NCBI GenBank assembly: GCA_030610655.1
Contig: JAUWRG010000003.1
Location: 1 to 55,492 of the forward strand
DNA: 55,492 nt
Source of the DNA: Dehalococcoidia bacterium
Lineage (GTDB): Bacteria > Chloroflexota > Dehalococcoidia > E44-bin15
Reading direction: 5' to 3'
A program made the position numbers and the translations under genes. Positions within the stretch are counted from its first letter, which is position 1. Every line of letters starts with the position of its first letter. The notes beneath the pieces are model-generated. The model did not search any database. It was not told the origin of the DNA and saw only the letters and a list, made by a program, of their open reading frames with translations. Positions 1 through 55,492 of the stretch are shown here, in pieces.

Positions 1-1
1 A

Positions 2-106
2 GTGATGGAAAGGATAGAACCAAATACCCTCAAGCTGATGAAAAAGGTAAAGGAGCTTCTCGACACTAACGGGATTATGAACCCTGGAAATTGGGAGGTA
101 AGCTAA
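2..106 (-). other. placeholder strand note: see next entry (plus-strand oxidase end)
   Basis: Nothing is claimed on the minus strand here. The region belongs to the plus-strand oxidase fragment described in the following entry. Confidence 0.05.
2..106 (+). CDS. FAD-linked oxidase, C-terminal end (partial)
   Basis: An open frame enters from the left edge and stops at 104-106. Its last residues include LMKKVKELLDTNGIMNPGNW, the usual C-terminal ending of FAD-binding GlcD/lactate-dehydrogenase type oxidases, where LDPNGIMNPGK is the common form. Only 34 codons are present, so the substrate cannot be told. The stop overlaps the start of the following Fe-S protein gene by one base (TAATG), so the two are translationally coupled. 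In this family a flavin oxidase plus a CCG-domain Fe-S protein form one membrane-associated or ETF-linked dehydrogenase. Confidence 0.75.
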   Translation: MMERIEPNTLKLMKKVKELLDTNGIMNPGNWEVS

Positions 107-1293
107 TGGTTCTTGCAGATTATAAATATAAAGATGTTATACACAGGTGCTGCAGGTGTGGTTATTGTAAGTTTCCAACCGATTGGATGGATGTAAACAG
201 TTGCCCCGCCTATGCCAGGTTCCGCCTGGAAAGCTACTCCTGCGGGGGACGATTGTGGTTGATAAGGGCCTGGCTAGATGGCGAAATAGATTGGACAGAG
301 CATCTTGCCCAGATTGTATACTCATGCGCAGCATGCAAAAACTGCGCTGAGAAATGCCCACTTAGCTTTAGTGATGATATCGTTGATATGATCGTAGCCG
401 CCAAGAGTGAGATGGTTGAGAGAGGTTCGATACCATCTGTTATCAAGGAATTTTTGGAGAATATTCAGCGTCAGGGCAATCCATATGGTAATGCCAGAAC
501 GAAAAGGGGCGAATGGACTGAGGGTACGGGGATAAAACAATATGAGGGACAGGAATTTCTGTATTATGTTGGCTGCGTAGGGTCGTATGATACCAGAGCC
601 AAAGAGACAGCAAAAACGCTAGGAGAGGTGCTGCTAAAAGCCGGCGTGTCTTTTGGGGTGTTAGGTAATGACGAGAACTGTGATGGCAACGAGGTGAGTA
701 AGCTCGGCGAAGAGAGCCTATTCCAGTTGTTAGCTGAGGAGAACATTCAGAAATTCAAAGATTTAGGAGTAAAGAAGATCGTTGCCCTCTCTCCACATTC
801 CTACAACGCCATTAAAAACGACTATCCGAAGTTTGATGGTAGCTTTGAGGTATTTCACTATACACAGCTTCTTCGAGACCTTATCAAAGGTGGAAGGCTA
901 GATATTTCCGGCGGGCTTGATGCCAAGGTTACCTACCATGACCCCTGTTTCCTCGGCCGGTGGAACAAGGAATACGATACCCCAAGGCAAGTGCTATACG
1001 CTATTCCTAGAATCGAACTAGTAGAGATGGAGAGGAATAGAGAGGGTGCCCTCTGCTGTGGTGGCGGCGGCGGCAACTTCTATACCGATTTTCTCGGCGG
1101 CAGTGAGAATAGCCCGGCAAGAATTAGAATCCGAGAAGCCTGCGCTACGGGATCCACTGTCGTTGCGACAGCCTGTCCTAACTGTTTGACCATGCTGGAG
1201 GATGCTGTCAAAGCGGAAAGTCTTGAAGAGAGGCTAAAAGTAAGGGATATCTCTGAGATTGTAGCTGAGGCTTGCCTGGCCAAAAAAGGCTGA
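106..1293 (+). CDS. CCG-domain Fe-S protein (GlcF/HdrD-like)
   Basis: The 395-residue product has two N-terminal [4Fe-4S] cysteine sets, one around residues 15-33 and one at SCAACKNCAEKCP near residue 74, followed by two cysteine-rich CCG domains. The second ends in HDPCFLGR and ALCCGGGGG, the ligand motif of heterodisulfide reductase subunit D and glycolate oxidase Fe-S subunits. It should pass electrons between the upstream FAD oxidase and the downstream ETF or a quinone or disulfide. I chose the ATG at 106, preceded by GGGAGGTAAGCTA, over a TTG five codons upstream that lies inside the oxidase. Family assignment is firm; the physiological donor is inferred. Confidence 0.88.
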   Translation: MVLADYKYKDVIHRCCRCGYCKFPTDWMDVNSCPAYARFRLESYSCGGRLWLIRAWLDGEIDWTEHLAQIVYSCAACKNCAEKCPLSFSDDIVDMIVAAKSEMVERGSIPSVIKEFLENIQRQGNPYGNARTKRGEWTEGTGIKQYEGQEFLYYVGCVGSYDTRAKETAKTLGEVLLKAGVSFGVLGNDENCDGNEVSKLGEESLFQLLAEENIQKFKDLGVKKIVALSPHSYNAIKNDYPKFDGSFEVFHYTQLLRDLIKGGRLDISGGLDAKVTYHDPCFLGRWNKEYDTPRQVLYAIPRIELVEMERNREGALCCGGGGGNFYTDFLGGSENSPARIRIREACATGSTVVATACPNCLTMLEDAVKAESLEERLKVRDISEIVAEACLAKKG

Positions 1294-1386
1294 TTATAAG
1301 CCGATTTGCTCATTGCGAAGTAGATTCCTCTCAGTGACTCTGTTCCTCGTATCCAATTATCCCTCTTCCTTAGCAGGAGGTTACTT

Positions 1387-2169
1387 GTGCATACAGTGGT
1401 TGCCATAAAACAGGTGCCAGATACCTCAGAGGCAGTGGATGTAGTGGAAATTGATACATCTGGAAAGGATATAAAGAAGGAGGCGCTAGTTCCCAAGATA
1501 AACGACTGGGACGAGTACGCTTTAGAGGAAGCAGTGCAGTGGAAGCAGAAGCTGGGAGGTACTGTTACGGCGGTAACAGTGGGACCAAGTGAATGGGATG
1601 ATATCCTGAGAAGAGCATTAGCCATGGGTGCTGACATGGCAATTAGGATTGATGAAGATGCAGCCGCCATGGACTGCTACACTGTAGCCAAGATCCTAAC
1701 AGCCCTGATCAGCCGCTTACCCTACAATCTGATAATGTTTGGTGCACAATCAGAGGATTTTGGCAGTGGACAACTTGGCTGCATGGTTGCTGAGATGCTG
1801 GGTATCCCACATGCCACCCTTGTAGTCAGCCTCCATGTGGGGGAGGGAGAGGTTCGAGTAAGCCGAGAGCTAGAGGGCGGCGGACTTGAGTTATATACCC
1901 TAAGGCTTCCTGCGCTTTTGACTATTCAGACTGGCATCAACCGGCCGAGGTATGTCTCCTTTGCCAGCATTAAAAAGGCAAGGGAGAAGGAATTGAAAGT
2001 GACGTCGCTCAGCGAACTGGGCTTATCCAACGAGGCATTAACTCCAATGGTCAGATTGGAGAAACTGGAGTTGACGCCCACAGGCAAAAAGGCAGAGCTA
2101 ATATCTGGCTCGGCTGAAGAGTCTGCAACTAAGCTAGCCATGATCCTAAAAGATTCGGGGGTTATCTGA
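1387..2169 (+). CDS. etfB: electron transfer flavoprotein beta subunit
   Basis: The 260-residue product begins with HTVVAIKQVPDTSE and carries the EtfB AMP/FAD-binding fold, including VPKINDWDEYALEEAV and IMFGAQSEDFGSGQLG. It pairs with EtfA to form the soluble heterodimer that carries electrons between dehydrogenases. The GTG start follows GCAGGAGG by six bases. The stop abuts the start of etfA (TGAGTG). Placement behind an Fe-S protein and FAD oxidase suggests a dedicated ETF-linked oxidase. Whether it is a bifurcating ETF cannot be decided by eye. Confidence 0.93.
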   Translation: MHTVVAIKQVPDTSEAVDVVEIDTSGKDIKKEALVPKINDWDEYALEEAVQWKQKLGGTVTAVTVGPSEWDDILRRALAMGADMAIRIDEDAAAMDCYTVAKILTALISRLPYNLIMFGAQSEDFGSGQLGCMVAEMLGIPHATLVVSLHVGEGEVRVSRELEGGGLELYTLRLPALLTIQTGINRPRYVSFASIKKAREKELKVTSLSELGLSNEALTPMVRLEKLELTPTGKKAELISGSAEESATKLAMILKDSGVI

Positions 2170-3144
2170 GTGGCTGAGATACTGGTGGTTGCCGAACACA
2201 GAAAACAGAGTTTAGCCGACGTGTCTCTTGAGATGCTGACTAAGGGTAGGCATTTGGCTGACCAAGTGAGCGCTGAATTACTGGCTGTGGTCATTGGCAA
2301 GGACGTGAACAGGTATGGACCACGACTTGCCCAGTGGGCAGACAAGGTTCTGGCAGTGAAGAATGACCAACTAGAGGATTCACAAGCCGAGCCCTACCAG
2401 AAGACACTAGCCCCTATAATAAAAGAGAGAAAACCAAAGCTTGTCCTAATAGGTCATAGCTCCTTTGGAATGGATTTAGCTCCCGCACTGGCGGTCGATG
2501 TGGGAGCCCCCCTGGCTACAGATTGCACTAATATAGCCATAGATAATGGAACAATTACGGTTACAAGGGCGATATATAATGGCAAGGTGAATGCACTATA
2601 CTCGTTTGCCCCATCTGAAACGTTAATAGTAACCGGGCGTCCAGGCGAATTCCTTGTTGAGGAGGGGCAAAAAGGAGGAAGTATAGAGGAAATTGAATAC
2701 CTCCTGGACGAAGAGTTTGATTACAAGAGGTTCGAGGGATACATTGAGCCTGAAGTAAGCGAGGTTGATATTACCAAAGCAGAGGTTCTGATCGCCGTCG
2801 GCAGGGGAATAAAAGATAAAGGAAACATCGAATTGGCTGAAGAGTTGGCCAGCGCGCTGGGAGGAGTGCTAGCTTGCTCCAGGCCAGTTGTGGATTATGG
2901 GTGGTTACCGTCTGGCCATCAGGTAGGTCTGTCAGGCAAGACGGTAAAGCCAAAGCTCTACCTTGCACTCGGCATAAGCGGAGCTTTCCAACATATGGTC
3001 GGTCTAAGGGGCTCAAATATGATTGTCGCCATTAACAAGGATGCAAAGGCACCAATTTTTGCCGATGCTGACTATGGGATAGTGGATGACATCCTCAAGG
3101 TTATTCCTATACTCACTCAAAGAATAAACGATCTCAAATCCTGA
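2170..3144 (+). CDS. etfA: electron transfer flavoprotein alpha subunit
   Basis: The 324-residue product has the N-terminal EtfA domain and the conserved C-terminal FAD-binding block from about residue 235 ([31 protein letters not shown], ending [12 protein letters not shown]). It holds the catalytic FAD of the ETF dimer. Its GTG start touches the etfB stop, so both are made from one message. It closes the electron-transfer cluster; the next 690 bases hold no gene. Confidence 0.94.
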
Positions 3145-3422
3145 ACAAAAAAGTCTTCGCTGGTTTGCTCCTCTCGTTTGAGATGCTGTCATATTTGCCC
3201 CACAAGCGACGTCTTCTACACAACTCTGGCAGAGAATGATGACCAGTTCTACAAAGGTCCAATTTGTTCACTCTGGTGACGGAATTAACATATTGTTCAA
3301 TATGTTCCGATGGAGATGTGCTTTCCCACCACGAAGACATCCTCTAGGAATGCAAATCAACCCCCAGAACAGTTAGATAGTGACAAAATCGTAGAACATT
3401 AACGCACCCTTATGACATTGGG

Positions 3423-3703
3423 GGCTCTTTGTCAAGTTGTGTGGAAACAGGCACGGCATCCTTCCAAAGAATCTTCGATCGTAGAAGGACGAACCCCAAC
3501 AGCATCTTTTCAAAGAATCTTCGATCTCCAGTAGACCTCCACGTTTCTTAGCCCATAGGAAGTGCGTTTAAGCATCTTGATCTTTGTATTGCAGCCCTCG
3601 GTGAAGCCATTAGTCCTTTCAAAGAATCTTCGATATAGGCTCTCTCCAGCGCTTCAGGGTATTACCCCACCTTATCATTTTCTGCACAATTCGTTATACA
3701 GCC
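3423..3703 (-). mobile_element. ISL3-family element relic A with both ends
   Basis: This 281-base relic has ISL3-like imperfect inverted ends: GGCTCTTTGTCAAGTTGTG at 3423 and, on the other strand, GGCTGTATAACGAATTGTG ending at 3703. The minus strand between about 3663 and 3535 still encodes the transposase C-terminus (TNGFTEGCNTKIKMLKRTSY then GLRNVEVYWR), a hallmark of the ISL3/IS204 DDE transposase. The rest is deleted. Three copies of a 15-base palindrome interrupt it (3464-3478, 3510-3524, 3619-3633), one of them creating a stop. No target duplication is visible. It fills the gap between etfA and the MaoC genes; 3145-3422 and 3704-3837 show nothing else. Confidence 0.72.
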
Positions 3704-3837
3704 CTAAGACACTTGACAAGGTGATGGGGTTTGTGTAGACTTTGGGTGGCTCGGATGGAGGCTGTTTGATAATTGTTGCTGTGTTTTGGGAAGGTACGCT
3801 TTACTCTAGCCAAAGAAAAAAATAAGGAGGTAGCGAG

Positions 3838-4317
3838 TTGGCTGACGAGTCGATAGTGACGGATGAGATTAAGGCGATGATTGGTACGCTGTCGGAACCA
3901 ATCATAATGGAGGTGGAGAGAGGAGCAATACGAAGGTATGCCGATGCTGTGGACGATGACAACCCTCTTTTCCATGAAGTGGAGGATGCAAAGAATGCTG
4001 GGTATGAGGATATCATCTGCCCGCCTGGTTTCTGGGGTTGGCCTATCAAGGGGCGAGCAGCTGTAGGAGGCTTGTCCATGGTTGGGGCTGTGCTGGTAAA
4101 GGCTGGCCTCTTTCGTATTCTCGATGGCGGCGTGGACCAGGAGTTCTACATCCCCATCCGTGCCGGTGATACCCTCACCGCCTCCACAAAGATCGCGGAT
4201 ATCAGGGAGAGGGAAGGGAAGGCAGGAAAGATGCTCTTTACCACGTTAGAGACCACTTATTTGAACCAGAACGGTGACACAGTAGCCGTAAACCGGGCAA
4301 CGGTTATCGCTAGATAA
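3838..4317 (+). CDS. MaoC-like hot-dog dehydratase, N-terminal type
   Basis: The 159-residue product resembles the FAS1-like/MaoC N-terminal dehydratase domain, with IRRYADAVDDDNPLFHE and CPPGFWGWP. Such proteins usually form one half of a double hot-dog (R)-specific enoyl-CoA hydratase; the next gene supplies the half with the clearer catalytic Asp-His pair. The TTG start is supported by AAGGAGG nine bases upstream. Nine bases separate it from the next gene. The role in hydrating trans-2-enoyl-CoA is inferred from family and neighbours. Confidence 0.82.
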   Translation: MADESIVTDEIKAMIGTLSEPIIMEVERGAIRRYADAVDDDNPLFHEVEDAKNAGYEDIICPPGFWGWPIKGRAAVGGLSMVGAVLVKAGLFRILDGGVDQEFYIPIRAGDTLTASTKIADIREREGKAGKMLFTTLETTYLNQNGDTVAVNRATVIAR

Positions 4318-4326
4318 GGAGGGAAA

Positions 4327-4797
4327 ATGGCGAAAAAGCAAGTTTATTACAAAGACGTAGAGGTTGGCAGTGAAGTGCCTACCCTGGAGAAGATTTCTAC
4401 GACCCAGATGGCGGTTAGATGGGCTGGAGCATCAGGGGACTTTAACCCTCTTCACTACGATGATGACTTCGCTGCAACTCAGGGTACAGGCGGCATCATT
4501 ACCCACGGTGCTCTCAAGAGGGCGTGGCTGGTCCAGCTAGTGACTGACTGGATAGGTGCCAAGGGACGAGTCAAGAAGTTCGCCTGCCAGTATCGAGGCA
4601 TGGACTACCCTCGAAAGATGGCGACTATGGGAGAACCTGGGGAAGGAGAAACATGGCTGTGTAAGGGGACGATTACCAATAAGAAAGTAGAGGATGGCGA
4701 GCACCTTGTTGAGTGTGACATCTGGGTGGAGAATGGGAAGGGGGGAAAGACCACACCAGGCAGTGCCACCGTCATTCTCCCATCCGGGGGAAGCTAA
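4327..4797 (+). CDS. MaoC-family (R)-enoyl-CoA hydratase subunit
   Basis: The 156-residue hot-dog protein carries the hydratase-2 signature GASGDFNPLHYDDDFA near residue 38, with the Asp and His that activate water on enoyl-CoA. ITHGAL follows as the second conserved segment. A strong AAGGAGGG lies before the ATG. It probably works with the preceding partner and with the following SDR dehydrogenases, giving a hydratase/3-hydroxyacyl-CoA dehydrogenase set like the separate domains of eukaryotic multifunctional enzyme 2. Confidence 0.88.
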   Translation: MAKKQVYYKDVEVGSEVPTLEKISTTQMAVRWAGASGDFNPLHYDDDFAATQGTGGIITHGALKRAWLVQLVTDWIGAKGRVKKFACQYRGMDYPRKMATMGEPGEGETWLCKGTITNKKVEDGEHLVECDIWVENGKGGKTTPGSATVILPSGGS

Positions 4798-4862
4798 GGG
4801 AATGAGGATGGCAAGGGTTTTACCCTAAGCCATAAGCATAAAAAAATTGAAGGGAGAAAAAG

Positions 4863-5804
4863 ATGGCAAAGCTGCTAGAAGGAAAGGTAGCGATCATTAC
4901 TGGAGCAGGGAGGGGATTAGGAAGGGGGGAGGCAATACTCTTAGCCAAAGAAGGGGCTAAAGTAGTAGTGAATGACCTCGGTGGAGGCTTTGATGGCTCA
5001 GGGGCCGCTGCAGGTCCCGCAGACGATGTAGTGGCAGAGATCAAGTCGTTTGGTGGAGAAGCAGTAGCCAATTATGAAAGCGTGGGTGATTTCCAAGGGG
5101 CAAAGAAGATTATTGAATGCGCTGTCGAGAAATTTGGCAAATTGAACATCTTAGTCAATAATGCCGGCATCCTCAGGGACAAGATGTTCTTCAACATGAC
5201 AGAGGAAGAGTGGGATAGCGTCATAAATGTCCACTTGAAGGGCACCTTTAACTGTTGTAGGCATGCTTGTGCCTACTGGAGGGAGGAACACAAAGCTGGG
5301 AGAGTCCATGAGGGGAAGATTATAAACACCAGCTCTGATGCTGGGCTCATAGGAAATGTTGGCCAAGCCAATTACGGAGCAGCCAAGGCAGGAATTGCTG
5401 CCCTTACTAATATCCTCGCCAAGGAAATGGAAAGATACGGCGTAACCTGCAATGTCCTTGTTCCAGTAGCAAGGACGAGACTGACAACTGATGCTACCCC
5501 ATCAATGAAGGCGTTTATGGAGAAGACTCCACCGCCGGGTGAGTTAGATATGCTTGACCCGGAAAACATGGCCCCGCTTATAGTCTACCTAGCCTCAGAT
5601 AAGGCAAAGGACGTAAGTGGTGAGGTGATTAGGATCGTGGGGAACAAGGCTTTCTTACTTAGAGGGTGGCATGAGGTAGATGTAGCAACTAAAGCAGAGA
5701 AGGCGATGTGGACCCCGGAGGAACTTGATAAGGTGATCAAAGAAATGATAAGCAAGGCTCCCCCTAAACAAGATATGTTGTCGGTTTTCGCAGGGCTGAT
5801 GTGA
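4863..5804 (+). CDS. SDR-family 3-hydroxyacyl-CoA dehydrogenase-like protein
   Basis: The 313-residue short-chain dehydrogenase has the dinucleotide motif TGAGRGLGRG near residue 14, NNAG near residue 98 and the catalytic Ser plus YGAAK near residue 170. The insert VNDLGGGFDGSG...ADDVVAEI after beta-2 matches the HSD17B4/Fox2 type, which oxidises (3R)-hydroxyacyl-CoA. The gene follows the MaoC pair by 65 bases and has its own GGGAG site. It is the most divergent of the three SDRs here. Substrate chain is unknown. Confidence 0.85.
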   Translation: MAKLLEGKVAIITGAGRGLGRGEAILLAKEGAKVVVNDLGGGFDGSGAAAGPADDVVAEIKSFGGEAVANYESVGDFQGAKKIIECAVEKFGKLNILVNNAGILRDKMFFNMTEEEWDSVINVHLKGTFNCCRHACAYWREEHKAGRVHEGKIINTSSDAGLIGNVGQANYGAAKAGIAALTNILAKEMERYGVTCNVLVPVARTRLTTDATPSMKAFMEKTPPPGELDMLDPENMAPLIVYLASDKAKDVSGEVIRIVGNKAFLLRGWHEVDVATKAEKAMWTPEELDKVIKEMISKAPPKQDMLSVFAGLM

Positions 5805-5845
5805 ATTTTATAGCGGGCTGCGTTAAACGCTGTCCGTTACTGAAT

Positions 5846-5987
5846 CTCCTCACAGCAAGCTGTGGGGTATCTGTGGCGCAAATTCTCGTACCTTTGTCGC
5901 TCGATTTTGCTTTGCAGCGCCTAAAGATGCTGCTTGCCATCCTATACTGCGATTCATCCCCGCAGCAAGCTGCGGGGTATTCTCGCT
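5846..5987. repeat. pair of GCAGCAAGCTGC hairpin repeats
   Basis: Two related hairpins lie between SDR genes: CACAGCAAGCTGTG near 5850 and CCCCGCAGCAAGCTGCGGGG near 5957, both followed by a TATTCTCGC-like tail. They look like two units of one dispersed palindromic repeat with about 90 bases between them. No gene fits the 208-base gap. Confidence 0.55.
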
Positions 5988-6012
5988 AGGTTTTGATAAA
6001 AAGGGAGGCAAA

Positions 6013-6933
6013 ATGGGTGATAGGTTAAAAGGGAAAGTCGCAGCGATAACAGGCGGAGGTCGGGGTATTGGCAGGAGCCATGCTTTATTGTTTGCTGCTG
6101 AGGGGGCAAAGGTGGTGGTTAATGACCTCGGCGGCGCTGCGGATGGCACAGGGGCCGCCAAGGGGCCGGCTGACGAGGTGGTGGATGAGATCAAGAAGAT
6201 GGGTGGCGAGGCTGTTGCCAACTATGACAATGTGGCTACCCACGAAGGTGGAGAGAACATAATTAAGACCGCCATTGACAATTTTGGCAGGCTGGACATC
6301 CTGGTGAACAATGCTGGTGTGCTCCGAGACCGAATGGTCTTCAACATGACGGAGGAGGAGTGGGACACAGTGCAGAAAATTCACCTATATGGTCACTTCT
6401 ATTGCACAAGACCTGCCTGCGTCGTCATGAGACAGCAGAGAGGCGGTCGGATCGTAAATACCTCTTCTTCATCAGGTCTAGGTAACAGAGGTCAAGCCAA
6501 CTATGCCGCAGCCAAGGAGGGGATCGTTGGCTTCACCAGGACGGTAGCAAGGGATATGGGGAGATATGGGGTTACTTGCAACGCTATTCGCCCCACTGCT
6601 GCCACTAGAATGACCGTATCTCCTGAGATGGAGGCTGCTCGAAAGAAGAGGGAAGAAGTGGGACTTCCCGCGCCAGCATATGACCTCACGCGCCTGACGC
6701 CTGAAGCCATCGCGCCTCTGGTCGTTTTTCTATGCACTGATGAGGCGGCAAACATAAACGGTTGCACCTTTGCTGTTCGCGCCGGGGAGATTCACCTGAT
6801 GACCGATCCAGTAGTAGAGAAAAGCATCCACAAAGACGGGAGATGGACTGTGGGTGAGCTTTGTGAGGTTGTGCCAAGGTCATTGGCAGCAGGCTTGGTG
6901 AATCCATCGCCACCGGAACCACCAAAGGAATAG
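6013..6933 (+). CDS. SDR-family dehydrogenase, tandem copy 1
   Basis: The 306-residue SDR has TGGGRGIGRS near residue 14, NNAG near residue 98 and the Ser with YAAAK near residue 160. It has the HSD17B4-type insert VNDLGGAADGTGAAKGPADE. It is closely related over its whole length to the next gene, so the pair arose by tandem duplication. The C-terminal PSPPEPPKE tail is shared in form with the copy. GGGAGG precedes the ATG. Probable role is NAD-dependent oxidation of a 3-hydroxyacyl-CoA or related alcohol; the substrate is not visible. Confidence 0.86.
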   Translation: MGDRLKGKVAAITGGGRGIGRSHALLFAAEGAKVVVNDLGGAADGTGAAKGPADEVVDEIKKMGGEAVANYDNVATHEGGENIIKTAIDNFGRLDILVNNAGVLRDRMVFNMTEEEWDTVQKIHLYGHFYCTRPACVVMRQQRGGRIVNTSSSSGLGNRGQANYAAAKEGIVGFTRTVARDMGRYGVTCNAIRPTAATRMTVSPEMEAARKKREEVGLPAPAYDLTRLTPEAIAPLVVFLCTDEAANINGCTFAVRAGEIHLMTDPVVEKSIHKDGRWTVGELCEVVPRSLAAGLVNPSPPEPPKE

Positions 6934-6959
6934 GAAGTTTTGCCACGCTACGGAGGCAA

Positions 6960-7871
6960 ATGGGAGAAAGATTAAAAGGCAAAGTTGCAGTGGTAACGGG
7001 CTCAGGCCGGGGCTTGGGTAAGTGCCATGCTCTGGCGCTTGCGGCTGAAGGTGCAAAGCTGGTGATTAATGACCTCGGCGGAGCTGTGGATGGCACCGGG
7101 GCCGCCAAGGGACCGGCTGACGAGGTGGTGGAGGAGATCAAGAAGATGGGTGGCGAGGCTGTTGCCAACTATGACAATGTGGTTACCTACGAAGCTGGAG
7201 AGAACATAATTAAGACCGCCATTGACAATTTCGGCAGGGTAGACATCCTGGTGAACAATGCTGGTGTGCTCCGAGACCGCATGGTCTTCAACATGACTGA
7301 GGAGGAATGGGACACGGCACTTAAGGTCCACCTCTATGGCCACTTCAATTGCGCCAAGCATGCCTGCGTCGTTATGAGGCAGCAGAAGAGCGGGCGGATT
7401 ATAAATACCTCCTCCTCAGCGGGTCTGGGTAACATGGGTCAAGCCAATTACAGCGCAGCCAAGGAGGGCATCATAGGATTCACCCGGACAGTGGCCATCG
7501 ACATGGGCAGATACGGCGTGACCTGTAATGCTATTCGCCCCTTGGCAGGCACAAGGCTGGCACTGACCACTGAGCTGTTTGAAGCCTGGGAGAAGAGGGG
7601 TATGACTGAGGAACAAATAAAGGGAATGTTCCCAGCACCTGAGGATATATCTCCCATGGTAGTCTTCTTGTGCACTGATGAAGCTGCCAATATCAATGGC
7701 CGCACTTTCGACGTGGCCGCTGGGAACATAGGTTTATACTCTGAACCGTACAATCGGCGCTCCATTTTCAAAGAGGGTATATGGACTGTGGATGAGCTTT
7801 GTGCCCTGATACCGAAGTCATTGGCAATGGGCTTGGAGAATCCATCGCCACCGGCACCGCCAAAGGAATAG
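6960..7871 (+). CDS. SDR-family dehydrogenase, tandem copy 2
   Basis: The 303-residue SDR has TGSGRGLGKC near residue 14, NNAG near residue 98 and Ser/YSAAK near residue 160. Long stretches, such as the one encoding ADEVV-EIKKMGGEAVANYDN, are almost identical at DNA level to copy 1, while the C-terminal substrate region after residue 190 differs more. That suggests a recent duplication followed by change in specificity. It ends the plus-strand CoA-metabolism cluster. Confidence 0.86.
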   Translation: MGERLKGKVAVVTGSGRGLGKCHALALAAEGAKLVINDLGGAVDGTGAAKGPADEVVEEIKKMGGEAVANYDNVVTYEAGENIIKTAIDNFGRVDILVNNAGVLRDRMVFNMTEEEWDTALKVHLYGHFNCAKHACVVMRQQKSGRIINTSSSAGLGNMGQANYSAAKEGIIGFTRTVAIDMGRYGVTCNAIRPLAGTRLALTTELFEAWEKRGMTEEQIKGMFPAPEDISPMVVFLCTDEAANINGRTFDVAAGNIGLYSEPYNRRSIFKEGIWTVDELCALIPKSLAMGLENPSPPAPPKE

Positions 7872-7878
7872 AGAGCCT

Positions 7879-8430
7879 TTAGGGATTTGGTGGGTTATCA
7901 TTGGGAGAGGCGAAAATTCGTCTCTCCCAATTGTTTCGCGTTAGCTCCATCGTAACGAAGTCGTTGCTACGCTTTTTCACTTGCCCACAGGGGACAAAGC
8001 CGCATTTATGAAAGCAAGCCTGCGCTCTGACGTTCCAGTTGAGGGTTTTTAGATAGACTCTGTTGAGGCTCGTTGCGCTGAAGATATGGTCTAAGAGAAC
8101 GGTCACAGCGTCGGTGCCATAACCTTGCTCCCAGTAGTTACGGTCGCCGATCATTATGCCTAATTCCGCTTGGCCCTTCTTTTTATCGATGTCATAGTAC
8201 ATACAATTGCCTATGTGCTTACCATCTAAGCTCTCGATAGCAAAGCGACATCGCCGCTCACTTGGAGTACTCAACTCAGTGGCGTGTTCAAAGAGATACT
8301 CCATATACGGTATCTTTAGAGGTGGGGCGGCATCGAGGCGAGCAAGCTCATCGTCGCTCCGCCAGGCATAGTCGTTGGTGACATCCTCCCAGCTCTTTTC
8401 CCTGAGCACTACCTTCTTGCCATTTAGCAC
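7879..8430 (-). CDS. GNAT acetyltransferase, RimJ/RimL type
   Basis: The 183-residue product has the GNAT fold order: VVLREKSWEDV at the start, a beta segment AELGIMIGDRNYWEQGYGTDAV with the acetyl-CoA pyrophosphate loop (Q-x-x-G-x-G/A), then LNRVYLKTLNWNVRAQACFHKCGF. RimL-like members acetylate protein N-termini or small amines; the target cannot be told. It lies 13 bases beyond the HEAT-repeat gene in the same direction, probably in one operon. Confidence 0.83.
   Translation of the reverse strand: MLNGKKVVLREKSWEDVTNDYAWRSDDELARLDAAPPLKIPYMEYLFEHATELSTPSERRCRFAIESLDGKHIGNCMYYDIDKKKGQAELGIMIGDRNYWEQGYGTDAVTVLLDHIFSATSLNRVYLKTLNWNVRAQACFHKCGFVPCGQVKKRSNDFVTMELTRNNWERRIFASPNDNPPNP
7900..7931. 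terminator. possible bidirectional hairpin between convergent genes
   Basis: A 10-base inverted repeat (ATTGGGAGAG / CTCTCCCAAT) sits where the SDR genes and the acetyltransferase gene converge, inside the last codons of the latter. A short T run follows on the plus strand only weakly, so termination is likely but not certain. Confidence 0.45.
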
Positions 8431-8443
8431 AAGAGCACTCCAC

Positions 8444-9364
8444 CTAAAGAATTCTGAAAGACAATGGATCCTTTTCGAAGCCGAGTTCTTCCAAGGCTTC
8501 CCCCGCTGCTTGACGAATATGCTCGTCGGAGTGAGTTAGGCATTCTCGCAGTATATCCTCAGCCTCGCTGCCCCCGATCTTCCCCAGTGCAGCTATAGCG
8601 GAGAGGCTGACCTGACTATCAAGGTCGTGGATGAGCCTGCTTAGATGGGGCACCGCATCCTCCTCTCCAAGCTCTCCACAGGCCTCTGCGGCTTCATAGC
8701 GCATCTCCGTATCTGCGCTACCAAGTTCCCTCAACAGCGTGGTAAGCCAGGCCGGGTCGCTATTCTTGCCCATGGCGTAAATAGCGCTGACTCGCATGTT
8801 GTCATCATCGCTGCTGTAGGCTTGCTGGATGATCTCCTTCACCCGTGGCAGGCTGATGGGGGCAATTGCCTCTATGGCACGCCTCACCACTTCTATATCC
8901 TCCTCTTGGTCGTCAATAATGGCGAGCAGCACCCTTTCCACCTTTAGCCTGTGTTCAGGACGTAATTTCCCTAGTTCAGCAAGCATGGCAAACTTGCCCA
9001 GCGCCATTGCTGCAGCAGCGCGCACCGATTCCTTGCTATCCTCTCTGAGAAGGGTGATAAAGGAGTCAATTAGGGAGCAACTCTCACACTCCCACAAGCC
9101 GTCGATAGACTTTATCCTGACTGTCTCATCGGGGTCGTGAAGGCAGGCAATAAAGATGTCATCGAAGTTCAGATTGGGGTTCTCTTCAGCAAGCTCAACG
9201 AGGTGACCCACGATCTGCCTCTGCCTATCAACATCTATTTTAACCCACGTCTCCATGAATAACCTTAACTCCTCAGATGAAAGGGTTGACAGGTTGGCTA
9301 GCTTTGAGACAACCAGATGTTTTTTACTATTGCCGATCTCAGCGAAGTAGCTCTCTAACGACAA
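8444..9364 (-). CDS. HEAT-repeat protein
   Basis: The 306-residue product is made of about seven HEAT/PBS-lyase-type helical repeats with the recurring pattern D-x-x-VR-x-x-A-x-x-AL-G-x-hG (for example VRAAAAMALGKFA and VSLSAIAALGKIGG). Such solenoids act as protein-binding scaffolds. It has no enzyme motif. It follows pmbA by 16 bases on the same strand, so the tldD-pmbA operon probably continues through it to the acetyltransferase. Confidence 0.82.
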   Translation of the reverse strand: MSLESYFAEIGNSKKHLVVSKLANLSTLSSEELRLFMETWVKIDVDRQRQIVGHLVELAEENPNLNFDDIFIACLHDPDETVRIKSIDGLWECESCSLIDSFITLLREDSKESVRAAAAMALGKFAMLAELGKLRPEHRLKVERVLLAIIDDQEEDIEVVRRAIEAIAPISLPRVKEIIQQAYSSDDDNMRVSAIYAMGKNSDPAWLTTLLRELGSADTEMRYEAAEACGELGEEDAVPHLSRLIHDLDSQVSLSAIAALGKIGGSEAEDILRECLTHSDEHIRQAAGEALEELGFEKDPLSFRIL

Positions 9365-9380
9365 CGGGATACCTCCGTTG

Positions 9381-10685
9381 TTACCCTTTACTGACCACCG
9401 ACAAACAGGCCAAATAGATGGCAGGCGTCTTCAACGAACTGCCAACCCACTTCGCCTCATCCCCTATGGCAATAAGCTCCTTGAGTGCCTCGTAAATATT
9501 GCCTGAAATCATTGTATCCTTTACCCGCCCCACAATCTCCCCATTCTCCACCTTATATCCCAGGAGCACATTCCCGCTGAAATCACCGCCCAAGACATTC
9601 CCCTGACCCGCTCCGATTAATGCCTCAACAATTAACCCCTCTTTTGTATCTCGTAGCATCTCCTCAAAGCGGGTGTCCCCCTGTTCAAACACCATGGCGC
9701 TTATTGATGGTGCAGGCATACTTCCCCGACCTCTGCTAGCGCTACCTGTGCTCTCGGCGCCGGCGTGTGCGGCGGTTTGTAGATCATAAAGGAAGTTTGC
9801 CACCACCCCTTTTTCAATAAGAGGCGTCCTCTGGCTTGGTACCCCTTCATCATCACAAGGGCGGCTAGCGGGGCGGTAGTCGATGGTAGAATCGTCCCAT
9901 AACGATAACCTGTTGTCAAAGAGCTGCTTCCCTTGTCTGCCCACCAAAGGGGACGCCCCCTCTACTACCATCTTGCCATTGAAAGCGACCGCCAGGGGGG
10001 CGAACAGGGCGCTTCTCACTCCCTTGGGAGTCAAAATCACCGGCAATTGCCCTGTTGATACCGAGGCGGTACGCTTTGCCAGCTCAAGCTGCTCAATAAC
10101 TGAGTCTGCCAAAGGCTCAAACTCTCTTAGCGGGCGACAGGAGCTGTCAACCTCACCAACGAAGAGCATATCCGTATCGCGGATCAGAGCACCTTCGATG
10201 CCTATGGCAAAGGCACTCTTGCGGTAGCTTGACTGCCCACCTCTGGAGTTCAAGATGTCTACAGTGATTAAGCTCTTGGTAACGCCAGCCTCGCAAACCA
10301 GCTCTGGAGTGTGGCTTCGCACCTTGGCGATCAACGAGTCGCCGAGTTCGACCATATCCTCGATGGCGACTTTCTCCGTTTCTGGGTCGTGTACCTCGAT
10401 TTTGGGATAATCTTCCTTAGATGGCAACACAAATTTTGCCGATGCACCAAATTCGGCGGTCTCCACCGCCATATCCACCAGCATTTGGCGATCATCAAGC
10501 CTTGTTGTAGATGAGAAACCTATCTTGCCATTCTTAATAATGCGCAGCGAGACAGATACACTCTCCTTAGTCTCCAGCATCTTCAAGCGGTTAGCTTCAA
10601 AGACTACAGGGGTCTCCTTTGTCGTCACCAGGAAAACCTCCGCCTCCTCAGCAACCTTTTTCGCCAGTTTTAGGATGTGTTCCAA
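9381..10685 (-). CDS. pmbA: PmbA/TldE-like peptidase subunit
   Basis: The 434-residue protein belongs to the TldD/PmbA family: N-terminal MEHILKLAKKVAEEAEVF, central LPVILTPKGVRSALFAPLA, and C-terminal GNVLGGDFSGNVLLGYKVENG. PmbA lacks the HExxxH zinc site and forms a heterodimer with TldD, a protease acting on unfolded or modified peptides. The start is TTG, set by GGGAGG seven bases upstream. This initiation region is copied at three places upstream (about 11285, 13460 and 16074). The ancestral order is tldD then pmbA; here they are separated by about 6.9 kb. Confidence 0.9.
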   Translation of the reverse strand: MEHILKLAKKVAEEAEVFLVTTKETPVVFEANRLKMLETKESVSVSLRIIKNGKIGFSSTTRLDDRQMLVDMAVETAEFGASAKFVLPSKEDYPKIEVHDPETEKVAIEDMVELGDSLIAKVRSHTPELVCEAGVTKSLITVDILNSRGGQSSYRKSAFAIGIEGALIRDTDMLFVGEVDSSCRPLREFEPLADSVIEQLELAKRTASVSTGQLPVILTPKGVRSALFAPLAVAFNGKMVVEGASPLVGRQGKQLFDNRLSLWDDSTIDYRPASRPCDDEGVPSQRTPLIEKGVVANFLYDLQTAAHAGAESTGSASRGRGSMPAPSISAMVFEQGDTRFEEMLRDTKEGLIVEALIGAGQGNVLGGDFSGNVLLGYKVENGEIVGRVKDTMISGNIYEALKELIAIGDEAKWVGSSLKTPAIYLACLSVVSKG

Positions 10686-10740
10686 AATTCACCCTCCCCC
10701 ATGGAAGCCATGCCTGCCTAAGAACCTAAAAGGAGCATGT

Positions 10741-10971
10741 TTACGCCACTGGTTCCTTGACTTCAATGACCAAAGACTCAACACCCCCTTCTTCAGGTAT
10801 AGGCTCGTTATGGGCTTTGCAGGACTCCAAGTACAGCTCGATTGCCTCCTTGGCCATAGCTATCGCCTCTTCTCTGGTCTCTCCTTGAGTGTAGCACCCG
10901 GGGAGAGCAGGCACTTCCACAGAATAGCCACCTTCCTCCTCGGGAACAAGGATAACAGTATATTTCACCAT
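10741..10971 (-). CDS. hicB: HicB-family antitoxin
   Basis: The 76-residue product is the compact HicB partial RNase H fold: YTVILVPEEEGGYSVEVPAL, PGCYTQGETREEAIAMAKEA. It should bind and neutralise HicA encoded 10 bases upstream. HicB often represses its own promoter through a C-terminal DNA-binding domain, but this short form lacks one. The pair sits just in front of intact pmbA, inside the tldD-pmbA junction. Confidence 0.9.
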   Translation of the reverse strand: MVKYTVILVPEEEGGYSVEVPALPGCYTQGETREEAIAMAKEAIELYLESCKAHNEPIPEEGGVESLVIEVKEPVA

Positions 10972-10981
10972 GATCAGCCTC

Positions 10982-11209
10982 CTATAGAAGCCTCTTGATC
11001 CCCTCGGCTGAAAGCCCTGCCTTTTTCAAGATGTTACTTAAAGTTCCAGGCTTCACCGGCTTTCCATGGACAGGGATGATTATCTTGGCGCCGGGTCTAT
11101 CTTCATGTCTCATAATAACATGGCTGCCACGGGTGCGGTCAATAAACCAGCCTTCTTTTCTAAGGGCGCTTACCAGTCTATCACCTTTTACCTGGGGTAG
11201 CTTAGACAT
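10982..11209 (-). CDS. hicA: HicA-family mRNA interferase toxin
   Basis: The 75-residue double-stranded RNA-binding-like toxin has the catalytic GSHVIMRH motif near residue 29 and KPGTLSNILKKAGLS near the end. It cuts translated mRNA when free of HicB. It is full length, unlike most HicA genes in this window. A 24-codon reading frame derived from the pmbA start ends one base before its ATG (TAG C ATG), so translation may depend on reinitiation. Confidence 0.92.
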   Translation of the reverse strand: MSKLPQVKGDRLVSALRKEGWFIDRTRGSHVIMRHEDRPGAKIIIPVHGKPVKPGTLSNILKKAGLSAEGIKRLL

Positions 11210-11210
11210 G

Positions 11211-11285
11211 CTATATAAACCACGCGCTTGGAGAAGACCTCAGCCTCACCAGAGAGTTTTTTGCTAGGTTAAGGATATTTTCCAA
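11211..11285 (-). pseudogene. pmbA 5'-end copy C, leader of hicA
   Basis: A TTG start opens a 24-codon frame beginning L-ENILNLAKNSL, matching the PmbA N-terminus; the shifted frame then gives EAEVFSK, so one or two bases have been lost. The frame ends with TAG one base before the hicA ATG. It differs from the resident pmbA start, so it came from another paralogue. It has a CGGAGG-type site upstream. Confidence 0.7.
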
Positions 11286-11344
11286 ATCTTGCCTCCGTGA
11301 GCTAAACGAACCGCAAACATCGTGTTAGGCGATGTCCACACCCC

Positions 11345-12823
11345 TCATATTCCAAGAACCCATTGGACTGTGAGTTCCTTTTCATCAAAGAGACTCTTCG
11401 CGGTCGCAGCATCATCCTTTGCAAGACGTGCAGCAATTTCACCTGACGGATCAGGATCGTCCCATATCTTATGGTCGAATATCTTCTTGACAAATCGTCT
11501 GAAGTAATCGAATTCCTCATCCGGAATGGCACGGTAGAAAAAGAGCTTTCTCTCTTCGTCTGTATAGTTTTTCAGGTGTATATTAATTGCATCTCTCAGT
11601 AGGATAGTCCAAGCCCTCACGGCTCCCGCGCTAAAGATTCTTTCAGCTTTCTTGTGCCCAGCATCAGCACGTACAGGTGCCCATTTACCTTCCAGTCCTT
11701 CTTCAGCGATAATAGTCATAAGTTTGACTAAATTGCATTTTTCGTCCTTTCGAAAGTCGGTATCGGATTCGAATTCATCCTTAACGGGCGGTGGCACCAG
11801 CATGTATTGAAAAAGGGTCTTTTTTAGACGAGCAAATGTCAAGGGTTGCTTTCGGCCTCTCTGCTTCTCTGATAGATACCTTGACAACTTGTTTGACTCA
11901 TCATCTACTATTTCGTTGTACATAGCAAGAGCAATTTCATTTCTAGCTTGTGCCCAAGTCTTTCGCTTTGCGTGGAAGAGGAAATTGTAGAACCCTAATT
12001 CTGACTTCTCTCCCTTCGTATCCATATATTCTATCCAGTCCTCTCCAAAGATATCGGCGTATTTCTGCATCAATTCATGAGAGTAAAATGACATTTGTCT
12101 GTATGCCCCATGTGCATCAAGATTTGTTTCCTTTAGTAATCTCCTATCTGGGTCGATGTAAACTTTACATTCTATCATTGAATGACCAGCCCAAATTTGA
12201 GCCGCCGCTTTATGCTGTCCGTCGAAGAGAAGAAGAGTGCCACTTTCGTCAATTCTACAAATTGAAGGTGATATCTGGGTGTTCGTTTGAAAGTGCCGGT
12301 ACAACTTCCACAAATTTGGCTCTCGTAGAGGCCTGGGTTGTAACTCCCTGTCATTTCCGATGAATTCAACTGGTAATGTTCCATAGAAGTATTTCCAATT
12401 GGTTGTTGGGCATGCGTAAAGTGGAAAGTCGTGCCTGGAATCCTTATAATAGAGGCTGATATGCCCTTCTTCAATTTCGCATTTGACTCGTTCTCCGCAA
12501 CACCTCTTTTTATGACGAATTAAATCGTCAAGAAATTTTGGCTCCCCACCTTCGAAGAATGCCTCAAGTTCTATCTTGTCACGATACTCTTGGAGACTCA
12601 TTGTACCAATCGTGCGATGGTGACGTTTGCAAACGGGAGCAATATTATCTAAGTTAGTTGGGCCACCTGAGGAAAATGGTTTAATGTGATGAAATTCGAT
12701 AGACTCATCCTCAGGAATAGGTTCCCCGTCAACAAAGCACCTTCGCTCATGCTGATCGAGAACCTTTTGTTTTTCAGTTTCTGAGAGCTGTCTTTTTTCG
12801 GCCACTTCTTTCCTTCCTTTCAT
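11345..12823 (-). CDS. HNH nuclease fused to DGQHR/ParB-like domain
   Basis: The 492-residue product starts with a charged segment and an HNH-like domain (FHHIKPFSSGGPTNLDNIAP then CKRHHRTIGT, residues about 47-75). Around residue 200 it has LLFDGQHKAAAQIW, the DGQHR motif of DndB-like/ParB-type proteins. The long C-terminal part is helical and charged, with no motif I recognise. DGQHR proteins occur with phosphorothioate and other DNA-modification or defence genes; the HNH fusion suggests a modification-dependent nuclease. A GTG at 12805 behind AAGGAAGGAAAGAA is an alternative start. It is cargo in the tldD-pmbA junction. Confidence 0.75.
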   Translation of the reverse strand: MKGRKEVAEKRQLSETEKQKVLDQHERRCFVDGEPIPEDESIEFHHIKPFSSGGPTNLDNIAPVCKRHHRTIGTMSLQEYRDKIELEAFFEGGEPKFLDDLIRHKKRCCGERVKCEIEEGHISLYYKDSRHDFPLYACPTTNWKYFYGTLPVEFIGNDRELQPRPLREPNLWKLYRHFQTNTQISPSICRIDESGTLLLFDGQHKAAAQIWAGHSMIECKVYIDPDRRLLKETNLDAHGAYRQMSFYSHELMQKYADIFGEDWIEYMDTKGEKSELGFYNFLFHAKRKTWAQARNEIALAMYNEIVDDESNKLSRYLSEKQRGRKQPLTFARLKKTLFQYMLVPPPVKDEFESDTDFRKDEKCNLVKLMTIIAEEGLEGKWAPVRADAGHKKAERIFSAGAVRAWTILLRDAINIHLKNYTDEERKLFFYRAIPDEEFDYFRRFVKKIFDHKIWDDPDPSGEIAARLAKDDAATAKSLFDEKELTVQWVLGI

Positions 12824-12904
12824 TTTTCATACATTATGGTGTGGAGCTCACCTAATCCGCTTCTGGACTATCATATTGTATCAGGTGAAGTGCATACTGC
12901 CTCA

Positions 12905-13144
12905 TCACCTCCCTCCCACCAGGCAGTTGCGAATCCTGATGTGGGGGCTGCCATTAGAGACCGGGAGGGGGGACTGCGCCCCCTTGCCACATCCTCCCCC
13001 CTCATTCATCGCCAGGTCATTACCTATGGCATCGATGTTCCCCAGAGTGGTGAATACATTGCCGGTGAGCACCACGGGGCGGAGTAGCTCAGCAATCTTG
13101 CTTCTACTCAGGTTCGGAAGGGTGAATCTGTCTTCTTACCCGAA
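12905..13144 (-). pseudogene. tldD 3'-end copy R4
   Basis: Read on the minus strand this encodes the TldD C-terminus: KIAELLRPVVLTGNVFTTLG through GGGCGKGAQSPLPVSNGSPH and ends in a stop near 12905. It lacks a start and the peptidase domain. It is nearly identical to copy R3 at 15519-15757 and more distant from the resident tldD. It lies upstream of the HNH-DGQHR gene in reading direction. Confidence 0.85.
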
Positions 13145-13178
13145 GCATCTAATAGCCTCTTTTTTGTAACCATTACAT

Positions 13179-13460
13179 TTAAGGCAGGGAGAATACAGGC
13201 ACGGCAATACTTTTATCAGGGGGAGTCCGCTCTAAAGTGACCTTGTCCATCATTTCCAGCATTTCGGGAGAGAGATATACCTCTCCACACTGAGTGCATA
13301 CCTCTGCCGGCGCATTCTCAAAGATAACGATTTCATCACCCCAATGGTGAACATGGCGAATTCTCTTATTGACAACCTTACCCTGGCAAAAATAGCATGT
13401 TTTCATAGCTTCGTTTTCCTCCTCAGCCACCTTTTTCGCCAGTTTTAGGATGTCTTCCAA
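13179..13460 (-). CDS. YgiT-type zinc finger protein joined to pmbA start, copy A
   Basis: The reading frame of 93 codons begins at a TTG with MEDILKLAKKVAEEENEA, the PmbA N-terminus, then continues as a YgiT/MqsA-type finger: MKTCYFCQGKVV and AEVCTQCGEVYLSPEM supply CxxC pairs. The native start may be the inner ATG (MKTCYF) at about 13409, which has GAGGAGG upstream. YgiT proteins are antitoxins for MqsR or DUF4258-type toxins, but no such toxin is adjacent. It is nearly identical to copy B (15793-16074); the whole 575-base block 12899-13473 is duplicated as 15516-16087. Confidence 0.8.
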   Translation of the reverse strand: MEDILKLAKKVAEEENEAMKTCYFCQGKVVNKRIRHVHHWGDEIVIFENAPAEVCTQCGEVYLSPEMLEMMDKVTLERTPPDKSIAVPVFSLP

Positions 13461-13613
13461 AATTCACCCTCCCAGGGCAGGGGGGGAATCCGAAATTTTC
13501 TCACCTTTGGCAATACGTATAACGGTATCGGGCTTTTCGAAGCCGTAGAAAGCAGTTTGGGTGGAGCGCAGCGAAGCCATAAAACCCGTGTTATCTACTG
13601 TTGCCAATCCATC

Positions 13614-14144
13614 TTAAACTTCACAAATATGCTTCTCAAGAAAATACCTAAATGATTTATTTTTCTGCTTTCCGGTTTCTATCTGAAAACACTTCAAGAT
13701 TTCCTGCATAAAATCTATCCTAGAATCGAACTTTTGGGGGATCAAATCGTTAAATTGCTCTTTGGTAACATTGTCTGTAGTGTCACAAGGGGGAATCCTA
13801 AACTCTCTGGAGGATGTATCGTCTAATCCGGCAAGGTACCAACTTTCTATTTCTTTTATTACCACTATTATCCTATCCGTATCAATGTCCTTGAATTTAC
13901 TTTGCACATCTTGTTTTTTCGCTGTTACACATGGTGCAAGGTTAATATCTGATACATAGATATAATTCGCCTTCATTCCTTTAATGCTTCTAAGAAAACG
14001 ACTAACTCTCTTGTTTCTCTCTTGTGCATATTTCCATACTGCCACTGAATCGTATTTTCCTTCAAACATAGGTTTTACTATTCTCTCGAAGAACCTTTTG
14101 TCGTCCTCCCCTTCGACGAGAATATATAATGCTTCATAGGCCAT
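13614..14144 (-). CDS. DUF4276-like TOPRIM-type partner of the ATPase
   Basis: The 176-residue protein starts with LYILVEGEDDKRFFERI, a TOPRIM-like acidic loop, and has VSDINLAPCV and VVIKEIESWYLAGL, the pattern of DUF4276/RloB-like proteins. Start and stop of the two genes are two bases apart, so it is coupled to the upstream ATPase. ATPase plus TOPRIM-like pairs include OLD-type and AbiL-like phage defence. The AT-rich composition of the pair stands out from its neighbours and suggests transfer. Confidence 0.72.
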   Translation of the reverse strand: MAYEALYILVEGEDDKRFFERIVKPMFEGKYDSVAVWKYAQERNKRVSRFLRSIKGMKANYIYVSDINLAPCVTAKKQDVQSKFKDIDTDRIIVVIKEIESWYLAGLDDTSSREFRIPPCDTTDNVTKEQFNDLIPQKFDSRIDFMQEILKCFQIETGKQKNKSFRYFLEKHICEV

Positions 14145-14146
14145 GC

Positions 14147-15409
14147 TTATACTCCCAGTAGATTTTGCACATAAAGTTCTTCTATTCCTATTTCATTTTC
14201 CAGAAATGCTTTCACCTCTTTTTTCTCAGAAGGCTTGGAAATGGTGGAAAAACCCTCTTTATCGCGAGAGATAAGCAGAATACTTTCCAAATCTGTATGC
14301 CTTACAATCTCAGGATTATGGGTGGTAACAATAATCTGCTTCTTATCTGATGCCTCTCTCATCATCTCTACAATGCTATAAATAAGGGATGGATGTATAT
14401 TTCTTTCAGGTTCTTCAATTATAGTTAATGATTTTTCTTCAAAATATAAGGCGATAACCAACGCGCTCATGTTTATTGTCCCATCAGAAATCAAAGGAGC
14501 AGGTAAATATTGTTTTTGAGCATATATTTCCTCTAATTTGAAGAGCAAAGACTTATCCGCAAATTTCTCTACATCCAATTTATTTACAAAAGGCAAAAGG
14601 TTTCTCATTAAATTAGAGAATTTCCTTTCTTTTTCTTTGTCTTCTAAAATGTTTTTTAGAACGATAGCTAAATTCTCCCCATTCTCTTCCAGTTCCATCT
14701 TTCCGGTAATCGGAACTGCTTTTTTAGGTAGCTTAGGGTCAAAATCGTATATTGAAATATTACTGAAAATCCTTCCAGGGAAAGGTGTAATGAGAAATGG
14801 AAACTCGAGGAGAAGAGTTTTAGGTGGCAGTTTTTCTTCTCCTAAAAATGCTAAAAATGGTGGGAATATATCATTTTCCCCTATTGGCACCCCCTTAGGT
14901 GGCTCCAAATCGGCCTTGACTTTCCCTCTAACATTAGAAACGATGATTCTGCCCTCGCCGAGTTCTTCTTTTTCTTCTATCTTCTTCCCCTGTTTTTCTA
15001 ATCTAATAAATTTACATTTCTGTGTTAAGCTGTCCTCGGCAATGTCAAATCCTGGCCCTCTCTTTCTAAACTTTATGGCAAACTTGTAAATCGTTTCGTA
15101 TACCTTTATTCCTATCAGCTCTTTTTCTTTTTCTCTCACCACTCTCACAAATTCTTGGTCAGCCACAACCTCTAACGAGAAGCTCTCAGATGGGCCAATA
15201 TTTATATTCCCGAGATATTCAGTGCCACCCTGCATAGATATTGCATTATCCAACCCGTAGTTTATTATGTCCCTCAAAAACGCAAAGATTCGTATAAAAT
15301 TAGACTTACCAGAAGCATTAGCGCCAATTAACACATTAAACTTTCCTAATTCTACTTCTAGGTCCCTGAAACTCTTAAAGTTCGTTACTCGTACTTTTCT
15401 TATGGCCAT
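14147..15409 (-). CDS. AAA15/OLD-like ATPase
   Basis: The 420-residue SMC/RecF-like ATPase has Walker A GANASGKSNF near residue 31, a long central insert, and signature plus Walker B LTIIEEPERNIHPSL near residue 330, followed by the His-switch segment IIVTTHNPEIVRH. It lacks a TOPRIM domain itself; the next gene supplies one. Such two-gene modules act as abortive-infection systems. It lies between tldD 3' copy R3 and pmbA 5' copy A. ATG at 15409 follows GGAGG in the sequence TAAAGGAGGTTAAATC. Confidence 0.85.
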   Translation of the reverse strand: MAIRKVRVTNFKSFRDLEVELGKFNVLIGANASGKSNFIRIFAFLRDIINYGLDNAISMQGGTEYLGNINIGPSESFSLEVVADQEFVRVVREKEKELIGIKVYETIYKFAIKFRKRGPGFDIAEDSLTQKCKFIRLEKQGKKIEEKEELGEGRIIVSNVRGKVKADLEPPKGVPIGENDIFPPFLAFLGEEKLPPKTLLLEFPFLITPFPGRIFSNISIYDFDPKLPKKAVPITGKMELEENGENLAIVLKNILEDKEKERKFSNLMRNLLPFVNKLDVEKFADKSLLFKLEEIYAQKQYLPAPLISDGTINMSALVIALYFEEKSLTIIEEPERNIHPSLIYSIVEMMREASDKKQIIVTTHNPEIVRHTDLESILLISRDKEGFSTISKPSEKKEVKAFLENEIGIEELYVQNLLGV

Positions 15410-15518
15410 GATTTAACCTCCTTTATTGGCAATGGCAGATAACAGCGGTATAAATGAACTCTGGGTTCGCCCAATCTGCTCAGGGCTGTCGTATTATACC
15501 AGCTAAAAAGGCATTGCC

Positions 15519-15757
15519 TCACCCCCCTCCCACAAGGCACTTTCTGATCCTTATGTGGGGGCTGCCATTAGAGACCGGGAGGGGGGACTGCGCCCCCTTA
15601 CCGCAACCACCCCCCTGATTCATGTCCAGGTCATTACCTATGGCATCGATGTTCCCCAGGGTGGTGAATACATTGCCGGTGAGCACCACGGGGCGGAGTA
15701 GCTCAGCAATCTTGCTTCTACTCAGGTTCGGAAGGGTGAATCTGTCTTCTTACCCCA
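15519..15757 (-). pseudogene. tldD 3'-end copy R3
   Basis: The minus strand encodes a TldD-type C-terminus (KIAELLRPVVLTGN, NIDAIGNDLDMNQGGGCGKG) ending at a TGA at 15519-15521. It is headless and has an in-frame stop further upstream. It is part of the block duplicated at 12899-13473. It stands directly before the ATPase/TOPRIM pair. Confidence 0.85.
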
Positions 15758-15792
15758 AGTATCTAATAGCCTCTTTTTTGTAACCATTACAT

Positions 15793-16074
15793 TTAAGGCA
15801 GGGAGAATACAGGCACGGCAATACTTTTATCAGGGGGAGTCCGCTCTAAAGTGACCTTATCCATCATTTCCAGCATTTCGGGAGAGAGATATACCTCTCC
15901 ACACTGAGTGCATACCTCTGCCGGCGCATTCTCAAAGATAACGATTTCATCACCCCAATGGTGAACATGGCGAATCCTCTTATTGACAACCTTACCCTGG
16001 CAAAAATAACATGTTTTCATAGCTTCGTTTTCCTCCTCAGCCGCCTTTTTCGCCCTAGATAGAATGTCTTCCAA
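15793..16074 (-). CDS. YgiT-type zinc finger protein joined to pmbA start, copy B
   Basis: This copy encodes MEDILSRAKKAAEEENEA followed by the same CxxC...CxxC finger as copy A; from MKTCYF onward the two proteins are identical. The 5' end has drifted more from pmbA than copy A. The initiation region (GGGAGGGTGAATT then TTG) is the same as that of intact pmbA. A cognate toxin is not visible. It separates an uncharacterised membrane protein gene from tldD copy R3. Confidence 0.8.
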   Translation of the reverse strand: MEDILSRAKKAAEEENEAMKTCYFCQGKVVNKRIRHVHHWGDEIVIFENAPAEVCTQCGEVYLSPEMLEMMDKVTLERTPPDKSIAVPVFSLP

Positions 16075-16116
16075 AATTCACCCTCCCTGAATAGGGGAAA
16101 ACAGGCCTTGTGCCAC

Positions 16117-16503
16117 TCATCCGAATAGCTCCGCCTGATCCCCCCATACTAAGCATGATCCCCTGTGTAGCTTCTTATTCGAATCGGCAAATGTGACTGT
16201 CCACTTTTCCCCCTTCGAGACCTTGCTAAACTCTAGCGATCTTCTATCTCCCTCCTGCAAATCCCCGAAATACCGTTTTTCTCGTTTCGACTTAATAGCC
16301 ACTTTGGATAGGGGAATTTTTTTCGCTACAGCTTCGCAGCGCACAAGTCCTCGATTATTTAGCCAACTCCATCTAACCTCTAAGAGAGTGCTACCACCAC
16401 CGAGTAGTTCTTGGTCCACTTTTCGATTGTGTTTTTGCTGCCAGATACCAAACCCGAGAGCAATAACCAACGCAACAATGCTTATGGCTAAGCTTGCGTC
16501 CAT
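16117..16503 (-). CDS. uncharacterised single-pass membrane protein
   Basis: The 128-residue product has one N-terminal membrane helix (SLAISIVALVIALGFGIWQQ) and a cytosolic domain with beta-strand character (STLLEVRWSWLNNRGLVRCE, KWTVTFADSNKKLH). I recognise no family. It lies between tldD copy R2 and the pmbA start copy B, the position taken by cargo elsewhere in this junction, so it may be a small defence or toxin-related protein. That is only positional inference. Confidence 0.6.
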   Translation of the reverse strand: MDASLAISIVALVIALGFGIWQQKHNRKVDQELLGGGSTLLEVRWSWLNNRGLVRCEAVAKKIPLSKVAIKSKREKRYFGDLQEGDRRSLEFSKVSKGEKWTVTFADSNKKLHRGSCLVWGDQAELFG

Positions 16504-16618
16504 TTATCAGCTTACCCCCTCTTTTTGCTATCTAAGTATTGCAAATACACAAGTTCGGCTCATTATGTGCGTGTCAGCCTAGAAGCATTCGAACTGAGCG
16601 TTTGAAAAAGCCATTGCC

Positions 16619-16840
16619 TTACTTCCCTCCCACCAGGCACTTGCGAATCCGTATATGTGGGCTGCCATTTGATACAGGAAGAGGTGATTGGGCACCTTTG
16701 CCGCAACCGCCCCCCTGATTCATGTCCAGGTCATCGCCGATGGCATCGATATTCTCTAAAGTAGTAAATATATTGCCGGTGAGCATTACCGGCCGGAGCA
16801 GCTCGGCAATCTTGCCGTTTCTGATCATGTAGGCCTCGCC
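16619..16840 (-). pseudogene. tldD 3'-end copy R2
   Basis: The minus strand encodes GEAYMIRNGKIAELLRPVML through VSNGSPHIRIRKCLVGGK and stop, almost the same as the resident tldD end at 17605-17826. Homology begins abruptly at the end of the small partner gene of the PIN toxin and ends about a dozen bases past the stop. An in-frame ATG at 16888 lets it stay open, but the product would lack the catalytic part. Confidence 0.88.
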
Positions 16841-16841
16841 T

Positions 16842-17030
16842 TTAATAGACATCCTCAACTTGCTTTCCCAACGATTTGATGTATTCAAGAAAACTCAATC
16901 CTTCGAGTTCCGCTTCTCTGGCAATGATTTTCCTTGCAATATGCACCTGCTGTAAAGCTGGATCATCAGGGAATTCCGCTTCTACCATTTTTCTTATTCC
17001 CTCTATTTCCTTTTCTGCAATTTTGCTCAT
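16842..17030 (-). CDS. small partner protein of PIN toxin (putative antitoxin)
   Basis: The 62-residue charged, helical product (KEIEGIRKMVEAEFPDDPAL, EGLSFLEYIKSLGKQVEDVY) follows the PIN-domain gene by 10 bases with GGAGGTAGCAC before its ATG. It has no DNA-binding motif I can name. Its place suggests an antitoxin or accessory of the PIN toxin. Its stop falls at the edge of tldD copy R2. Confidence 0.6.
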   Translation of the reverse strand: MSKIAEKEIEGIRKMVEAEFPDDPALQQVHIARKIIAREAELEGLSFLEYIKSLGKQVEDVY

Positions 17031-17040
17031 GTGCTACCTC

Positions 17041-17505
17041 CTATAATAGTTCTGCCGGCGTCATAATTTCTATTTGTCTAAATCTATTTAAAGTGTTTAC
17101 CATCTTCACTATCTCTCTGGTTTTTCTCCTTACGATATGTTTGAAATTCCAACTCAAAAGAAAATCTATCTCGTTTATCACTGCAATAGCGATATGGTAG
17201 GCATCTTCGGGGTAACCCTCCGGAACTGCGCCATAGCGAACATACTCGTTCGCTAACCATTCGACGTCATCAGTTAGGGGCAACACTGAAAATTGCGATA
17301 CTACCTCTTTCATTCTGCTTCGGAGTGCTCGGTCAGGAGTTCGTTCGATCTCAGCAGCCGTGATCTCGGAAATGAATAGCTCAAAACTTTCTATCTCTTT
17401 AAAAAAAGCCTCTGTAAGCGATTTCCTCTCTGGATTCCTCTCATCTAACAGTGCTGAGATTACTGAAGTGTCCAGATATACCTTCACTTTTCTTTTCATT
17501 CTCAT
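17041..17505 (-). CDS. PIN-domain (VapC-like) toxin
   Basis: The 154-residue PIN protein has the acidic active-site order: KVYLDTSVISALLDE (D11-type Asp), SEITAAEIERTP, and GYPEDAYHIAIAVINEIDFLLSWNFKH with the last Asp pair. VapC toxins are Mg-dependent RNases cutting tRNA or rRNA. The toxin gene precedes its small partner, the reverse of the usual VapBC order. It is the first cargo after intact tldD. Confidence 0.86.
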   Translation of the reverse strand: MRMKRKVKVYLDTSVISALLDERNPERKSLTEAFFKEIESFELFISEITAAEIERTPDRALRSRMKEVVSQFSVLPLTDDVEWLANEYVRYGAVPEGYPEDAYHIAIAVINEIDFLLSWNFKHIVRRKTREIVKMVNTLNRFRQIEIMTPAELL

Positions 17506-17604
17506 CTACCTTTTAGAAGCATGGCGTATAACTTAGAATAACCGAAATACTTCCTTTATGCACGACTCCAAGTGAAGCCTCAATCGGCACGAAAAGCCAT
17601 TGCC

Positions 17605-18975
17605 TTACTTCCCTCCCACAACGCATTTGTGAATCCGTATATGTGGGCTGCCATTTGATACAGGAAGAGGTGATTGGGCACCTTTGCCGCAACCACCCCC
17701 CTGATTCATGTCAAGGTCATCGCCGATGGCATCGATATTCTCTAGAGTAGTAAATATATTGCCGGTGAGCATTACCGGCCGGAGCATCTCGGCAATCTTG
17801 CCGTTTCTGATCATATATGCCTCGCCAGCGGAGAAGGTGAACATCTCCATACTGGTCATTCCGCCGTACCAGTTCTTGGCGTACACCCCCTCCTTGATGT
17901 CGCTGATCATCTCCTCGAAGGAGACATTCTGGGGCTCGATGAAGGTATTGGTCATACGTACGATGGGTGGATAGCGATAGCTGATGGCTCGGGCATTTCC
18001 TGTGGGTTTTTCGCCCATCTTCTCGGCAGTTTCCCTTGAGTGGAGTCGGCCCACAAGGACGCCCTCCTTGATAAGGTAGGTCCTGGTTGCGGACACACCT
18101 TCATCGTCATACTTGTAGCTGCCTCGAAGTTCAGGGATAGCGGCGCCATCGACGATGTTGAGATGTTCTCCGCCAAATCTTCGCCCTAAAACCATGATGT
18201 CTTTCATGCGCTCATTCTCATAGACGAAATCGGATTCGGACAGATGGCCAAAGGCCTCATGAGCGAAAACCCCGGCCAGAATGGGGTCGAGGACCACGGT
18301 GTATTCTCCCCCCTTGACTTGGGGTGCCGACAGCATAGCCACGGCACGCTGGGCAGTTTCTTTCACCTCTTGGTGAAGCCCTTCCATAAACCCGAAGTCA
18401 TTGCTGGAACCCATGCTAAGCGATACCTGCTGAACATCACTGTCTTGCCGTGCGATAACCGCAATGCGAAGTGTGAGGTCTACCTTTGTTTGTTCGATAT
18501 AGCTGCCTTCAAAATTGGCGAAGATGACTTTTTTAGTGCCATCTCCATAGCCAATCACAGAGGTCTGGATCTTTGGAGTCGACCAAATGAGCTCATTGTA
18601 TTCATCGAGGAGGCTTTTCTTATGAGCTAAAGGGATAGCTCTAGGGTCCTTTCTTATGGTTGGCATCACCGTATCAACCACCGGCTCCACCGGGGCAAGC
18701 TTGCTCTCTTCCTTCCCTACCAGCCTGGCTTGCTTCACCGCCAGCACCACCTTTCCCCGAAGTTCGCCGATTTCGTTGAAGCTGATGAAGCCCCAGCCTC
18801 CGTTCACCAAGGCTCGTACATTGCCGCCAAGGCTGGTGCTGCGGCCGATATCCTCCAGCTCCCGGCCCCTGTATTGAATATGGCTAGACTCCCCTTCCTC
18901 GATACGAACCTCGATATAATCGGCGTCTTGCCCCTTTAGGGCGCTGGTGATTTGGTCACGCATACTGCTTTGCAT
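17605..18975 (-). CDS. tldD: TldD-like zinc metallopeptidase
   Basis: The 456-residue protein is complete, with the zinc site HEAFGH at residues 239-244, the conserved YDDEG segment and the C-terminal GGGCGKGAQSPLPVSNGSPH region. With PmbA it forms the TldD/TldE protease that trims peptides in a closed chamber. ATG at 18975 has GGAGAG upstream. The last about 75 codons are repeated three more times downstream (R2, R3, R4). The gene is divergent from the Kef-type antiporter gene. Confidence 0.93.
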   Translation of the reverse strand: MQSSMRDQITSALKGQDADYIEVRIEEGESSHIQYRGRELEDIGRSTSLGGNVRALVNGGWGFISFNEIGELRGKVVLAVKQARLVGKEESKLAPVEPVVDTVMPTIRKDPRAIPLAHKKSLLDEYNELIWSTPKIQTSVIGYGDGTKKVIFANFEGSYIEQTKVDLTLRIAVIARQDSDVQQVSLSMGSSNDFGFMEGLHQEVKETAQRAVAMLSAPQVKGGEYTVVLDPILAGVFAHEAFGHLSESDFVYENERMKDIMVLGRRFGGEHLNIVDGAAIPELRGSYKYDDEGVSATRTYLIKEGVLVGRLHSRETAEKMGEKPTGNARAISYRYPPIVRMTNTFIEPQNVSFEEMISDIKEGVYAKNWYGGMTSMEMFTFSAGEAYMIRNGKIAEMLRPVMLTGNIFTTLENIDAIGDDLDMNQGGGCGKGAQSPLPVSNGSPHIRIHKCVVGGK

Positions 18976-19110
18976 CGCTCTCCTCTGTATAGCCTAATTC
19001 CAGCTTACAGAAGGGGTGGGCGTATGTCAATGATTGGCTGTCTTGTAGCTTACTGCTATGTTAGAATAGCTCGTCACGTCTGCGTCTTTCTATTCACCGC
19101 GGAGGAACTG

Positions 19111-20808
19111 TTGGAAGAGTTGGGCTTACTTGTTGACCTGGTCATCGTTCTGATAGCTGCCCTTGTTGGGGGGACGATTGCCCGTCGCCTCAAATTGCCT
19201 GTTATCTTGGGCTATCTTGTTGGTGGCATCGCCGTTGGCCCCTATGGATTTCGCCTGGTTAGCGATATAGGGCAGATTGAGACCCTGGCTACCATCGGGG
19301 TTGTTCTCCTGATGTTCACCCTTGGTATGGAGTTCTCACTAAAGACGCTCAGGCAGATGGGCAAGGTTGCCATCCTGGGGGGTATAGCTCAAGTCTTGGC
19401 CACAGTGGCACTGGGGTTTATGGTAGGCACATTGTTTCACTGGCCGCTACAGGAGGCGATCTTTTTCGGCTTTCTTATTGCCCTGTCCAGCACAATGATC
19501 GTGCTCAAAATCCTCATGGAACGAGGCGAGCTTGACAGCGCCCATGGTCGTGTCATGATCGGCATTCTCCTGGTGCAGGACCTTGCTGTAGTGCCGATGA
19601 TGGTTGTCGTCCCTGTCTTAGGGGAGTCGGGAGCAGGCTTGCTTCCAGCGCTGGGCATAGCCGTCGGTAAGGCTGTGCTTTTCCTTGGGGCGATGCTGGT
19701 TCTGGGGCTCTGGGTACTCCCCTGGATTATGAGGCGGGTGGCTGGGGTGCGTTCTAGGGAGCTTTTCCTGCTTGCGGTGTTCGGCTTGGGCTTAGGGCTG
19801 GCCTTTGTCACCTACAACTTCGGTCTGTCGTTAGCCCTAGGTGCTTTCGTGGCCGGCCTTTTACTAAGCGAATCCGAGTATGTCTATCAGGCCCTTGCCG
19901 ATGTCGTCCCACTGCGAGACGTCTTTGCCACACTGTTTTTTGCTTCCCTGGGCATGCTCATCGATCCCGGCTTCTTCTTGGGTAATATCGGCATGGTTAG
20001 CATAATAGTGATTGCTATCATCGTGGGCAAGTCAATCATATGCGCTCTCGTCCCGTGGCTCTTTGGCTATAGCGCCAAGACTATGCTTTTTACCGGCGCC
20101 GGGCTGTTCCAAATCGGGGAGTTCAGCTTTGTATTAGCTGCTGCCGCCTTGGGCGTGGGTGTTATTTCCACAGATCTCTATGACTTGATATTGACCAGCG
20201 CAGTCATTACTATACTAATGACGCCCTTCGCCCTGGGCCTGGCGTCGGTACTCTATGGGAGGCTCAGCCAAGGGGAGAGAGTTGCCAGGTACTTGGCTAG
20301 CCGTACCGATCCAGCTTTTAGCAGCAGGGGACTTGATCTAAGGGGCCATGTGGTTATCTGCGGGTGCGGTGGCGTAGGCCGAAATCTGTGTAGTATTCTG
20401 ATGCGAAGAGGGTTTTCCTATCTGGTGATTGATATCGACCCTCATGTCATCCGTACCCGGCGTGCCAGGGGTGTACCCCACATCTATGGGGATGCGAGCA
20501 ACCCAGAGATACTCTCTCGTGCTTCTCTGGACAAGGCAAAGGTCTTGGTGATTACCTTCCACGACCCTATAGCCACGGAGATGACAGTAAGAAATGCGCT
20601 GCGCATCAATCCCAAGCTGGACATAGTGGCTCGGGTTCATCTCGATAGTGAAGCTGAGACCCTTCGTAAGCTGGGCGTCGCTGAGTTGGTGCGTCCCGAG
20701 TTTGAGGCCGGTTTGGAGATCATCCGCCACACCTTGCATCGCTTTGGCGTTACCGGCCATGAGATCCAGTACATTGTCAACACCCTCAGGGAGGAGGGGC
20801 CGACCTAA
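19111..20808 (+). CDS. Kef-type K+/H+ antiporter with RCK domain
   Basis: The roughly 565-residue protein has about 12 membrane helices of the CPA2 exchanger family (LPVILGYLVGGIAVGPYGF at the start) and a C-terminal TrkA-N/RCK domain with GHVVICGCGGVGRNL for NAD(H) and a following DASNPEIL segment. It would export K+ in exchange for H+ under nucleotide control. I chose the TTG at 19111 behind GGAGGA; the frame is open 53 codons further up, but that overlaps the tldD start and is not membrane-like. Confidence 0.9.
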   Translation: MEELGLLVDLVIVLIAALVGGTIARRLKLPVILGYLVGGIAVGPYGFRLVSDIGQIETLATIGVVLLMFTLGMEFSLKTLRQMGKVAILGGIAQVLATVALGFMVGTLFHWPLQEAIFFGFLIALSSTMIVLKILMERGELDSAHGRVMIGILLVQDLAVVPMMVVVPVLGESGAGLLPALGIAVGKAVLFLGAMLVLGLWVLPWIMRRVAGVRSRELFLLAVFGLGLGLAFVTYNFGLSLALGAFVAGLLLSESEYVYQALADVVPLRDVFATLFFASLGMLIDPGFFLGNIGMVSIIVIAIIVGKSIICALVPWLFGYSAKTMLFTGAGLFQIGEFSFVLAAAALGVGVISTDLYDLILTSAVITILMTPFALGLASVLYGRLSQGERVARYLASRTDPAFSSRGLDLRGHVVICGCGGVGRNLCSILMRRGFSYLVIDIDPHVIRTRRARGVPHIYGDASNPEILSRASLDKAKVLVITFHDPIATEMTVRNALRINPKLDIVARVHLDSEAETLRKLGVAELVRPEFEAGLEIIRHTLHRFGVTGHEIQYIVNTLREEGPT

Positions 20809-20824
20809 ATGACAGGAGGCTGAT

Positions 20825-21436
20825 TTGACTCACTTCATTCTGATACGGCATGGGCAAACAGGGTGGAATAGGGAAGAAAGGTTTAGAGGGCGGATAGACA
20901 TCGACCTGGATGAGACAGGGATGAGACAGGCAGATGCCGTAGCGGCAAGACTCACCGAGTGTGAGGCGGCTGCCATCTATTCTAGCCCATTGAAGCGGGC
21001 GATGGCAACAGCCGAGCCCATTGGCCGGCGCCTTGGCCTCCAGGTAGTGCCACTGGAGGGGATCAACGATATGAACTTCGGGATCTGGGAAGGGCGTTCC
21101 ATCGATGAGGTTAGAGAGCAGGATAAGGAGTTTTTCGACCTGTGGCGTTATAGCCCTGAGAAACTGAGTATTCCCGGAGGGGAGACACTCGACGATGTGC
21201 GACAGAGGGTGGCTGCCACGGTGGATGACCTTGCGGCAAGGCACGAGAATGATACTGTGCTGTTGGTAACTCATAGGGTGGTGTGTAAAGTGCTGCTTTG
21301 CCATCTGCTGGGCTTGGACAACTCCCATTTCTGGCAGATAGCGCAGGATACTACTGCCGTTAACCGTTTTCAGGTGGAGGGAGGGAGGAGCACAGTTACG
21401 CTAATCAACGATACTTGCCATCTGAGGGGTCTATGA
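20825..21436 (+). CDS. histidine phosphatase (phosphoglycerate mutase-like)
   Basis: The 203-residue product has the phosphohistidine motif LIRHGQTGWN at residue 6, an E in YSSPLKRAMATAEPI, and the second catalytic His in LLVTHRVVCKVLL. Small members of this family act as phosphatases on cobalamin intermediates, phosphoglycerate or phosphosugars; the substrate is open. The TTG start has AGGAGG four bases upstream. Its stop overlaps the next start as ATGA. Confidence 0.85.
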   Translation: MTHFILIRHGQTGWNREERFRGRIDIDLDETGMRQADAVAARLTECEAAAIYSSPLKRAMATAEPIGRRLGLQVVPLEGINDMNFGIWEGRSIDEVREQDKEFFDLWRYSPEKLSIPGGETLDDVRQRVAATVDDLAARHENDTVLLVTHRVVCKVLLCHLLGLDNSHFWQIAQDTTAVNRFQVEGGRSTVTLINDTCHLRGL

Positions 21437-22080
21437 ATATCGATCAAATCGTTCGTCTGCTAGGGCAGAAGTATGGCATTCCCCAATGGCGACCACACGC
21501 TGATCCTCTTTCCGAACTTATCCAGGCGATCCTTTCCCAGAATACCTCCGATGTGAACTCAAGTCGGGCTTTTCAAAGCCTTATGACAACCTTCGGCAGT
21601 TGGGAGATGGTGGCAAAGGCGAGCGCCGATGATATCGCTGACTCGATCAAGAGCGGTGGGCTAAACCGGATTAAGGCGGAGCGCATAAAGAGGATCCTGG
21701 AGGGGATTTTGGCGAGCCGGGGCTCCCTGGATATGGAATTCTTGAGGGGGCTTTCCATCCCCGAGGCCAAGGCATGGCTTAAAGGGCTACATGGAGTGGG
21801 ACCAAAGACAGCGGGGTGTGTACTCCTTTTCGCCCTGGGAAGGCCGGTGCTTCCTGTGGACACCCATGTCTATCGAGTTTCCAGGCGTCTGGGGCTAATC
21901 AACTGCAAGGCATCGCCGGAGCGGGCACATGAGCTGCTGGAGGAGATTGTACCACCTCAGGCCATATACCAATTTCATATTAACATACTGGCACATGGAA
22001 GGAGCGTATGCCGGGCACGTCGCCCCCTGTGTCATGATTGCGTGCTGGGGGAGGGCTGCCCAGCAAGTATCCACGAATAG
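21433..22080 (+). CDS. nth: endonuclease III (DNA glycosylase/AP lyase)
   Basis: The 215-residue protein has the HhH-GPD core LHGVGPKTAGCVLLFALG with the catalytic Lys, PVDTHVYRVSRRLGL with the catalytic Asp, and a C-terminal [4Fe-4S] set Cx6Cx2Cx5C (CRARRPLCHDCVLGEGC). It removes oxidised pyrimidines and nicks the abasic site. The ATG overlaps the upstream stop. Confidence 0.92.
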   Translation: MNIDQIVRLLGQKYGIPQWRPHADPLSELIQAILSQNTSDVNSSRAFQSLMTTFGSWEMVAKASADDIADSIKSGGLNRIKAERIKRILEGILASRGSLDMEFLRGLSIPEAKAWLKGLHGVGPKTAGCVLLFALGRPVLPVDTHVYRVSRRLGLINCKASPERAHELLEEIVPPQAIYQFHINILAHGRSVCRARRPLCHDCVLGEGCPASIHE

Positions 22081-22125
22081 GAGACCTTCATAGGCGCCTG
22101 CCCGCCAATGAATCATGGAAATGAG

Positions 22126-22181
22126 GGGTAGCCTAGAGCATCAGCTCTAGGCGTGATTGGAGCATCGGCTCCAATCTACCC
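22126..22181. repeat. three-way-junction palindromic repeat, copy 1
   Basis: GGGTAG...CTACCC encloses two hairpins, GCCTAGAGC/GCTCTAGGC and TTGGAGC/GCTCCAA. Together they can fold into a cruciform or three-way junction. Related copies lie at 46268-46333 and 50167-50222, there in the opposite orientation. Confidence 0.75.
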
Positions 22182-22196
22182 GACACAAAGGATAAG

Positions 22197-22308
22197 CAGG
22201 CCGTCCAAAAAGGGTAGCGTAGCCACTCCTGTCCTTCTGCTGAAGGACGAATTCTTCGTCGTGACAGGAGTCACGACGCTACGCGGAATGAGGTTTTTAG
22301 ACAGCCTG
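22197..22308. mobile_element. MITE-like element with CAGGCYGTCYAAAAA ends, copy 1
   Basis: A 112-base element begins CAGGCCGTCCAAAAA and ends with the inverse of CAGGCTGTCTAAAAA. Inside it is a long near-palindrome with GTAGCGT/ACGCTAC arms and TCCTTCTGCTGAAGGA. A 74-base copy with the same ends lies at 30452-30525. The right end contains ATGAGGTTTTTAGACAGCCT, which forms an in-frame start for the following metallopeptidase. Confidence 0.75.
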
Positions 22309-22335
22309 ATAAGAAGCTATTTGGGGAGTAAAGTA

Positions 22336-22710
22336 GTGCAAAGGGAGCGGTTTGAGGAGTTAGTAGCTGAGACACTTGAAGGTCTGCCTTTAGAGTTTCA
22401 AGAGAAACTGGAGAACATCGTGCTGGTTGTAGAGGACTGGCCCAGTCAGGAGCTATTGGCTAGCGTCGGGCTTAGGCATCGCAGCCAGCTACTGGGCCTT
22501 TACGAAGGCGTCCCCCTGACCGAGGGAGGCCGCCATCGAGCCGCTTTGCCAGATAAGATAACCATATTCCAAAAGCCTATTGAGAGGATATGCCGCTCTG
22601 ACAAGGAGATAAAAAGACAGATTGGGGAGACGGTGCGCCACGAAATAGCCCACTACTTCGGGATCAGCGATGAAAGACTAAGGGAAATAGAGGAGCAGGG
22701 GAGGAGATGA
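22336..22710 (+). CDS. zincin-like metallopeptidase family protein
   Basis: The 124-residue product has RERFEELVAETLEGLPLEFQ at the start and HEIAHYFGISDERL at the end, the HExxH zinc site of the small bacterial zincin-like family. Function in this family is unknown. I prefer the GTG at 22336 with GGGGAG upstream, which gives the usual family length. An in-frame ATG at 22288 lies inside the right end of the MITE-like element and would add 16 residues. Confidence 0.82.
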   Translation: MQRERFEELVAETLEGLPLEFQEKLENIVLVVEDWPSQELLASVGLRHRSQLLGLYEGVPLTEGGRHRAALPDKITIFQKPIERICRSDKEIKRQIGETVRHEIAHYFGISDERLREIEEQGRR

Positions 22711-22754
22711 AACCCTTTGTCATTGCGGTTACAATAGGATAAAGGAGAGCGCCT

Positions 22755-23780
22755 ATGAATCAGGTGAAAGTGGGAATTATCAATGTTACAGGCTATATCG
22801 GCATGGAGTTGGCGAGACTTCTCCATCGCCACCCTCAGGTTGAGCTCGCTTCAATCACGGGGAGAAGCGCGGTGGGGCAAAAGCTATGGCAGTTCCTACC
22901 CCATCTCGCCGACATCGACCTGGTGATCCAGCCTGAGCTTGGAGATGTGGGCCTGGCATTTTCTGCTCTTCCCCACAAGACAGGCGTCGATACAATTTCA
23001 GCGGTTCTTGACCGTGGCATAAAGGTGGTCGACGTCAGCGCCGACTTCAGGCTTAAGGACGCAAAGGACTATGAAACATGGTACGACTTTGCCCATCCCA
23101 TGCCTCAGCTTCTCAGTGAGGCAGTTTACGGCTTGGTGGAGCTAAACCGCCAACAGGTCGCCTCTGCCCGCCTGGTAGCCAACCCTGGCTGCTATCCCAC
23201 TGGTGCCATCCTTGCCCTCGCCCCTGCTGTCAGGGAGGGTCTGATCGAGCCTGACATCATTATCGATGCCAAGTCCGGGGTTTCAGGGGCGGGACGTGGG
23301 CTAAGCCTCCACACCCATTTCGCGGAGGCGAATGAGAACACCTCCGCCTATGCCCTTGAGGGGCATCGCCACCTGCCTGAGATAGTCCAGGAGCTTCGGG
23401 AATTAAACCCTGCTCTCTCCCTCTCGGTGACCTTCGTTCCTCACCTGGTGCCCATGAGTCGTGGCATCCTCACCACTTGCTATGCAAAGCTGGCTGCCGG
23501 TGGAAAGCAAATAGAAGAGATCAGAGAACTATATAAGGATTTTTATCGTGGAGAACCCTTTGTAAGGGTCGTTGACTCACCGCCGCAGACCAAGCAGACG
23601 TGGGGAAGCAACCTCTGCCTTATTTACCCCACCATCGATACAAGGACAGGGAGGCTTATTATCATAAGCTGCCTTGACAACCTGGTAAAAGGCGGGGCCG
23701 GGCAGGCAGTGCAAAACATGAACCTCATGCTCGGGATTGCGGAGGCAACGGCGCTGGATGGGGTCTCGGTTTACCCCTGA
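22755..23780 (+). CDS. argC: N-acetyl-gamma-glutamyl-phosphate reductase
   Basis: The 341-residue protein has an N-terminal NAD(P)-binding segment (VGIINVTGYIGMELARLLHR), the catalytic Cys in VANPGCYPTGAILALAP near residue 148, and the family segments GVSGAGRG and FVPHLVPMSRGI. It reduces N-acetylglutamyl phosphate to the semialdehyde in arginine synthesis. AAAGGAGAG precedes the ATG. No other arg gene is in the window. Confidence 0.95.
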   Translation: MNQVKVGIINVTGYIGMELARLLHRHPQVELASITGRSAVGQKLWQFLPHLADIDLVIQPELGDVGLAFSALPHKTGVDTISAVLDRGIKVVDVSADFRLKDAKDYETWYDFAHPMPQLLSEAVYGLVELNRQQVASARLVANPGCYPTGAILALAPAVREGLIEPDIIIDAKSGVSGAGRGLSLHTHFAEANENTSAYALEGHRHLPEIVQELRELNPALSLSVTFVPHLVPMSRGILTTCYAKLAAGGKQIEEIRELYKDFYRGEPFVRVVDSPPQTKQTWGSNLCLIYPTIDTRTGRLIIISCLDNLVKGGAGQAVQNMNLMLGIAEATALDGVSVYP

Positions 23781-23828
23781 CCTCTGGTTGCTGCTCACTT
23801 CCCTACCTGATATACTTGAATGACCGAT

Positions 23829-23905
23829 GCCCCCATCGTCTAGCGGTCTAGGACGCCAGCCTTTCAAGCTGGAAATCAGCGGTTCAAATCCGCTTGGGGG
23901 CACCA
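23829..23905 (+). tRNA. tRNA-Glu (anticodon TTC)
   Basis: A full cloverleaf can be drawn: acceptor GCCCCCA with TGGGGGC, anticodon stem CCAGC/GCTGG around loop CTTTCAA giving anticodon TTC, T-arm GCGGTTCAAATCCGC, discriminator A and encoded CCA. An accessory gene block follows at once, and a CGGGGGCACCAAA segment like its 3' end recurs near 29239. Confidence 0.95.
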
Positions 23906-24206
23906 AACCGTCTTTCTATTAAAAGACTCCTCAGAAACGCAGGCTCAGATCAACCGCCGCATATAAATAGTTTGTCGACATACGTGCTATCATACGAACG
24001 AGTACATACGATTGACAGAGACACTTACTTGTGCTATAAGTGCTCCTACCCGAAACTCTTTCCTGCTATCTATCGGAGAACTTCTGGATTTCTTGGCCAG
24101 GTCATTTCGGCCAGACCCCATTAGCAATGCGTTTCGCATTCCGAAGATTGAGCTATTAGTCTGAGTTTCTTAGTCAGAATTCACTGTGAAATAAGCGAGG
24201 TGTCTC
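23906..24206. other. 301-base gap after tRNA-Glu
   Basis: I see no gene, repeat or clear promoter here. It is more AT-rich than argC and marks the left edge of the accessory block. Confidence 0.4.
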
Positions 24207-25229
24207 ATGCCAGAAGATGTCAAGATATGGGAAATCGTGCAAGAAGATACTCTGAAGGAAATCCCTAAAGCCAAGCTGGATACAGAAGGTCGGATAGAAA
24301 AATGGGTAGAGCAGGACATCTCAATCTTGTCAGATAACCTGCTCGTGATAGGGAGACAGGTTGGGACAGACTTCGGCGGGATAATCGACATACTATGCAT
24401 AGACCAAAATGGTGACCTTGTGATTGTTGAACTCAAACGCGACAAGACTCCCAGAGAGGTAGCTGCTCAGACGCTGGACTATGCTTCTTGGGTGCAAGGC
24501 CTACTACCCGACCGATTAACCGAGATAGCAAACTCATATCTGAATGACAAAGGCACTTTAGAAGAGGTATTCAAGAAGAAATTCAATGTAGATTTCCCAG
24601 AAATCCTAAATGAAAGTCATGGTATGCTGATTGTGGCTTCTGAGATAGATGCCAGTACAGAGAGGATTATCAAGTATTTGAATCAGTCATATGGTGTTCG
24701 TATAAACGTGGCAACCTTCAAGTTTTTCCGTAATGAGGAAGATAAAGAGTTCCTTGCGCGGCTGTTCCTGGTTGAGCCTAATGAAATGCGGCAAAAAGGA
24801 GGCCAAGGCCTAGGAACCAAGAGGCGGTCCACATTGTCACTAGACGAACTGCAGCAAATAGCTGAAGAGAAAGGCATTGGTGAACTTCACAGCAAGCTGA
24901 TTAAGGGTCTAGAAGACTGTTTTGACTATCGGGGTACAACGAGAAGTACAGTGGCATTTATTGGCGCCAAAGGTGATAGCCACATTACAATTTTGAGCCT
25001 TGTTCCCGGTCAAAGTAATTCGGACAAAGGTGCCCGCTTTCAGGTATACATTGATAAATTTGCTGAATATCTTGGGGTATTGAGGGATGAAGCTCTTGCA
25101 ATTCTGCCTTCTGGATATGAGCGGACCGTACCTTGGAAGGGTGGCGCAGAGTGGGCAGTCGGGTTCTTCAAGGACGAGGGTGAAGCCGATACATTCATTG
25201 CCAAGCTCAAGGAACTCAGAACGAGATAG
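24207..25229 (+). CDS. NucS/DUF91-like PD-(D/E)XK nuclease with C-terminal DUF5655-like domain
   Basis: The 340-residue product has a nuclease core at residues about 50-90: DNLLVIGRQVGTDFGGIIDI then GDLVIVELKRDKT, giving the Asp and Glu-x-Lys of the PD-(D/E)XK fold as in NucS and RecB-like enzymes. The C-terminal third (SKLIKGLEDCFDYRGTTRST onward) looks like a DNA- or nucleotide-binding alpha/beta domain of the DUF5655 type. A repair or restriction role is possible. GAGGTG precedes the ATG. First gene behind tRNA-Glu. Confidence 0.75.
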   Translation: MPEDVKIWEIVQEDTLKEIPKAKLDTEGRIEKWVEQDISILSDNLLVIGRQVGTDFGGIIDILCIDQNGDLVIVELKRDKTPREVAAQTLDYASWVQGLLPDRLTEIANSYLNDKGTLEEVFKKKFNVDFPEILNESHGMLIVASEIDASTERIIKYLNQSYGVRINVATFKFFRNEEDKEFLARLFLVEPNEMRQKGGQGLGTKRRSTLSLDELQQIAEEKGIGELHSKLIKGLEDCFDYRGTTRSTVAFIGAKGDSHITILSLVPGQSNSDKGARFQVYIDKFAEYLGVLRDEALAILPSGYERTVPWKGGAEWAVGFFKDEGEADTFIAKLKELRTR

Positions 25230-25382
25230 GTCTTGTAAGGAGGCTCAGATAACAAGATGCCCAATCAAAGGTAGCAAACCTTATATAGCAATACTAAAGT
25301 GCAAAGGTTTCATTTTGTATTTTTCCTTAGATTGCTTTACAGGCATTCGTCGGCTATCTACAAAGATTGAGTCGCTGTGCCA

Positions 25383-25967
25383 CTACTTCAGCAAGCGTTT
25401 GGTTTTGAAGTTATGCCAAGTTACTCCGCTCCACTGACACTCAGTTTCATATCTTGTGCCGAATATATCCTCATAGGACATGACTAACCAGTCATCGTTG
25501 TTTACCATGAAGAGATTCTCATCCCCTAAGTGGTAGATGAATCTTTCATCTCCGCATCCCAAAGGAGGGATGGAGGCAAGCGGGCTACCGATTGTCTGGG
25601 GTGGCCTAGCCGCAAGACGCTGTTGAATCTCAGCTTTGATATTGGATGCTGGACCTGCTCCTACGTTCTTGACTCGGAGCATGACTTCTTCGTTGGCCTT
25701 GGCACCCACTACAAGCCCCTCATTCTTAAAGATGCGTACAATCATTGTGCTGAAACCCTGTGGCACAAGGAGTGGCTGCTGACTGCTTGTCCTTTGTCTC
25801 TGAAGTTCTTTGACTTGATATGTATTAACAATAATTGTACCAGTGAGTATTAAGACTGTGAGTCCTCCGAGGGGTTCCCATCGTTGAAGCCAAGCACCAA
25901 TTGCCAAAGTAGCGCCTAATCCAACTATCGTCACTACAGCGAACATATAGAATTGTTTGTTATTCAT
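25383..25967 (-). CDS. uncharacterised two-helix membrane protein
   Basis: The 194-residue product has two N-terminal membrane helices (FAVVTIVGLGATLAIGAW and GLTVLILTGTIIVNTY) followed by a soluble domain with NVGAGPASNIKAEIQQRL, a phrase seen in proteins with an immunoglobulin-like fold next to membrane anchors. Function is unknown. It runs against its neighbours inside the tRNA-Glu accessory block. GGAGG lies nine to ten bases before its ATG. Confidence 0.65.
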   Translation of the reverse strand: MNNKQFYMFAVVTIVGLGATLAIGAWLQRWEPLGGLTVLILTGTIIVNTYQVKELQRQRTSSQQPLLVPQGFSTMIVRIFKNEGLVVGAKANEEVMLRVKNVGAGPASNIKAEIQQRLAARPPQTIGSPLASIPPLGCGDERFIYHLGDENLFMVNNDDWLVMSYEDIFGTRYETECQWSGVTWHNFKTKRLLK

Positions 25968-25975
25968 TGGCTTGA

Positions 25976-26077
25976 TTACCTCCTATCTTGCCCGCACAAA
26001 TTATAGCCCCTCTTGATTAGCTCCCCAAAAACGTGAAACTTGCCTAATTTACCCTTCTGAGTTGGTCCGATTTCCAT
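25976..26077 (-). pseudogene. truncated PD-(D/E)XK-like nuclease start
   Basis: ATG behind GGAGGCGGTAAG opens MEIGPTQKGKLGKFHVFGEL then IKRGYN, the N-terminal pattern of small endonucleases of the intron-associated PDDEXK type, then stops after 33 codons. The catalytic part is missing. The good ribosome site suggests a gene cut off by a later rearrangement. Confidence 0.4.
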
Positions 26078-26197
26078 CTTACCGCCTCCGCTTTGCTTTG
26101 AATGTCGTAATGATTGCGACATGAGTCTACCACCGTTTATTCTATGAAACAATATGCTGTATACTATCAACGCCTTCTGACCTAAGGGAAGTATGCA

Positions 26198-26410
26198 ATG
26201 CATGAAACTGGTAGCCGGATTACCCGCCTCGAAGTGCTCTATGAGAGCAAGGGCATTAGGCGAGATGCTCAGTGCCTGAACCTACATGAAGTTTGCCCCT
26301 ATGCAGAAGAGTGCTGGCGTACAAAGGATGTCAGCAACCGTCGGAACAAGTCATCGATGACTGCCCGGCCATGGATCGGTGACGATTGTGAACGTGCTAA
26401 GGTCGTCTGA
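26198..26410 (+). CDS. small Cys-rich hypothetical protein
   Basis: An open frame of 70 codons with LNLHEVCPYAEECWRTKDVS precedes the GIY-YIG gene by 21 bases in the same direction. No family is recognised and no clear ribosome site is seen. It may be a small partner of the GIY-YIG protein or a chance frame. Confidence 0.3.
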   Translation: MHETGSRITRLEVLYESKGIRRDAQCLNLHEVCPYAEECWRTKDVSNRRNKSSMTARPWIGDDCERAKVV

Positions 26411-26431
26411 GAATCATAGGAGGGGTGTTTA

Positions 26432-26890
26432 ATGACCAAAGAGTTTGACCGAATGGTGGCTGAAATGCCAGATCTGTTGCGAAGGCTGCAGAGTGGCGAC
26501 CTTCTGAGCAGAGATAACATTGGTGATATTCCACAGTGCGGCATCTACGTACTCTATGAAAATGGCAGGCCTATCTATGTAGGACGTTCTGACCATCTTA
26601 GGAGTCGGCTCCTTGGGCATAGTAGACCGAGTTCGGGACACAATAGCGCCACGTTTGCATTCAACCTTGCAAAGGAAGAGGCGGCTAATGAAGGCATAGA
26701 CATTTCTCAACGTCGTAAGCAGCTTGAAAACGACCCTGCCTTTGAGCCATTGTTCTCCGAGGCGAAGAAGCGAGTATCCCAGATGCAAATCCGTGTGATC
26801 CTGGTTGATGATGCGGCACTGCAGGCCGTGTTTGAGGTATATGTGGCTCTGGCTCTAGAGACACCCTACAACGCTTTTAAAACGTCTTGA
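26432..26890 (+). CDS. GIY-YIG family nuclease
   Basis: The 152-residue product has GIYVLYENGRPIYVGRSDHL at about residue 35, the GIY-YIG motif followed by the catalytic Arg in DHLRSRLLGH. The later Glu that binds metal may be in the KKRVSQMQIRVILVDD-LQAVFEVYVALAL segment. AGGAGGGGTGTTT precedes the ATG. As a single-domain protein in an accessory block it is probably a defence or repair nuclease. Confidence 0.8.
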   Translation: MTKEFDRMVAEMPDLLRRLQSGDLLSRDNIGDIPQCGIYVLYENGRPIYVGRSDHLRSRLLGHSRPSSGHNSATFAFNLAKEEAANEGIDISQRRKQLENDPAFEPLFSEAKKRVSQMQIRVILVDDAALQAVFEVYVALALETPYNAFKTS

Positions 26891-27123
26891 TGAGTGAGTA
26901 TTCTCTTCAACTGAACCATACTGCTCTCTGATTGTAATCCTTATTCTGGTCAACAATGCAGTTTTGTCTTCCATTGGCTCTAAAGATGGTTGTGGTTTTT
27001 CTTGACACCACTCGCATCCCTGTGTTATAACCGCTTCGCATACACTACTCCTATACGTTCAATTGTCTGGGAGCTTGCATAGTATAGTGGTCAGGTTAGA
27101 ATCATTAAATAGTGAGGATAATC

Positions 27124-27996
27124 ATGAAGGTAATACTTAGCCGCAAAGGGTTTGACTCAGAAAGAGGTGGTTATGCAAGCCCAATTTTACCCGACGGCAG
27201 ATTATTATCCTTGCCCATTCCATCCATGCCTGATTCGCATTGCTATGCCGATTTGGCATTCGATGAAGACAAGACATATTACGATTTGATGTGGGAACTT
27301 AAGCCAGAGGGGCTCATAGAGTACAAAGCTTTCGGAGACGAGTGCTTTAAGCGGCATAAACTAGAATTGACTACAGAATGTCATCTCGACCCTGATATAT
27401 ACTACGGGGTAATAGAACGCCATAGAGATTGGAGACCTTTGTTTGGACAAAGCGGGACTGCTCAAGGACATCTTGGGAAGGAAAAAGTAAAAGAGAAAGA
27501 TGTCTTTCTATTCTTCGGTACATTCAGGGAAACAATCAAAACCTCTGGTAAGCTAAGTTTTGACTCATCTGGCAAGGAACGACATATAATCTTCGGCTAT
27601 TTTCAAATAGGAGAGATAGTAACGGTATCAAGTGCAAGAAATATTCCTGAATGGATGCTTTATCATTCTCATGCTTCAGGACTTCATAGTAGCGAGGACA
27701 ATACAATTTATGTTGCCGAGGAAACTTTATCATGGAATGATTATTTACCGGGTGCTGGTGCTTTTTCCTTTACTAATAGTCTTGTGTTAACTAAGGAAGG
27801 CTATAGCCGCTCAAGATGGCAACTTCCAGAATGTTTCAATGGCATAGGTATAAGCTATCATGACCAGAATTCCTGGAAGGACGACTATTTTCAATCCCGG
27901 CCCAGGGGACAGGAATTTGTAGTTCAAGAAAATGACAAGATTGAGGAATGGACTAAAGAGCTAATCAATATGAATGCATCGGGGGTAAATGGCTAG
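27124..27996 (+). CDS. Nmad3-like nucleotide-modification-associated protein
   Basis: The 290-residue product begins MKVILSRKGFDSERGGYASP and has LPDGRLLSLPIP, the start of the family Pfam calls nucleotide modification associated domain 3. Further blocks include DPDIYYGVIERHRDWRPLFG and DVFLFFGTFRE. The family was proposed from its genome neighbourhoods with DNA base-modification genes; its biochemistry is not known. GAGGATAATC precedes the ATG. No methylase or other modifying enzyme is visible nearby. Confidence 0.75.
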   Translation: MKVILSRKGFDSERGGYASPILPDGRLLSLPIPSMPDSHCYADLAFDEDKTYYDLMWELKPEGLIEYKAFGDECFKRHKLELTTECHLDPDIYYGVIERHRDWRPLFGQSGTAQGHLGKEKVKEKDVFLFFGTFRETIKTSGKLSFDSSGKERHIIFGYFQIGEIVTVSSARNIPEWMLYHSHASGLHSSEDNTIYVAEETLSWNDYLPGAGAFSFTNSLVLTKEGYSRSRWQLPECFNGIGISYHDQNSWKDDYFQSRPRGQEFVVQENDKIEEWTKELINMNASGVNG

Positions 27997-28070
27997 CTTC
28001 TCGTTACCTATTGGTGGTGGCTTCTGACCCGCTCCCAAGTGGCTGGTTTCAAGTGCCCCGTGACAGAAAC

Positions 28071-29168
28071 ATGAAGCCACATATGACTGACAAGAGGAAG
28101 CAGCACTTCGTGTCGCGCTTCTATCTCGGACAATTCTCCAATGAGCCCGACCATAAATCAATCGGGGTTTGGAATGTCCATAAAGAGATCTTCGTTAGAC
28201 ATGCTAGTCTGAAGAATCAAGCGTGTGCCGTATATTTCTATGGCAAAGATGGAAAAGTCGAAGATGCTCTTGCACAAATCGAAGGCGTAGCTTCTCGGGT
28301 TCTACGAGAGATAATCATCACTCAACAACTCCCTAGTCATGATTCAATTGAACGTGCTGCTCTATTCATCTATCTTGTCTACCAAGCAGAGAGAACACAA
28401 TATGCAGCCGAGGCGTTGAACGAATCCATTGACAAACTTGTCCACACTGCATTTAGGGAGGATGAGAGAGTGAAGGAAGACCTGCCGCACCTACAAGTGG
28501 GAATAGAGAACGCCGCTGTATTTCGGCTTGGAGTGGTTTCCGAGCTTCTGCCCGTCGTCATGGATCTAGAGATGAAACTTCTGAACAACAAGACGGACCG
28601 AGAGTTTGTGACATCGGACAACCCAGTAGCAAAATACAACCAGTTCATGGAATTGAGAGGATGGCCAGGTGGTCACTATGGTTGGGCGAATATAGGTCTC
28701 CAAGTCTTTTTTCCGATTAGTCCCAGTTTGTGTCTTGTCTTGTATGATAAGGATGTATACCGATTTGGACCCAAACGTCGCTATTTCATTGAGATAGAAA
28801 GAACTGAAGATATTGACCAGCTAAACGCATTGCAGCTTATCAGCGTTAACCGAAACCTCTACTTCAGTCACGGCGTTCGGGAAGACTATATCAAGCACTT
28901 GCATCAGCAGTACTCACACAAGAGAACGATGGATAAGATGTCAGTAGAGGAGTATCATGAACTAAATCGTGATGCCAAAGTCAAGCGGTCTCTTATTGCG
29001 TCTTATGCCTATAACATCAAAATTGGATTGTCTCTGTCATTCATTCAGCAAATCAAGAAATCAAAGCATCGCCAACTAGGGCCCTCTATGGCAAATCCCA
29101 GAAATCCTCGCTTATTGAGATTGGTCGAAGAGCATTGGGAAAAGAATCATAAGAGACTTTCTGCGTGA
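28071..29168 (+). CDS. DUF4238 protein
   Basis: The roughly 365-residue product opens with MTDKRKQHFVSRFYLGQF, the QHxVxxFYLxxF start of DUF4238, and has TSDNPVAKYNQ and FFPISPSLCLVLYD as later family blocks. DUF4238 proteins are common in defence and mobile regions; their activity is unknown. ATG at 28071 or 28083 fits better than the GTG at 28011, which overlaps a non-family stretch. It ends the tRNA-Glu block. Confidence 0.78.
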   Translation: MKPHMTDKRKQHFVSRFYLGQFSNEPDHKSIGVWNVHKEIFVRHASLKNQACAVYFYGKDGKVEDALAQIEGVASRVLREIIITQQLPSHDSIERAALFIYLVYQAERTQYAAEALNESIDKLVHTAFREDERVKEDLPHLQVGIENAAVFRLGVVSELLPVVMDLEMKLLNNKTDREFVTSDNPVAKYNQFMELRGWPGGHYGWANIGLQVFFPISPSLCLVLYDKDVYRFGPKRRYFIEIERTEDIDQLNALQLISVNRNLYFSHGVREDYIKHLHQQYSHKRTMDKMSVEEYHELNRDAKVKRSLIASYAYNIKIGLSLSFIQQIKKSKHRQLGPSMANPRNPRLLRLVEEHWEKNHKRLSA

Positions 29169-29224
29169 CACTAGGGGGTGGCAGGCTGTCTACCAGCCTC
29201 TGTCTAGAAGGGATGCGTTGGCCT

Positions 29225-29253
29225 GTTCAATCTCGTACGCCTCGGGGGCACCA
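29225..29253. other. possible att-like remnant of a tRNA 3' end
   Basis: GTTCAATCTC...CTCGGGGGCACCAAA shares GTTCAA and the exact 12-mer GGGGGCACCAAA with the tRNA-Glu 3' end and flank (23884-23908), in the same orientation. The middle differs, so it could stem from a different tRNA. It would be the right border of a 5.3-kb island. Confidence 0.4.
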
Positions 29254-29288
29254 AAGTGTCGATTCACGAGTAACCCAATCCTACCGGT

Positions 29289-30313
29289 CTACTTCGTTGC
29301 CCTTCCTCTTAGGGCTTCCTTGATTTGCCTGGCTGCATTGTGCATGTGAGGTCTGTAGGTAGCATACACTTCTCCTGCTTGCAGCCACTGAAGCTCCCCA
29401 ACAGACATCGTCCTGGTGAAAGAACATCTTGGCGTGGATTCGAAACGATGCTCAGCCAGCCCTCAGATTCAACATTAGGTCCATGAGATGTCCATGCAAA
29501 TCACGTGCGACGTCCGGTTGTTGCTGCAAGAGATTCCTCTGCTGGTACGGATCCTTTCTTCTGTCGTATTCTGTCGTACAACTCGTTCTCTTCCGGAGTC
29601 TCGGCCAGGCTTCCAGCGGCGCAGGTCCAGACCTCGGGATTCTCCTCCATGCTCGCCAGGCCAAGCGCCGCCATGCTCTTGCGGGGATCCCCCTGGTCCT
29701 TTCCGTCGATCCAGTGGATGTAGGACCAGTCATCGGTGATGATGCTCCAGGAGAAGTTGTAGTAGCCAGCAATGGCGCAGTCTCTCAACCTATCCACTTC
29801 ACCGTGGATCAGCGGAACTAAGCTCTTGCCCTGCATATTCCCCGCTACATCGGTCATACCCAGGAAGTCGAGGATAGTGGGGGCCACATCTACTGTCTGG
29901 ACGAAAGCGGGGATGCGCCTGTGGCAAGCACCGGGATAGTGAACAATGAACGGGATATGAACCAGCTCCTCATATGGCCACGGCCGGCACTTCCTCATTA
30001 TCCCATGTCCGTGCTCATCGTTGCCCAGGGGCTGGCCATGATCAGAGACGAAGATGATAAAGAAGTCCTGGTAGAGTTCCAGTTCCTTTAGCCTGTCGAG
30101 CACCTTGCCGAGCCAGCGATCAACCATGGTGACCTTCTCGGCGTAGAGCATCCTGATGTGATGGGCCTCCCGCTCGGTCAGGTAATAGTCGGCGACCGTC
30201 GGGACGGGGTTGATTATGTCCATGCCGTCGTAGTCTGGATCGTATGGACATTTCACGCCGGGCTCCCACACTGACGGGGGGTCCCAGGGCTCATGAGGAT
30301 CGAAGCTGTCCAC
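29289..30313 (-). pseudogene. decayed arylsulfatase
   Basis: The minus strand encodes the C-terminal two thirds of a sulfatase: DSFDPHEPWDPP, VSDHGQPLGNDEHGHG with metal-binding Asp-His, then VPLIHGE. The N-terminal part with the formylglycine Cys is missing because a stop precedes codon 1. A 10-base tandem duplication (29559-29578) shifts the frame; the other frame then reads RRKDPYQQRNLLQQQPDVAR. A further frame at 29425-29289 still looks like the family's C-terminus (GEVYATYRPHMHNAARQIKE). Not functional as it stands. Confidence 0.82.
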
Positions 30314-30451
30314 TCAATTGTATTCTCGCTGTTCAAACTGGCTCCTATTTGGGGCACCACGAGCTTGTTCTTTCCATTAAGCCACTGACTAGACTTCTTT
30401 CGGTTATGTTTACATCTACGACTATAAGGTGATATGTAATCCTTTCGTATT

Positions 30452-30525
30452 CAGGCCGTCCAAAAAGGGTAGCGTCCTTCTGCTGAAGGACGACGCTACG
30501 CGGAATGAGGTTTTTAGACAGCCTG
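30452..30525. mobile_element. MITE-like element with CAGGCYGTCYAAAAA ends, copy 2
   Basis: This 74-base copy shares its two ends and GGGTAGCGT / ACGCTACGCGGAATGAGG arms with 22197-22308 but lacks 38 central bases. Its centre is the hairpin TCCTTCTGCTGAAGGA. It occupies the 306-base gap before the J-domain gene; nothing else is seen there. Confidence 0.75.
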
Positions 30526-30619
30526 TTTCGTAGTATTATGTTTTTGTGCTAGAATTATAGCCAGCCTGAGGCGCCCTTATTAGGTGACCACGTTCATTGG
30601 CGTGACGGAGCGGATGTAG

Positions 30620-31258
30620 ATGGAAGAGCATGAAGAGCACGAGGTGACTTGGAAGGACTACTACGCTATCCTCGGCGTTAACCCCGATGCTGATCCCAAG
30701 GCGATCAAGGCTGCCTATGCCGCCTTCATTCAGCAATATCACTTCGAGGAGGAGGACAGCGATATCATTGTGGAACGGATGAAGCTCCTTGATGAGGCCT
30801 ACCTATGTCTATCCGACCCGGTGAGCAAAGCTAGATATGATAGGGTCTACCTGGCAAGGCGGAAAAAGGGCCCCAAGGCTCTATGGAAGTCTTCGCTGTC
30901 GCAGATTATGCTCATTTGTCCAGATTGTGATGCGCATAACCTGTATAGTTTCAATCAGTCAACGAAGAAGCTATGCTGCCCAAACTGCCAGGCCACTTTC
31001 ACTAGCCGTGCTGGGAAGCTGAGAACGATAAGCTCTAATCGCTCCGGCTTCCAATGGTATTATTCGATTACCATTATAGGTCTATACGACGGAAGACATC
31101 AGCAGATAGATTTTAATGTCGACTTCAAGATAGGTGCTTCCGAGCTGCAAGCCGGAGACAACATCGCGCTATCTTATATCGGCCCGGAGTTTGCCATCAT
31201 TCAGAACCTTACTACAAACTACTACTGGCGTCTGGTAAGCCCAGGCACAACGCGGTAG
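30620..31258 (+). CDS. J-domain protein with zinc ribbon, HPD lost
   Basis: The 212-residue product has a J domain at residues about 10-75 (DYYAILGVNPDADPKAIKAA, then YLCLSDPVSKARYDRVY). The loop that normally carries HPD reads QQYHFEEED, so it should not stimulate DnaK ATPase in the usual way. A zinc ribbon follows: CPDCDAHN and CCPNCQATF near residues 95-125. The C-terminal 80 residues form a beta-rich domain of no known type. A J-like adaptor role is possible. Confidence 0.75.
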   Translation: MEEHEEHEVTWKDYYAILGVNPDADPKAIKAAYAAFIQQYHFEEEDSDIIVERMKLLDEAYLCLSDPVSKARYDRVYLARRKKGPKALWKSSLSQIMLICPDCDAHNLYSFNQSTKKLCCPNCQATFTSRAGKLRTISSNRSGFQWYYSITIIGLYDGRHQQIDFNVDFKIGASELQAGDNIALSYIGPEFAIIQNLTTNYYWRLVSPGTTR

Positions 31259-31842
31259 TAGACTAAAATGGGTCAGAAAAGCGAATCGATAACCTCCCCT
31301 TTTTAGGCTAGCTGAGCTTCTACGCATCGAGCAGGACGAATGAAGCATTTTGGGGGTCGTTATCTTTGCTTGGTGGCTAGACCACTGTCTGACATAATTT
31401 GCTTTATTGCGCTGCGTTGAACAGCACTTCGTCCAGATCGGCGCTCCAGTTGTTGGCTCGTACACGGTCAGCCATTTCAGCGACGGCGGCGAGTGGCACC
31501 GTTACAACCGTGATTCGGCTCCCAATAGCACCGGGGTATGCCCAGTTGCGCGAGTTCATCCAGTCGTTTGGTTCGGTGTTAGCTGGGTTATCAAGACTGC
31601 TGAAAAAGAGGCGCATCCTTCCTGGGAAGGATGCTGCTGGGGGTCTGGGGGTGTCCCCCAGCTTTAAAGGTCCCCCAAGATCGGGGGATTTAGGGGGTTG
31701 ATTAAGACTATTTCACCATTCTCAAATAGTGGGCACCTTGGGCTCTGAATCGTTGCCATAGCCCCTGCCACTATTTGCCATGCACCGAGCCGCCTGGCAT
31801 TGCTTCTCGGTAAATACTCTGTAGTGCGAATTTAAGAGATGG
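31259..31842. repeat. 584-base gap with GGGGG hairpin repeat
   Basis: The right half holds a repeat of the GGGGGTGTCCCCCAG...CCCCCAAGATCGGGGGATT type (31638-31700), common as a dispersed palindrome. The minus strand at 31404-31616 is open for 70 codons and ends with protein-like ADRVRANNWSADLDEVLFNA, perhaps the tail of a lost gene. I could not assign it. Confidence 0.4.
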
Positions 31843-33036
31843 CTATTGCCTAGGATCCTCAAATAGCGAAGGTAAACCTTCTGAGATCTCATCCATCTCT
31901 TTAAGTCTTACCTGCGCCTCCTGGTGTCTCTTTTTCAGAGTGGAGGTAGAGCCTGCTGCATCCCGATAGAACTCCTTCAACCTATCTACACTGCTTAGAT
32001 TGGAGAAGATAAGGGTTACACTGACATCACGGCCTGCTCTGGGATAGTCGCCACTTCTGATTACGGCATCCTCTGCCATCTCCTTCATGATACTTCCAAG
32101 TTCTCTCACCAGAGCCACATTCATCTCCTTGGATGGTGCGGAGAGCATATATAGGGCCTTTCCCGCATCCTTGGGACTAACTGCCACCGAAAGCTCATTT
32201 ATTGCTTGGTCCACTGCCTCTAATCCTCTCTGAGTTTCCCTACCCTTTTTCCTGAAATTTCGTAGTCCTTCGAAAGGCCACCAACTCCACATCGGCAGAT
32301 ACGATTTACCTAAGCCTATCGCAGTCCAACCCTCCAAAGTCTGCATTATGTCGCCGGTATCGACGGTTTTCGCTCCAATACGGCTTCGCTTTACCTCCTC
32401 ACCAGCACAGAGCAAATCCAAAAATGGTGCCACTATTTCCTGATTGATCTTTTCCATATTGTTCATCAGGTTGACATCCCTCTTGAGAAACCGCTCATTG
32501 TCACAAAGAATCACCGCATCAGCGACAGAGTAGGTAGACTTAAGACAAGTTGCAACATTATATGCCGACCTTTCCTCTGTCCTTTCTTCATGTTCGAAGG
32601 GGAGGATGGCGAGGCAATAAACCGCTTTATTGGGGTATCGTTCCTTCAGCGCCTTGGCAATGATTGGCATCCCCCCTGATCCTGTCCCGCCCGCGGCGCC
32701 AGCAATAATTAAGAAGGAAGCCGTTTCATAGAACCTTTCTCCTGTCCTTACTGCATCGATCACCTTGTAGCTATCTTCCTTTGCCACCGCTGCACCAACC
32801 TCGTTTATCTTGCCCACGCCGTGGCCGGCAGTCTTTCTACCTCCAATAAGAATTCGGTGTTGGAAATCGGATCTAATTGTGCGCAGGCCGGATAAATCGG
32901 CTTGGTCTGTATTGATTGCATAGGCACTGGTGATTACATCTATACCGCGCTTAGCCCTTGCCTTCTTGGCTAACCTGGCAAACTCATCAGCGAGCCTACC
33001 GCCACACTGTCCCAATCCGACGACGACTAGTCTCAT
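31843..33036 (-). CDS. tubulin/FtsZ-family GTPase (CetZ/FtsZ-like)
   Basis: The 397-residue product begins MRLVVVGLGQCGGRLADEFA and has the tubulin signature AGGTGSGGMPIIAKAL near residue 115, plus AINTDQADL as in FtsZ/CetZ base-contacting loops. The C-terminal half is diverged and lacks the FtsZ tail. FtsZ proper has GGGTGTGAAP, so this is a paralogue. ATG at 33036 is fixed by GGAGGTGTACAAA; the frame is open further up but without family sequence. It stands alone on the minus strand, after the acetyltransferase gene. Confidence 0.82.
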   Translation of the reverse strand: MRLVVVGLGQCGGRLADEFARLAKKARAKRGIDVITSAYAINTDQADLSGLRTIRSDFQHRILIGGRKTAGHGVGKINEVGAAVAKEDSYKVIDAVRTGERFYETASFLIIAGAAGGTGSGGMPIIAKALKERYPNKAVYCLAILPFEHEERTEERSAYNVATCLKSTYSVADAVILCDNERFLKRDVNLMNNMEKINQEIVAPFLDLLCAGEEVKRSRIGAKTVDTGDIMQTLEGWTAIGLGKSYLPMWSWWPFEGLRNFRKKGRETQRGLEAVDQAINELSVAVSPKDAGKALYMLSAPSKEMNVALVRELGSIMKEMAEDAVIRSGDYPRAGRDVSVTLIFSNLSSVDRLKEFYRDAAGSTSTLKKRHQEAQVRLKEMDEISEGLPSLFEDPRQ

Positions 33037-33267
33037 TTTGTACACCTCCGTCTTTACTTGAATTTCTACGTTTGCTGCGATTAGTTTTGCCCCGTAGTTC
33101 CCTGCGTCAACTACTGCGGCTATATTAAAACTCCTGCTAAGTGCTGTCAAGGCCTCCAAGAGTGTCGAGACGACTGCCCTAGCTAACCTATAATCCACCG
33201 CTTGGGGTGCACTGTGAGTATGTGCATAGTGATGATAACAAAGCATCTTGTTTGTATAGCATTTGAT

Positions 33268-33918
33268 TTATGTAAAGTGGCGATCGACTGGCCCCCATGT
33301 TTGGGCATGGGCTTCCTTTAACCTCTGGAACTGGCTCTGAAAGTGAGCTGAGATAATGGTGTCTGTGGTCATGATGACAGCATCTTCCCTATCGCTGTAG
33401 TAGCCTCGCCTCATCCCCACTTTTGTGAACCCATACTTCTCATACAGCGCTTGGGCAACTGAATTGGAGGCGCGCACTTCTAAAGTAATAACATGGACGT
33501 GCAGTATGTGTGCCAGTTCGATTGTTGAGATAAGTAGCAGTTCCCCCAGTCCATGACTCCGATATGCCGGGCGCACTCCTATGGTGCTAATGTGAGCCTC
33601 GCCTGCCATTATCCAGAAGCCAACAATACCCAGAATTCGTTGATTTGTGGACGATCGAGATGTGTTGGCAGCGGAAAAGAAGCGCCTCAACCTTTCTGGA
33701 AAGCGACTACCAGACCCGGAGCCACTCTGGTCAAGTTGTTCTATAAGCTCAGAAGGGCTGTTGCTGTCCTCCAAAACCACAAGATAACGAAACAAGCGGT
33801 TAGAAGGGAGTTCCCTCCCGAATGATATTGTCGGCCACTGCGTAGGGAAACACTCCCGGTCGATCTCATTGACCTGGGGAACATCCCCCATGCACATTGG
33901 TCTTACAGCGTAGCTCAA
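33268..33918 (-). CDS. RimI-like GNAT acetyltransferase
   Basis: The 216-residue product has SYAVRPMCMGDVPQVNEIDR, then HISTIGVRPAYRSHGLGELL with the R-x-x-G-x-G acetyl-CoA loop, and NSVAQALYEKYGFTKVGMRR, all typical of RimI (N-terminal alanine acetylation of ribosomal protein S18 in E. coli). It carries an unusual low-complexity insert of about 40 residues (QSGSGSGSRFPERLRRFF). The target is inferred only from family. Confidence 0.82.
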   Translation of the reverse strand: MSYAVRPMCMGDVPQVNEIDRECFPTQWPTISFGRELPSNRLFRYLVVLEDSNSPSELIEQLDQSGSGSGSRFPERLRRFFSAANTSRSSTNQRILGIVGFWIMAGEAHISTIGVRPAYRSHGLGELLLISTIELAHILHVHVITLEVRASNSVAQALYEKYGFTKVGMRRGYYSDREDAVIMTTDTIISAHFQSQFQRLKEAHAQTWGPVDRHFT

Positions 33919-34572
33919 GTTATACTCCTATGAAACACTTTTGGGCCAAAGCTCAGAACCACTCATGAAAATGATGTGCGCTTACTGTCGTGGCAAGCGC
34001 AGCGAAGCTATCCCCCCCCTTGTCTCTCCTTGGTAAGCTGTTTCACGCTATGCTCGTAGCATTGAAAAGGAAAGATGATTAGGTCAACCTATTTTCATAC
34101 AAAACTAGCAACATTTTATCACATCATGGCTGCTCACCACTATCCTTTGTACGCCGTTCATATGATTGCTGACACCTTATCCCTTCTACATGATACATGC
34201 TCTGCAGTGGCGCTGTCGTTTTGGCCCACTCACCGACTATGAAACGTGTTTCTGGGGTACAACCCCAGACCCCTTTTTTGTATCCGCTCCCCCTGTCCGC
34301 CTTGCGGACTCCGATACTTTGTTCGGAGAACCCTTCGATATCCTTCCGCAGATCGAAGATTCTTCGAAAGGATCGAAGTGTGAGGTTCAAGTTTGCCACA
34401 CCTTAGTAGGGGCGCCCCGCCGGGGCGCCCCTACCAGAAAAGGCTACTTCATTCGGGGCAAGCCTCGTAATAACAATAAGATGTAGCTTATTTATCTGAA
34501 CGAGAGCAAGCTCCTATATGGCGCCGATGTTTGCCATATATCATAAAATTACAATTGCGTGTTGCGGTTCTA
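33919..34572. other. noncoding stretch with palindromic repeats
   Basis: No gene is supported. It contains the 15-base palindrome TCGAAGATTCTTCGA (34353-34367) nested in TCCTTCCGCAG...AAAGGA, and the perfect inverted repeat at 34406-34434. The minus-strand frame over 34124-34399 is made largely of repeat sequence. Confidence 0.5.
34406..34434. repeat. perfect 14-base inverted repeat
   Basis: GTAGGGGCGCCCCG and its exact inverse are separated by one base. It has no T tail and lies in no gene, so it is probably a dispersed palindrome rather than a terminator. Confidence 0.7.
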
Positions 34573-34601
34573 TTGACAAACCCTCTTCCGTATGTTACAA
34601 C
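34573..34601 (+). promoter_or_regulatory. sigma-70-type promoter of a leader or small RNA
   Basis: TTGACA at 34573-34578 and TACAAC at 34596-34601 are separated by 17 bases, with TG one base before the -10. Transcription would start near 34608 and run into the terminator-like hairpins that follow. No open frame begins nearby. Confidence 0.55.
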
Positions 34602-34686
34602 GTGCATGTTCTGCATATCTTTGGCAAGCATACATGCAGACAAGGGGTGGGGGTTTCTACCCTGTTAAACAGTGGTCAGGCTTTTG

Positions 34687-34755
34687 ATGCCGGACCCCAT
34701 TCAGAGTGCATTTTGCACTCATAGATAGTGGGTACCGGCATATTTTGTTTTTTAA
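34687..34755 (+). terminator. long hairpin with T tract
   Basis: ATGCCGG pairs with CCGGCAT (34735-34741), with an inner AGTGC/GCACT hairpin, and ATTTTGTTTTTT follows. This fits an intrinsic terminator about 145 bases after the predicted start. Confidence 0.6.
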
Positions 34756-34815
34756 GGCGGGGGCAAAGAAGCGGAGCCTGTATATGGACGCTTGGGCTTC
34801 GTGGAGCCAATAGCG

Positions 34816-34841
34816 AAACCGACCGTAGGGTCGGTTTTTTT
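34816..34841 (+). terminator. intrinsic terminator
   Basis: ACCGACC and GGTCGGT form a tight stem with loop GTAG-like bases, followed by seven T. It is the most convincing terminator in the window. Confidence 0.8.
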
Positions 34842-34859
34842 GTTGCAGGGGGTAGGGAG

Positions 34860-35027
34860 AGAGCAAATAGGTCATATCTAGATATGAAGTGGCCCCGCAT
34901 GAGTGTGCGCTCACCGGGGCGACGGCATCAGGCACGGGACGCGCCTGTATGCATATTTATTATAGCATACAGCAGCTTGAAGATGAAGTCGGCCGTGTCG
35001 CCTGATGCCAGGTGTGGCCGGCTTTTT
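34860..35027 (+). ncRNA. candidate structured RNA ending in a terminator-like hairpin
   Basis: Several strong stems follow one another: CATATCTAGATATG, GCCCCG...CGGGGC (34892-34920), TGTATGC/GCATACA (34946-34971), and GGCATCAGGC (34924-34933) pairing with GCCTGATGCC (35000-35009). The last segment also lies inside the stem GTCGGCC/GGCCGGC (34988-35022) that precedes TTTTT, so the two folds would compete. I match it to no known riboswitch. Confidence 0.4.
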
Positions 35028-35073
35028 ATAGGGGGTGATGCTTATAGAGTAGCGTGATTTAAGGGCATAGCCC

Positions 35074-35230
35074 TGTCATTCTGAAGGAGCGAAGCGACTG
35101 AAGAATCTTGAGATTCTTCCCCTTCACGGAGCCTGCCCTGAGCGTGTTGAGATTCTTCGCAGCCTCTTCGCTTTGCTCAGAGCTACGGCTCAGAATGACA
35201 GTAAGTGAAGGGTTCAGGGTCAGAATGACA
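35074..35230. repeat. CATTCTGAG/AGAATGACA palindromic repeat cluster
   Basis: TGTCATTCTG at the left and CAGAATGACA at the right enclose several GATTCTTC units and CCTGCCCTGAGC. The same type recurs at 39575-39642 and 49359-49578. These look like REP/MITE-type units with no coding capacity. Confidence 0.75.
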
Positions 35231-35267
35231 AAGGGAAAGAGCAAAAAACGCCGTTATGCCCTGGGTT

Positions 35268-35392
35268 GCCCCCTCCCTCTAACTCCCTCCCGCCAGGTCG
35301 AAGACTCTTCGAGGGAGGGAGAAATAAATCCCTCTCCCTTGAAGGGAGAGGGCAGGGCCTGTCCTGAGCTTGCCGAAGGGTGAGGGTGAAAT
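35268..35392. repeat. CTCCCTCCC/GGGAGGGAG repeat holding an inserted palindrome
   Basis: The repeat CCCCTCCCTCTAACTCCCTCCC...GGGAGGGAG also occurs at 54171-54203. Here the 15-base palindrome TCGAAGACTCTTCGA (35298-35312) sits in the middle; at 54190 it is absent. The second half, CTCTCCCTTGAAGGGAGAGG plus CCTGTCCTGAGCTTG, is also shared with 54050-54095. Confidence 0.7.
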
Positions 35393-35557
35393 CGGTCGAT
35401 CAGGGCGATAAGGCGAAAACTGAATAGAAGTGAAGAAGCCAAAGATTCCTGCCCGTCAGGAGCGTCATACAGTTGTTAGGGACGGTGATGTATCCGATAC
35501 GGGGGTCGATGAGGAAGAGGCTACAAACGAAAGTTGAAAAAAGGAGAAAAAAGAAAC

Positions 35558-36229
35558 ATGAAAAAGATTCTAATGAGCCTTCTGGTGATTGCTCTGGCGG
35601 TTGCTGTGGTTGCGGGCGGCACCATGGCCTACTTCAGCGACACCGAGACGAGCTCAGGCAACACCTTCACCGCCGGGACGATTGACCTGAAAATTGGGCT
35701 TTTCGATGGAGCTGATAATTTGTATTGGGTGGATGACCCCGACGTTCCAAACGTGAACACCTATTTGGATGGGGTTTGGAATGAGCTGGTCAACAACCTG
35801 AAGCCGGGTGACAGTGCGACGATCCCTGTATTGATCATGAACGGCGGCACCATCGCCGGAGTAGCAGACTTCCACTTGACGGTTACGGACAACGACGATA
35901 ACTACTGCAACGAGCCCGAGCTGGCAGCTGAAGAGGCTGCTTACAGTGTAGGTAATGCAACCTGTGGTCCTACCGGTGGGGGCGAGCTTGGTGCCAACAT
36001 TGACGTGGTGATTAAGTACAAGGACAGCACGGGGGCCATCCGCGACATTTACACGGGAACACGAACACTCGATTATCTAAGCTGCAAAAACCTAGTCGCC
36101 CCAGTGAAACTGGCCGGTGGGGACTGGGCAGAGTGGCTTATCACCGTGTCAATAGATAGCGGTGTTGGCAACATCATCCAGAGCGACAGTGTGGTCTGCG
36201 ACGTCGAGTTCAGTCTGAACCAGTCCTAG
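35558..36229 (+). CDS. TasA/CalY-like secreted protein 1 (SipW-dependent signal)
   Basis: The 223-residue product begins MKKILMSLLVIALAVAVVAG and continues GTMAYFSDTETSSGNTFTAG, the SipW-type signal peptide and first strand of the camelysin/TasA family. The mature part is beta-rich and acidic (Asp/Asn/Gly), fitting an extracellular fibre or sheath protein. ATG at 35558 is chosen with AGGAG 12 bases upstream. It heads a set with a second like protein, SipW and a third like protein. Confidence 0.85.
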   Translation: MKKILMSLLVIALAVAVVAGGTMAYFSDTETSSGNTFTAGTIDLKIGLFDGADNLYWVDDPDVPNVNTYLDGVWNELVNNLKPGDSATIPVLIMNGGTIAGVADFHLTVTDNDDNYCNEPELAAEEAAYSVGNATCGPTGGGELGANIDVVIKYKDSTGAIRDIYTGTRTLDYLSCKNLVAPVKLAGGDWAEWLITVSIDSGVGNIIQSDSVVCDVEFSLNQS

Positions 36230-36361
36230 CCAACCCTAAACCCCCACACCTAAATAGGTGAGGGGCAAACCAGTCAGGAGATGGTAGGATGGGAGTCCTT
36301 CCGCGGAAGGACGAAACTGTCCTAGCACCCTCTAAACACTCAGAAAGGAGGGTCAGTCAAT

Positions 36362-37006
36362 GTGAGAAAGCTTTTGCTTTCAATGCTGGCTATCTTTCTG
36401 GTGATAGGGTTGGTAGGAGGCGGCACCTTTGCCTGGCTTCAGGACACCGAGACCAGCACGGGAAACACTTTCACTGCCGGGACGCTTGACCTGACTTTGG
36501 GTGACGCCGATGAAGGACCGGGAGCAGATGGGGTAACCGCCACCTGGACCATGTCTAACATGGTCCCGGGAGTGACAACGGTTGGACCCTTATCGGTCAA
36601 CCTTCAAAACAGCGGCACGGTGGCAGCCAACCATGTCGAGATTAGCTTTAGCCATAGCATCGATGACCTCCCGGATGTGGAATCAGACACCAATAAAAGC
36701 TCTACGTCGGGAGAAATGGCAAGGTGGATTGAGATTACTTCCATGACCTACAATGGGATTGATTTTAAAGCCACGTATATCGATGCTAATGGGAATGGCT
36801 TCTTCGACCTGGAGGATGTCACTTTGCCCCCGTACACCAATGTCGGAGGACCATTGGATAATCTGGTGCCGCCATTGCCAAACAATGTTGGCCTCAGAAG
36901 CTTTGCTATGGCTCTGAAGTTCAACGCTGGAGCCACCAATGACATCCAGGGAGACACCCTGACAACCACCGTCACCTTTACCCTGAACCAGGACAGCAGC
37001 CAGTAA
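36362..37006 (+). CDS. TasA/CalY-like secreted protein 2 (SipW-dependent signal)
   Basis: The 214-residue product begins RKLLLSMLAIFLVIGLVGGG and TFAWLQDTETSTGNTFTAG, the same processing site as protein 1. The mature domain has NMVPGVTTVGPLSVNLQNSG and VTFTLNQD strands typical of TasA. GTG at 36362 follows AGGAGGGTCAGTCAAT. A dispersed TCCTTCCGCGGAAGGA hairpin lies just upstream (36298-36313). Confidence 0.85.
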   Translation: MRKLLLSMLAIFLVIGLVGGGTFAWLQDTETSTGNTFTAGTLDLTLGDADEGPGADGVTATWTMSNMVPGVTTVGPLSVNLQNSGTVAANHVEISFSHSIDDLPDVESDTNKSSTSGEMARWIEITSMTYNGIDFKATYIDANGNGFFDLEDVTLPPYTNVGGPLDNLVPPLPNNVGLRSFAMALKFNAGATNDIQGDTLTTTVTFTLNQDSSQ

Positions 37007-37032
37007 CTTATGCCACAAATGGCATCTTGATT

Positions 37033-37063
37033 GGGTGGGCGCTTCGTGAAGGGGCGCCCACCC
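37033..37063. terminator. strong hairpin after secreted protein 2
   Basis: GGGTGGGCGC and GGCGCCCACCC form a GC-rich stem 27 bases after the stop. No T run follows, so termination is likely only by position. Confidence 0.45.
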
Positions 37064-37157
37064 ATACCCCATAAATCTTGGGGAGCTATTATAGGATTGT
37101 GAGTCGTGGTTATTTTCCTGTTGGCAGTGTTAAAATGGGGGATGAGGGAAGAGGACA

Positions 37158-37412
37158 ATGAGCGAAAAGGTAACGGTTTACGACTTTGAGATTGTCCTTG
37201 AGCCGGAGGAGGAAGGCGGTTATCATGTCTATGCCCCTGCCATTAAAGGCTGCCACTCCTATGGGGAGACCAGAGAGAAAGCCCTTAAGAACATCGCTGA
37301 CGCCATTCAAGGTTGTCTGGCTGCACTCAAAAATCACGGCCACAAAGTACCAGAGAGGGAGATGGTCAGGGTTGAGGTAAAAGAGTCAACTAAAGAGAAT
37401 AAAGGTTTTTGA
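37158..37412 (+). CDS. HicB-family antitoxin, orphan
   Basis: The 84-residue product has FEIVLEPEEEGGYHVYAPAI and GCHSYGETREKALKNIADAI, a single HicB domain. No hicA is present before or after it; the next gene is another hicB. It begins the toxin-antitoxin cluster inserted between the surface-protein genes. Confidence 0.85.
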   Translation: MSEKVTVYDFEIVLEPEEEGGYHVYAPAIKGCHSYGETREKALKNIADAIQGCLAALKNHGHKVPEREMVRVEVKESTKENKGF

Positions 37413-37439
37413 AACTATGGCTAATCTAAAAGACAAAGG

Positions 37440-37697
37440 ATGGAAGGGGAAAGCTTATATCTCTTCAAGGTAGTGGTTGAAGAGGACCCCTTTGAGGATG
37501 AGAGGATGGCTTACCATGCCTATTGCCCTGCCCTAAAAGGGGCAAGCACATGGGGCTATACCAGGGAAGAGGCTCTAAAGAACATTATGGAAGTGGTTGA
37601 AATGACCATTGACAGCATGAAAGAGCATGGAGAGTCGATCCCTGAGGAGCCTGAGGTTGAAATCTTCGCTGAGCCGAGGGTAGCAGTAATGGTATGA
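37440..37697 (+). CDS. HicB-family antitoxin with remnant toxin
   Basis: The 85-residue product (LYLFKVVVEEDPFEDERMAY, GASTWGYTREEALKNIMEVV) is a HicB domain, with an insert after the first strand. Its stop is followed at once, in the same frame, by the tail of a hicA gene. Confidence 0.83.
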   Translation: MEGESLYLFKVVVEEDPFEDERMAYHAYCPALKGASTWGYTREEALKNIMEVVEMTIDSMKEHGESIPEEPEVEIFAEPRVAVMV

Positions 37698-37787
37698 GCA
37701 TCAACTACTCCCAAGACTCTAAAAAGCATAATTCAGGATGCAGAATGGACAGGAGAGGATTTAAAACGGTTAGGACTGCTAAAGTAA
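37698..37787 (+). pseudogene. hicA 3' remnant
   Basis: Thirty codons read ASTTPKTLKSIIQDAEWTGE then DLKRLGLLK and stop, the usual HicA C-terminus. The catalytic GSH part is missing, so the toxin has been lost by a deletion that left the antitoxin whole. Confidence 0.75.
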
Positions 37788-37834
37788 CTAGAATCTTTCG
37801 ATATTATTCGTGATAATAACATCATGAGCGGGAT

Positions 37835-38050
37835 TCAGGGGGTCAATGAGACAGGGAAGTCAAGGTTTATCTGGCCCAGCGATTCAGAGGGCAGGCGAGT
37901 GCTGGCGTCGAGGATCTCTATGCCAAAGATGCGACCTTCAGCGTCAATATCCATTAAAATCCCATCCTGTAGCTTGAGGGTTTTCCCACTAGTTCCCTCC
38001 CGGAACTGGATATACAGTGCGTCGGCCTCTCGGTCAAAGCTAATGTTCAC
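37835..38050 (-). CDS. DUF2283 protein
   Basis: The 71-residue product (NISFDREADALYIQF then DGILMDIDAEGRIFGIEILD) is a DUF2283 domain, commonly paired with DUF4258 as a toxin-antitoxin-like module. GTG at 38050 follows GGAGGAGGTTTAAA. Its start lies one base after the stop of the DUF4258 gene. Confidence 0.85.
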   Translation of the reverse strand: MNISFDREADALYIQFREGTSGKTLKLQDGILMDIDAEGRIFGIEILDASTRLPSESLGQINLDFPVSLTP

Positions 38051-38051
38051 T

Positions 38052-38276
38052 TTAAACCTCCTCCAGCCAGTAAGCGGTAAGGATAATGGTGGTCTCTCCC
38101 TCCTGCCGGTAAACCACCTCAAGGATTCTGCCCGAAAACTCCTTTTGAGCGAGCAAACGCCTTGCGAAGCTGGGCATAACTCTACCGGGCTGAAGCACAG
38201 CCTGCTCAATCTGGGAAGCGGAAAGATCCCTCTGTTTTATCCGCATATCGGCATGTTTAGTGTAGACAAAGGGCAT
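38052..38276 (-). CDS. DUF4258 protein (toxin-like)
   Basis: The roughly 74-residue product has FVYTKHADMRIKQRDLSASQ at the start and ILEVVYRQEGETTIILTAYW at the end, the DUF4258 fold related to RelE/MqsR-like toxins. It is one of the few toxins in this cluster with no visible damage. The frame is open to 38324; I prefer the ATG giving MPFVYTKH. Confidence 0.78.
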   Translation of the reverse strand: MPFVYTKHADMRIKQRDLSASQIEQAVLQPGRVMPSFARRLLAQKEFSGRILEVVYRQEGETTIILTAYWLEEV

Positions 38277-38371
38277 GAGCCGTGCTTCCAATGGCAGCAT
38301 AGCAAACCTGATAGTGAATGTCAATCGAAGAGGATGAGGAGGGAATTAGTTGAAGTGATGATGAATTCTAC

Positions 38372-38727
38372 TTATAAGCCAAGGGCATGCCTTAGTCGTC
38401 CATCGAGTTCTCTCTGGATAGCAGGGCTAACCTTGCCAAGGCGGCGAATAATTCTGCTCCTTTCGATGGTCAAAAGCTTTCTTATCTTGAATACCGAGGC
38501 CTTTTTCAAACCCGTTTGGGGAAAATCGGGGTGCTCTGGTTGCAGCAGATAATCGGTCTTAGCCAGCTCCCCCGGGGGCACTATAGAAGAGATAAAGGCA
38601 ATGACAACATCGGTTTCTTGTGGGTCAAGAGAGACTATGATTGCTGGTCGAAGTTTTTCAGTAGTCAGGTCGGTGAAAGGAAAGGGACAAGAACGATGTC
38701 ACCTCGATGAAGGGGGGTTTGCGGCAT
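38372..38727 (-). pseudogene. frameshifted PemK/MazF toxin gene
   Basis: ATG at 38727 begins MPQTPLHRGDIVLVPF, the MazF start. Loss of one base near 38680 then breaks the frame; the correct frame resumes as TDLTTEKLRPAIIVSLD and continues to RRLGKVSPAIQRELDGRLRH. Restoring one T gives a full toxin of about 117 residues. The antitoxin upstream is whole. Confidence 0.82.
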
Positions 38728-38731
38728 GGAA

Positions 38732-38944
38732 TCAGACCGCTTCTCCATCCTCGATAGTGTAAGTGTCCTGTTCGGGATGTTGGAGGAAATCGTAGCTACC
38801 AGCTTGCTGGGCTGTTTGAGCAATAAGGGAAAGGGGTAGGTCGTCCTCTAAAATGATGATTTCGACCCTCTGGCATTCAGGGATGTTTAGTTTCTGTAAA
38901 GGTCTGAGAACGCCATTTTCGTAGATTGCTTGAATTGTCCGCAT
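38732..38944 (-). CDS. DUF104-family antitoxin
   Basis: The 70-residue product starts MRTIQAIYENGVLRPLQKLN and IPECQRVEIIILED, the AbrB-related DUF104 antitoxin fold. It precedes the MazF-like gene by four bases, the usual antitoxin-first order. GGAG lies before the ATG. Confidence 0.85.
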   Translation of the reverse strand: MRTIQAIYENGVLRPLQKLNIPECQRVEIIILEDDLPLSLIAQTAQQAGSYDFLQHPEQDTYTIEDGEAV

Positions 38945-39127
38945 GGTTGTCATCTCCAACAAGGAGAATAGCGGAATCTGAAGGTGGGTGTCAATAGTAG
39001 CATGATGAAGGGCGATCAGGATGTCAATGTGATGGGGAGGTCCCCCCGCCTGAAAAATTTGAGGAGTAGCGCTTAACCTTGACTTCTTTTCTTAAAAACC
39101 TTATAAACTAGACAACAGTGGGCATCG

Positions 39128-39238
39128 ATGCCAATGATACTACGGCTTGGTGGGCGTCGCTTCTTCTTTTTCAGTAATGAAGGAGATGAAAACAGAGATT
39201 TGTTTTTGAAGAGGTGGCATGAATACTTCAGCGGTTAG
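39128..39238 (+). pseudogene. DUF4160 gene with internal deletion
   Basis: A 36-codon frame reads MPMILRLGGRRFFFFSNEGD then ENRDLFLKRWHEYFSG. The first 20 residues are the DUF4160 N-terminus and the last 12 its C-terminus; about 40-45 middle residues are missing in frame. It overlaps the DUF2442 gene by 20 bases, as intact pairs do. Confidence 0.7.
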
Positions 39239-39461
39239 AGCAATCACGGTTTTGGCTACCAATATCTACTTCACCATCGATAGGATGCATGTCCAACTTT
39301 CCGATGGGCGTGAAATCAGCGTCCCGGTTGAGTGGTTCCCCACTTTACGCAGCGCTACCGATGAGCAGAGGAATAACTGGCGGCTCATCGGCAACGGGGT
39401 GGGAATCCACTGGGAGGCTCTTGATGAAGATATTTCGGTGGAAGGACTATTGAGGTGCTGA
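39219..39461 (+). CDS. DUF2442 protein
   Basis: The 80-residue product has VQLSDGREISVPVEWFPTL and NWRLIGNGVGIHWEALDEDI, a DUF2442 domain, the usual partner of DUF4160. It is complete. Its end coincides with the point at which a minus-strand hicA copy is cut off. Confidence 0.85.
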   Translation: MNTSAVRAITVLATNIYFTIDRMHVQLSDGREISVPVEWFPTLRSATDEQRNNWRLIGNGVGIHWEALDEDISVEGLLRC

Positions 39462-39564
39462 CTCTATTCTTGGGGTTCCACCAGATTCCGTGGGAGCCAG
39501 GAGCCTGTCGCACAAACTCGCAGCCCAGCTTGCGGACTTTCTTGGTCAATACCCGGTAGGTCAT
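39455..39564 (-). pseudogene. hicA fragment
   Basis: ATG at 39564 begins MTYRVLTKKVRKLGCEFVRQ and APGSHGIWWNPKNRVST, including the catalytic His, then homology stops where DUF2442 ends. A second copy of its first eight codons lies at 39650-39672, directly behind hicB, with a repeat in between. Confidence 0.75.
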
Positions 39565-39574
39565 AGCGTCTATT

Positions 39575-39642
39575 TGTCACCCTGACCTTGAGCGAAGCGA
39601 AAGGGAAGGGTCTCTAGATTCTTCGCTGCGCTCAGAATGACA
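39575..39642. repeat. REP-type repeat inserted in hicA
   Basis: The unit runs from TGTCACCCTGACCTTGAGCG to CTCAGAATGACA. It separates two 23-base copies of the hicA start (39542-39564 and 39650-39672; 19 of 23 bases equal). Confidence 0.72.
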
Positions 39643-39668
39643 ATTAGGATTGGTCAACAGGCGGGAGG

Positions 39669-39908
39669 TCATAGTGGCACGAGGAGTTCAACATGAAACG
39701 GTGGCTCGACAGCCTGCATCGCCTGAGGAAGGGGAACCCCTTTCTCCTGCATGGCTCCAATCAAGGCCTGAGCCACACCCGGCGCCAACTGCAATACCTT
39801 TTCCACTGTTTCCGCCTGAACCAGAAAACCGGGCAGAACCGGGCTGGTGGCAAGATAGCCACCTTCTTCGAGAGGGTGGATTTCAAGTGGCAAAATATAT
39901 TTTGCCAT
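39669..39908 (-). CDS. HicB-family antitoxin
   Basis: The 79-residue product (AKYILPLEIHPLEEGGYLAT, PGFLVQAETVEKVLQLAPGV) is a HicB domain. Its stop overlaps the ATG of the interrupted hicA as ATGA, the normal coupled layout. It is divergent from sipW, with 46 bases between. Confidence 0.83.
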   Translation of the reverse strand: MAKYILPLEIHPLEEGGYLATSPVLPGFLVQAETVEKVLQLAPGVAQALIGAMQEKGVPLPQAMQAVEPPFHVELLVPL

Positions 39909-39954
39909 CGTGTTAAATAATATAGCAAAGGATAAGAGGTAGGTCAAACAACAA

Positions 39955-40521
39955 ATGGTGAAGAAGGTCTTTCAGGTGCTGGCCACCCTGCTTCTGGTGA
40001 TGGTCGTCCTGGCATGTCTGGGCATCTTCATCGCCCCACGCTTCGGGTGGCACCTCGATATTGTCTATGGCGGGAGCATGGAGCCAGCGATAAATGTGGG
40101 GAGCCTGGCGGTCATCCAGCCGGTGGAGCCGCAAGCGGTCAAGGTGGGCGATGTCATCACCTACAGGTCGGGCTCAGAGTCAGCCATGGTCACCACCCAT
40201 AGAGTGTTCGAGGTAATGGATAACGATGGCTCGCTCAGCTTCCGCACCAAGGGGGATGCCAATGAAGACCCCGATGCCTACACCGTGCCGGCGGAGAATG
40301 TGGTGGGCCGGATGTGGCTGAGCGTCCCGTATGTGGGATATGTTATGGACTTTATCCGGACGCCGCTTGGCTTTGGGCTTCTCATCGGCATACCGGCGGC
40401 CATCATCGTTGGGATGGAGCTAAGGAACATCTTCTCCGCAGTCAGGGACATGCGGCGAAAGGCTCGTGTTAAGCGGGTTAGGCGTGCTTCAAAAGGTCGT
40501 GTTAGACAGGCTTCAAAATGA
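39955..40521 (+). CDS. sipW: SipW-type signal peptidase I
   Basis: The 188-residue product has an N-terminal membrane helix, the catalytic Ser in VYGGSMEPAINVGSLAVI, and VTTHRVFEV with His in place of the bacterial Lys, the ER/archaeal-type Ser-His dyad of SipW. A second helix follows near residue 140 and a basic tail. It should process the three TasA-like precursors. Its stop overlaps the next start (ATGA). Confidence 0.9.
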   Translation: MVKKVFQVLATLLLVMVVLACLGIFIAPRFGWHLDIVYGGSMEPAINVGSLAVIQPVEPQAVKVGDVITYRSGSESAMVTTHRVFEVMDNDGSLSFRTKGDANEDPDAYTVPAENVVGRMWLSVPYVGYVMDFIRTPLGFGLLIGIPAAIIVGMELRNIFSAVRDMRRKARVKRVRRASKGRVRQASK

Positions 40522-41306
40522 GCAGGAAAAGCTCGATATTTCCTTCGAAAATAGGCATTCTTCCGTTCGCCCTGAGCCTGTCGAAGGGCCGTTTATGGTT
40601 CGACAAGCTCACCACGAACGGCATCTGGCATGTCCATTTTCGTCATTCGTTGCTGGGCAGCCGGCCGTGGGGGGTTATTCTGGGCATAGCCCTTTTGCTG
40701 GTGTTGGGCTCGATGCAGATGGGGAGCAGCGGGGCCTACTTCAGCGATACCGAGACCTCCACCGGCAATACCTTTCAGGCCTGGGTGTGGGGTCAGGCCG
40801 ATGACCTCGTTGTTGACAAAGATAAGGCCAAGCTGGTTGGGTCGGTTTATGGTCCTCGCACCAGACTTCATGGCATAACCATTGAAAACTATCCCGAAAA
40901 CAGCCCCGAAACCAGCGGTGCATACGACATCACTATAGACAAGGTCATCGTTAGCTGGACACCCGCCGGGGGGAACATCACCGTGGTGAACATCTGGTCT
41001 TGGGGCGAGGTGGAATGGACTGGTGAGGTGCCCTCGGGGTCGACACTGGATATTGAGGATCGCACCCTTTCCCCAGGGGACCGGCACAATATTGATTTCA
41101 CCTTCGATGGAGATATGAGTGGGAAGGTTTTCACCATCGAATTCATCATGAGCGATGGCTCAACACTGGTCGACCCATTTGGACCCGTTGAGATGATGGA
41201 GGAAGAGCCGACGCCCACTCCAGAGCCAACGCCTACGCCTGAGCCGACGCCCACTCCAGAGCCTACGCCAACGCCGTATGGCAATGGCACGGCGCAGATG
41301 CTATAG
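40518..41306 (+). CDS. TasA/CalY-like secreted protein 3 with PT-rich tail
   Basis: The 262-residue product has SSGAYFSDTETSTGNTFQAW, the SipW-dependent cleavage region, after the helix PWGVILGIALLLVLGSMQMG. The first 50 residues are unusual: they are encoded partly by a dispersed repeat (40561-40622, CCTGAGCCTGTCGAAGG and its inverse) that adds FALSLSKGRLWFDKLTTNG. The C-terminus has about five EPTPTP units, a wall-spanning or flexible stalk. Start overlaps the sipW stop. Confidence 0.82.
   Translation: MSRKSSIFPSKIGILPFALSLSKGRLWFDKLTTNGIWHVHFRHSLLGSRPWGVILGIALLLVLGSMQMGSSGAYFSDTETSTGNTFQAWVWGQADDLVVDKDKAKLVGSVYGPRTRLHGITIENYPENSPETSGAYDITIDKVIVSWTPAGGNITVVNIWSWGEVEWTGEVPSGSTLDIEDRTLSPGDRHNIDFTFDGDMSGKVFTIEFIMSDGSTLVDPFGPVEMMEEEPTPTPEPTPTPEPTPTPEPTPTPYGNGTAQML
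40561..40622. repeat. dispersed palindromic repeat inside a coding region
   Basis: CTTCCGTTCGCCCTGAGCCT, then GTTCGACAAGCTCACCACGA and ACGG form an inverted pair. The unit is translated in frame ahead of the signal helix. Confidence 0.7.
41206..41277 (+). repeat. coding tandem repeat EPTPTP
   Basis: About five 18-base units encode Glu-Pro-Thr-Pro-Thr-Pro at the end of secreted protein 3. Copy number is likely to vary between strains. Confidence 0.85.
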
Positions 41307-41330
41307 CCGACGCCTGCTCTAAAAGATGCA

Positions 41331-41406
41331 TTACATACTCGCTAAAATCCTGACGATGTCCACCTTTCCGTATCTTTCCCACTCGCTATAGACACAGCCG
41401 CATTTA
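41331..41406 (-). pseudogene. queH 3'-end copy
   Basis: The minus strand reads CGCVYSEWERYGKVDIVRI then LASM and stop. Resident QueH ends CGCVYSEWERYGKVDIARI then LRRG and stop. At DNA level about nine in ten bases agree over 60 bases. It marks the far border of the HicB/HicBA unit that follows. Confidence 0.88.
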
Positions 41407-41439
41407 GCCATGGCTTACCTTTCTCTTTATCCATCTTAG

Positions 41440-41448
41440 TGGTATAGT
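41440..41448 (+). promoter_or_regulatory. extended -10 promoter of hicB
   Basis: TGGTATAGT matches an extended -10 and lies 38 bases before the TTG start of the HicB gene. No good -35 is seen. Confidence 0.45.
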
Positions 41449-41486
41449 GGCGTTCAGAGCGAGGATATGGAAGGGGGTTAGAAAGC

Positions 41487-41729
41487 TTGGCCAAGCACCT
41501 GGTTTATTTAGAGCAAGCTGAAGAGGGCGGATATATCGTCTCTTGCCCAACGCTATCTGGCTACGTTACCCAGGGGGAGACGAAAGAAGAGGCTCTGGCT
41601 ATGATTAAAGATGCCATCGAAGGCTACATCGCTAGCCTCAAAAAGCATGGCGAACCTGTGCCACCGGGCATCGAAGAAGCTGTCGAGTCATCATCAAACA
41701 ATCTGGCTTCACAGAGGAAGAATTTTTGA
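41487..41729 (+). CDS. HicB-family antitoxin
   Basis: The 80-residue product has LVYLEQAEEGGYIVSCPTLS and TQGETKEEALAMIKDAIEGY, a HicB domain. TTG at 41487 follows a G-rich site. No hicA belongs to it; the next gene is a second hicB 26 bases on. Confidence 0.83.
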   Translation: MAKHLVYLEQAEEGGYIVSCPTLSGYVTQGETKEEALAMIKDAIEGYIASLKKHGEPVPPGIEEAVESSSNNLASQRKNF

Positions 41730-41755
41730 GGCTGAGATAACCTAGGAAGGTTATT

Positions 41756-41974
41756 ATGAAAAGGTTATACACCGTAGTGGTGGAGCGAGACCCTGATAGT
41801 GGCTGGCTAGTAGGCGAGGTTGTGGAGCTGCCGGGATGCTATACTCAAGCAATGGATCTTCACACGCTGGAACTGAATATACAAGAGGCAATCTCTGTAT
41901 ATCTTAAGACAGCATCACCTGAGGAGCCTTTACCTGATTTTGTTGGCACCTGGCGAGTCGAGGTTTCAGTTTGA
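41756..41974 (+). CDS. HicB-family antitoxin with frameshifted partner
   Basis: The 72-residue product (RLYTVVVERDPDSGWLVGEV, ELPGCYTQAMDLHTLELNIQ) is a HicB domain. The stop overlaps the TTG start of a hicA gene as TTGA. GGAAGG precedes the ATG. Confidence 0.83.
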   Translation: MKRLYTVVVERDPDSGWLVGEVVELPGCYTQAMDLHTLELNIQEAISVYLKTASPEEPLPDFVGTWRVEVSV

Positions 41975-42205
41975 CCAAACTCCGCTTGGTTACTTACAAG
42001 GAACTTAAAAAGGTGGCTGTAAAGAACAGGCTTCAGGTGGCAGCACTGTCAAGGTAGCCATAATACCTTTAAGAATTCTCAAAGCCGTATCATCGTTATT
42101 CCAGATCATGGCTCGCAGGTCATAGTTCGTCCTTTGTTACGAAAAATCTTGCGTGATATGGGACTCAGCGTGGATGAATATCACAAAATCTTGGATAAGC
42201 TTTGA
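41971..42205 (+). pseudogene. frameshifted hicA toxin gene
   Basis: The first frame reads TKLRLVTYKELKKVAVKN; one extra A near 42027 shifts it. The correct frame continues WQHCQGSHNTFKNSQSRIIV to LRDMGLSVDEYHKILDKL and stop. Removing the base restores a full HicA with the catalytic GSH. Confidence 0.82.
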
Positions 42206-42219
42206 GACCTCGCTACGCT

Positions 42220-42780
42220 TTACCCCCTCCTTAAAATCCTGGCGATGTCTACCTTCCCGTATCTTTCCCACTCGCTGTAGACGCAACCGCAATACTTCTG
42301 ATGGTATAAGTCGAGTTCCCTCGAGAGCTGCTGGCTCTCCCTGAAGCCGGTCCTGAAATCCTGGTAGCAAAACTCGACTCCACGCTCCCTCCCTACCTCC
42401 TCGCCGACCTCGCGGAGCAACTCGTGCTTTTGATAGGGGCTAATAAGGAGGGTTGTGGTGAAAGATGCAAACGCGTTCTCTTTGGCAACAGCCGCAGTCC
42501 TCTCAAGACGCATCCGAAAACAATCGCCACAGCGCTCCCCCTCGTGGCCGACCACCACCCGAAAGTAAGCGATCATATCGTAGCCCTCGGCAACGATAAG
42601 GGGCAAATCTATCGCCTGAGCAAGCGCCTGCATCGACTCAAGGCGATTTCGATGCTCGGTGAAGGGATGAATGTTGGGGTTATACCAATAGGCGGTAACA
42701 TCAAAGCCCATTTCCCTGAGCCGATTTACTGTATAAGTAGCGCAAGGAGCGCAGCAGGTGTGAAGCAGTATTTTTTTCAC
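42220..42780 (-). CDS. queH: epoxyqueuosine reductase QueH
   Basis: The 186-residue protein has LLHTCCAPCATYTVNRLREM near the start, RCGDCFRMRLERTA in the middle and YCGCVYSEWERYG near the end; these Cys sets bind the [4Fe-4S] cluster and second metal of QueH. It makes queuosine in tRNA from epoxyqueuosine without cobalamin. GTG at 42780 behind GAGGG is chosen; a TTG at 42792 is an alternative. QueD is encoded at 54858-55226. Confidence 0.92.
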   Translation of the reverse strand: MKKILLHTCCAPCATYTVNRLREMGFDVTAYWYNPNIHPFTEHRNRLESMQALAQAIDLPLIVAEGYDMIAYFRVVVGHEGERCGDCFRMRLERTAAVAKENAFASFTTTLLISPYQKHELLREVGEEVGRERGVEFCYQDFRTGFRESQQLSRELDLYHQKYCGCVYSEWERYGKVDIARILRRG

Positions 42781-42938
42781 TCTCGCCCTCAAGCCTCAGA
42801 GGATGTTTAAAATGTTGGAGCGGATGCTCCAGGCCAACCAATTCTATTAGCTACTCGGACAGCTTCCTGAGGTAGGCGAGCAGGCCGATAGGCGAAACAG
42901 TCTTGGCTCTGCTTTTCTACATCTTCTATTGAAGGATC

Positions 42939-43316
42939 CTAGAAGATAACCTGCTCCTCCTGCAACCGGGCTATCTCCTCGGCCATTTTCAACAAATCTC
43001 TAAACACATAATCGTTATGTTGCCCAAGAGAAGGAGCGTGCTCATAGTTACCCTGAGGAACATCGCTTAGCCTCCAGGGCAGACTGGCCAAACGCAGTTT
43101 GCCGGCCCCTGGATGGTCAATGTCTATGAAGAAGCCTCTTTGGCCTAAGTGGCTATCTTGCGCTACCTCCTCTACCTTAAGAGATGGTCCTGCCATCACT
43201 CCTGCCTTCTCAACCTTAATCACCTCGGCTCCTAAGTCAGCGAGTAGCTTCCCTTAATAATGCCCAGAAATGAACTCACTCCACTCAACTACCGTTAAGC
43301 TGGATAGCGCACCCAT
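42939..43316 (-). pseudogene. CaiB/BaiF CoA-transferase, deletion derivative
   Basis: The minus strand has a CaiB start (MGALSSLTVVEWSEFISGHY), an in-frame stop, then GKLLADLGAEVIKVEKAG joined directly to the family's C-terminus (GQRGFFIDIDHPGAGKLRLA, LGQHNDYVFRDLL). About 270 central residues with the active-site Asp are missing. Confidence 0.82.
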
Positions 43317-43355
43317 TGCGAACTCTCTTTCTATCAGGAATCGGTAAATGAAGAC

Positions 43356-44576
43356 CTATACTAGAACTTCTGCCTCTACCAACTGATTAATCTCTGCCTT
43401 GGACAACCCCAGTAGCTCGTTCAATACATACTCATTATGCTCGCCCAAGAGAGCAGGACGCCTGGCAATGCCCGGTGACTTGGCAAGATGCATGGCCACC
43501 CCAGGATAAGAAGCAATTCCCATTTTCGGATGGTCGATCTGAACAAATGTCCCCCGATGTGTCAGTTGAGGACAATTGGCCTGGTTTTCCCCATCCAGTA
43601 CCGCCCCGGCTGGCACTCCCGCTTCTTGGAGGATTTTCATTGCCTCAAGGTGGGTATGATTAGCGGTCCACTCTTCGACATAACTGTCCAGCTCGTCCAC
43701 GTTCTCCAAACGGCTTAACATGGTGGCGAACTTGGGAAGTTCTGTCCAAGGAGGATTACCGATGGCATGGCAGAACCTCTTCCATTCGTCATCATTCCTA
43801 ACCTCGATGGCACACCATCTCTCCACGCCCTTACAACGATAGACACCATAGGGGGCAGAGTACGGGCTGCGATTTCCCCTTCGCTCTTGTAGCCGATTGT
43901 TGATAGTGTAGTCCATGTAGAAGCTCTCCATTATTGTGGCCACATTCTCTACCTGGGCCATATCGACAAACTGTCCCTCACCTGTTTGCTCTCGGTGCTC
44001 TATGGCTGCCACGATTATGAAGGCCGTAGTAACTCCAGCGAGATAATCAGTGGGGAATCCCCCTGAGCCTGTAGGAGTGGGAACGTCAGGAAATCCCCAC
44101 TCATAAGTGAGTCCAGCAAGGGGCATCAGATTCATCCCCCACAATACATACTCGTGCTCTGGTCCACTTTGTCCCAGGCCCTGCATGCTTACCATGATGA
44201 AATCAGGCTTGACTTCCCTTAGTCCCCAATAATCCAGCCCAAATCCCCTTAAGACTCGGGCGCCAAAATTGTCTATGGCTGCATCACTGATCTTTACCAA
44301 GCGCTTGATTAGCTCTCTACCTTCCTCGCGTTTTAGGTCCACGCTAATGCTCTTCTTGCCGCGGTTATACTCTGCCCAGCTCCAAGACTTGTCGAAGTCA
44401 GGCTCTGAGTCTTTAGGATAGCAAAGTCTAGGTCGCCTAAACGTGTCGAGCCTCTTCCTCGTCTCCACTACAATCACTTCCACTCCAAAGTCACACAATA
44501 GCCTTCCTGCATAGGGGCCAGCTAATCCATTGGTAAACGAGATTACCCTAATGCCCTCGAGCGGTAGCCTGTTCAT
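43356..44576 (-). CDS. CaiB/BaiF-family CoA-transferase
   Basis: The 406-residue family III CoA-transferase has LPLEGIRVISFTNGLAGPYA, EYNRGKKSISVDLKREEGRE, and GQSGPEHEYVLWGMNLMPLA; the catalytic Asp should lie at GEGQFVDMAQVE-like region. It moves CoA between carboxylic acids. ATG at 44576 is fixed by AAAGGAGATTTTACC. It follows the next CaiB gene by 31 bases, suggesting a heteromeric enzyme or paralogous pair. Substrate unknown. Confidence 0.88.
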   Translation of the reverse strand: MNRLPLEGIRVISFTNGLAGPYAGRLLCDFGVEVIVVETRKRLDTFRRPRLCYPKDSEPDFDKSWSWAEYNRGKKSISVDLKREEGRELIKRLVKISDAAIDNFGARVLRGFGLDYWGLREVKPDFIMVSMQGLGQSGPEHEYVLWGMNLMPLAGLTYEWGFPDVPTPTGSGGFPTDYLAGVTTAFIIVAAIEHREQTGEGQFVDMAQVENVATIMESFYMDYTINNRLQERRGNRSPYSAPYGVYRCKGVERWCAIEVRNDDEWKRFCHAIGNPPWTELPKFATMLSRLENVDELDSYVEEWTANHTHLEAMKILQEAGVPAGAVLDGENQANCPQLTHRGTFVQIDHPKMGIASYPGVAMHLAKSPGIARRPALLGEHNEYVLNELLGLSKAEINQLVEAEVLV

Positions 44577-44607
44577 GGTAAAATCTCCTTTTCGTAAGGG
44601 CACCAAC

Positions 44608-45840
44608 CTAGATAACTCCAGAGGCTCTCAAAACGCTTAACTCCTCCTTTAAGAACCCTAGTTCCCCGCAATATACCTCCACATTGTGCTGACCAACCAG
44701 CGGGGCAGGACGTTTAACGATCTCCCAAGGCACAGCGAGTTTATAGGGAGAGCCAGGATAGGTTTGCTTGCCAATCACCGGATGGTCCACCTCAGTGAAG
44801 AACCCCCGTGCCTTTGTCTGAGGACTGTTGATGAAGTCTGCTGGCGTTTGCACCGGTGAAACGGGGAAATGCTTCGCTTGGCCCTCTCTGTATAGCTCTG
44901 CCTTGGTGTACTTCATTGTATGCTCGATGATGTAAGGGTTTATTACATCGATGTTTTGACGGCGGAAGTTTTCATCCCCCCACACTGGCTCTTTGAGCGC
45001 GTCAGGGCTGCCGATCCACTGGACAAAGGCGGGCCAGCTACCCGGCGCACTGCCAGGCGTGAGCCCACCAACTACGTACGCATGTCCATCCTTGCATGGA
45101 TATATGGCAGCGGGGGCAGTCACATGCTGGCTTCCATGACGTGTTAACAACTCTTCAAAGTTGAGCCATCTGCTAGCCATTCCCTCTCCGATACCGGTTA
45201 CCGTAACATCGTGTATTGCCACGTCCACGTGCTGACCCTCGCCGGTGATGGCACGACGGCGAAGCGCGATGAGCGTAGCAAGAGCAGCATGTATCGCTGT
45301 GCAATGTAGGGACATCATGATCGGCGATACCGAAGGGGGCCGAGCAGGCTCTCCGCACTGAAACATTGCTCCCATTGCAAAGCTTATGAGTTCTGTAACC
45401 TTATAGTCTTTGTAGGGTCCACTCTGCCCGAAGCCTGTGATCGAGGTCATGATCAACGACGGGTTGATTTCATTGAGGGATGAATAGCCAATCCCCAGGC
45501 TATCCAAATATCCAGGGGAGAAGGACTCCACTATGACATCGGCATTCCGCACTAATCTCTTTAAAATCTCTTGTCCGTCTCTGCACTCAAGATTGAGCGT
45601 AATGCCCTTCTTATTCTGATTATAATACAGGAAAAAGAAGCCCTTCTCGGGGTGGGGATCGTCGCCAGCGAAGGGAGGAATGTTTCTGGTCTCATCGCCT
45701 CCGGGCTTTTCTACCTTGATAGTATCAGCGCCCAACTCGGCTAAGAGCTTGCCACAATAGACGCCCTTCTCGTCTGCTACCTCAATGACCCTGCAAGGAC
45801 TTAAAGGAGCGCTATTCCTCCTTTTTTGGGATACTATCAT
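44608..45840 (-). CDS. CaiB/BaiF-family CoA-transferase
   Basis: The 410-residue protein has YCGKLLAELGADTIKVEKPG, the family's N-terminal block, GFGQSGPYKDYKVTELISFA, and AITGEGQHVDVAIHDVTVTG with the conserved Asp region. It is a distant paralogue of the downstream gene. With the MaoC, SDR and ETF genes at the left of the window it would fit degradation of an activated acid, but no direct link is shown. Confidence 0.88.
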   Translation of the reverse strand: MIVSQKRRNSAPLSPCRVIEVADEKGVYCGKLLAELGADTIKVEKPGGDETRNIPPFAGDDPHPEKGFFFLYYNQNKKGITLNLECRDGQEILKRLVRNADVIVESFSPGYLDSLGIGYSSLNEINPSLIMTSITGFGQSGPYKDYKVTELISFAMGAMFQCGEPARPPSVSPIMMSLHCTAIHAALATLIALRRRAITGEGQHVDVAIHDVTVTGIGEGMASRWLNFEELLTRHGSQHVTAPAAIYPCKDGHAYVVGGLTPGSAPGSWPAFVQWIGSPDALKEPVWGDENFRRQNIDVINPYIIEHTMKYTKAELYREGQAKHFPVSPVQTPADFINSPQTKARGFFTEVDHPVIGKQTYPGSPYKLAVPWEIVKRPAPLVGQHNVEVYCGELGFLKEELSVLRASGVI

Positions 45841-45929
45841 ATTGTACTGTACTTCTGCGGGTAGTTTCCCGAATTCAAAGTTCTAATACATATTTTACGT
45901 GACTATCAGCTCAGCGTCAATACTGTTTA

Positions 45930-46201
45930 GGCTGTATAACGAATTGTGTAGAAAATGATAAGGTGGTAATCCTTCGTAGAAGGACAGCACAAAGGAAAAG
46001 GCAAAGAAAGGAGGTCTTACCACCGATGGCTAACAGCTCGAAGAGTCTTCGACCGGGAATATCCTTCAGCAGATCGAAGATTCTTTGAAAGGACTGGACA
46101 ACATTATCCTTAACCTTAAATCGAGCGATGATGGCGAACTCATATCGAAGATTCTTTGAAAGGATGCCGTGCCTTGTTTCCACACAATTTGACAAACAGC
46201 C
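45930..46201. mobile_element. ISL3-family element relic B
   Basis: This 272-base relic has the same two ends as relic A in the opposite orientation: GGCTGTATAACGAATTGTG at 45930 and the inverse of GGCTGTTTGTCAAATTGTG ending at 46201. Its interior differs from relic A, with three 15-base palindromes (46038-46052, 46074-46088, 46145-46159) and no recognisable transposase. No clear target duplication. Confidence 0.68.
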
Positions 46202-46251
46202 CATCAAACCTTTACATCTGGAGCTAGAACTGGTAAGTTTTCCATAAGGAG

Positions 46252-46357
46252 CCTGTCTGAAAACTGCGGGTAGGTTGGAGCCCTTCCACTGAAGGGCTCC
46301 AACCACGCCTAGAGCCGATGCTCTAGGCTACCCTGTTTGGCTAACCTTTTAGACACT
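46252..46357. repeat. element carrying three-way-junction repeat, copy 2
   Basis: The core 46268-46333 is GGGTAG...CTACCC around TTGGAGCCC/GGGCTCCAA and GCCTAGAGC/GCTCTAGGC. It is framed by GCCTGTCTGAAAA and the inverse of GTGTCTAAAAGG, a degenerate form of the CAGGCYGTCYAAAAA ends seen elsewhere. Confidence 0.6.
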
Positions 46358-46388
46358 TTCCTAAGCTGTTCTTACCCGGAGGTAGATA

Positions 46389-47741
46389 TTGAAAGTAGAC
46401 ATGGAAAAGATAGTATCCCTGTGCAAGCGGAGAGGCATTATCTTTCAATCGAGTGAGATCTATGGCGGCCTGTCCGCCTGCTGGGACTATGGGCCGCTTG
46501 GGGTCGAACTGAAGAACAATGTCAAGTCCGCCTGGTGGCGCTCCATGGTTCAGGAAAGGGATGACATGGTGGGACTTGATTCAAGCATCCTGATGCACCC
46601 GGAGACATGGGTTGCCAGCGGTCATGTTCAGGGCTTCGCCGACCCACTGGTGGAGTGCAAGCAGTGCAACCGCAGGTGGCGTGCTGATGACTTAAAGGAA
46701 AACAGATGCTCCGAATGCGGCGGCGAAGTAACCGAGCCACGCATGTTCAACCTCATGTTCAAGACATTCTTCGGCCCAGTGGAGGATGAGGCGGCGACCG
46801 TCTACCTTCGCCCGGAGACGGCCCAGGGCATCTTCCTCAACTTCGCCAATGTGATGAGCACGACACGCAAGAAGCTGCCCTTTGGCATCGCCCAGATCGG
46901 CAAGGCGTTCAGAAACGAGATCACCACCGGCAACTTCACCTTTAGAAGCCGCGAGTTCGAGATGATGGAGGTCGAGTTCTTTGTCAAGCCGGGAACCGAT
47001 GAGCAGTGGCTTCAATACTGGCTTGAGGAGCGTCTCAATTGGTATGTCAAATTGGGCATCAAGAAGGATAACCTCCGCCTCAGAGAGCATGCCAAGGACG
47101 AGCTTGCCCACTATGCCCGCTCCTGCTATGACATCGACTACCTCTTCCCCATGGGCTGGTCCGAGCTTGAGGGCATCGCCAATAGAGGCGATTTCGACCT
47201 GACCCAGCACGCCCAATATAGCGGCAAGGATTTGAGCTATTATGACCCCGACAGCGGTGAACGCTATCTCCCCTATGTCATCGAGCCATCGGCGGGGGTA
47301 GACCGCTCGGTGCTCGCCTTGCTCATCGATGCCTACGATGAGGAGCCCGACAAGGATGCAATAAGGGTCTTATTGCGCCTCCATCCCGACCTGGCCCCGA
47401 TAAAGGTCGCCATCCTCCCCCTGAGCCGAAACGAGGCGCTGGTGCCTATGGCAAGGGATGTCTACGCCGAAGTGCGCAAATGCTTCATGACGCAGTACGA
47501 CGATGCCCAGAGCATCGGCCGCCGCTACCGCCGCCAGGACGAGATCGGCACCCCGTTCTGCGTCACCATCGATTTCGACTCGCTGGAGGACAACGCCGTC
47601 ACCATCCGCGATCGCGACAGTATGAAGCAGATTCGCGTGCCGCTGGCTGAGCTGGCAGGCACTTTGCAGAGGAAGCTTGCCGGCGAGCCCCTCGACGTCC
47701 TGCCACCAGGCGGCAAACACTGGCTGGGCTTTGAGGAGTAG
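46389..47741 (+). CDS. glyS: glycyl-tRNA synthetase (class II, single chain)
   Basis: The 450-residue alpha2-type enzyme has [20 protein letters not shown], zinc ligands in [22 protein letters not shown], motif 1-3 regions ([47 protein letters not shown]) and the anticodon domain [16 protein letters not shown]. It charges tRNA-Gly. TTG at 46389 follows GGAGGTAGATA; an ATG four codons on has poor spacing. Its last codons ([12 protein letters not shown]) are copied after the hicBA unit that follows. Confidence 0.95.
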
Positions 47742-47763
47742 GACAGCTAGAATTCAAGCTTTC

Positions 47764-47772
47764 TGGTATAAT
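47764..47772 (+). promoter_or_regulatory. extended -10 promoter of hicBA
   Basis: TGGTATAAT is a near-perfect extended -10, 29 bases before the hicB start. It lies just after glyS, so the unit carries its own promoter. Confidence 0.6.
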
Positions 47773-47801
47773 AGATTAAGATTCCCAGGTGGAGGTTGAA
47801 T

Positions 47802-48014
47802 GTGTTAGTTAAGATGGAAACCTATTTCGATGGTGAGTTTTGGTGTGCTCGAGGGATAGGGGAGGATATTTTTACACAGGGTAACACTTTAGACGAGCTA
47901 TATGAAAATATCAAAGAGGCGGTCTCCGTTCATTACGGTGAAACAGATGAGCCTATTACTATTCTTACTCTGTCCGAGGTAAGGCTAGCAGATGCCAAAG
48001 CTTCCACAGGTTAG
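47802..48014 (+). CDS. hicB: HicB-family antitoxin
   Basis: The roughly 70-residue product (LVKMETYFDGEFWCARGIGE, TQGNTLDELYENIKEAVSVH) is a HicB domain. GTG at 47802 is placed six bases after GGAGG; a TTG at 47796 is too close. It overlaps hicA by 23 bases. Confidence 0.85.
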   Translation: MLVKMETYFDGEFWCARGIGEDIFTQGNTLDELYENIKEAVSVHYGETDEPITILTLSEVRLADAKASTG

Positions 48015-48234
48015 CAGCAGCGATGTAATTGGGCTCCTTCAATCTCTAGGCTACGAAATTGTTAGACAACGAGGGAGTCATATTCGGCTAAGAAAAGCCA
48101 CACCTCTAGGCGAGCACACCATTACCGTCCCGGCACACAGGGTTTTGGCCAAAGGGACTCTGAGCGACATCCTCAACAGAATAGGCCTATGGAATAATAT
48201 CCCAAAAGAAGACCTTCTTAACAGACTGAGATAG
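47992..48234 (+). CDS. hicA: HicA-family mRNA interferase toxin
   Basis: The 80-residue toxin has EIVRQRGSHIRLRKATPLGE with the catalytic His, and VLAKGTLSDILNRIGL. It is intact, and with its antitoxin forms one of two whole HicAB pairs in the window. Order here is antitoxin first, the reverse of the pair at 10741-11209. Confidence 0.9.
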   Translation: MPKLPQVSSSDVIGLLQSLGYEIVRQRGSHIRLRKATPLGEHTITVPAHRVLAKGTLSDILNRIGLWNNIPKEDLLNRLR

Positions 48235-48249
48235 GGGTGTGCCCTGTGC

Positions 48250-48288
48250 CCCCCCGGCGGCAGCTACTGGCTGAGGTTCGAGGGGTAA
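48250..48288 (+). pseudogene. glyS 3'-end copy
   Basis: Twelve codons read PPGGSYWLRFEG then TAA, against [12 protein letters not shown] then TAG at the end of resident glyS. It begins just after the hicA stop. The small size is offset by the order of genes: glyS, hicBA, glyS end. Confidence 0.75.
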
Positions 48289-48311
48289 GTGAAGGGAAAG
48301 GAGGGAATTGT

Positions 48312-48893
48312 ATGCCTAAGCAGCTTCTCTCTACAGACGAACAAATTAAGAAGCTCAATTCTGTTGAGCTTCTGGCAAAAGAAGCCGCCACTTCCGATGA
48401 CATCGTTCGAAAGGTAGGTGCCGTCGCGATCTATGCAGGATTAGCTGACTTCTATGTTATTCAGACCGCCCGTCTTGTAGAACAGATAATACTCAAGTCC
48501 CAGTTGGAAATGGGGGAACAGCCGAAATTCATGCCAAGACCAGATTCCTATTTTTACGATAATCGAGTGGACACTCGGAGGATTCTGAGAATCAGCAAGA
48601 AGGAAATCCTGCCCTTTCGAGCAGTGACTTCGGAGTCGCCAGCAGATGCCGACCGAGCTAATGCCCTAGCCAACAATTTCATCGCCAAGACAGAAAAATT
48701 CCTCAACTACCGGAATAGCATCATTCACCATTTAGGTAGTCCCAAGATGACACTCGAGAAAGTGTACACGTTATGCGACAAGGCCATCCGAGCCTATGAG
48801 GATCTTCAGCGTGCTCACACTGCTTTCTTCAATGCGCTACAGCCTTACCGTTTTGGAGATAAAGAGCTTCGATACTTCTATGGCAGTACCTGA
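48312..48893 (+). CDS. HEPN-like helical protein
   Basis: The 193-residue, mostly helical product has FLNYRNSIIHHLGSP near residue 150, an R-x4-H as in the catalytic motif of HEPN RNases. VGAVAIYAGLADFYVIQTAR near residue 35 also fits HEPN-type helices. No nucleotidyltransferase partner is adjacent. ATG at 48312 follows AAAGGAGGGAATTGT. The family call rests on one motif and overall shape. Confidence 0.5.
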   Translation: MPKQLLSTDEQIKKLNSVELLAKEAATSDDIVRKVGAVAIYAGLADFYVIQTARLVEQIILKSQLEMGEQPKFMPRPDSYFYDNRVDTRRILRISKKEILPFRAVTSESPADADRANALANNFIAKTEKFLNYRNSIIHHLGSPKMTLEKVYTLCDKAIRAYEDLQRAHTAFFNALQPYRFGDKELRYFYGST

Positions 48894-48982
48894 GCTTAAT
48901 ATTAAGGCGAATTCTCATTCTATCCAAATGGGCACGCTGTGAGCCATTAGTCGTGGCTTAAAAATTTGACAGAAACGAGACA

Positions 48983-49027
48983 ATGAAAATCCTTCACTTT
49001 GCCGACCTGCACTTGGGGGTATCATAA
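48983..49027 (+). pseudogene. sbcD 5'-end copy, leader of DUF167 gene
   Basis: ATG opens MKILHFADLHLGVS then TAA; resident SbcD at 50274 begins MKILHFADLHLGVENYG. About 37 of 40 bases agree. The short frame ends three bases before the DUF167 start. Confidence 0.88.
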
Positions 49028-49030
49028 GAT

Positions 49031-49315
49031 TTGAGTCAGAATCAAACAAACATCACCGTCCAGGTGCAGCCCAACGCCAGGCGCAATGAGGTGCTGGGGC
49101 TTGAGGATGGGGTTTTGCGCGTCAAGATCGCGGCGGCGCCGGTGAAGGGGAAAGCCAACAAAGAGCTTATCGACTTCCTGAGCCAACTCCTAGGGATAAG
49201 CAAGAGCAGCATTATGATAGAGAAAGGGCTTGCCAGTAGGAAGAAGGTCATTGCTATTCAGAGTCTGGACCAACTCCAGATTCTAGAGCGATTGGGAGCC
49301 AGACCCCGAGAATGA
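49031..49315 (+). CDS. DUF167/YggU-family protein
   Basis: The 94-residue product has NITVQVQPNARRNEVLGLED and VKGKANKELIDFLSQLLGIS, the YggU/DUF167 fold. Function is unknown; it is usually near cell-division or repair genes. The TTG start has only a GGGGG stretch, supplied by the preceding sbcD copy, as ribosome site. Confidence 0.85.
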   Translation: MSQNQTNITVQVQPNARRNEVLGLEDGVLRVKIAAAPVKGKANKELIDFLSQLLGISKSSIMIEKGLASRKKVIAIQSLDQLQILERLGARPRE

Positions 49316-49358
49316 AGCGCCTATAGCTCAAGAGTGACAACCGAGCCGCAAGAACACA

Positions 49359-49578
49359 TTGTCATTCTGAGGACCCCGACTTGTCGGGGGACGAAGAATC
49401 TGGAGCGAAGCGACGAAGAATCTAGAGCTAAGCTACCAAAGAACCCCCTCTCGCAAACACAACGCAGAGATTCTTCGCCTTCGCCTGCCCTGAGCGCCAT
49501 GGGATTCTCCCCCTTCACGGAGCCTGCCCTGAGCGTGTTGAGATTCTTCCCCTTCACTTTGTGAAGGGTCAGAATGAC
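49359..49578. repeat. CATTCTGAG/AGAATGACA palindromic repeat cluster
   Basis: The stretch contains repeated GAAGAATCT and GATTCTTC units, CCTGCCCTGAGCG twice and ends in CAGAATGACA. It shares a long block with 35117-35155. No gene lies between the DUF167 and hicB genes. Confidence 0.75.
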
Positions 49579-49704
49579 AGGAAGCCGAAGGGGCTCGTAG
49601 TGACACAGCATTACGCGCATGCTTTTTCGCACGAAAGCCTTGGGTTCCGCCGATAAACACTTGCAGGTGGATGACATTCGCTTCGAGCACTTTCCCCACA
49701 ACAG

Positions 49705-49713
49705 TGCTATAAT
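49705..49713 (+). promoter_or_regulatory. extended -10 promoter of hicB
   Basis: TGCTATAAT lies 20 bases before the hicB ATG, with GGAGGTGAGGG between. The spacing leaves room for a very short leader. Confidence 0.55.
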
Positions 49714-49733
49714 TATCTTCCTGGAGGTGAGGG

Positions 49734-49982
49734 ATGGAGTACACCGTTGTCATCAGGAAGGCACCCGACGGCTTCTACATAGCTAGCTGCCCCGTGATTC
49801 CCGAAGCCCACGCTCAGGGTGAGACCCATGAGGAATGCGTGGCTAACCTAAAGGAAGCGCTCGAGCTTTGCCTTGAATACCGCAAAGAGCGAGGCGAGGA
49901 AATCCCACAGGAAATTGGCACGAGTCAGGTCACTAGTAACATAGGCGATGTAGCTAGCTCCAGATGTAGGGCGAGGCTTTAG
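49734..49982 (+). CDS. HicB-family antitoxin, orphan
   Basis: The 82-residue product (YTVVIRKAPDGFYIASCPVI, AQGETHEECVANLKEALELC) is a HicB domain. The last dozen residues are encoded by a dispersed repeat that replaced the normal end. No hicA is found. Confidence 0.8.
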   Translation: MEYTVVIRKAPDGFYIASCPVIPEAHAQGETHEECVANLKEALELCLEYRKERGEEIPQEIGTSQVTSNIGDVASSRCRARL

Positions 49983-50017
49983 CCTCGCATAAGGCGACCC
50001 TAAAGGGTTGCGCTACA
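49965..50017. repeat. three-way-junction repeat, variant
   Basis: TGTAG and CTACA enclose GCGAGGC-TTTA-GCCTCGC and a second hairpin GGCGACCC-TAAA-GGGTTGCG-like arm. The plan is the same as the GGGTAG repeats though the sequence differs. Confidence 0.6.
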
Positions 50018-50166
50018 TTTTTTGTTGTTGCCATAGCTGAACCGCCATGTGGCCACATGACAAAGCTATCCCACTTAAAGCCCAAGATTGACGAGGATGA
50101 ATTTTTGTGAGCTATCGGTCGAATGCAATTTTTTAACTTCGAAAATAGATTCTCATGCTTTATCTT

Positions 50167-50222
50167 GGGTAGGTTGGAGCATCGGCTCCAACCATGCCTA
50201 GAGCAGATGCTCTAGGCTACCC
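50167..50222. repeat. three-way-junction palindromic repeat, copy 3
   Basis: GGGTAGG...CTACCC around TTGGAGC-ATCG-GCTCCAA and GCCTAGAGC-AGAT-GCTCTAGGC; 56 bases, inverse orientation to copy 1. It lies in the 290-base gap before sbcD, where nothing else is seen. Confidence 0.75.
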
Positions 50223-50273
50223 TCTATTTTCATGACTCGCTTGTGGACAGTAGGCCATGATAGTTTTTAGATT

Positions 50274-51500
50274 ATGAAAATACTTCACTTTGCCGACCTG
50301 CACCTGGGGGTGGAGAACTACGGGCGCATCGACCCGAACACGGGTCTGTCCTCCCGCCTCGGCGACTTCCTTTCAGCCTTTGATGAGGTGGTGGAATACG
50401 CCCTGAACGAAAATATCGACCTCATCCTTTTCTGCGGCGATGCCTATAAAAGCCGTGAGCCGTCCCAGACGCACCAGCGCGAGTTCGCCAGGCGCATCTG
50501 GCGCCTCGCCTCCAATGACATCCCGGTCTTCCTCCTCATCGGCAACCACGACCTCCCCAATGCCATTAATCGCGCCACCAGCATAGAGATCTTTCAAACC
50601 CTGGCCATACCGAACGTCACCGTGGCCAACCACCCCGGCACCTACCAGATAAAGACCAAACCAGGCCCCCTCCAAGTGGTAGCCCTGCCCTGGGCGAGGA
50701 GGGTCGCCCTGCTGAGCAGGGAGGAGACGAAGAACCTTACCCTTGATGAGCTTAATGAGAGACTGGAGAAGATACTCACCGAGCGCATAATGGCAGAGGT
50801 GGAGGGCCTTGACCCGAGCCTGCCGGCGATACTCGCCGCTCACGTCTTCGTCCACGGCGCCCAGACCGGCTCGGAGAGAAGTATGATAATGGGACATGAC
50901 TATATGCTCCTGCATAGCAGCGTAGCCAACCCCGCCTTCGATTATGTCGCCCTGGGTCATATCCACAAGTCCCAGGTGCTCGGTGAGAATCCGCCTGTGG
51001 TTTATGCCGGGAGCCTGGAGCGCATCGACTTCAGCGAGGAGGAAGACAAGAAGGGTTTCTACGTTGTGGAAATAGGGCCGGACAAGCAGGTATCCTATGA
51101 ATTCCACCCGGTGAAGGCGCGACGCTTCCTCACCATCAAGGTCAACGTCGCTCCCCTGGAGCCCGACCCCACCCAGGCGGTGCTCGAGGCCATCGCCAGG
51201 CATGATGTAAAAGATGCCATTGTGCGGGTGCAGGTGGCCATTTCGGAGCGGCTTGAGGGGCTGCTCGATGAGGGGGAGATTCGCAAAGCGCTTAAGGATG
51301 CCCACTTCATTGCCGCCATCGCCAGGGATGTGGAGCGAGAGCGCCGCCCCAGGATGTCGGGCTTCACCGCCGAGGGGATGACCCCCATGGAGGCACTGGA
51401 GGTCTACCTCAACTCCAAGAACATATCGAAAGAACGTATCAAGGTGCTTCTCGAGTACGGCCAGAGGCTGATCGAGGAAAGCAGATCAGAGGAACCCTGA
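50274..51500 (+). CDS. sbcD: SbcD/Mre11-like DNA repair nuclease
   Basis: The 408-residue metallophosphoesterase has the five-motif order: HFADLHLG, LILFCGDAYKS, LLIGNHDLPNA, AAHVFVHG and YVALGHIHKSQ, binding two metal ions. The C-terminal 130 residues match the SbcD capping and SbcC-binding region. It processes DNA ends with an SbcC ATPase, but no sbcC follows. The start region is copied at 48983. Confidence 0.88.
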   Translation: MKILHFADLHLGVENYGRIDPNTGLSSRLGDFLSAFDEVVEYALNENIDLILFCGDAYKSREPSQTHQREFARRIWRLASNDIPVFLLIGNHDLPNAINRATSIEIFQTLAIPNVTVANHPGTYQIKTKPGPLQVVALPWARRVALLSREETKNLTLDELNERLEKILTERIMAEVEGLDPSLPAILAAHVFVHGAQTGSERSMIMGHDYMLLHSSVANPAFDYVALGHIHKSQVLGENPPVVYAGSLERIDFSEEEDKKGFYVVEIGPDKQVSYEFHPVKARRFLTIKVNVAPLEPDPTQAVLEAIARHDVKDAIVRVQVAISERLEGLLDEGEIRKALKDAHFIAAIARDVERERRPRMSGFTAEGMTPMEALEVYLNSKNISKERIKVLLEYGQRLIEESRSEEP

Positions 51501-51626
51501 CACAACTCCGCCTTTGATTCAGCACAGCAGTTGATGGCCAGTTTGTAATCGCAGCGCGTCCACAGGTAAAAAGGGATTCAGATATTCCCATATATGCCAG
51601 TGGCTTAGCTCGCGTTCGCCCGTGTA

Positions 51627-52808
51627 TCATACCTCCTTCGGTTTGATCTTCCGACCAATGAGTATGGCGACGACTGGCGCCATCAGTGTCAGGCCTGCGG
51701 TGGCATAGAACGCGCCGTCAAATCCTCCATAGACATAGAACAGGCCAACCAGCGGCGGCCCAACTGCCTGTCCCAACCTGAGGATGGTGTTGTTTATCGA
51801 CATGAAGGCCGCCCGGTGCTCAAGCGGAGCCATACTGGCGATCGCCGTCTGGAGACTGGGCATGCTGGCCCCCTGGGCTATGCCGAAGACAATCCCCGGT
51901 ATGAGCAGAAACCACAGGCTGGGCATCTGCGGAATCAGCGCCAGGGATAGGGCAGTGACGACGAACGACAGCTTGATGATATTCCCCAGCGAAAGCCACC
52001 GGCTGATCCTGCCGAGTTGCGAGGAGACGACGGCAAGGGCAATGCAAGTGATAGCCATGAAATTACCTATCCTGAAGGGTGAAGCGCCGAACGCTTGGCC
52101 CATATACAGGTTGAAGTAGGTAAAATAGCCGCCAAAGATGACGAGATTGGTGAGTACCCCCGCGGCAAACAGGCCAACAACTCTTATGTCACGAAGGTAT
52201 CCCCACGTGCCCTTCAGGTATTCCTTTAGACTCCCAGACTTCTCAGGTTCAGGATTCTTCAGAAGGGTGAGTGCCAGGATGCCCATGGGAAGGGCCAGAA
52301 TAGAGAGGGCAAAAGGATAGTACCAGCCCAGAAGTGCCAGCGCCCCACCTATGGTGGTCCATAAGGGCATACTAATGAACATGATGCTCGCATTGAGCCC
52401 TATGGCCTGGGCCCGCCGCTTTCCAGCATACAGGTCGGCGATGATGGTGATGTTTATGGAGCCAATCGCCGCTCCTCCAACTCCCTGGAGGGCTCTCAAT
52501 GCCAGGAGAGTATTGAAGTCACGGACAAAGGTACAGGCCGCTCCCGCAATAGCGAAAAGGAAGAGGGAAGGCACCAGGATTCTTCTGCGTCCGTATCGGT
52601 CAGCGAGTAACCCGAGGAAAGGCGCCAGTATTGCACCGGGTATGCTGAAGGAGGTAATCAGCAGTCCCACTTCAAACTCTGATACTCCCAGCTGGCTCAC
52701 AATCTGGAGAAAGGCGGGAGCGATGGCCATCATCGCCTGTACCGCCATCAGGTTTATGCCGAACAGGATAAGGAGATTTCTGTCCCGGTATAGCTTGGTC
52801 TCAGACAT
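51627..52808 (-). CDS. major facilitator superfamily transporter
   Basis: The 393-residue protein has about 12 membrane helices and the loop motif GLLADRYGRRRILVPSLFLF between helices 2 and 3, typical of drug-type MFS exporters. ATG at 52808 (MSETKLYRDRNLL) has AAGGA upstream. Substrate is unknown. Confidence 0.87.
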   Translation of the reverse strand: MSETKLYRDRNLLILFGINLMAVQAMMAIAPAFLQIVSQLGVSEFEVGLLITSFSIPGAILAPFLGLLADRYGRRRILVPSLFLFAIAGAACTFVRDFNTLLALRALQGVGGAAIGSINITIIADLYAGKRRAQAIGLNASIMFISMPLWTTIGGALALLGWYYPFALSILALPMGILALTLLKNPEPEKSGSLKEYLKGTWGYLRDIRVVGLFAAGVLTNLVIFGGYFTYFNLYMGQAFGASPFRIGNFMAITCIALAVVSSQLGRISRWLSLGNIIKLSFVVTALSLALIPQMPSLWFLLIPGIVFGIAQGASMPSLQTAIASMAPLEHRAAFMSINNTILRLGQAVGPPLVGLFYVYGGFDGAFYATAGLTLMAPVVAILIGRKIKPKEV

Positions 52809-52975
52809 GCCACATCCTTGAGCAGAATAGGGTTCCAGTTGGCGCAATACCTATGGGTGCGGCCTCAACGTTATTGACCGCGAAGGTCAAGTGGAAGCCA
52901 GGAAAGCGGTCATCAGGCAATCGGCTTGCTATAGCCGCACAGCCTCTCGGGAAACGTACCAAGAAATGACTGCTG

Positions 52976-53929
52976 TCAAAGTGCAGCCACCACGCTGTCG
53001 TAGCCCTCAACGATGCTGCGCACCACGTCGCCGGCGCCCACGATATCCTTGACCATTCCAGCGATGGAACCGCAATACAGTTCCCCATCTGCCACATTGC
53101 CTTCTAGCTCGCCCAACCGAGACCTGCCAAGGCCAATCAGAACCAGAAGCTCCTCAGGCGATGCCCCAGTGCTCTCTATCGCCAGCATCTTGGCGGTGAA
53201 GTCGTTCTTAAGCCCTCTAGTGGGACCGAGCTTTCTACCGGTGATCACAGTTCCGGTATCGATAGCCTTCACGACCTCATCCTTGAAGTTTTGATGGGCA
53301 GCGCACTCGTGGGTGGCGACGAAGCGAGTGCCTATTTGAACTCCTTCTGCCCCCAACGCCAATGCGGCGACAAGGCCCCGAGCATCGGCGATCCCCCCTG
53401 CTGCCACTACCGGGACACTGACCGCATCCACCACCTGAGGAACGAGGACGAAGGTGGAAAGTCCATCGAAGCCATTGTGACCACCAGCCTCATACCCTTC
53501 GGCGATGACGGCGTCAACACCGTGCCTCTCAGCACCCTGAGCATGTCTCACCGAGGCGACTACATGAAGAACCTTGACCCCAGCCTCTTTCAAGTAAGCA
53601 GTATACAGCGCCGGGTTCCCCGCCGAGGTGGTCACTACCTTGACCCCTTCCTCAATTGCTGCATCGATCAGTTTTTCGACATCCGGCGTTTGCAGCGGAA
53701 AATTCACCGCAAAAGGCTTTTCGGTGAGGCTTTTCGCCTTTCGTATATGGCTTCTCAAATTCTCCTCCATGTCATCCTCAAGCCTCATCCCCGCGGTAGG
53801 ACTAACTATCCCCAGAGCCCCGGCGTTGGAAACGGCAGCGGCAAGCTCAGCATTTGCGATCCAATTCATCCCTCCCTGGATTATGGGGTAATCTATGCCC
53901 AGTAATTCACAGAGCTTAGTCTTTTTCAT
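52976..53929 (-). CDS. nitronate monooxygenase-family flavoprotein
   Basis: The 317-residue TIM-barrel FMN protein has YPIIQGGMNWIANAELAAAV, AEGYEAGGHNG with the conserved His, VVAAGGIADARGLVAALALG and GVQIGTRF, the 2-nitropropane dioxygenase/enoyl-reductase FabK-like family. It may oxidise nitronates or act on enoyl thioesters; the family cannot be split further by eye. GGAGG precedes the ATG. Confidence 0.88.
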   Translation of the reverse strand: MKKTKLCELLGIDYPIIQGGMNWIANAELAAAVSNAGALGIVSPTAGMRLEDDMEENLRSHIRKAKSLTEKPFAVNFPLQTPDVEKLIDAAIEEGVKVVTTSAGNPALYTAYLKEAGVKVLHVVASVRHAQGAERHGVDAVIAEGYEAGGHNGFDGLSTFVLVPQVVDAVSVPVVAAGGIADARGLVAALALGAEGVQIGTRFVATHECAAHQNFKDEVVKAIDTGTVITGRKLGPTRGLKNDFTAKMLAIESTGASPEELLVLIGLGRSRLGELEGNVADGELYCGSIAGMVKDIVGAGDVVRSIVEGYDSVVAAL

Positions 53930-54426
53930 AGGTATCCCTCCTTAAATCAGAATTCTATCCATACGGAGAGAGCGATGTCAAGGACATATTTCTAAGGGAC
54001 ACCCCCAGAGCCCGGCCAGAGGGAGGCTCCTCTGGACTCCCTTTTGTGTCTTCCCTCTCCCTTGCCGGGAGAGGGCTAGGGCCTGTCCTGAGCTTGTGGG
54101 ACGTAGGACGGACCGACCTGTCGGCCTCTAAGGGTGAGGGTCGCTACCAAATAGATCCAAATTCCCCCTCCCTCTAACTCCCTCCCACCGGGGGAGGGAG
54201 GATTTCCTTTCTCACCTTCCTGCCCTAGATTGCTTCGTCGCTAGTGCTCCTCGCAATGACACTATGGCATCTGCTGTTGTGAGCGGAACTGAAGGCAAAG
54301 CGAAGCAATCTCATAATTTCCCACCCACCCTAAAGGACTCTGCTTTTCCCCCTATCTATTCAAGGCTGCGATGTTGACGGTAGGGAACAATTGAAGTAGA
54401 ATTCGCTCTAGAGACAAGGAGGGAAG
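53930..54426. repeat. 497-base gap with dispersed repeats
   Basis: It contains CTCTCCCTTGCCGGGAGAGG (54055-54075), the CTCCCTCCCACCGGGGGAGGGAGG unit in its uninterrupted form (54179-54202), and TTGCTTCGTCGCTAGTGCTC. No coding frame is supported. Confidence 0.65.
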
Positions 54427-54609
54427 ATGAAAAGAGACCTCATGGAAATCCTCGCTTGCCCAGTATGCAAGGGCTCCCTCAAGCTCACCGTCGATGAGGA
54501 GGATGAAAAAGAGATCATAAAGGGTTCTCTTTATTGCGAAGATTGCTCGGTAACCTACCCTATAGAGGAGACCATCCCGAATCTTCTTCCGCCGGAGCTT
54601 CACAAATAA
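54427..54609 (+). CDS. Trm112-like zinc protein
   Basis: The 60-residue product has LMEILACPVCKGSLKLTVD and LYCEDCSVTYPIEETIPNLL, the two Cys pairs of the Trm112/YcaR fold. Trm112 activates methyltransferases; bacterial forms are less studied. AAGGAGGGAAG precedes the ATG. Confidence 0.88.
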   Translation: MKRDLMEILACPVCKGSLKLTVDEEDEKEIIKGSLYCEDCSVTYPIEETIPNLLPPELHK

Positions 54610-54621
54610 ACAGGAGGTACT

Positions 54622-54861
54622 ATGCAGAAATCTCGTGTAGTCGGTGGCCTGATTTGTTTACTTATGGTTGTTGTAGGGCTAGCCTTTGTCTGGGGAATAG
54701 TTGTCGAGAGCTACTGGGCCATTGCAATTCCAGTAGTCATCGGCTTCCTGGGTATGTTGGCTTTGGGATTCTGGATCGGCTGGACTATGGCAGTAACCAA
54801 GATCGAGCCCCCGCCAGAAGCCACCGAGGAGAGCACCCCTCAGTCAGATACCAACGACTAA
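54622..54861 (+). CDS. small two-helix membrane protein
   Basis: The 79-residue product has two membrane helices (VVGGLICLLMVVVGLAFVWG and IAIPVVIGFLGMLALGFWIG) and an acidic tail. No family is recognised. It follows the Trm112-like gene by 12 bases with AGGAGG in between, so they share a message. Confidence 0.75.
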   Translation: MQKSRVVGGLICLLMVVVGLAFVWGIVVESYWAIAIPVVIGFLGMLALGFWIGWTMAVTKIEPPPEATEESTPQSDTND

Positions 54862-55226
54862 AACAGGTTGCCAGGCACAAAAGTAATAGAAGAGTCCGGA
54901 GATTCGTAGACTTGGACGCTGAAAACAGAGAGCCCTCTCCTTTGTAGTTCCTCGCAGATTGTGACAGCGATGTTCTCGGAGGAGGGGTTAATCTTGTCAA
55001 AGGGCGATATATCATTCAGGCAAACATGGTCAAAGCGCGTCAATACCTCCCTGAGATGCCCTTTAATCACCTTAAAGTCGTAGGCAAGCCCAATGTCGTC
55101 TAGACCCTGCGCCCGCACAGTAACTATAACCTCGTAACGGTGCCCGTGCAGGTTCTCACACTTTCCCTCATAACCTCTCAGGAAATGAGCAGCGTCAAAG
55201 TGTTCCCGAACCGATACCTCATACAT
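54858..55226 (-). CDS. queD: 6-carboxytetrahydropterin synthase QueD
   Basis: The 122-residue T-fold protein has HFDAAHFLRGYEGKCENLHG with two zinc His and the catalytic Cys, HRYEVIVTV with the third His, and DFKVIKGHLREVLTRFDHVC. It makes 6-carboxytetrahydropterin for queuosine. ATG at 55226 is chosen behind GAGG; upstream ATGs at 55238 and 55310 extend into non-family sequence. It overlaps the convergent gene by four bases. With queH it points to de novo queuosine synthesis. Confidence 0.9.
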   Translation of the reverse strand: MYEVSVREHFDAAHFLRGYEGKCENLHGHRYEVIVTVRAQGLDDIGLAYDFKVIKGHLREVLTRFDHVCLNDISPFDKINPSSENIAVTICEELQRRGLSVFSVQVYESPDSSITFVPGNLF

Positions 55227-55318
55227 CAAAATCCTCATAGCCCATGTTTGGCAATTGGGTTTGACAATAGCTTCAAAATGGGGCATTTTAAACCCTGTTT
55301 GACAATACATCGCCTTTC

Positions 55319-55492
55319 TCAGTCTGTTTCCGGCACTTGCGGTGGGGCGATCACAGTAATCCCCAGTGTCTTCAGCACCTCACGGGCTCGGTTACTTCCT
55401 CCGGTTACACCTCGCTTGCGCTCTGCACCCACCTCCATCTCAACAACATGAATGGTGCGCAATGCTTCCCACGCCGCTTCACCTGATAGGTT
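55319..55492 (-). CDS. unidentified protein, C-terminal part
   Basis: A frame enters from the right edge and ends at 55319-55321 after 57 residues, including GEAAWEALRTIHVVEMEVGA and NRAREVLKTLGITVIAPPQV. I do not recognise it. It precedes queD on the same strand, so it may belong to the same operon. Confidence 0.5.
   Translation of the reverse strand, partial: NLSGEAAWEALRTIHVVEMEVGAERKRGVTGGSNRAREVLKTLGITVIAPPQVPETD

Follow-up and report, generated by a model that had tools for sequence, protein, structure and literature searches.

CIMEs and integron cassette arrays grow by tandem accretion at a conserved site, carry short repeats between their cargo genes and are rich in toxin–antitoxin systems; their hallmark is a dedicated recombinase together with a conserved att or attC core. 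How toxin–antitoxin and defence genes spread and cluster without any mobility gene is an open question. The minimal mobile element of Neisseria (Saunders and Snyder, in PMC3898611) is presented there as a site between two conserved genes at which whole-gene cassettes vary by strain. These cassettes, often defence genes, are described as devoid of mobility genes and as exchanged through the homology of their flanks (PMC3898611). In H. pylori, selfish or defence genes are reported to have been inserted with a long direct repeat of the target at their edges (Nobusato et al., 2000, cited in PMC1643837 and PMC3031569). Homology-facilitated illegitimate recombination during natural transformation, as outlined in PMC6382021 and papers cited there, brings in foreign DNA without an integrase: one homologous anchor is combined with a second join at 3–10 nt of microhomology, a process known from laboratory transformation.

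Here, we describe a locus in 55,492 nucleotides of DNA from a Dehalococcoidia bacterium (hereafter the window). This uncultured member of the Chloroflexota appears to retain scars, copies of gene ends, at places where small genes of its relatives enter beside essential genes. We think it probable that a 38-nt copy of the start of sbcD is one recombination scar of a genome-wide class, left where DNA from relatives has repeatedly been anchored by homology and joined at microhomology. No paper describing such arrays of gene-end scars was found in the limited literature library searched.

The copied sbcD start and its surroundings

The locus, on the forward strand throughout, is bounded on the left by glyS, encoding glycyl-tRNA synthetase (46389–47741; Pfam HGTP_anticodon and tRNA-synt_2b; 95.5% amino-acid identity to the relative G001), and on the right by sbcD (50274–51500; Metallophos, PF00149), the gene of which the scar is a copy by type. 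The scar occupies 48983–49020 and comprises the start codon and 12 codons; over its 38 nt it is identical to the first 38 nt of sbcD (50274–50311) at 36 positions, and both differences are silent (ATC/ATA at a third codon position, and TTG/CTG for leucine). A motif covering both variants, with up to three mismatches allowed, matched the scar and the sbcD start and no other place in the window, and had no match in 100 dinucleotide shuffles, so that the chance expectation is zero. In the whole genome assembly, the 21-nt core of the scar occurs twice, again in the scar and at the sbcD start. The likeness to sbcD stops at 49020 with the bases GGGGGT, and the reading frame, MKILHFADLHLGVS*, runs into a stop codon at 49025–49027, 3 bases short of the TTG (49031) of a DUF167 (YggU) gene (49031–49315; PF02594, E 2e-24).

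The earlier note had described precisely this, an sbcD start copied in front of DUF167 and ending 3 bases ahead of its TTG, and it had also placed DUF167, a repeat cluster, a HicB orphan and junction repeats between copy and gene; both descriptions hold. Downstream of DUF167 lie a cluster of small repeats (about 49390–49560) and a HicB-like antitoxin gene (49734–49982; weak UPF0150/HicB_lk match), followed by a mere 3' remnant of hicA (about 50077–50125), recognised by comparison with the intact hicA of L038 and L041; G001 has an intact hicA in the same place. On the other side of the scar, the 3' end of glyS is followed by a hicB–hicA toxin–antitoxin pair (47796–48234; HicA_toxin, PF07927, E 1.7e-14), present in the same place in G001, and by a copy of the glyS 3' end itself (48248–48288; LCPPGGSYWLRFE plus stop), detected by tblastn with the last 45 residues of glyS. 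An ORF of 193 aa (48312–48893) separates this glyS scar from the sbcD scar. It had been called HEPN-like: the ORF (193–218 aa) does carry the RN...H motif (RNSIIHH) and has no Pfam match, which leaves the assignment possible but unproven.

We compared the sbcD regions of members of the same Dehalococcoidia family, including G001 from the same genus; sbcD orthologues were found in 50 of 60 relatives. DUF167 directly precedes sbcD in G003, G010, G006 and G002, and on this comparison looks like the ancestral arrangement. Scars of the sbcD 5' end accompany differing cargo in G001, G008, G004 and G012, and in degenerate form in G002. The order is DUF167, scar, hicBA remnants, alcohol dehydrogenase and sbcD in G008; PAS-like gene, scar, hicB and sbcD in G012, where the scar matches the gene without a difference for about 50 nt; scar, PAS-like gene and sbcD in G004; and glyS, hicBA, degenerate scar, mutase cluster, DUF167 and sbcD in G002. 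The 3' end of glyS is likewise duplicated in the genome under study, G001, G004 and G029 (42 codons in the last). These gene-end fragments, with cargo that varies across relatives, argue for repeated insertion of cargo beside glyS and sbcD, each event leaving a fragment. The proposal that the copy is a 5' scar with its start codon, marking an insertion and complementing 3' scars elsewhere, is thus supported by its recurrence at the locus in relatives.

In G001, which also carries a further glyS scar, the junction of the sbcD scar with DUF167 is identical to that of the window to the base, yet its state differs: the window has the HEPN-like cargo and a fresh scar (36/38), whereas in G001 the corresponding two scars enclose a DinB-family gene, and the sbcD scar, of the same length, is decayed, with 26/38 matches to its own sbcD. 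The two sequences are read most simply if the scar served again as a homology arm when the cargo was replaced.

Not all that had been suggested for the scar stood. A functional 14-residue peptide is rejected: between the two congeners the scar is conserved at 27 of 38 positions as against 34 of 38 for the real sbcD start, and the congener scar has several amino-acid changes and an altered start codon. A longer, truncated sbcD paralogue, from which the scar might have decayed and which would have counted against the earlier note, was looked for in relatives and none was found, the G001 scar having the same length and junction. This genome's own sbcD need not be the source of the copy; scars of the same set include ends of other-genus type, and 38 nt are too few for donor assignment. 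An older sbcD scar before the HicB-like gene (about 49634–49671) would fit the position seen in G012, but 37 of 500 shuffles align equally well and we do not claim it.

Gene-end copies elsewhere in the genome

The phenomenon extends far beyond the sbcD start: within a fifth of the genome, eight genes or more are involved. A simple scan for DNA identity was confounded by paralogues, above all in G004, and we therefore searched each protein against its surroundings by tblastn and separated terminal from internal fragments, keeping partial matches of at least 60% identity. In 328 kb of the genome (the window and 20 contig stretches, about 20% of the total), a copy of the gene's end alone lies near 8 of 264 genes, as against 4 of 1487 in controls from other Chloroflexota and E. 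coli combined (Fisher p = 7e-5). The individual controls gave 0/350 (G027), 1/254 (G052), 1/268 (other Dehalococcoidia loci), 1/210 (E. coli, at rhsD) and 1/405 (mostly Anaerolineae, a low-complexity match). Polarity is uniform: all 13 copies of 3' (C-terminal) ends lie downstream of their gene and both copies of 5' (N-terminal) ends upstream, always on the same strand. Internal partial matches numbered five, on four genes, and involved paralogues, repeats or an antisense ORF that is an artefact. In G004, 2 of 320 genes scored, both at glyS–sbcD, and further samples of the family yielded one more clear array, in G009. The scan gave no terminal scars in 138 kb of G001, which indicates that scar density varies between genomes.

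The largest array lies between tldD (17605–18975) and pmbA (9381–10685) on the minus strand (9381–18975), where cargo is interleaved with copies of the tldD 3' end and of the pmbA 5' end. Reading from tldD, a PIN-domain toxin gene (17041–17505; PF01850, E 2.6e-10) is followed by the first tldD scar, t' (16619–16840, 73 codons), an ORF of 128 aa (16117–16503) and the first pmbA scar, p' (16033–16089), which is fused to a YgiT/MqsA-like antitoxin gene (15793–16074). The second tldD scar, t'' (15519–15725), precedes an AAA ATPase gene and a small partner (13614–15409; AAA_21, E 2e-31) resembling HEC-01/AriA defence pairs; PADLOC assigns the ATPase to HEC-01A (E 1.7e-50) and matches the partner to HEC-01A/HEC-01B models (E 3e-7 to 5e-7). 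The second pmbA scar, p'' (13419–13475), is fused to a second YgiT-like copy (13179–13460), so that the unit of pmbA scar, YgiT and tldD scar occurs twice, at a spacing of 2614 nt. This YgiT-like copy is followed by t''' (12905–13111), a gene for a 492-aa HNH-domain protein (11345–12823; PF01844, E 7.8e-7), a degraded pmbA scar, p''' (11242–11300), recognised by eye and under the threshold of the scan, and hicA–hicB (10741–11209; HicA_toxin, E 8e-20; HicB_lk_antitox, E 5e-14). The empty site is preserved in G001, where the TAG of tldD is followed at once by the TTG of pmbA; the two genes also abut without cargo in G008, G011, G007 and G012, and enclose a single cargo, different in each case and between conserved flanks, in G002, G004, G009 and G010. 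As read from the sequences, the pattern is that of a minimal mobile element, stacked several deep in the genome under study.

Further arrays and scars lie elsewhere. At lysS (L051:2197–6370), five 3' scars separate ParE/RHH, HicBA and DUF433/DUF5615 pairs in the manner of a cassette array. At uvrB (L057:6827–12832), two 5' scars are fused, as B'A' junctions, to 3' scars of the upstream neighbour and accompany GmrSD-like, HEPN, ImmA-like and DUF4411 genes; the two uvrB scars differ in cargo yet end at one and the same base. At aroE–aroC (L061:7949–12610), scars surround a DUF4258/YgiT pair, a MazE-like antitoxin with its partner and a RelA/SpoT-domain gene, and the YgiT-like antitoxin of this pair recurs in the tldD–pmbA array; aroE 3' scars are also present in G002 and G010. 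In G009 (L302:8370–13097), the start of a citramalate-synthase-like (cimA-like) gene is copied twice upstream. Within the window, a 3'-end scar (41343–41402, minus strand) of a QueH-like gene (42220–42792) is separated from that gene by two HicB-like ORFs (41487–41729 and 41756–41974). These two ORFs lie on the opposite strand.

The ancestry of the scars is mixed. The scar nearest to tldD, t', is of own-genus type (95–96% identical to the tldD of this genome and of G001), whereas t'' (84–85.5% to other genera, 81.5% to own tldD) and t''' (84.8% to G009, 77.9% to own tldD) are closer to other genera (84–85%) than to the resident gene (78–81%). The glyS scar of the window likewise has 91% nucleotide identity to the glyS end of G009 and G004 as against 76% to its own glyS. 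Local duplication alone does not predict these affinities.

The breakpoints were inferred from relatives of other genera, no strain pair from either side of a single event being among the genomes compared. At the focal junction, sbcD reads CTGGGGGTGGAG, the scar TTGGGGGTATCATAAG and the un-recombined DUF167 leader of G012 (L041) CTCAAGGGGGTATCATAGGATTTGAG or, at greater length, CTCAAGGGGGTATCATAGG; comparison of the three shows that six bases, GGGGGT (49015–49020, forward strand), are common to sbcD and the native DUF167 leader. Two further junctions, between p'' and its YgiT-like gene (CTGAGGAGG) and between YgiT and the aroE scar (AAAAAAG), bring to three those at which both parents are known, with microhomologies of 6, 7 and 9 nt. 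The junction of the uvrB scar with the upstream gene shares about 5 bases and was left out of the count, one parent being uncertain.

Possible routes of insertion

Under the reading that we favour as probable, DNA from relatives, carrying the same conserved gene together with foreign cargo (toxin–antitoxin, defence or other small genes), would be taken up and would pair by homology within the conserved gene, and its other end would be joined without real homology, at a microhomology of a few bases, within or just next to the end of the adjacent conserved gene. Since anchors such as tldD and pmbA abut without a spacer, viable insertions would be those that keep a full-length copy of each gene, and the product would therefore retain an extra gene-end fragment, a 3' end behind the 3' anchor or a 5' start before the 5' anchor. 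Repeated rounds would build arrays of alternating cargo and scars, and the scars, about 35–220 nt long, would then be likely to act as short arms of homology in later cargo swaps and duplications. We infer that the DNA arrived by uptake, that the founding insertion took place by homology-facilitated illegitimate recombination and that swapping through the scars followed; import of this kind seems to need neither a transposase nor an integrase. Random end-joining alone does not predict the end base shared by the two uvrB scars, for which inheritance of the junction or scar-mediated exchange is needed. It is conceivable, though doubtful, that the scars function as the recombination sites of a cassette system that dispenses with an integrase, integron-like but with sites borrowed from housekeeping genes, and it is with the same reserve that we suggest that these 35–220-nt gene-end copies allow toxin–antitoxin and defence genes to be stacked, exchanged and handed on from one genus to another.

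The shared uvrB end base would also suit site-specific integration of small non-autonomous elements (CIME-like elements or cassettes), whose recombinase would recognise a gene end and restore the gene, the displaced end remaining as an attachment-site scar. Integrases typically restore the gene at their target sites, elements of this sort are known to accrete in tandem, and many scars are alike in length (about 38–55 nt at sbcD, glyS and lysS). We nevertheless regard this as quite unlikely: the scars derive from eight or more gene ends, 5' as well as 3', that are unrelated and have no common core motif (by eye), their lengths vary between about 35 and 220 nt, the array contigs C47, C7, C13 and C17 yielded no integrase domain, and the cargo lacks mobility genes. 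Insertion with a long target duplication, in which both copies stem from one resident target sequence, gives the same outward product as that of H. pylori restriction-modification genes (PMC1643837, PMC3031569), and agrees with the G012 sbcD scar, with its identity to the gene over about 50 nt, and with the own-type t'. For several scars, however, other genera offer a closer match than the resident gene does, the cargo is diverse rather than of the restriction-modification kind, and units that combine a 3' with a 5' scar in the manner of a module are unlike simple target duplications, all of which makes this origin improbable.

The repeated pmbA–YgiT–tldD unit with its 2614-nt spacing, the different cargo that the same scars enclose in G001 and in the window and the occurrence of a YgiT-like gene in two different arrays are what would be expected if circles of cargo and one scar were excised between scars and reintegrated, Campbell-fashion, by a single crossover at a conserved gene end, the scars being attachment sites that require RecA only. 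This account leaves the first acquisition unexplained, no circle was seen, and 38–50 nt is close to the lower limit of RecA pairing; we judge it unlikely. An artefact of metagenome assembly, with spacer variants of different strains stitched together, is largely refuted and very improbable. The genome consists of 91 contigs and its named relatives are mostly metagenome bins, but the scars are diverged rather than identical overlaps, recur in at least five genera, and are found with the same junction bases in the independently assembled genome of another species (G001).

The proposed process of anchored import operates as a minimal mobile element would if an illegitimate join were added, and its products are like those of insertion with long target duplication. 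Different whole-gene cassettes, without mobility genes, lie between the same conserved genes (tldD–pmbA) as in the minimal mobile element, and the conserved flanks fit exchange by flank homologous recombination alone, whereas scars and microhomology point to an extra illegitimate step. In addition, several cassettes are stacked per genome and split by fragments of the flanking genes, and exchange crosses genera; such stacking lies outside the minimal mobile element as described. As in the H. pylori type, the inserts have target sequence directly repeated at their edges, but a single resident origin applies only to t' and the G012 sbcD scar, and the foreign ancestry of t'', t''' and the window glyS scar departs from the strict form of long target duplication; the scars are, moreover, gene ends of fixed polarity that accumulate in arrays. 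The microhomologies of 6, 7 and 9 nt fall in the 3–10 nt range of homology-facilitated illegitimate recombination, which in contrast to its laboratory form would here take place repeatedly in nature, in a lineage that is uncultured. Tandem accretion, cargo split by short repeats and abundance of toxin–antitoxin genes recall CIMEs and integron arrays; unlike these, the arrays have no integrase and no attC or att core (by eye), and use many unrelated target genes. Gene-end scars constitute an ordered record of imports, each marking a breakpoint and, in some cases, the lineage of the donor. A simple scan is enough to count them in any genome, which makes the idea directly testable across uncultured lineages.

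Machinery and repeats

Tyrosine-recombinase or integrase domains occur at four places in the genome, on contigs C79, C27 and C4 only. Ku-type end joining is rejected, a search of 15 genomes having found no Ku. ComEC is encoded in the genome under study and in 9 of 14 relatives, and its presence suggests natural competence. Mobility genes were absent from the cargo by Pfam, the exception by eye being a repeat-flanked, RAYT-like transposase ORF just before the aroE 3' scar in L266 and L267 (G002 and G010); in G010, the locus read contains only the end of this ORF. A 40-nt palindromic repeat of a REP-like family (GCCTAGAGC..GCTCTAGGC) is present twice in the window, at 46295–46334 and 50184–50223, with 95% identity between the copies, and a further occurrence lies near L061:8110–8170.
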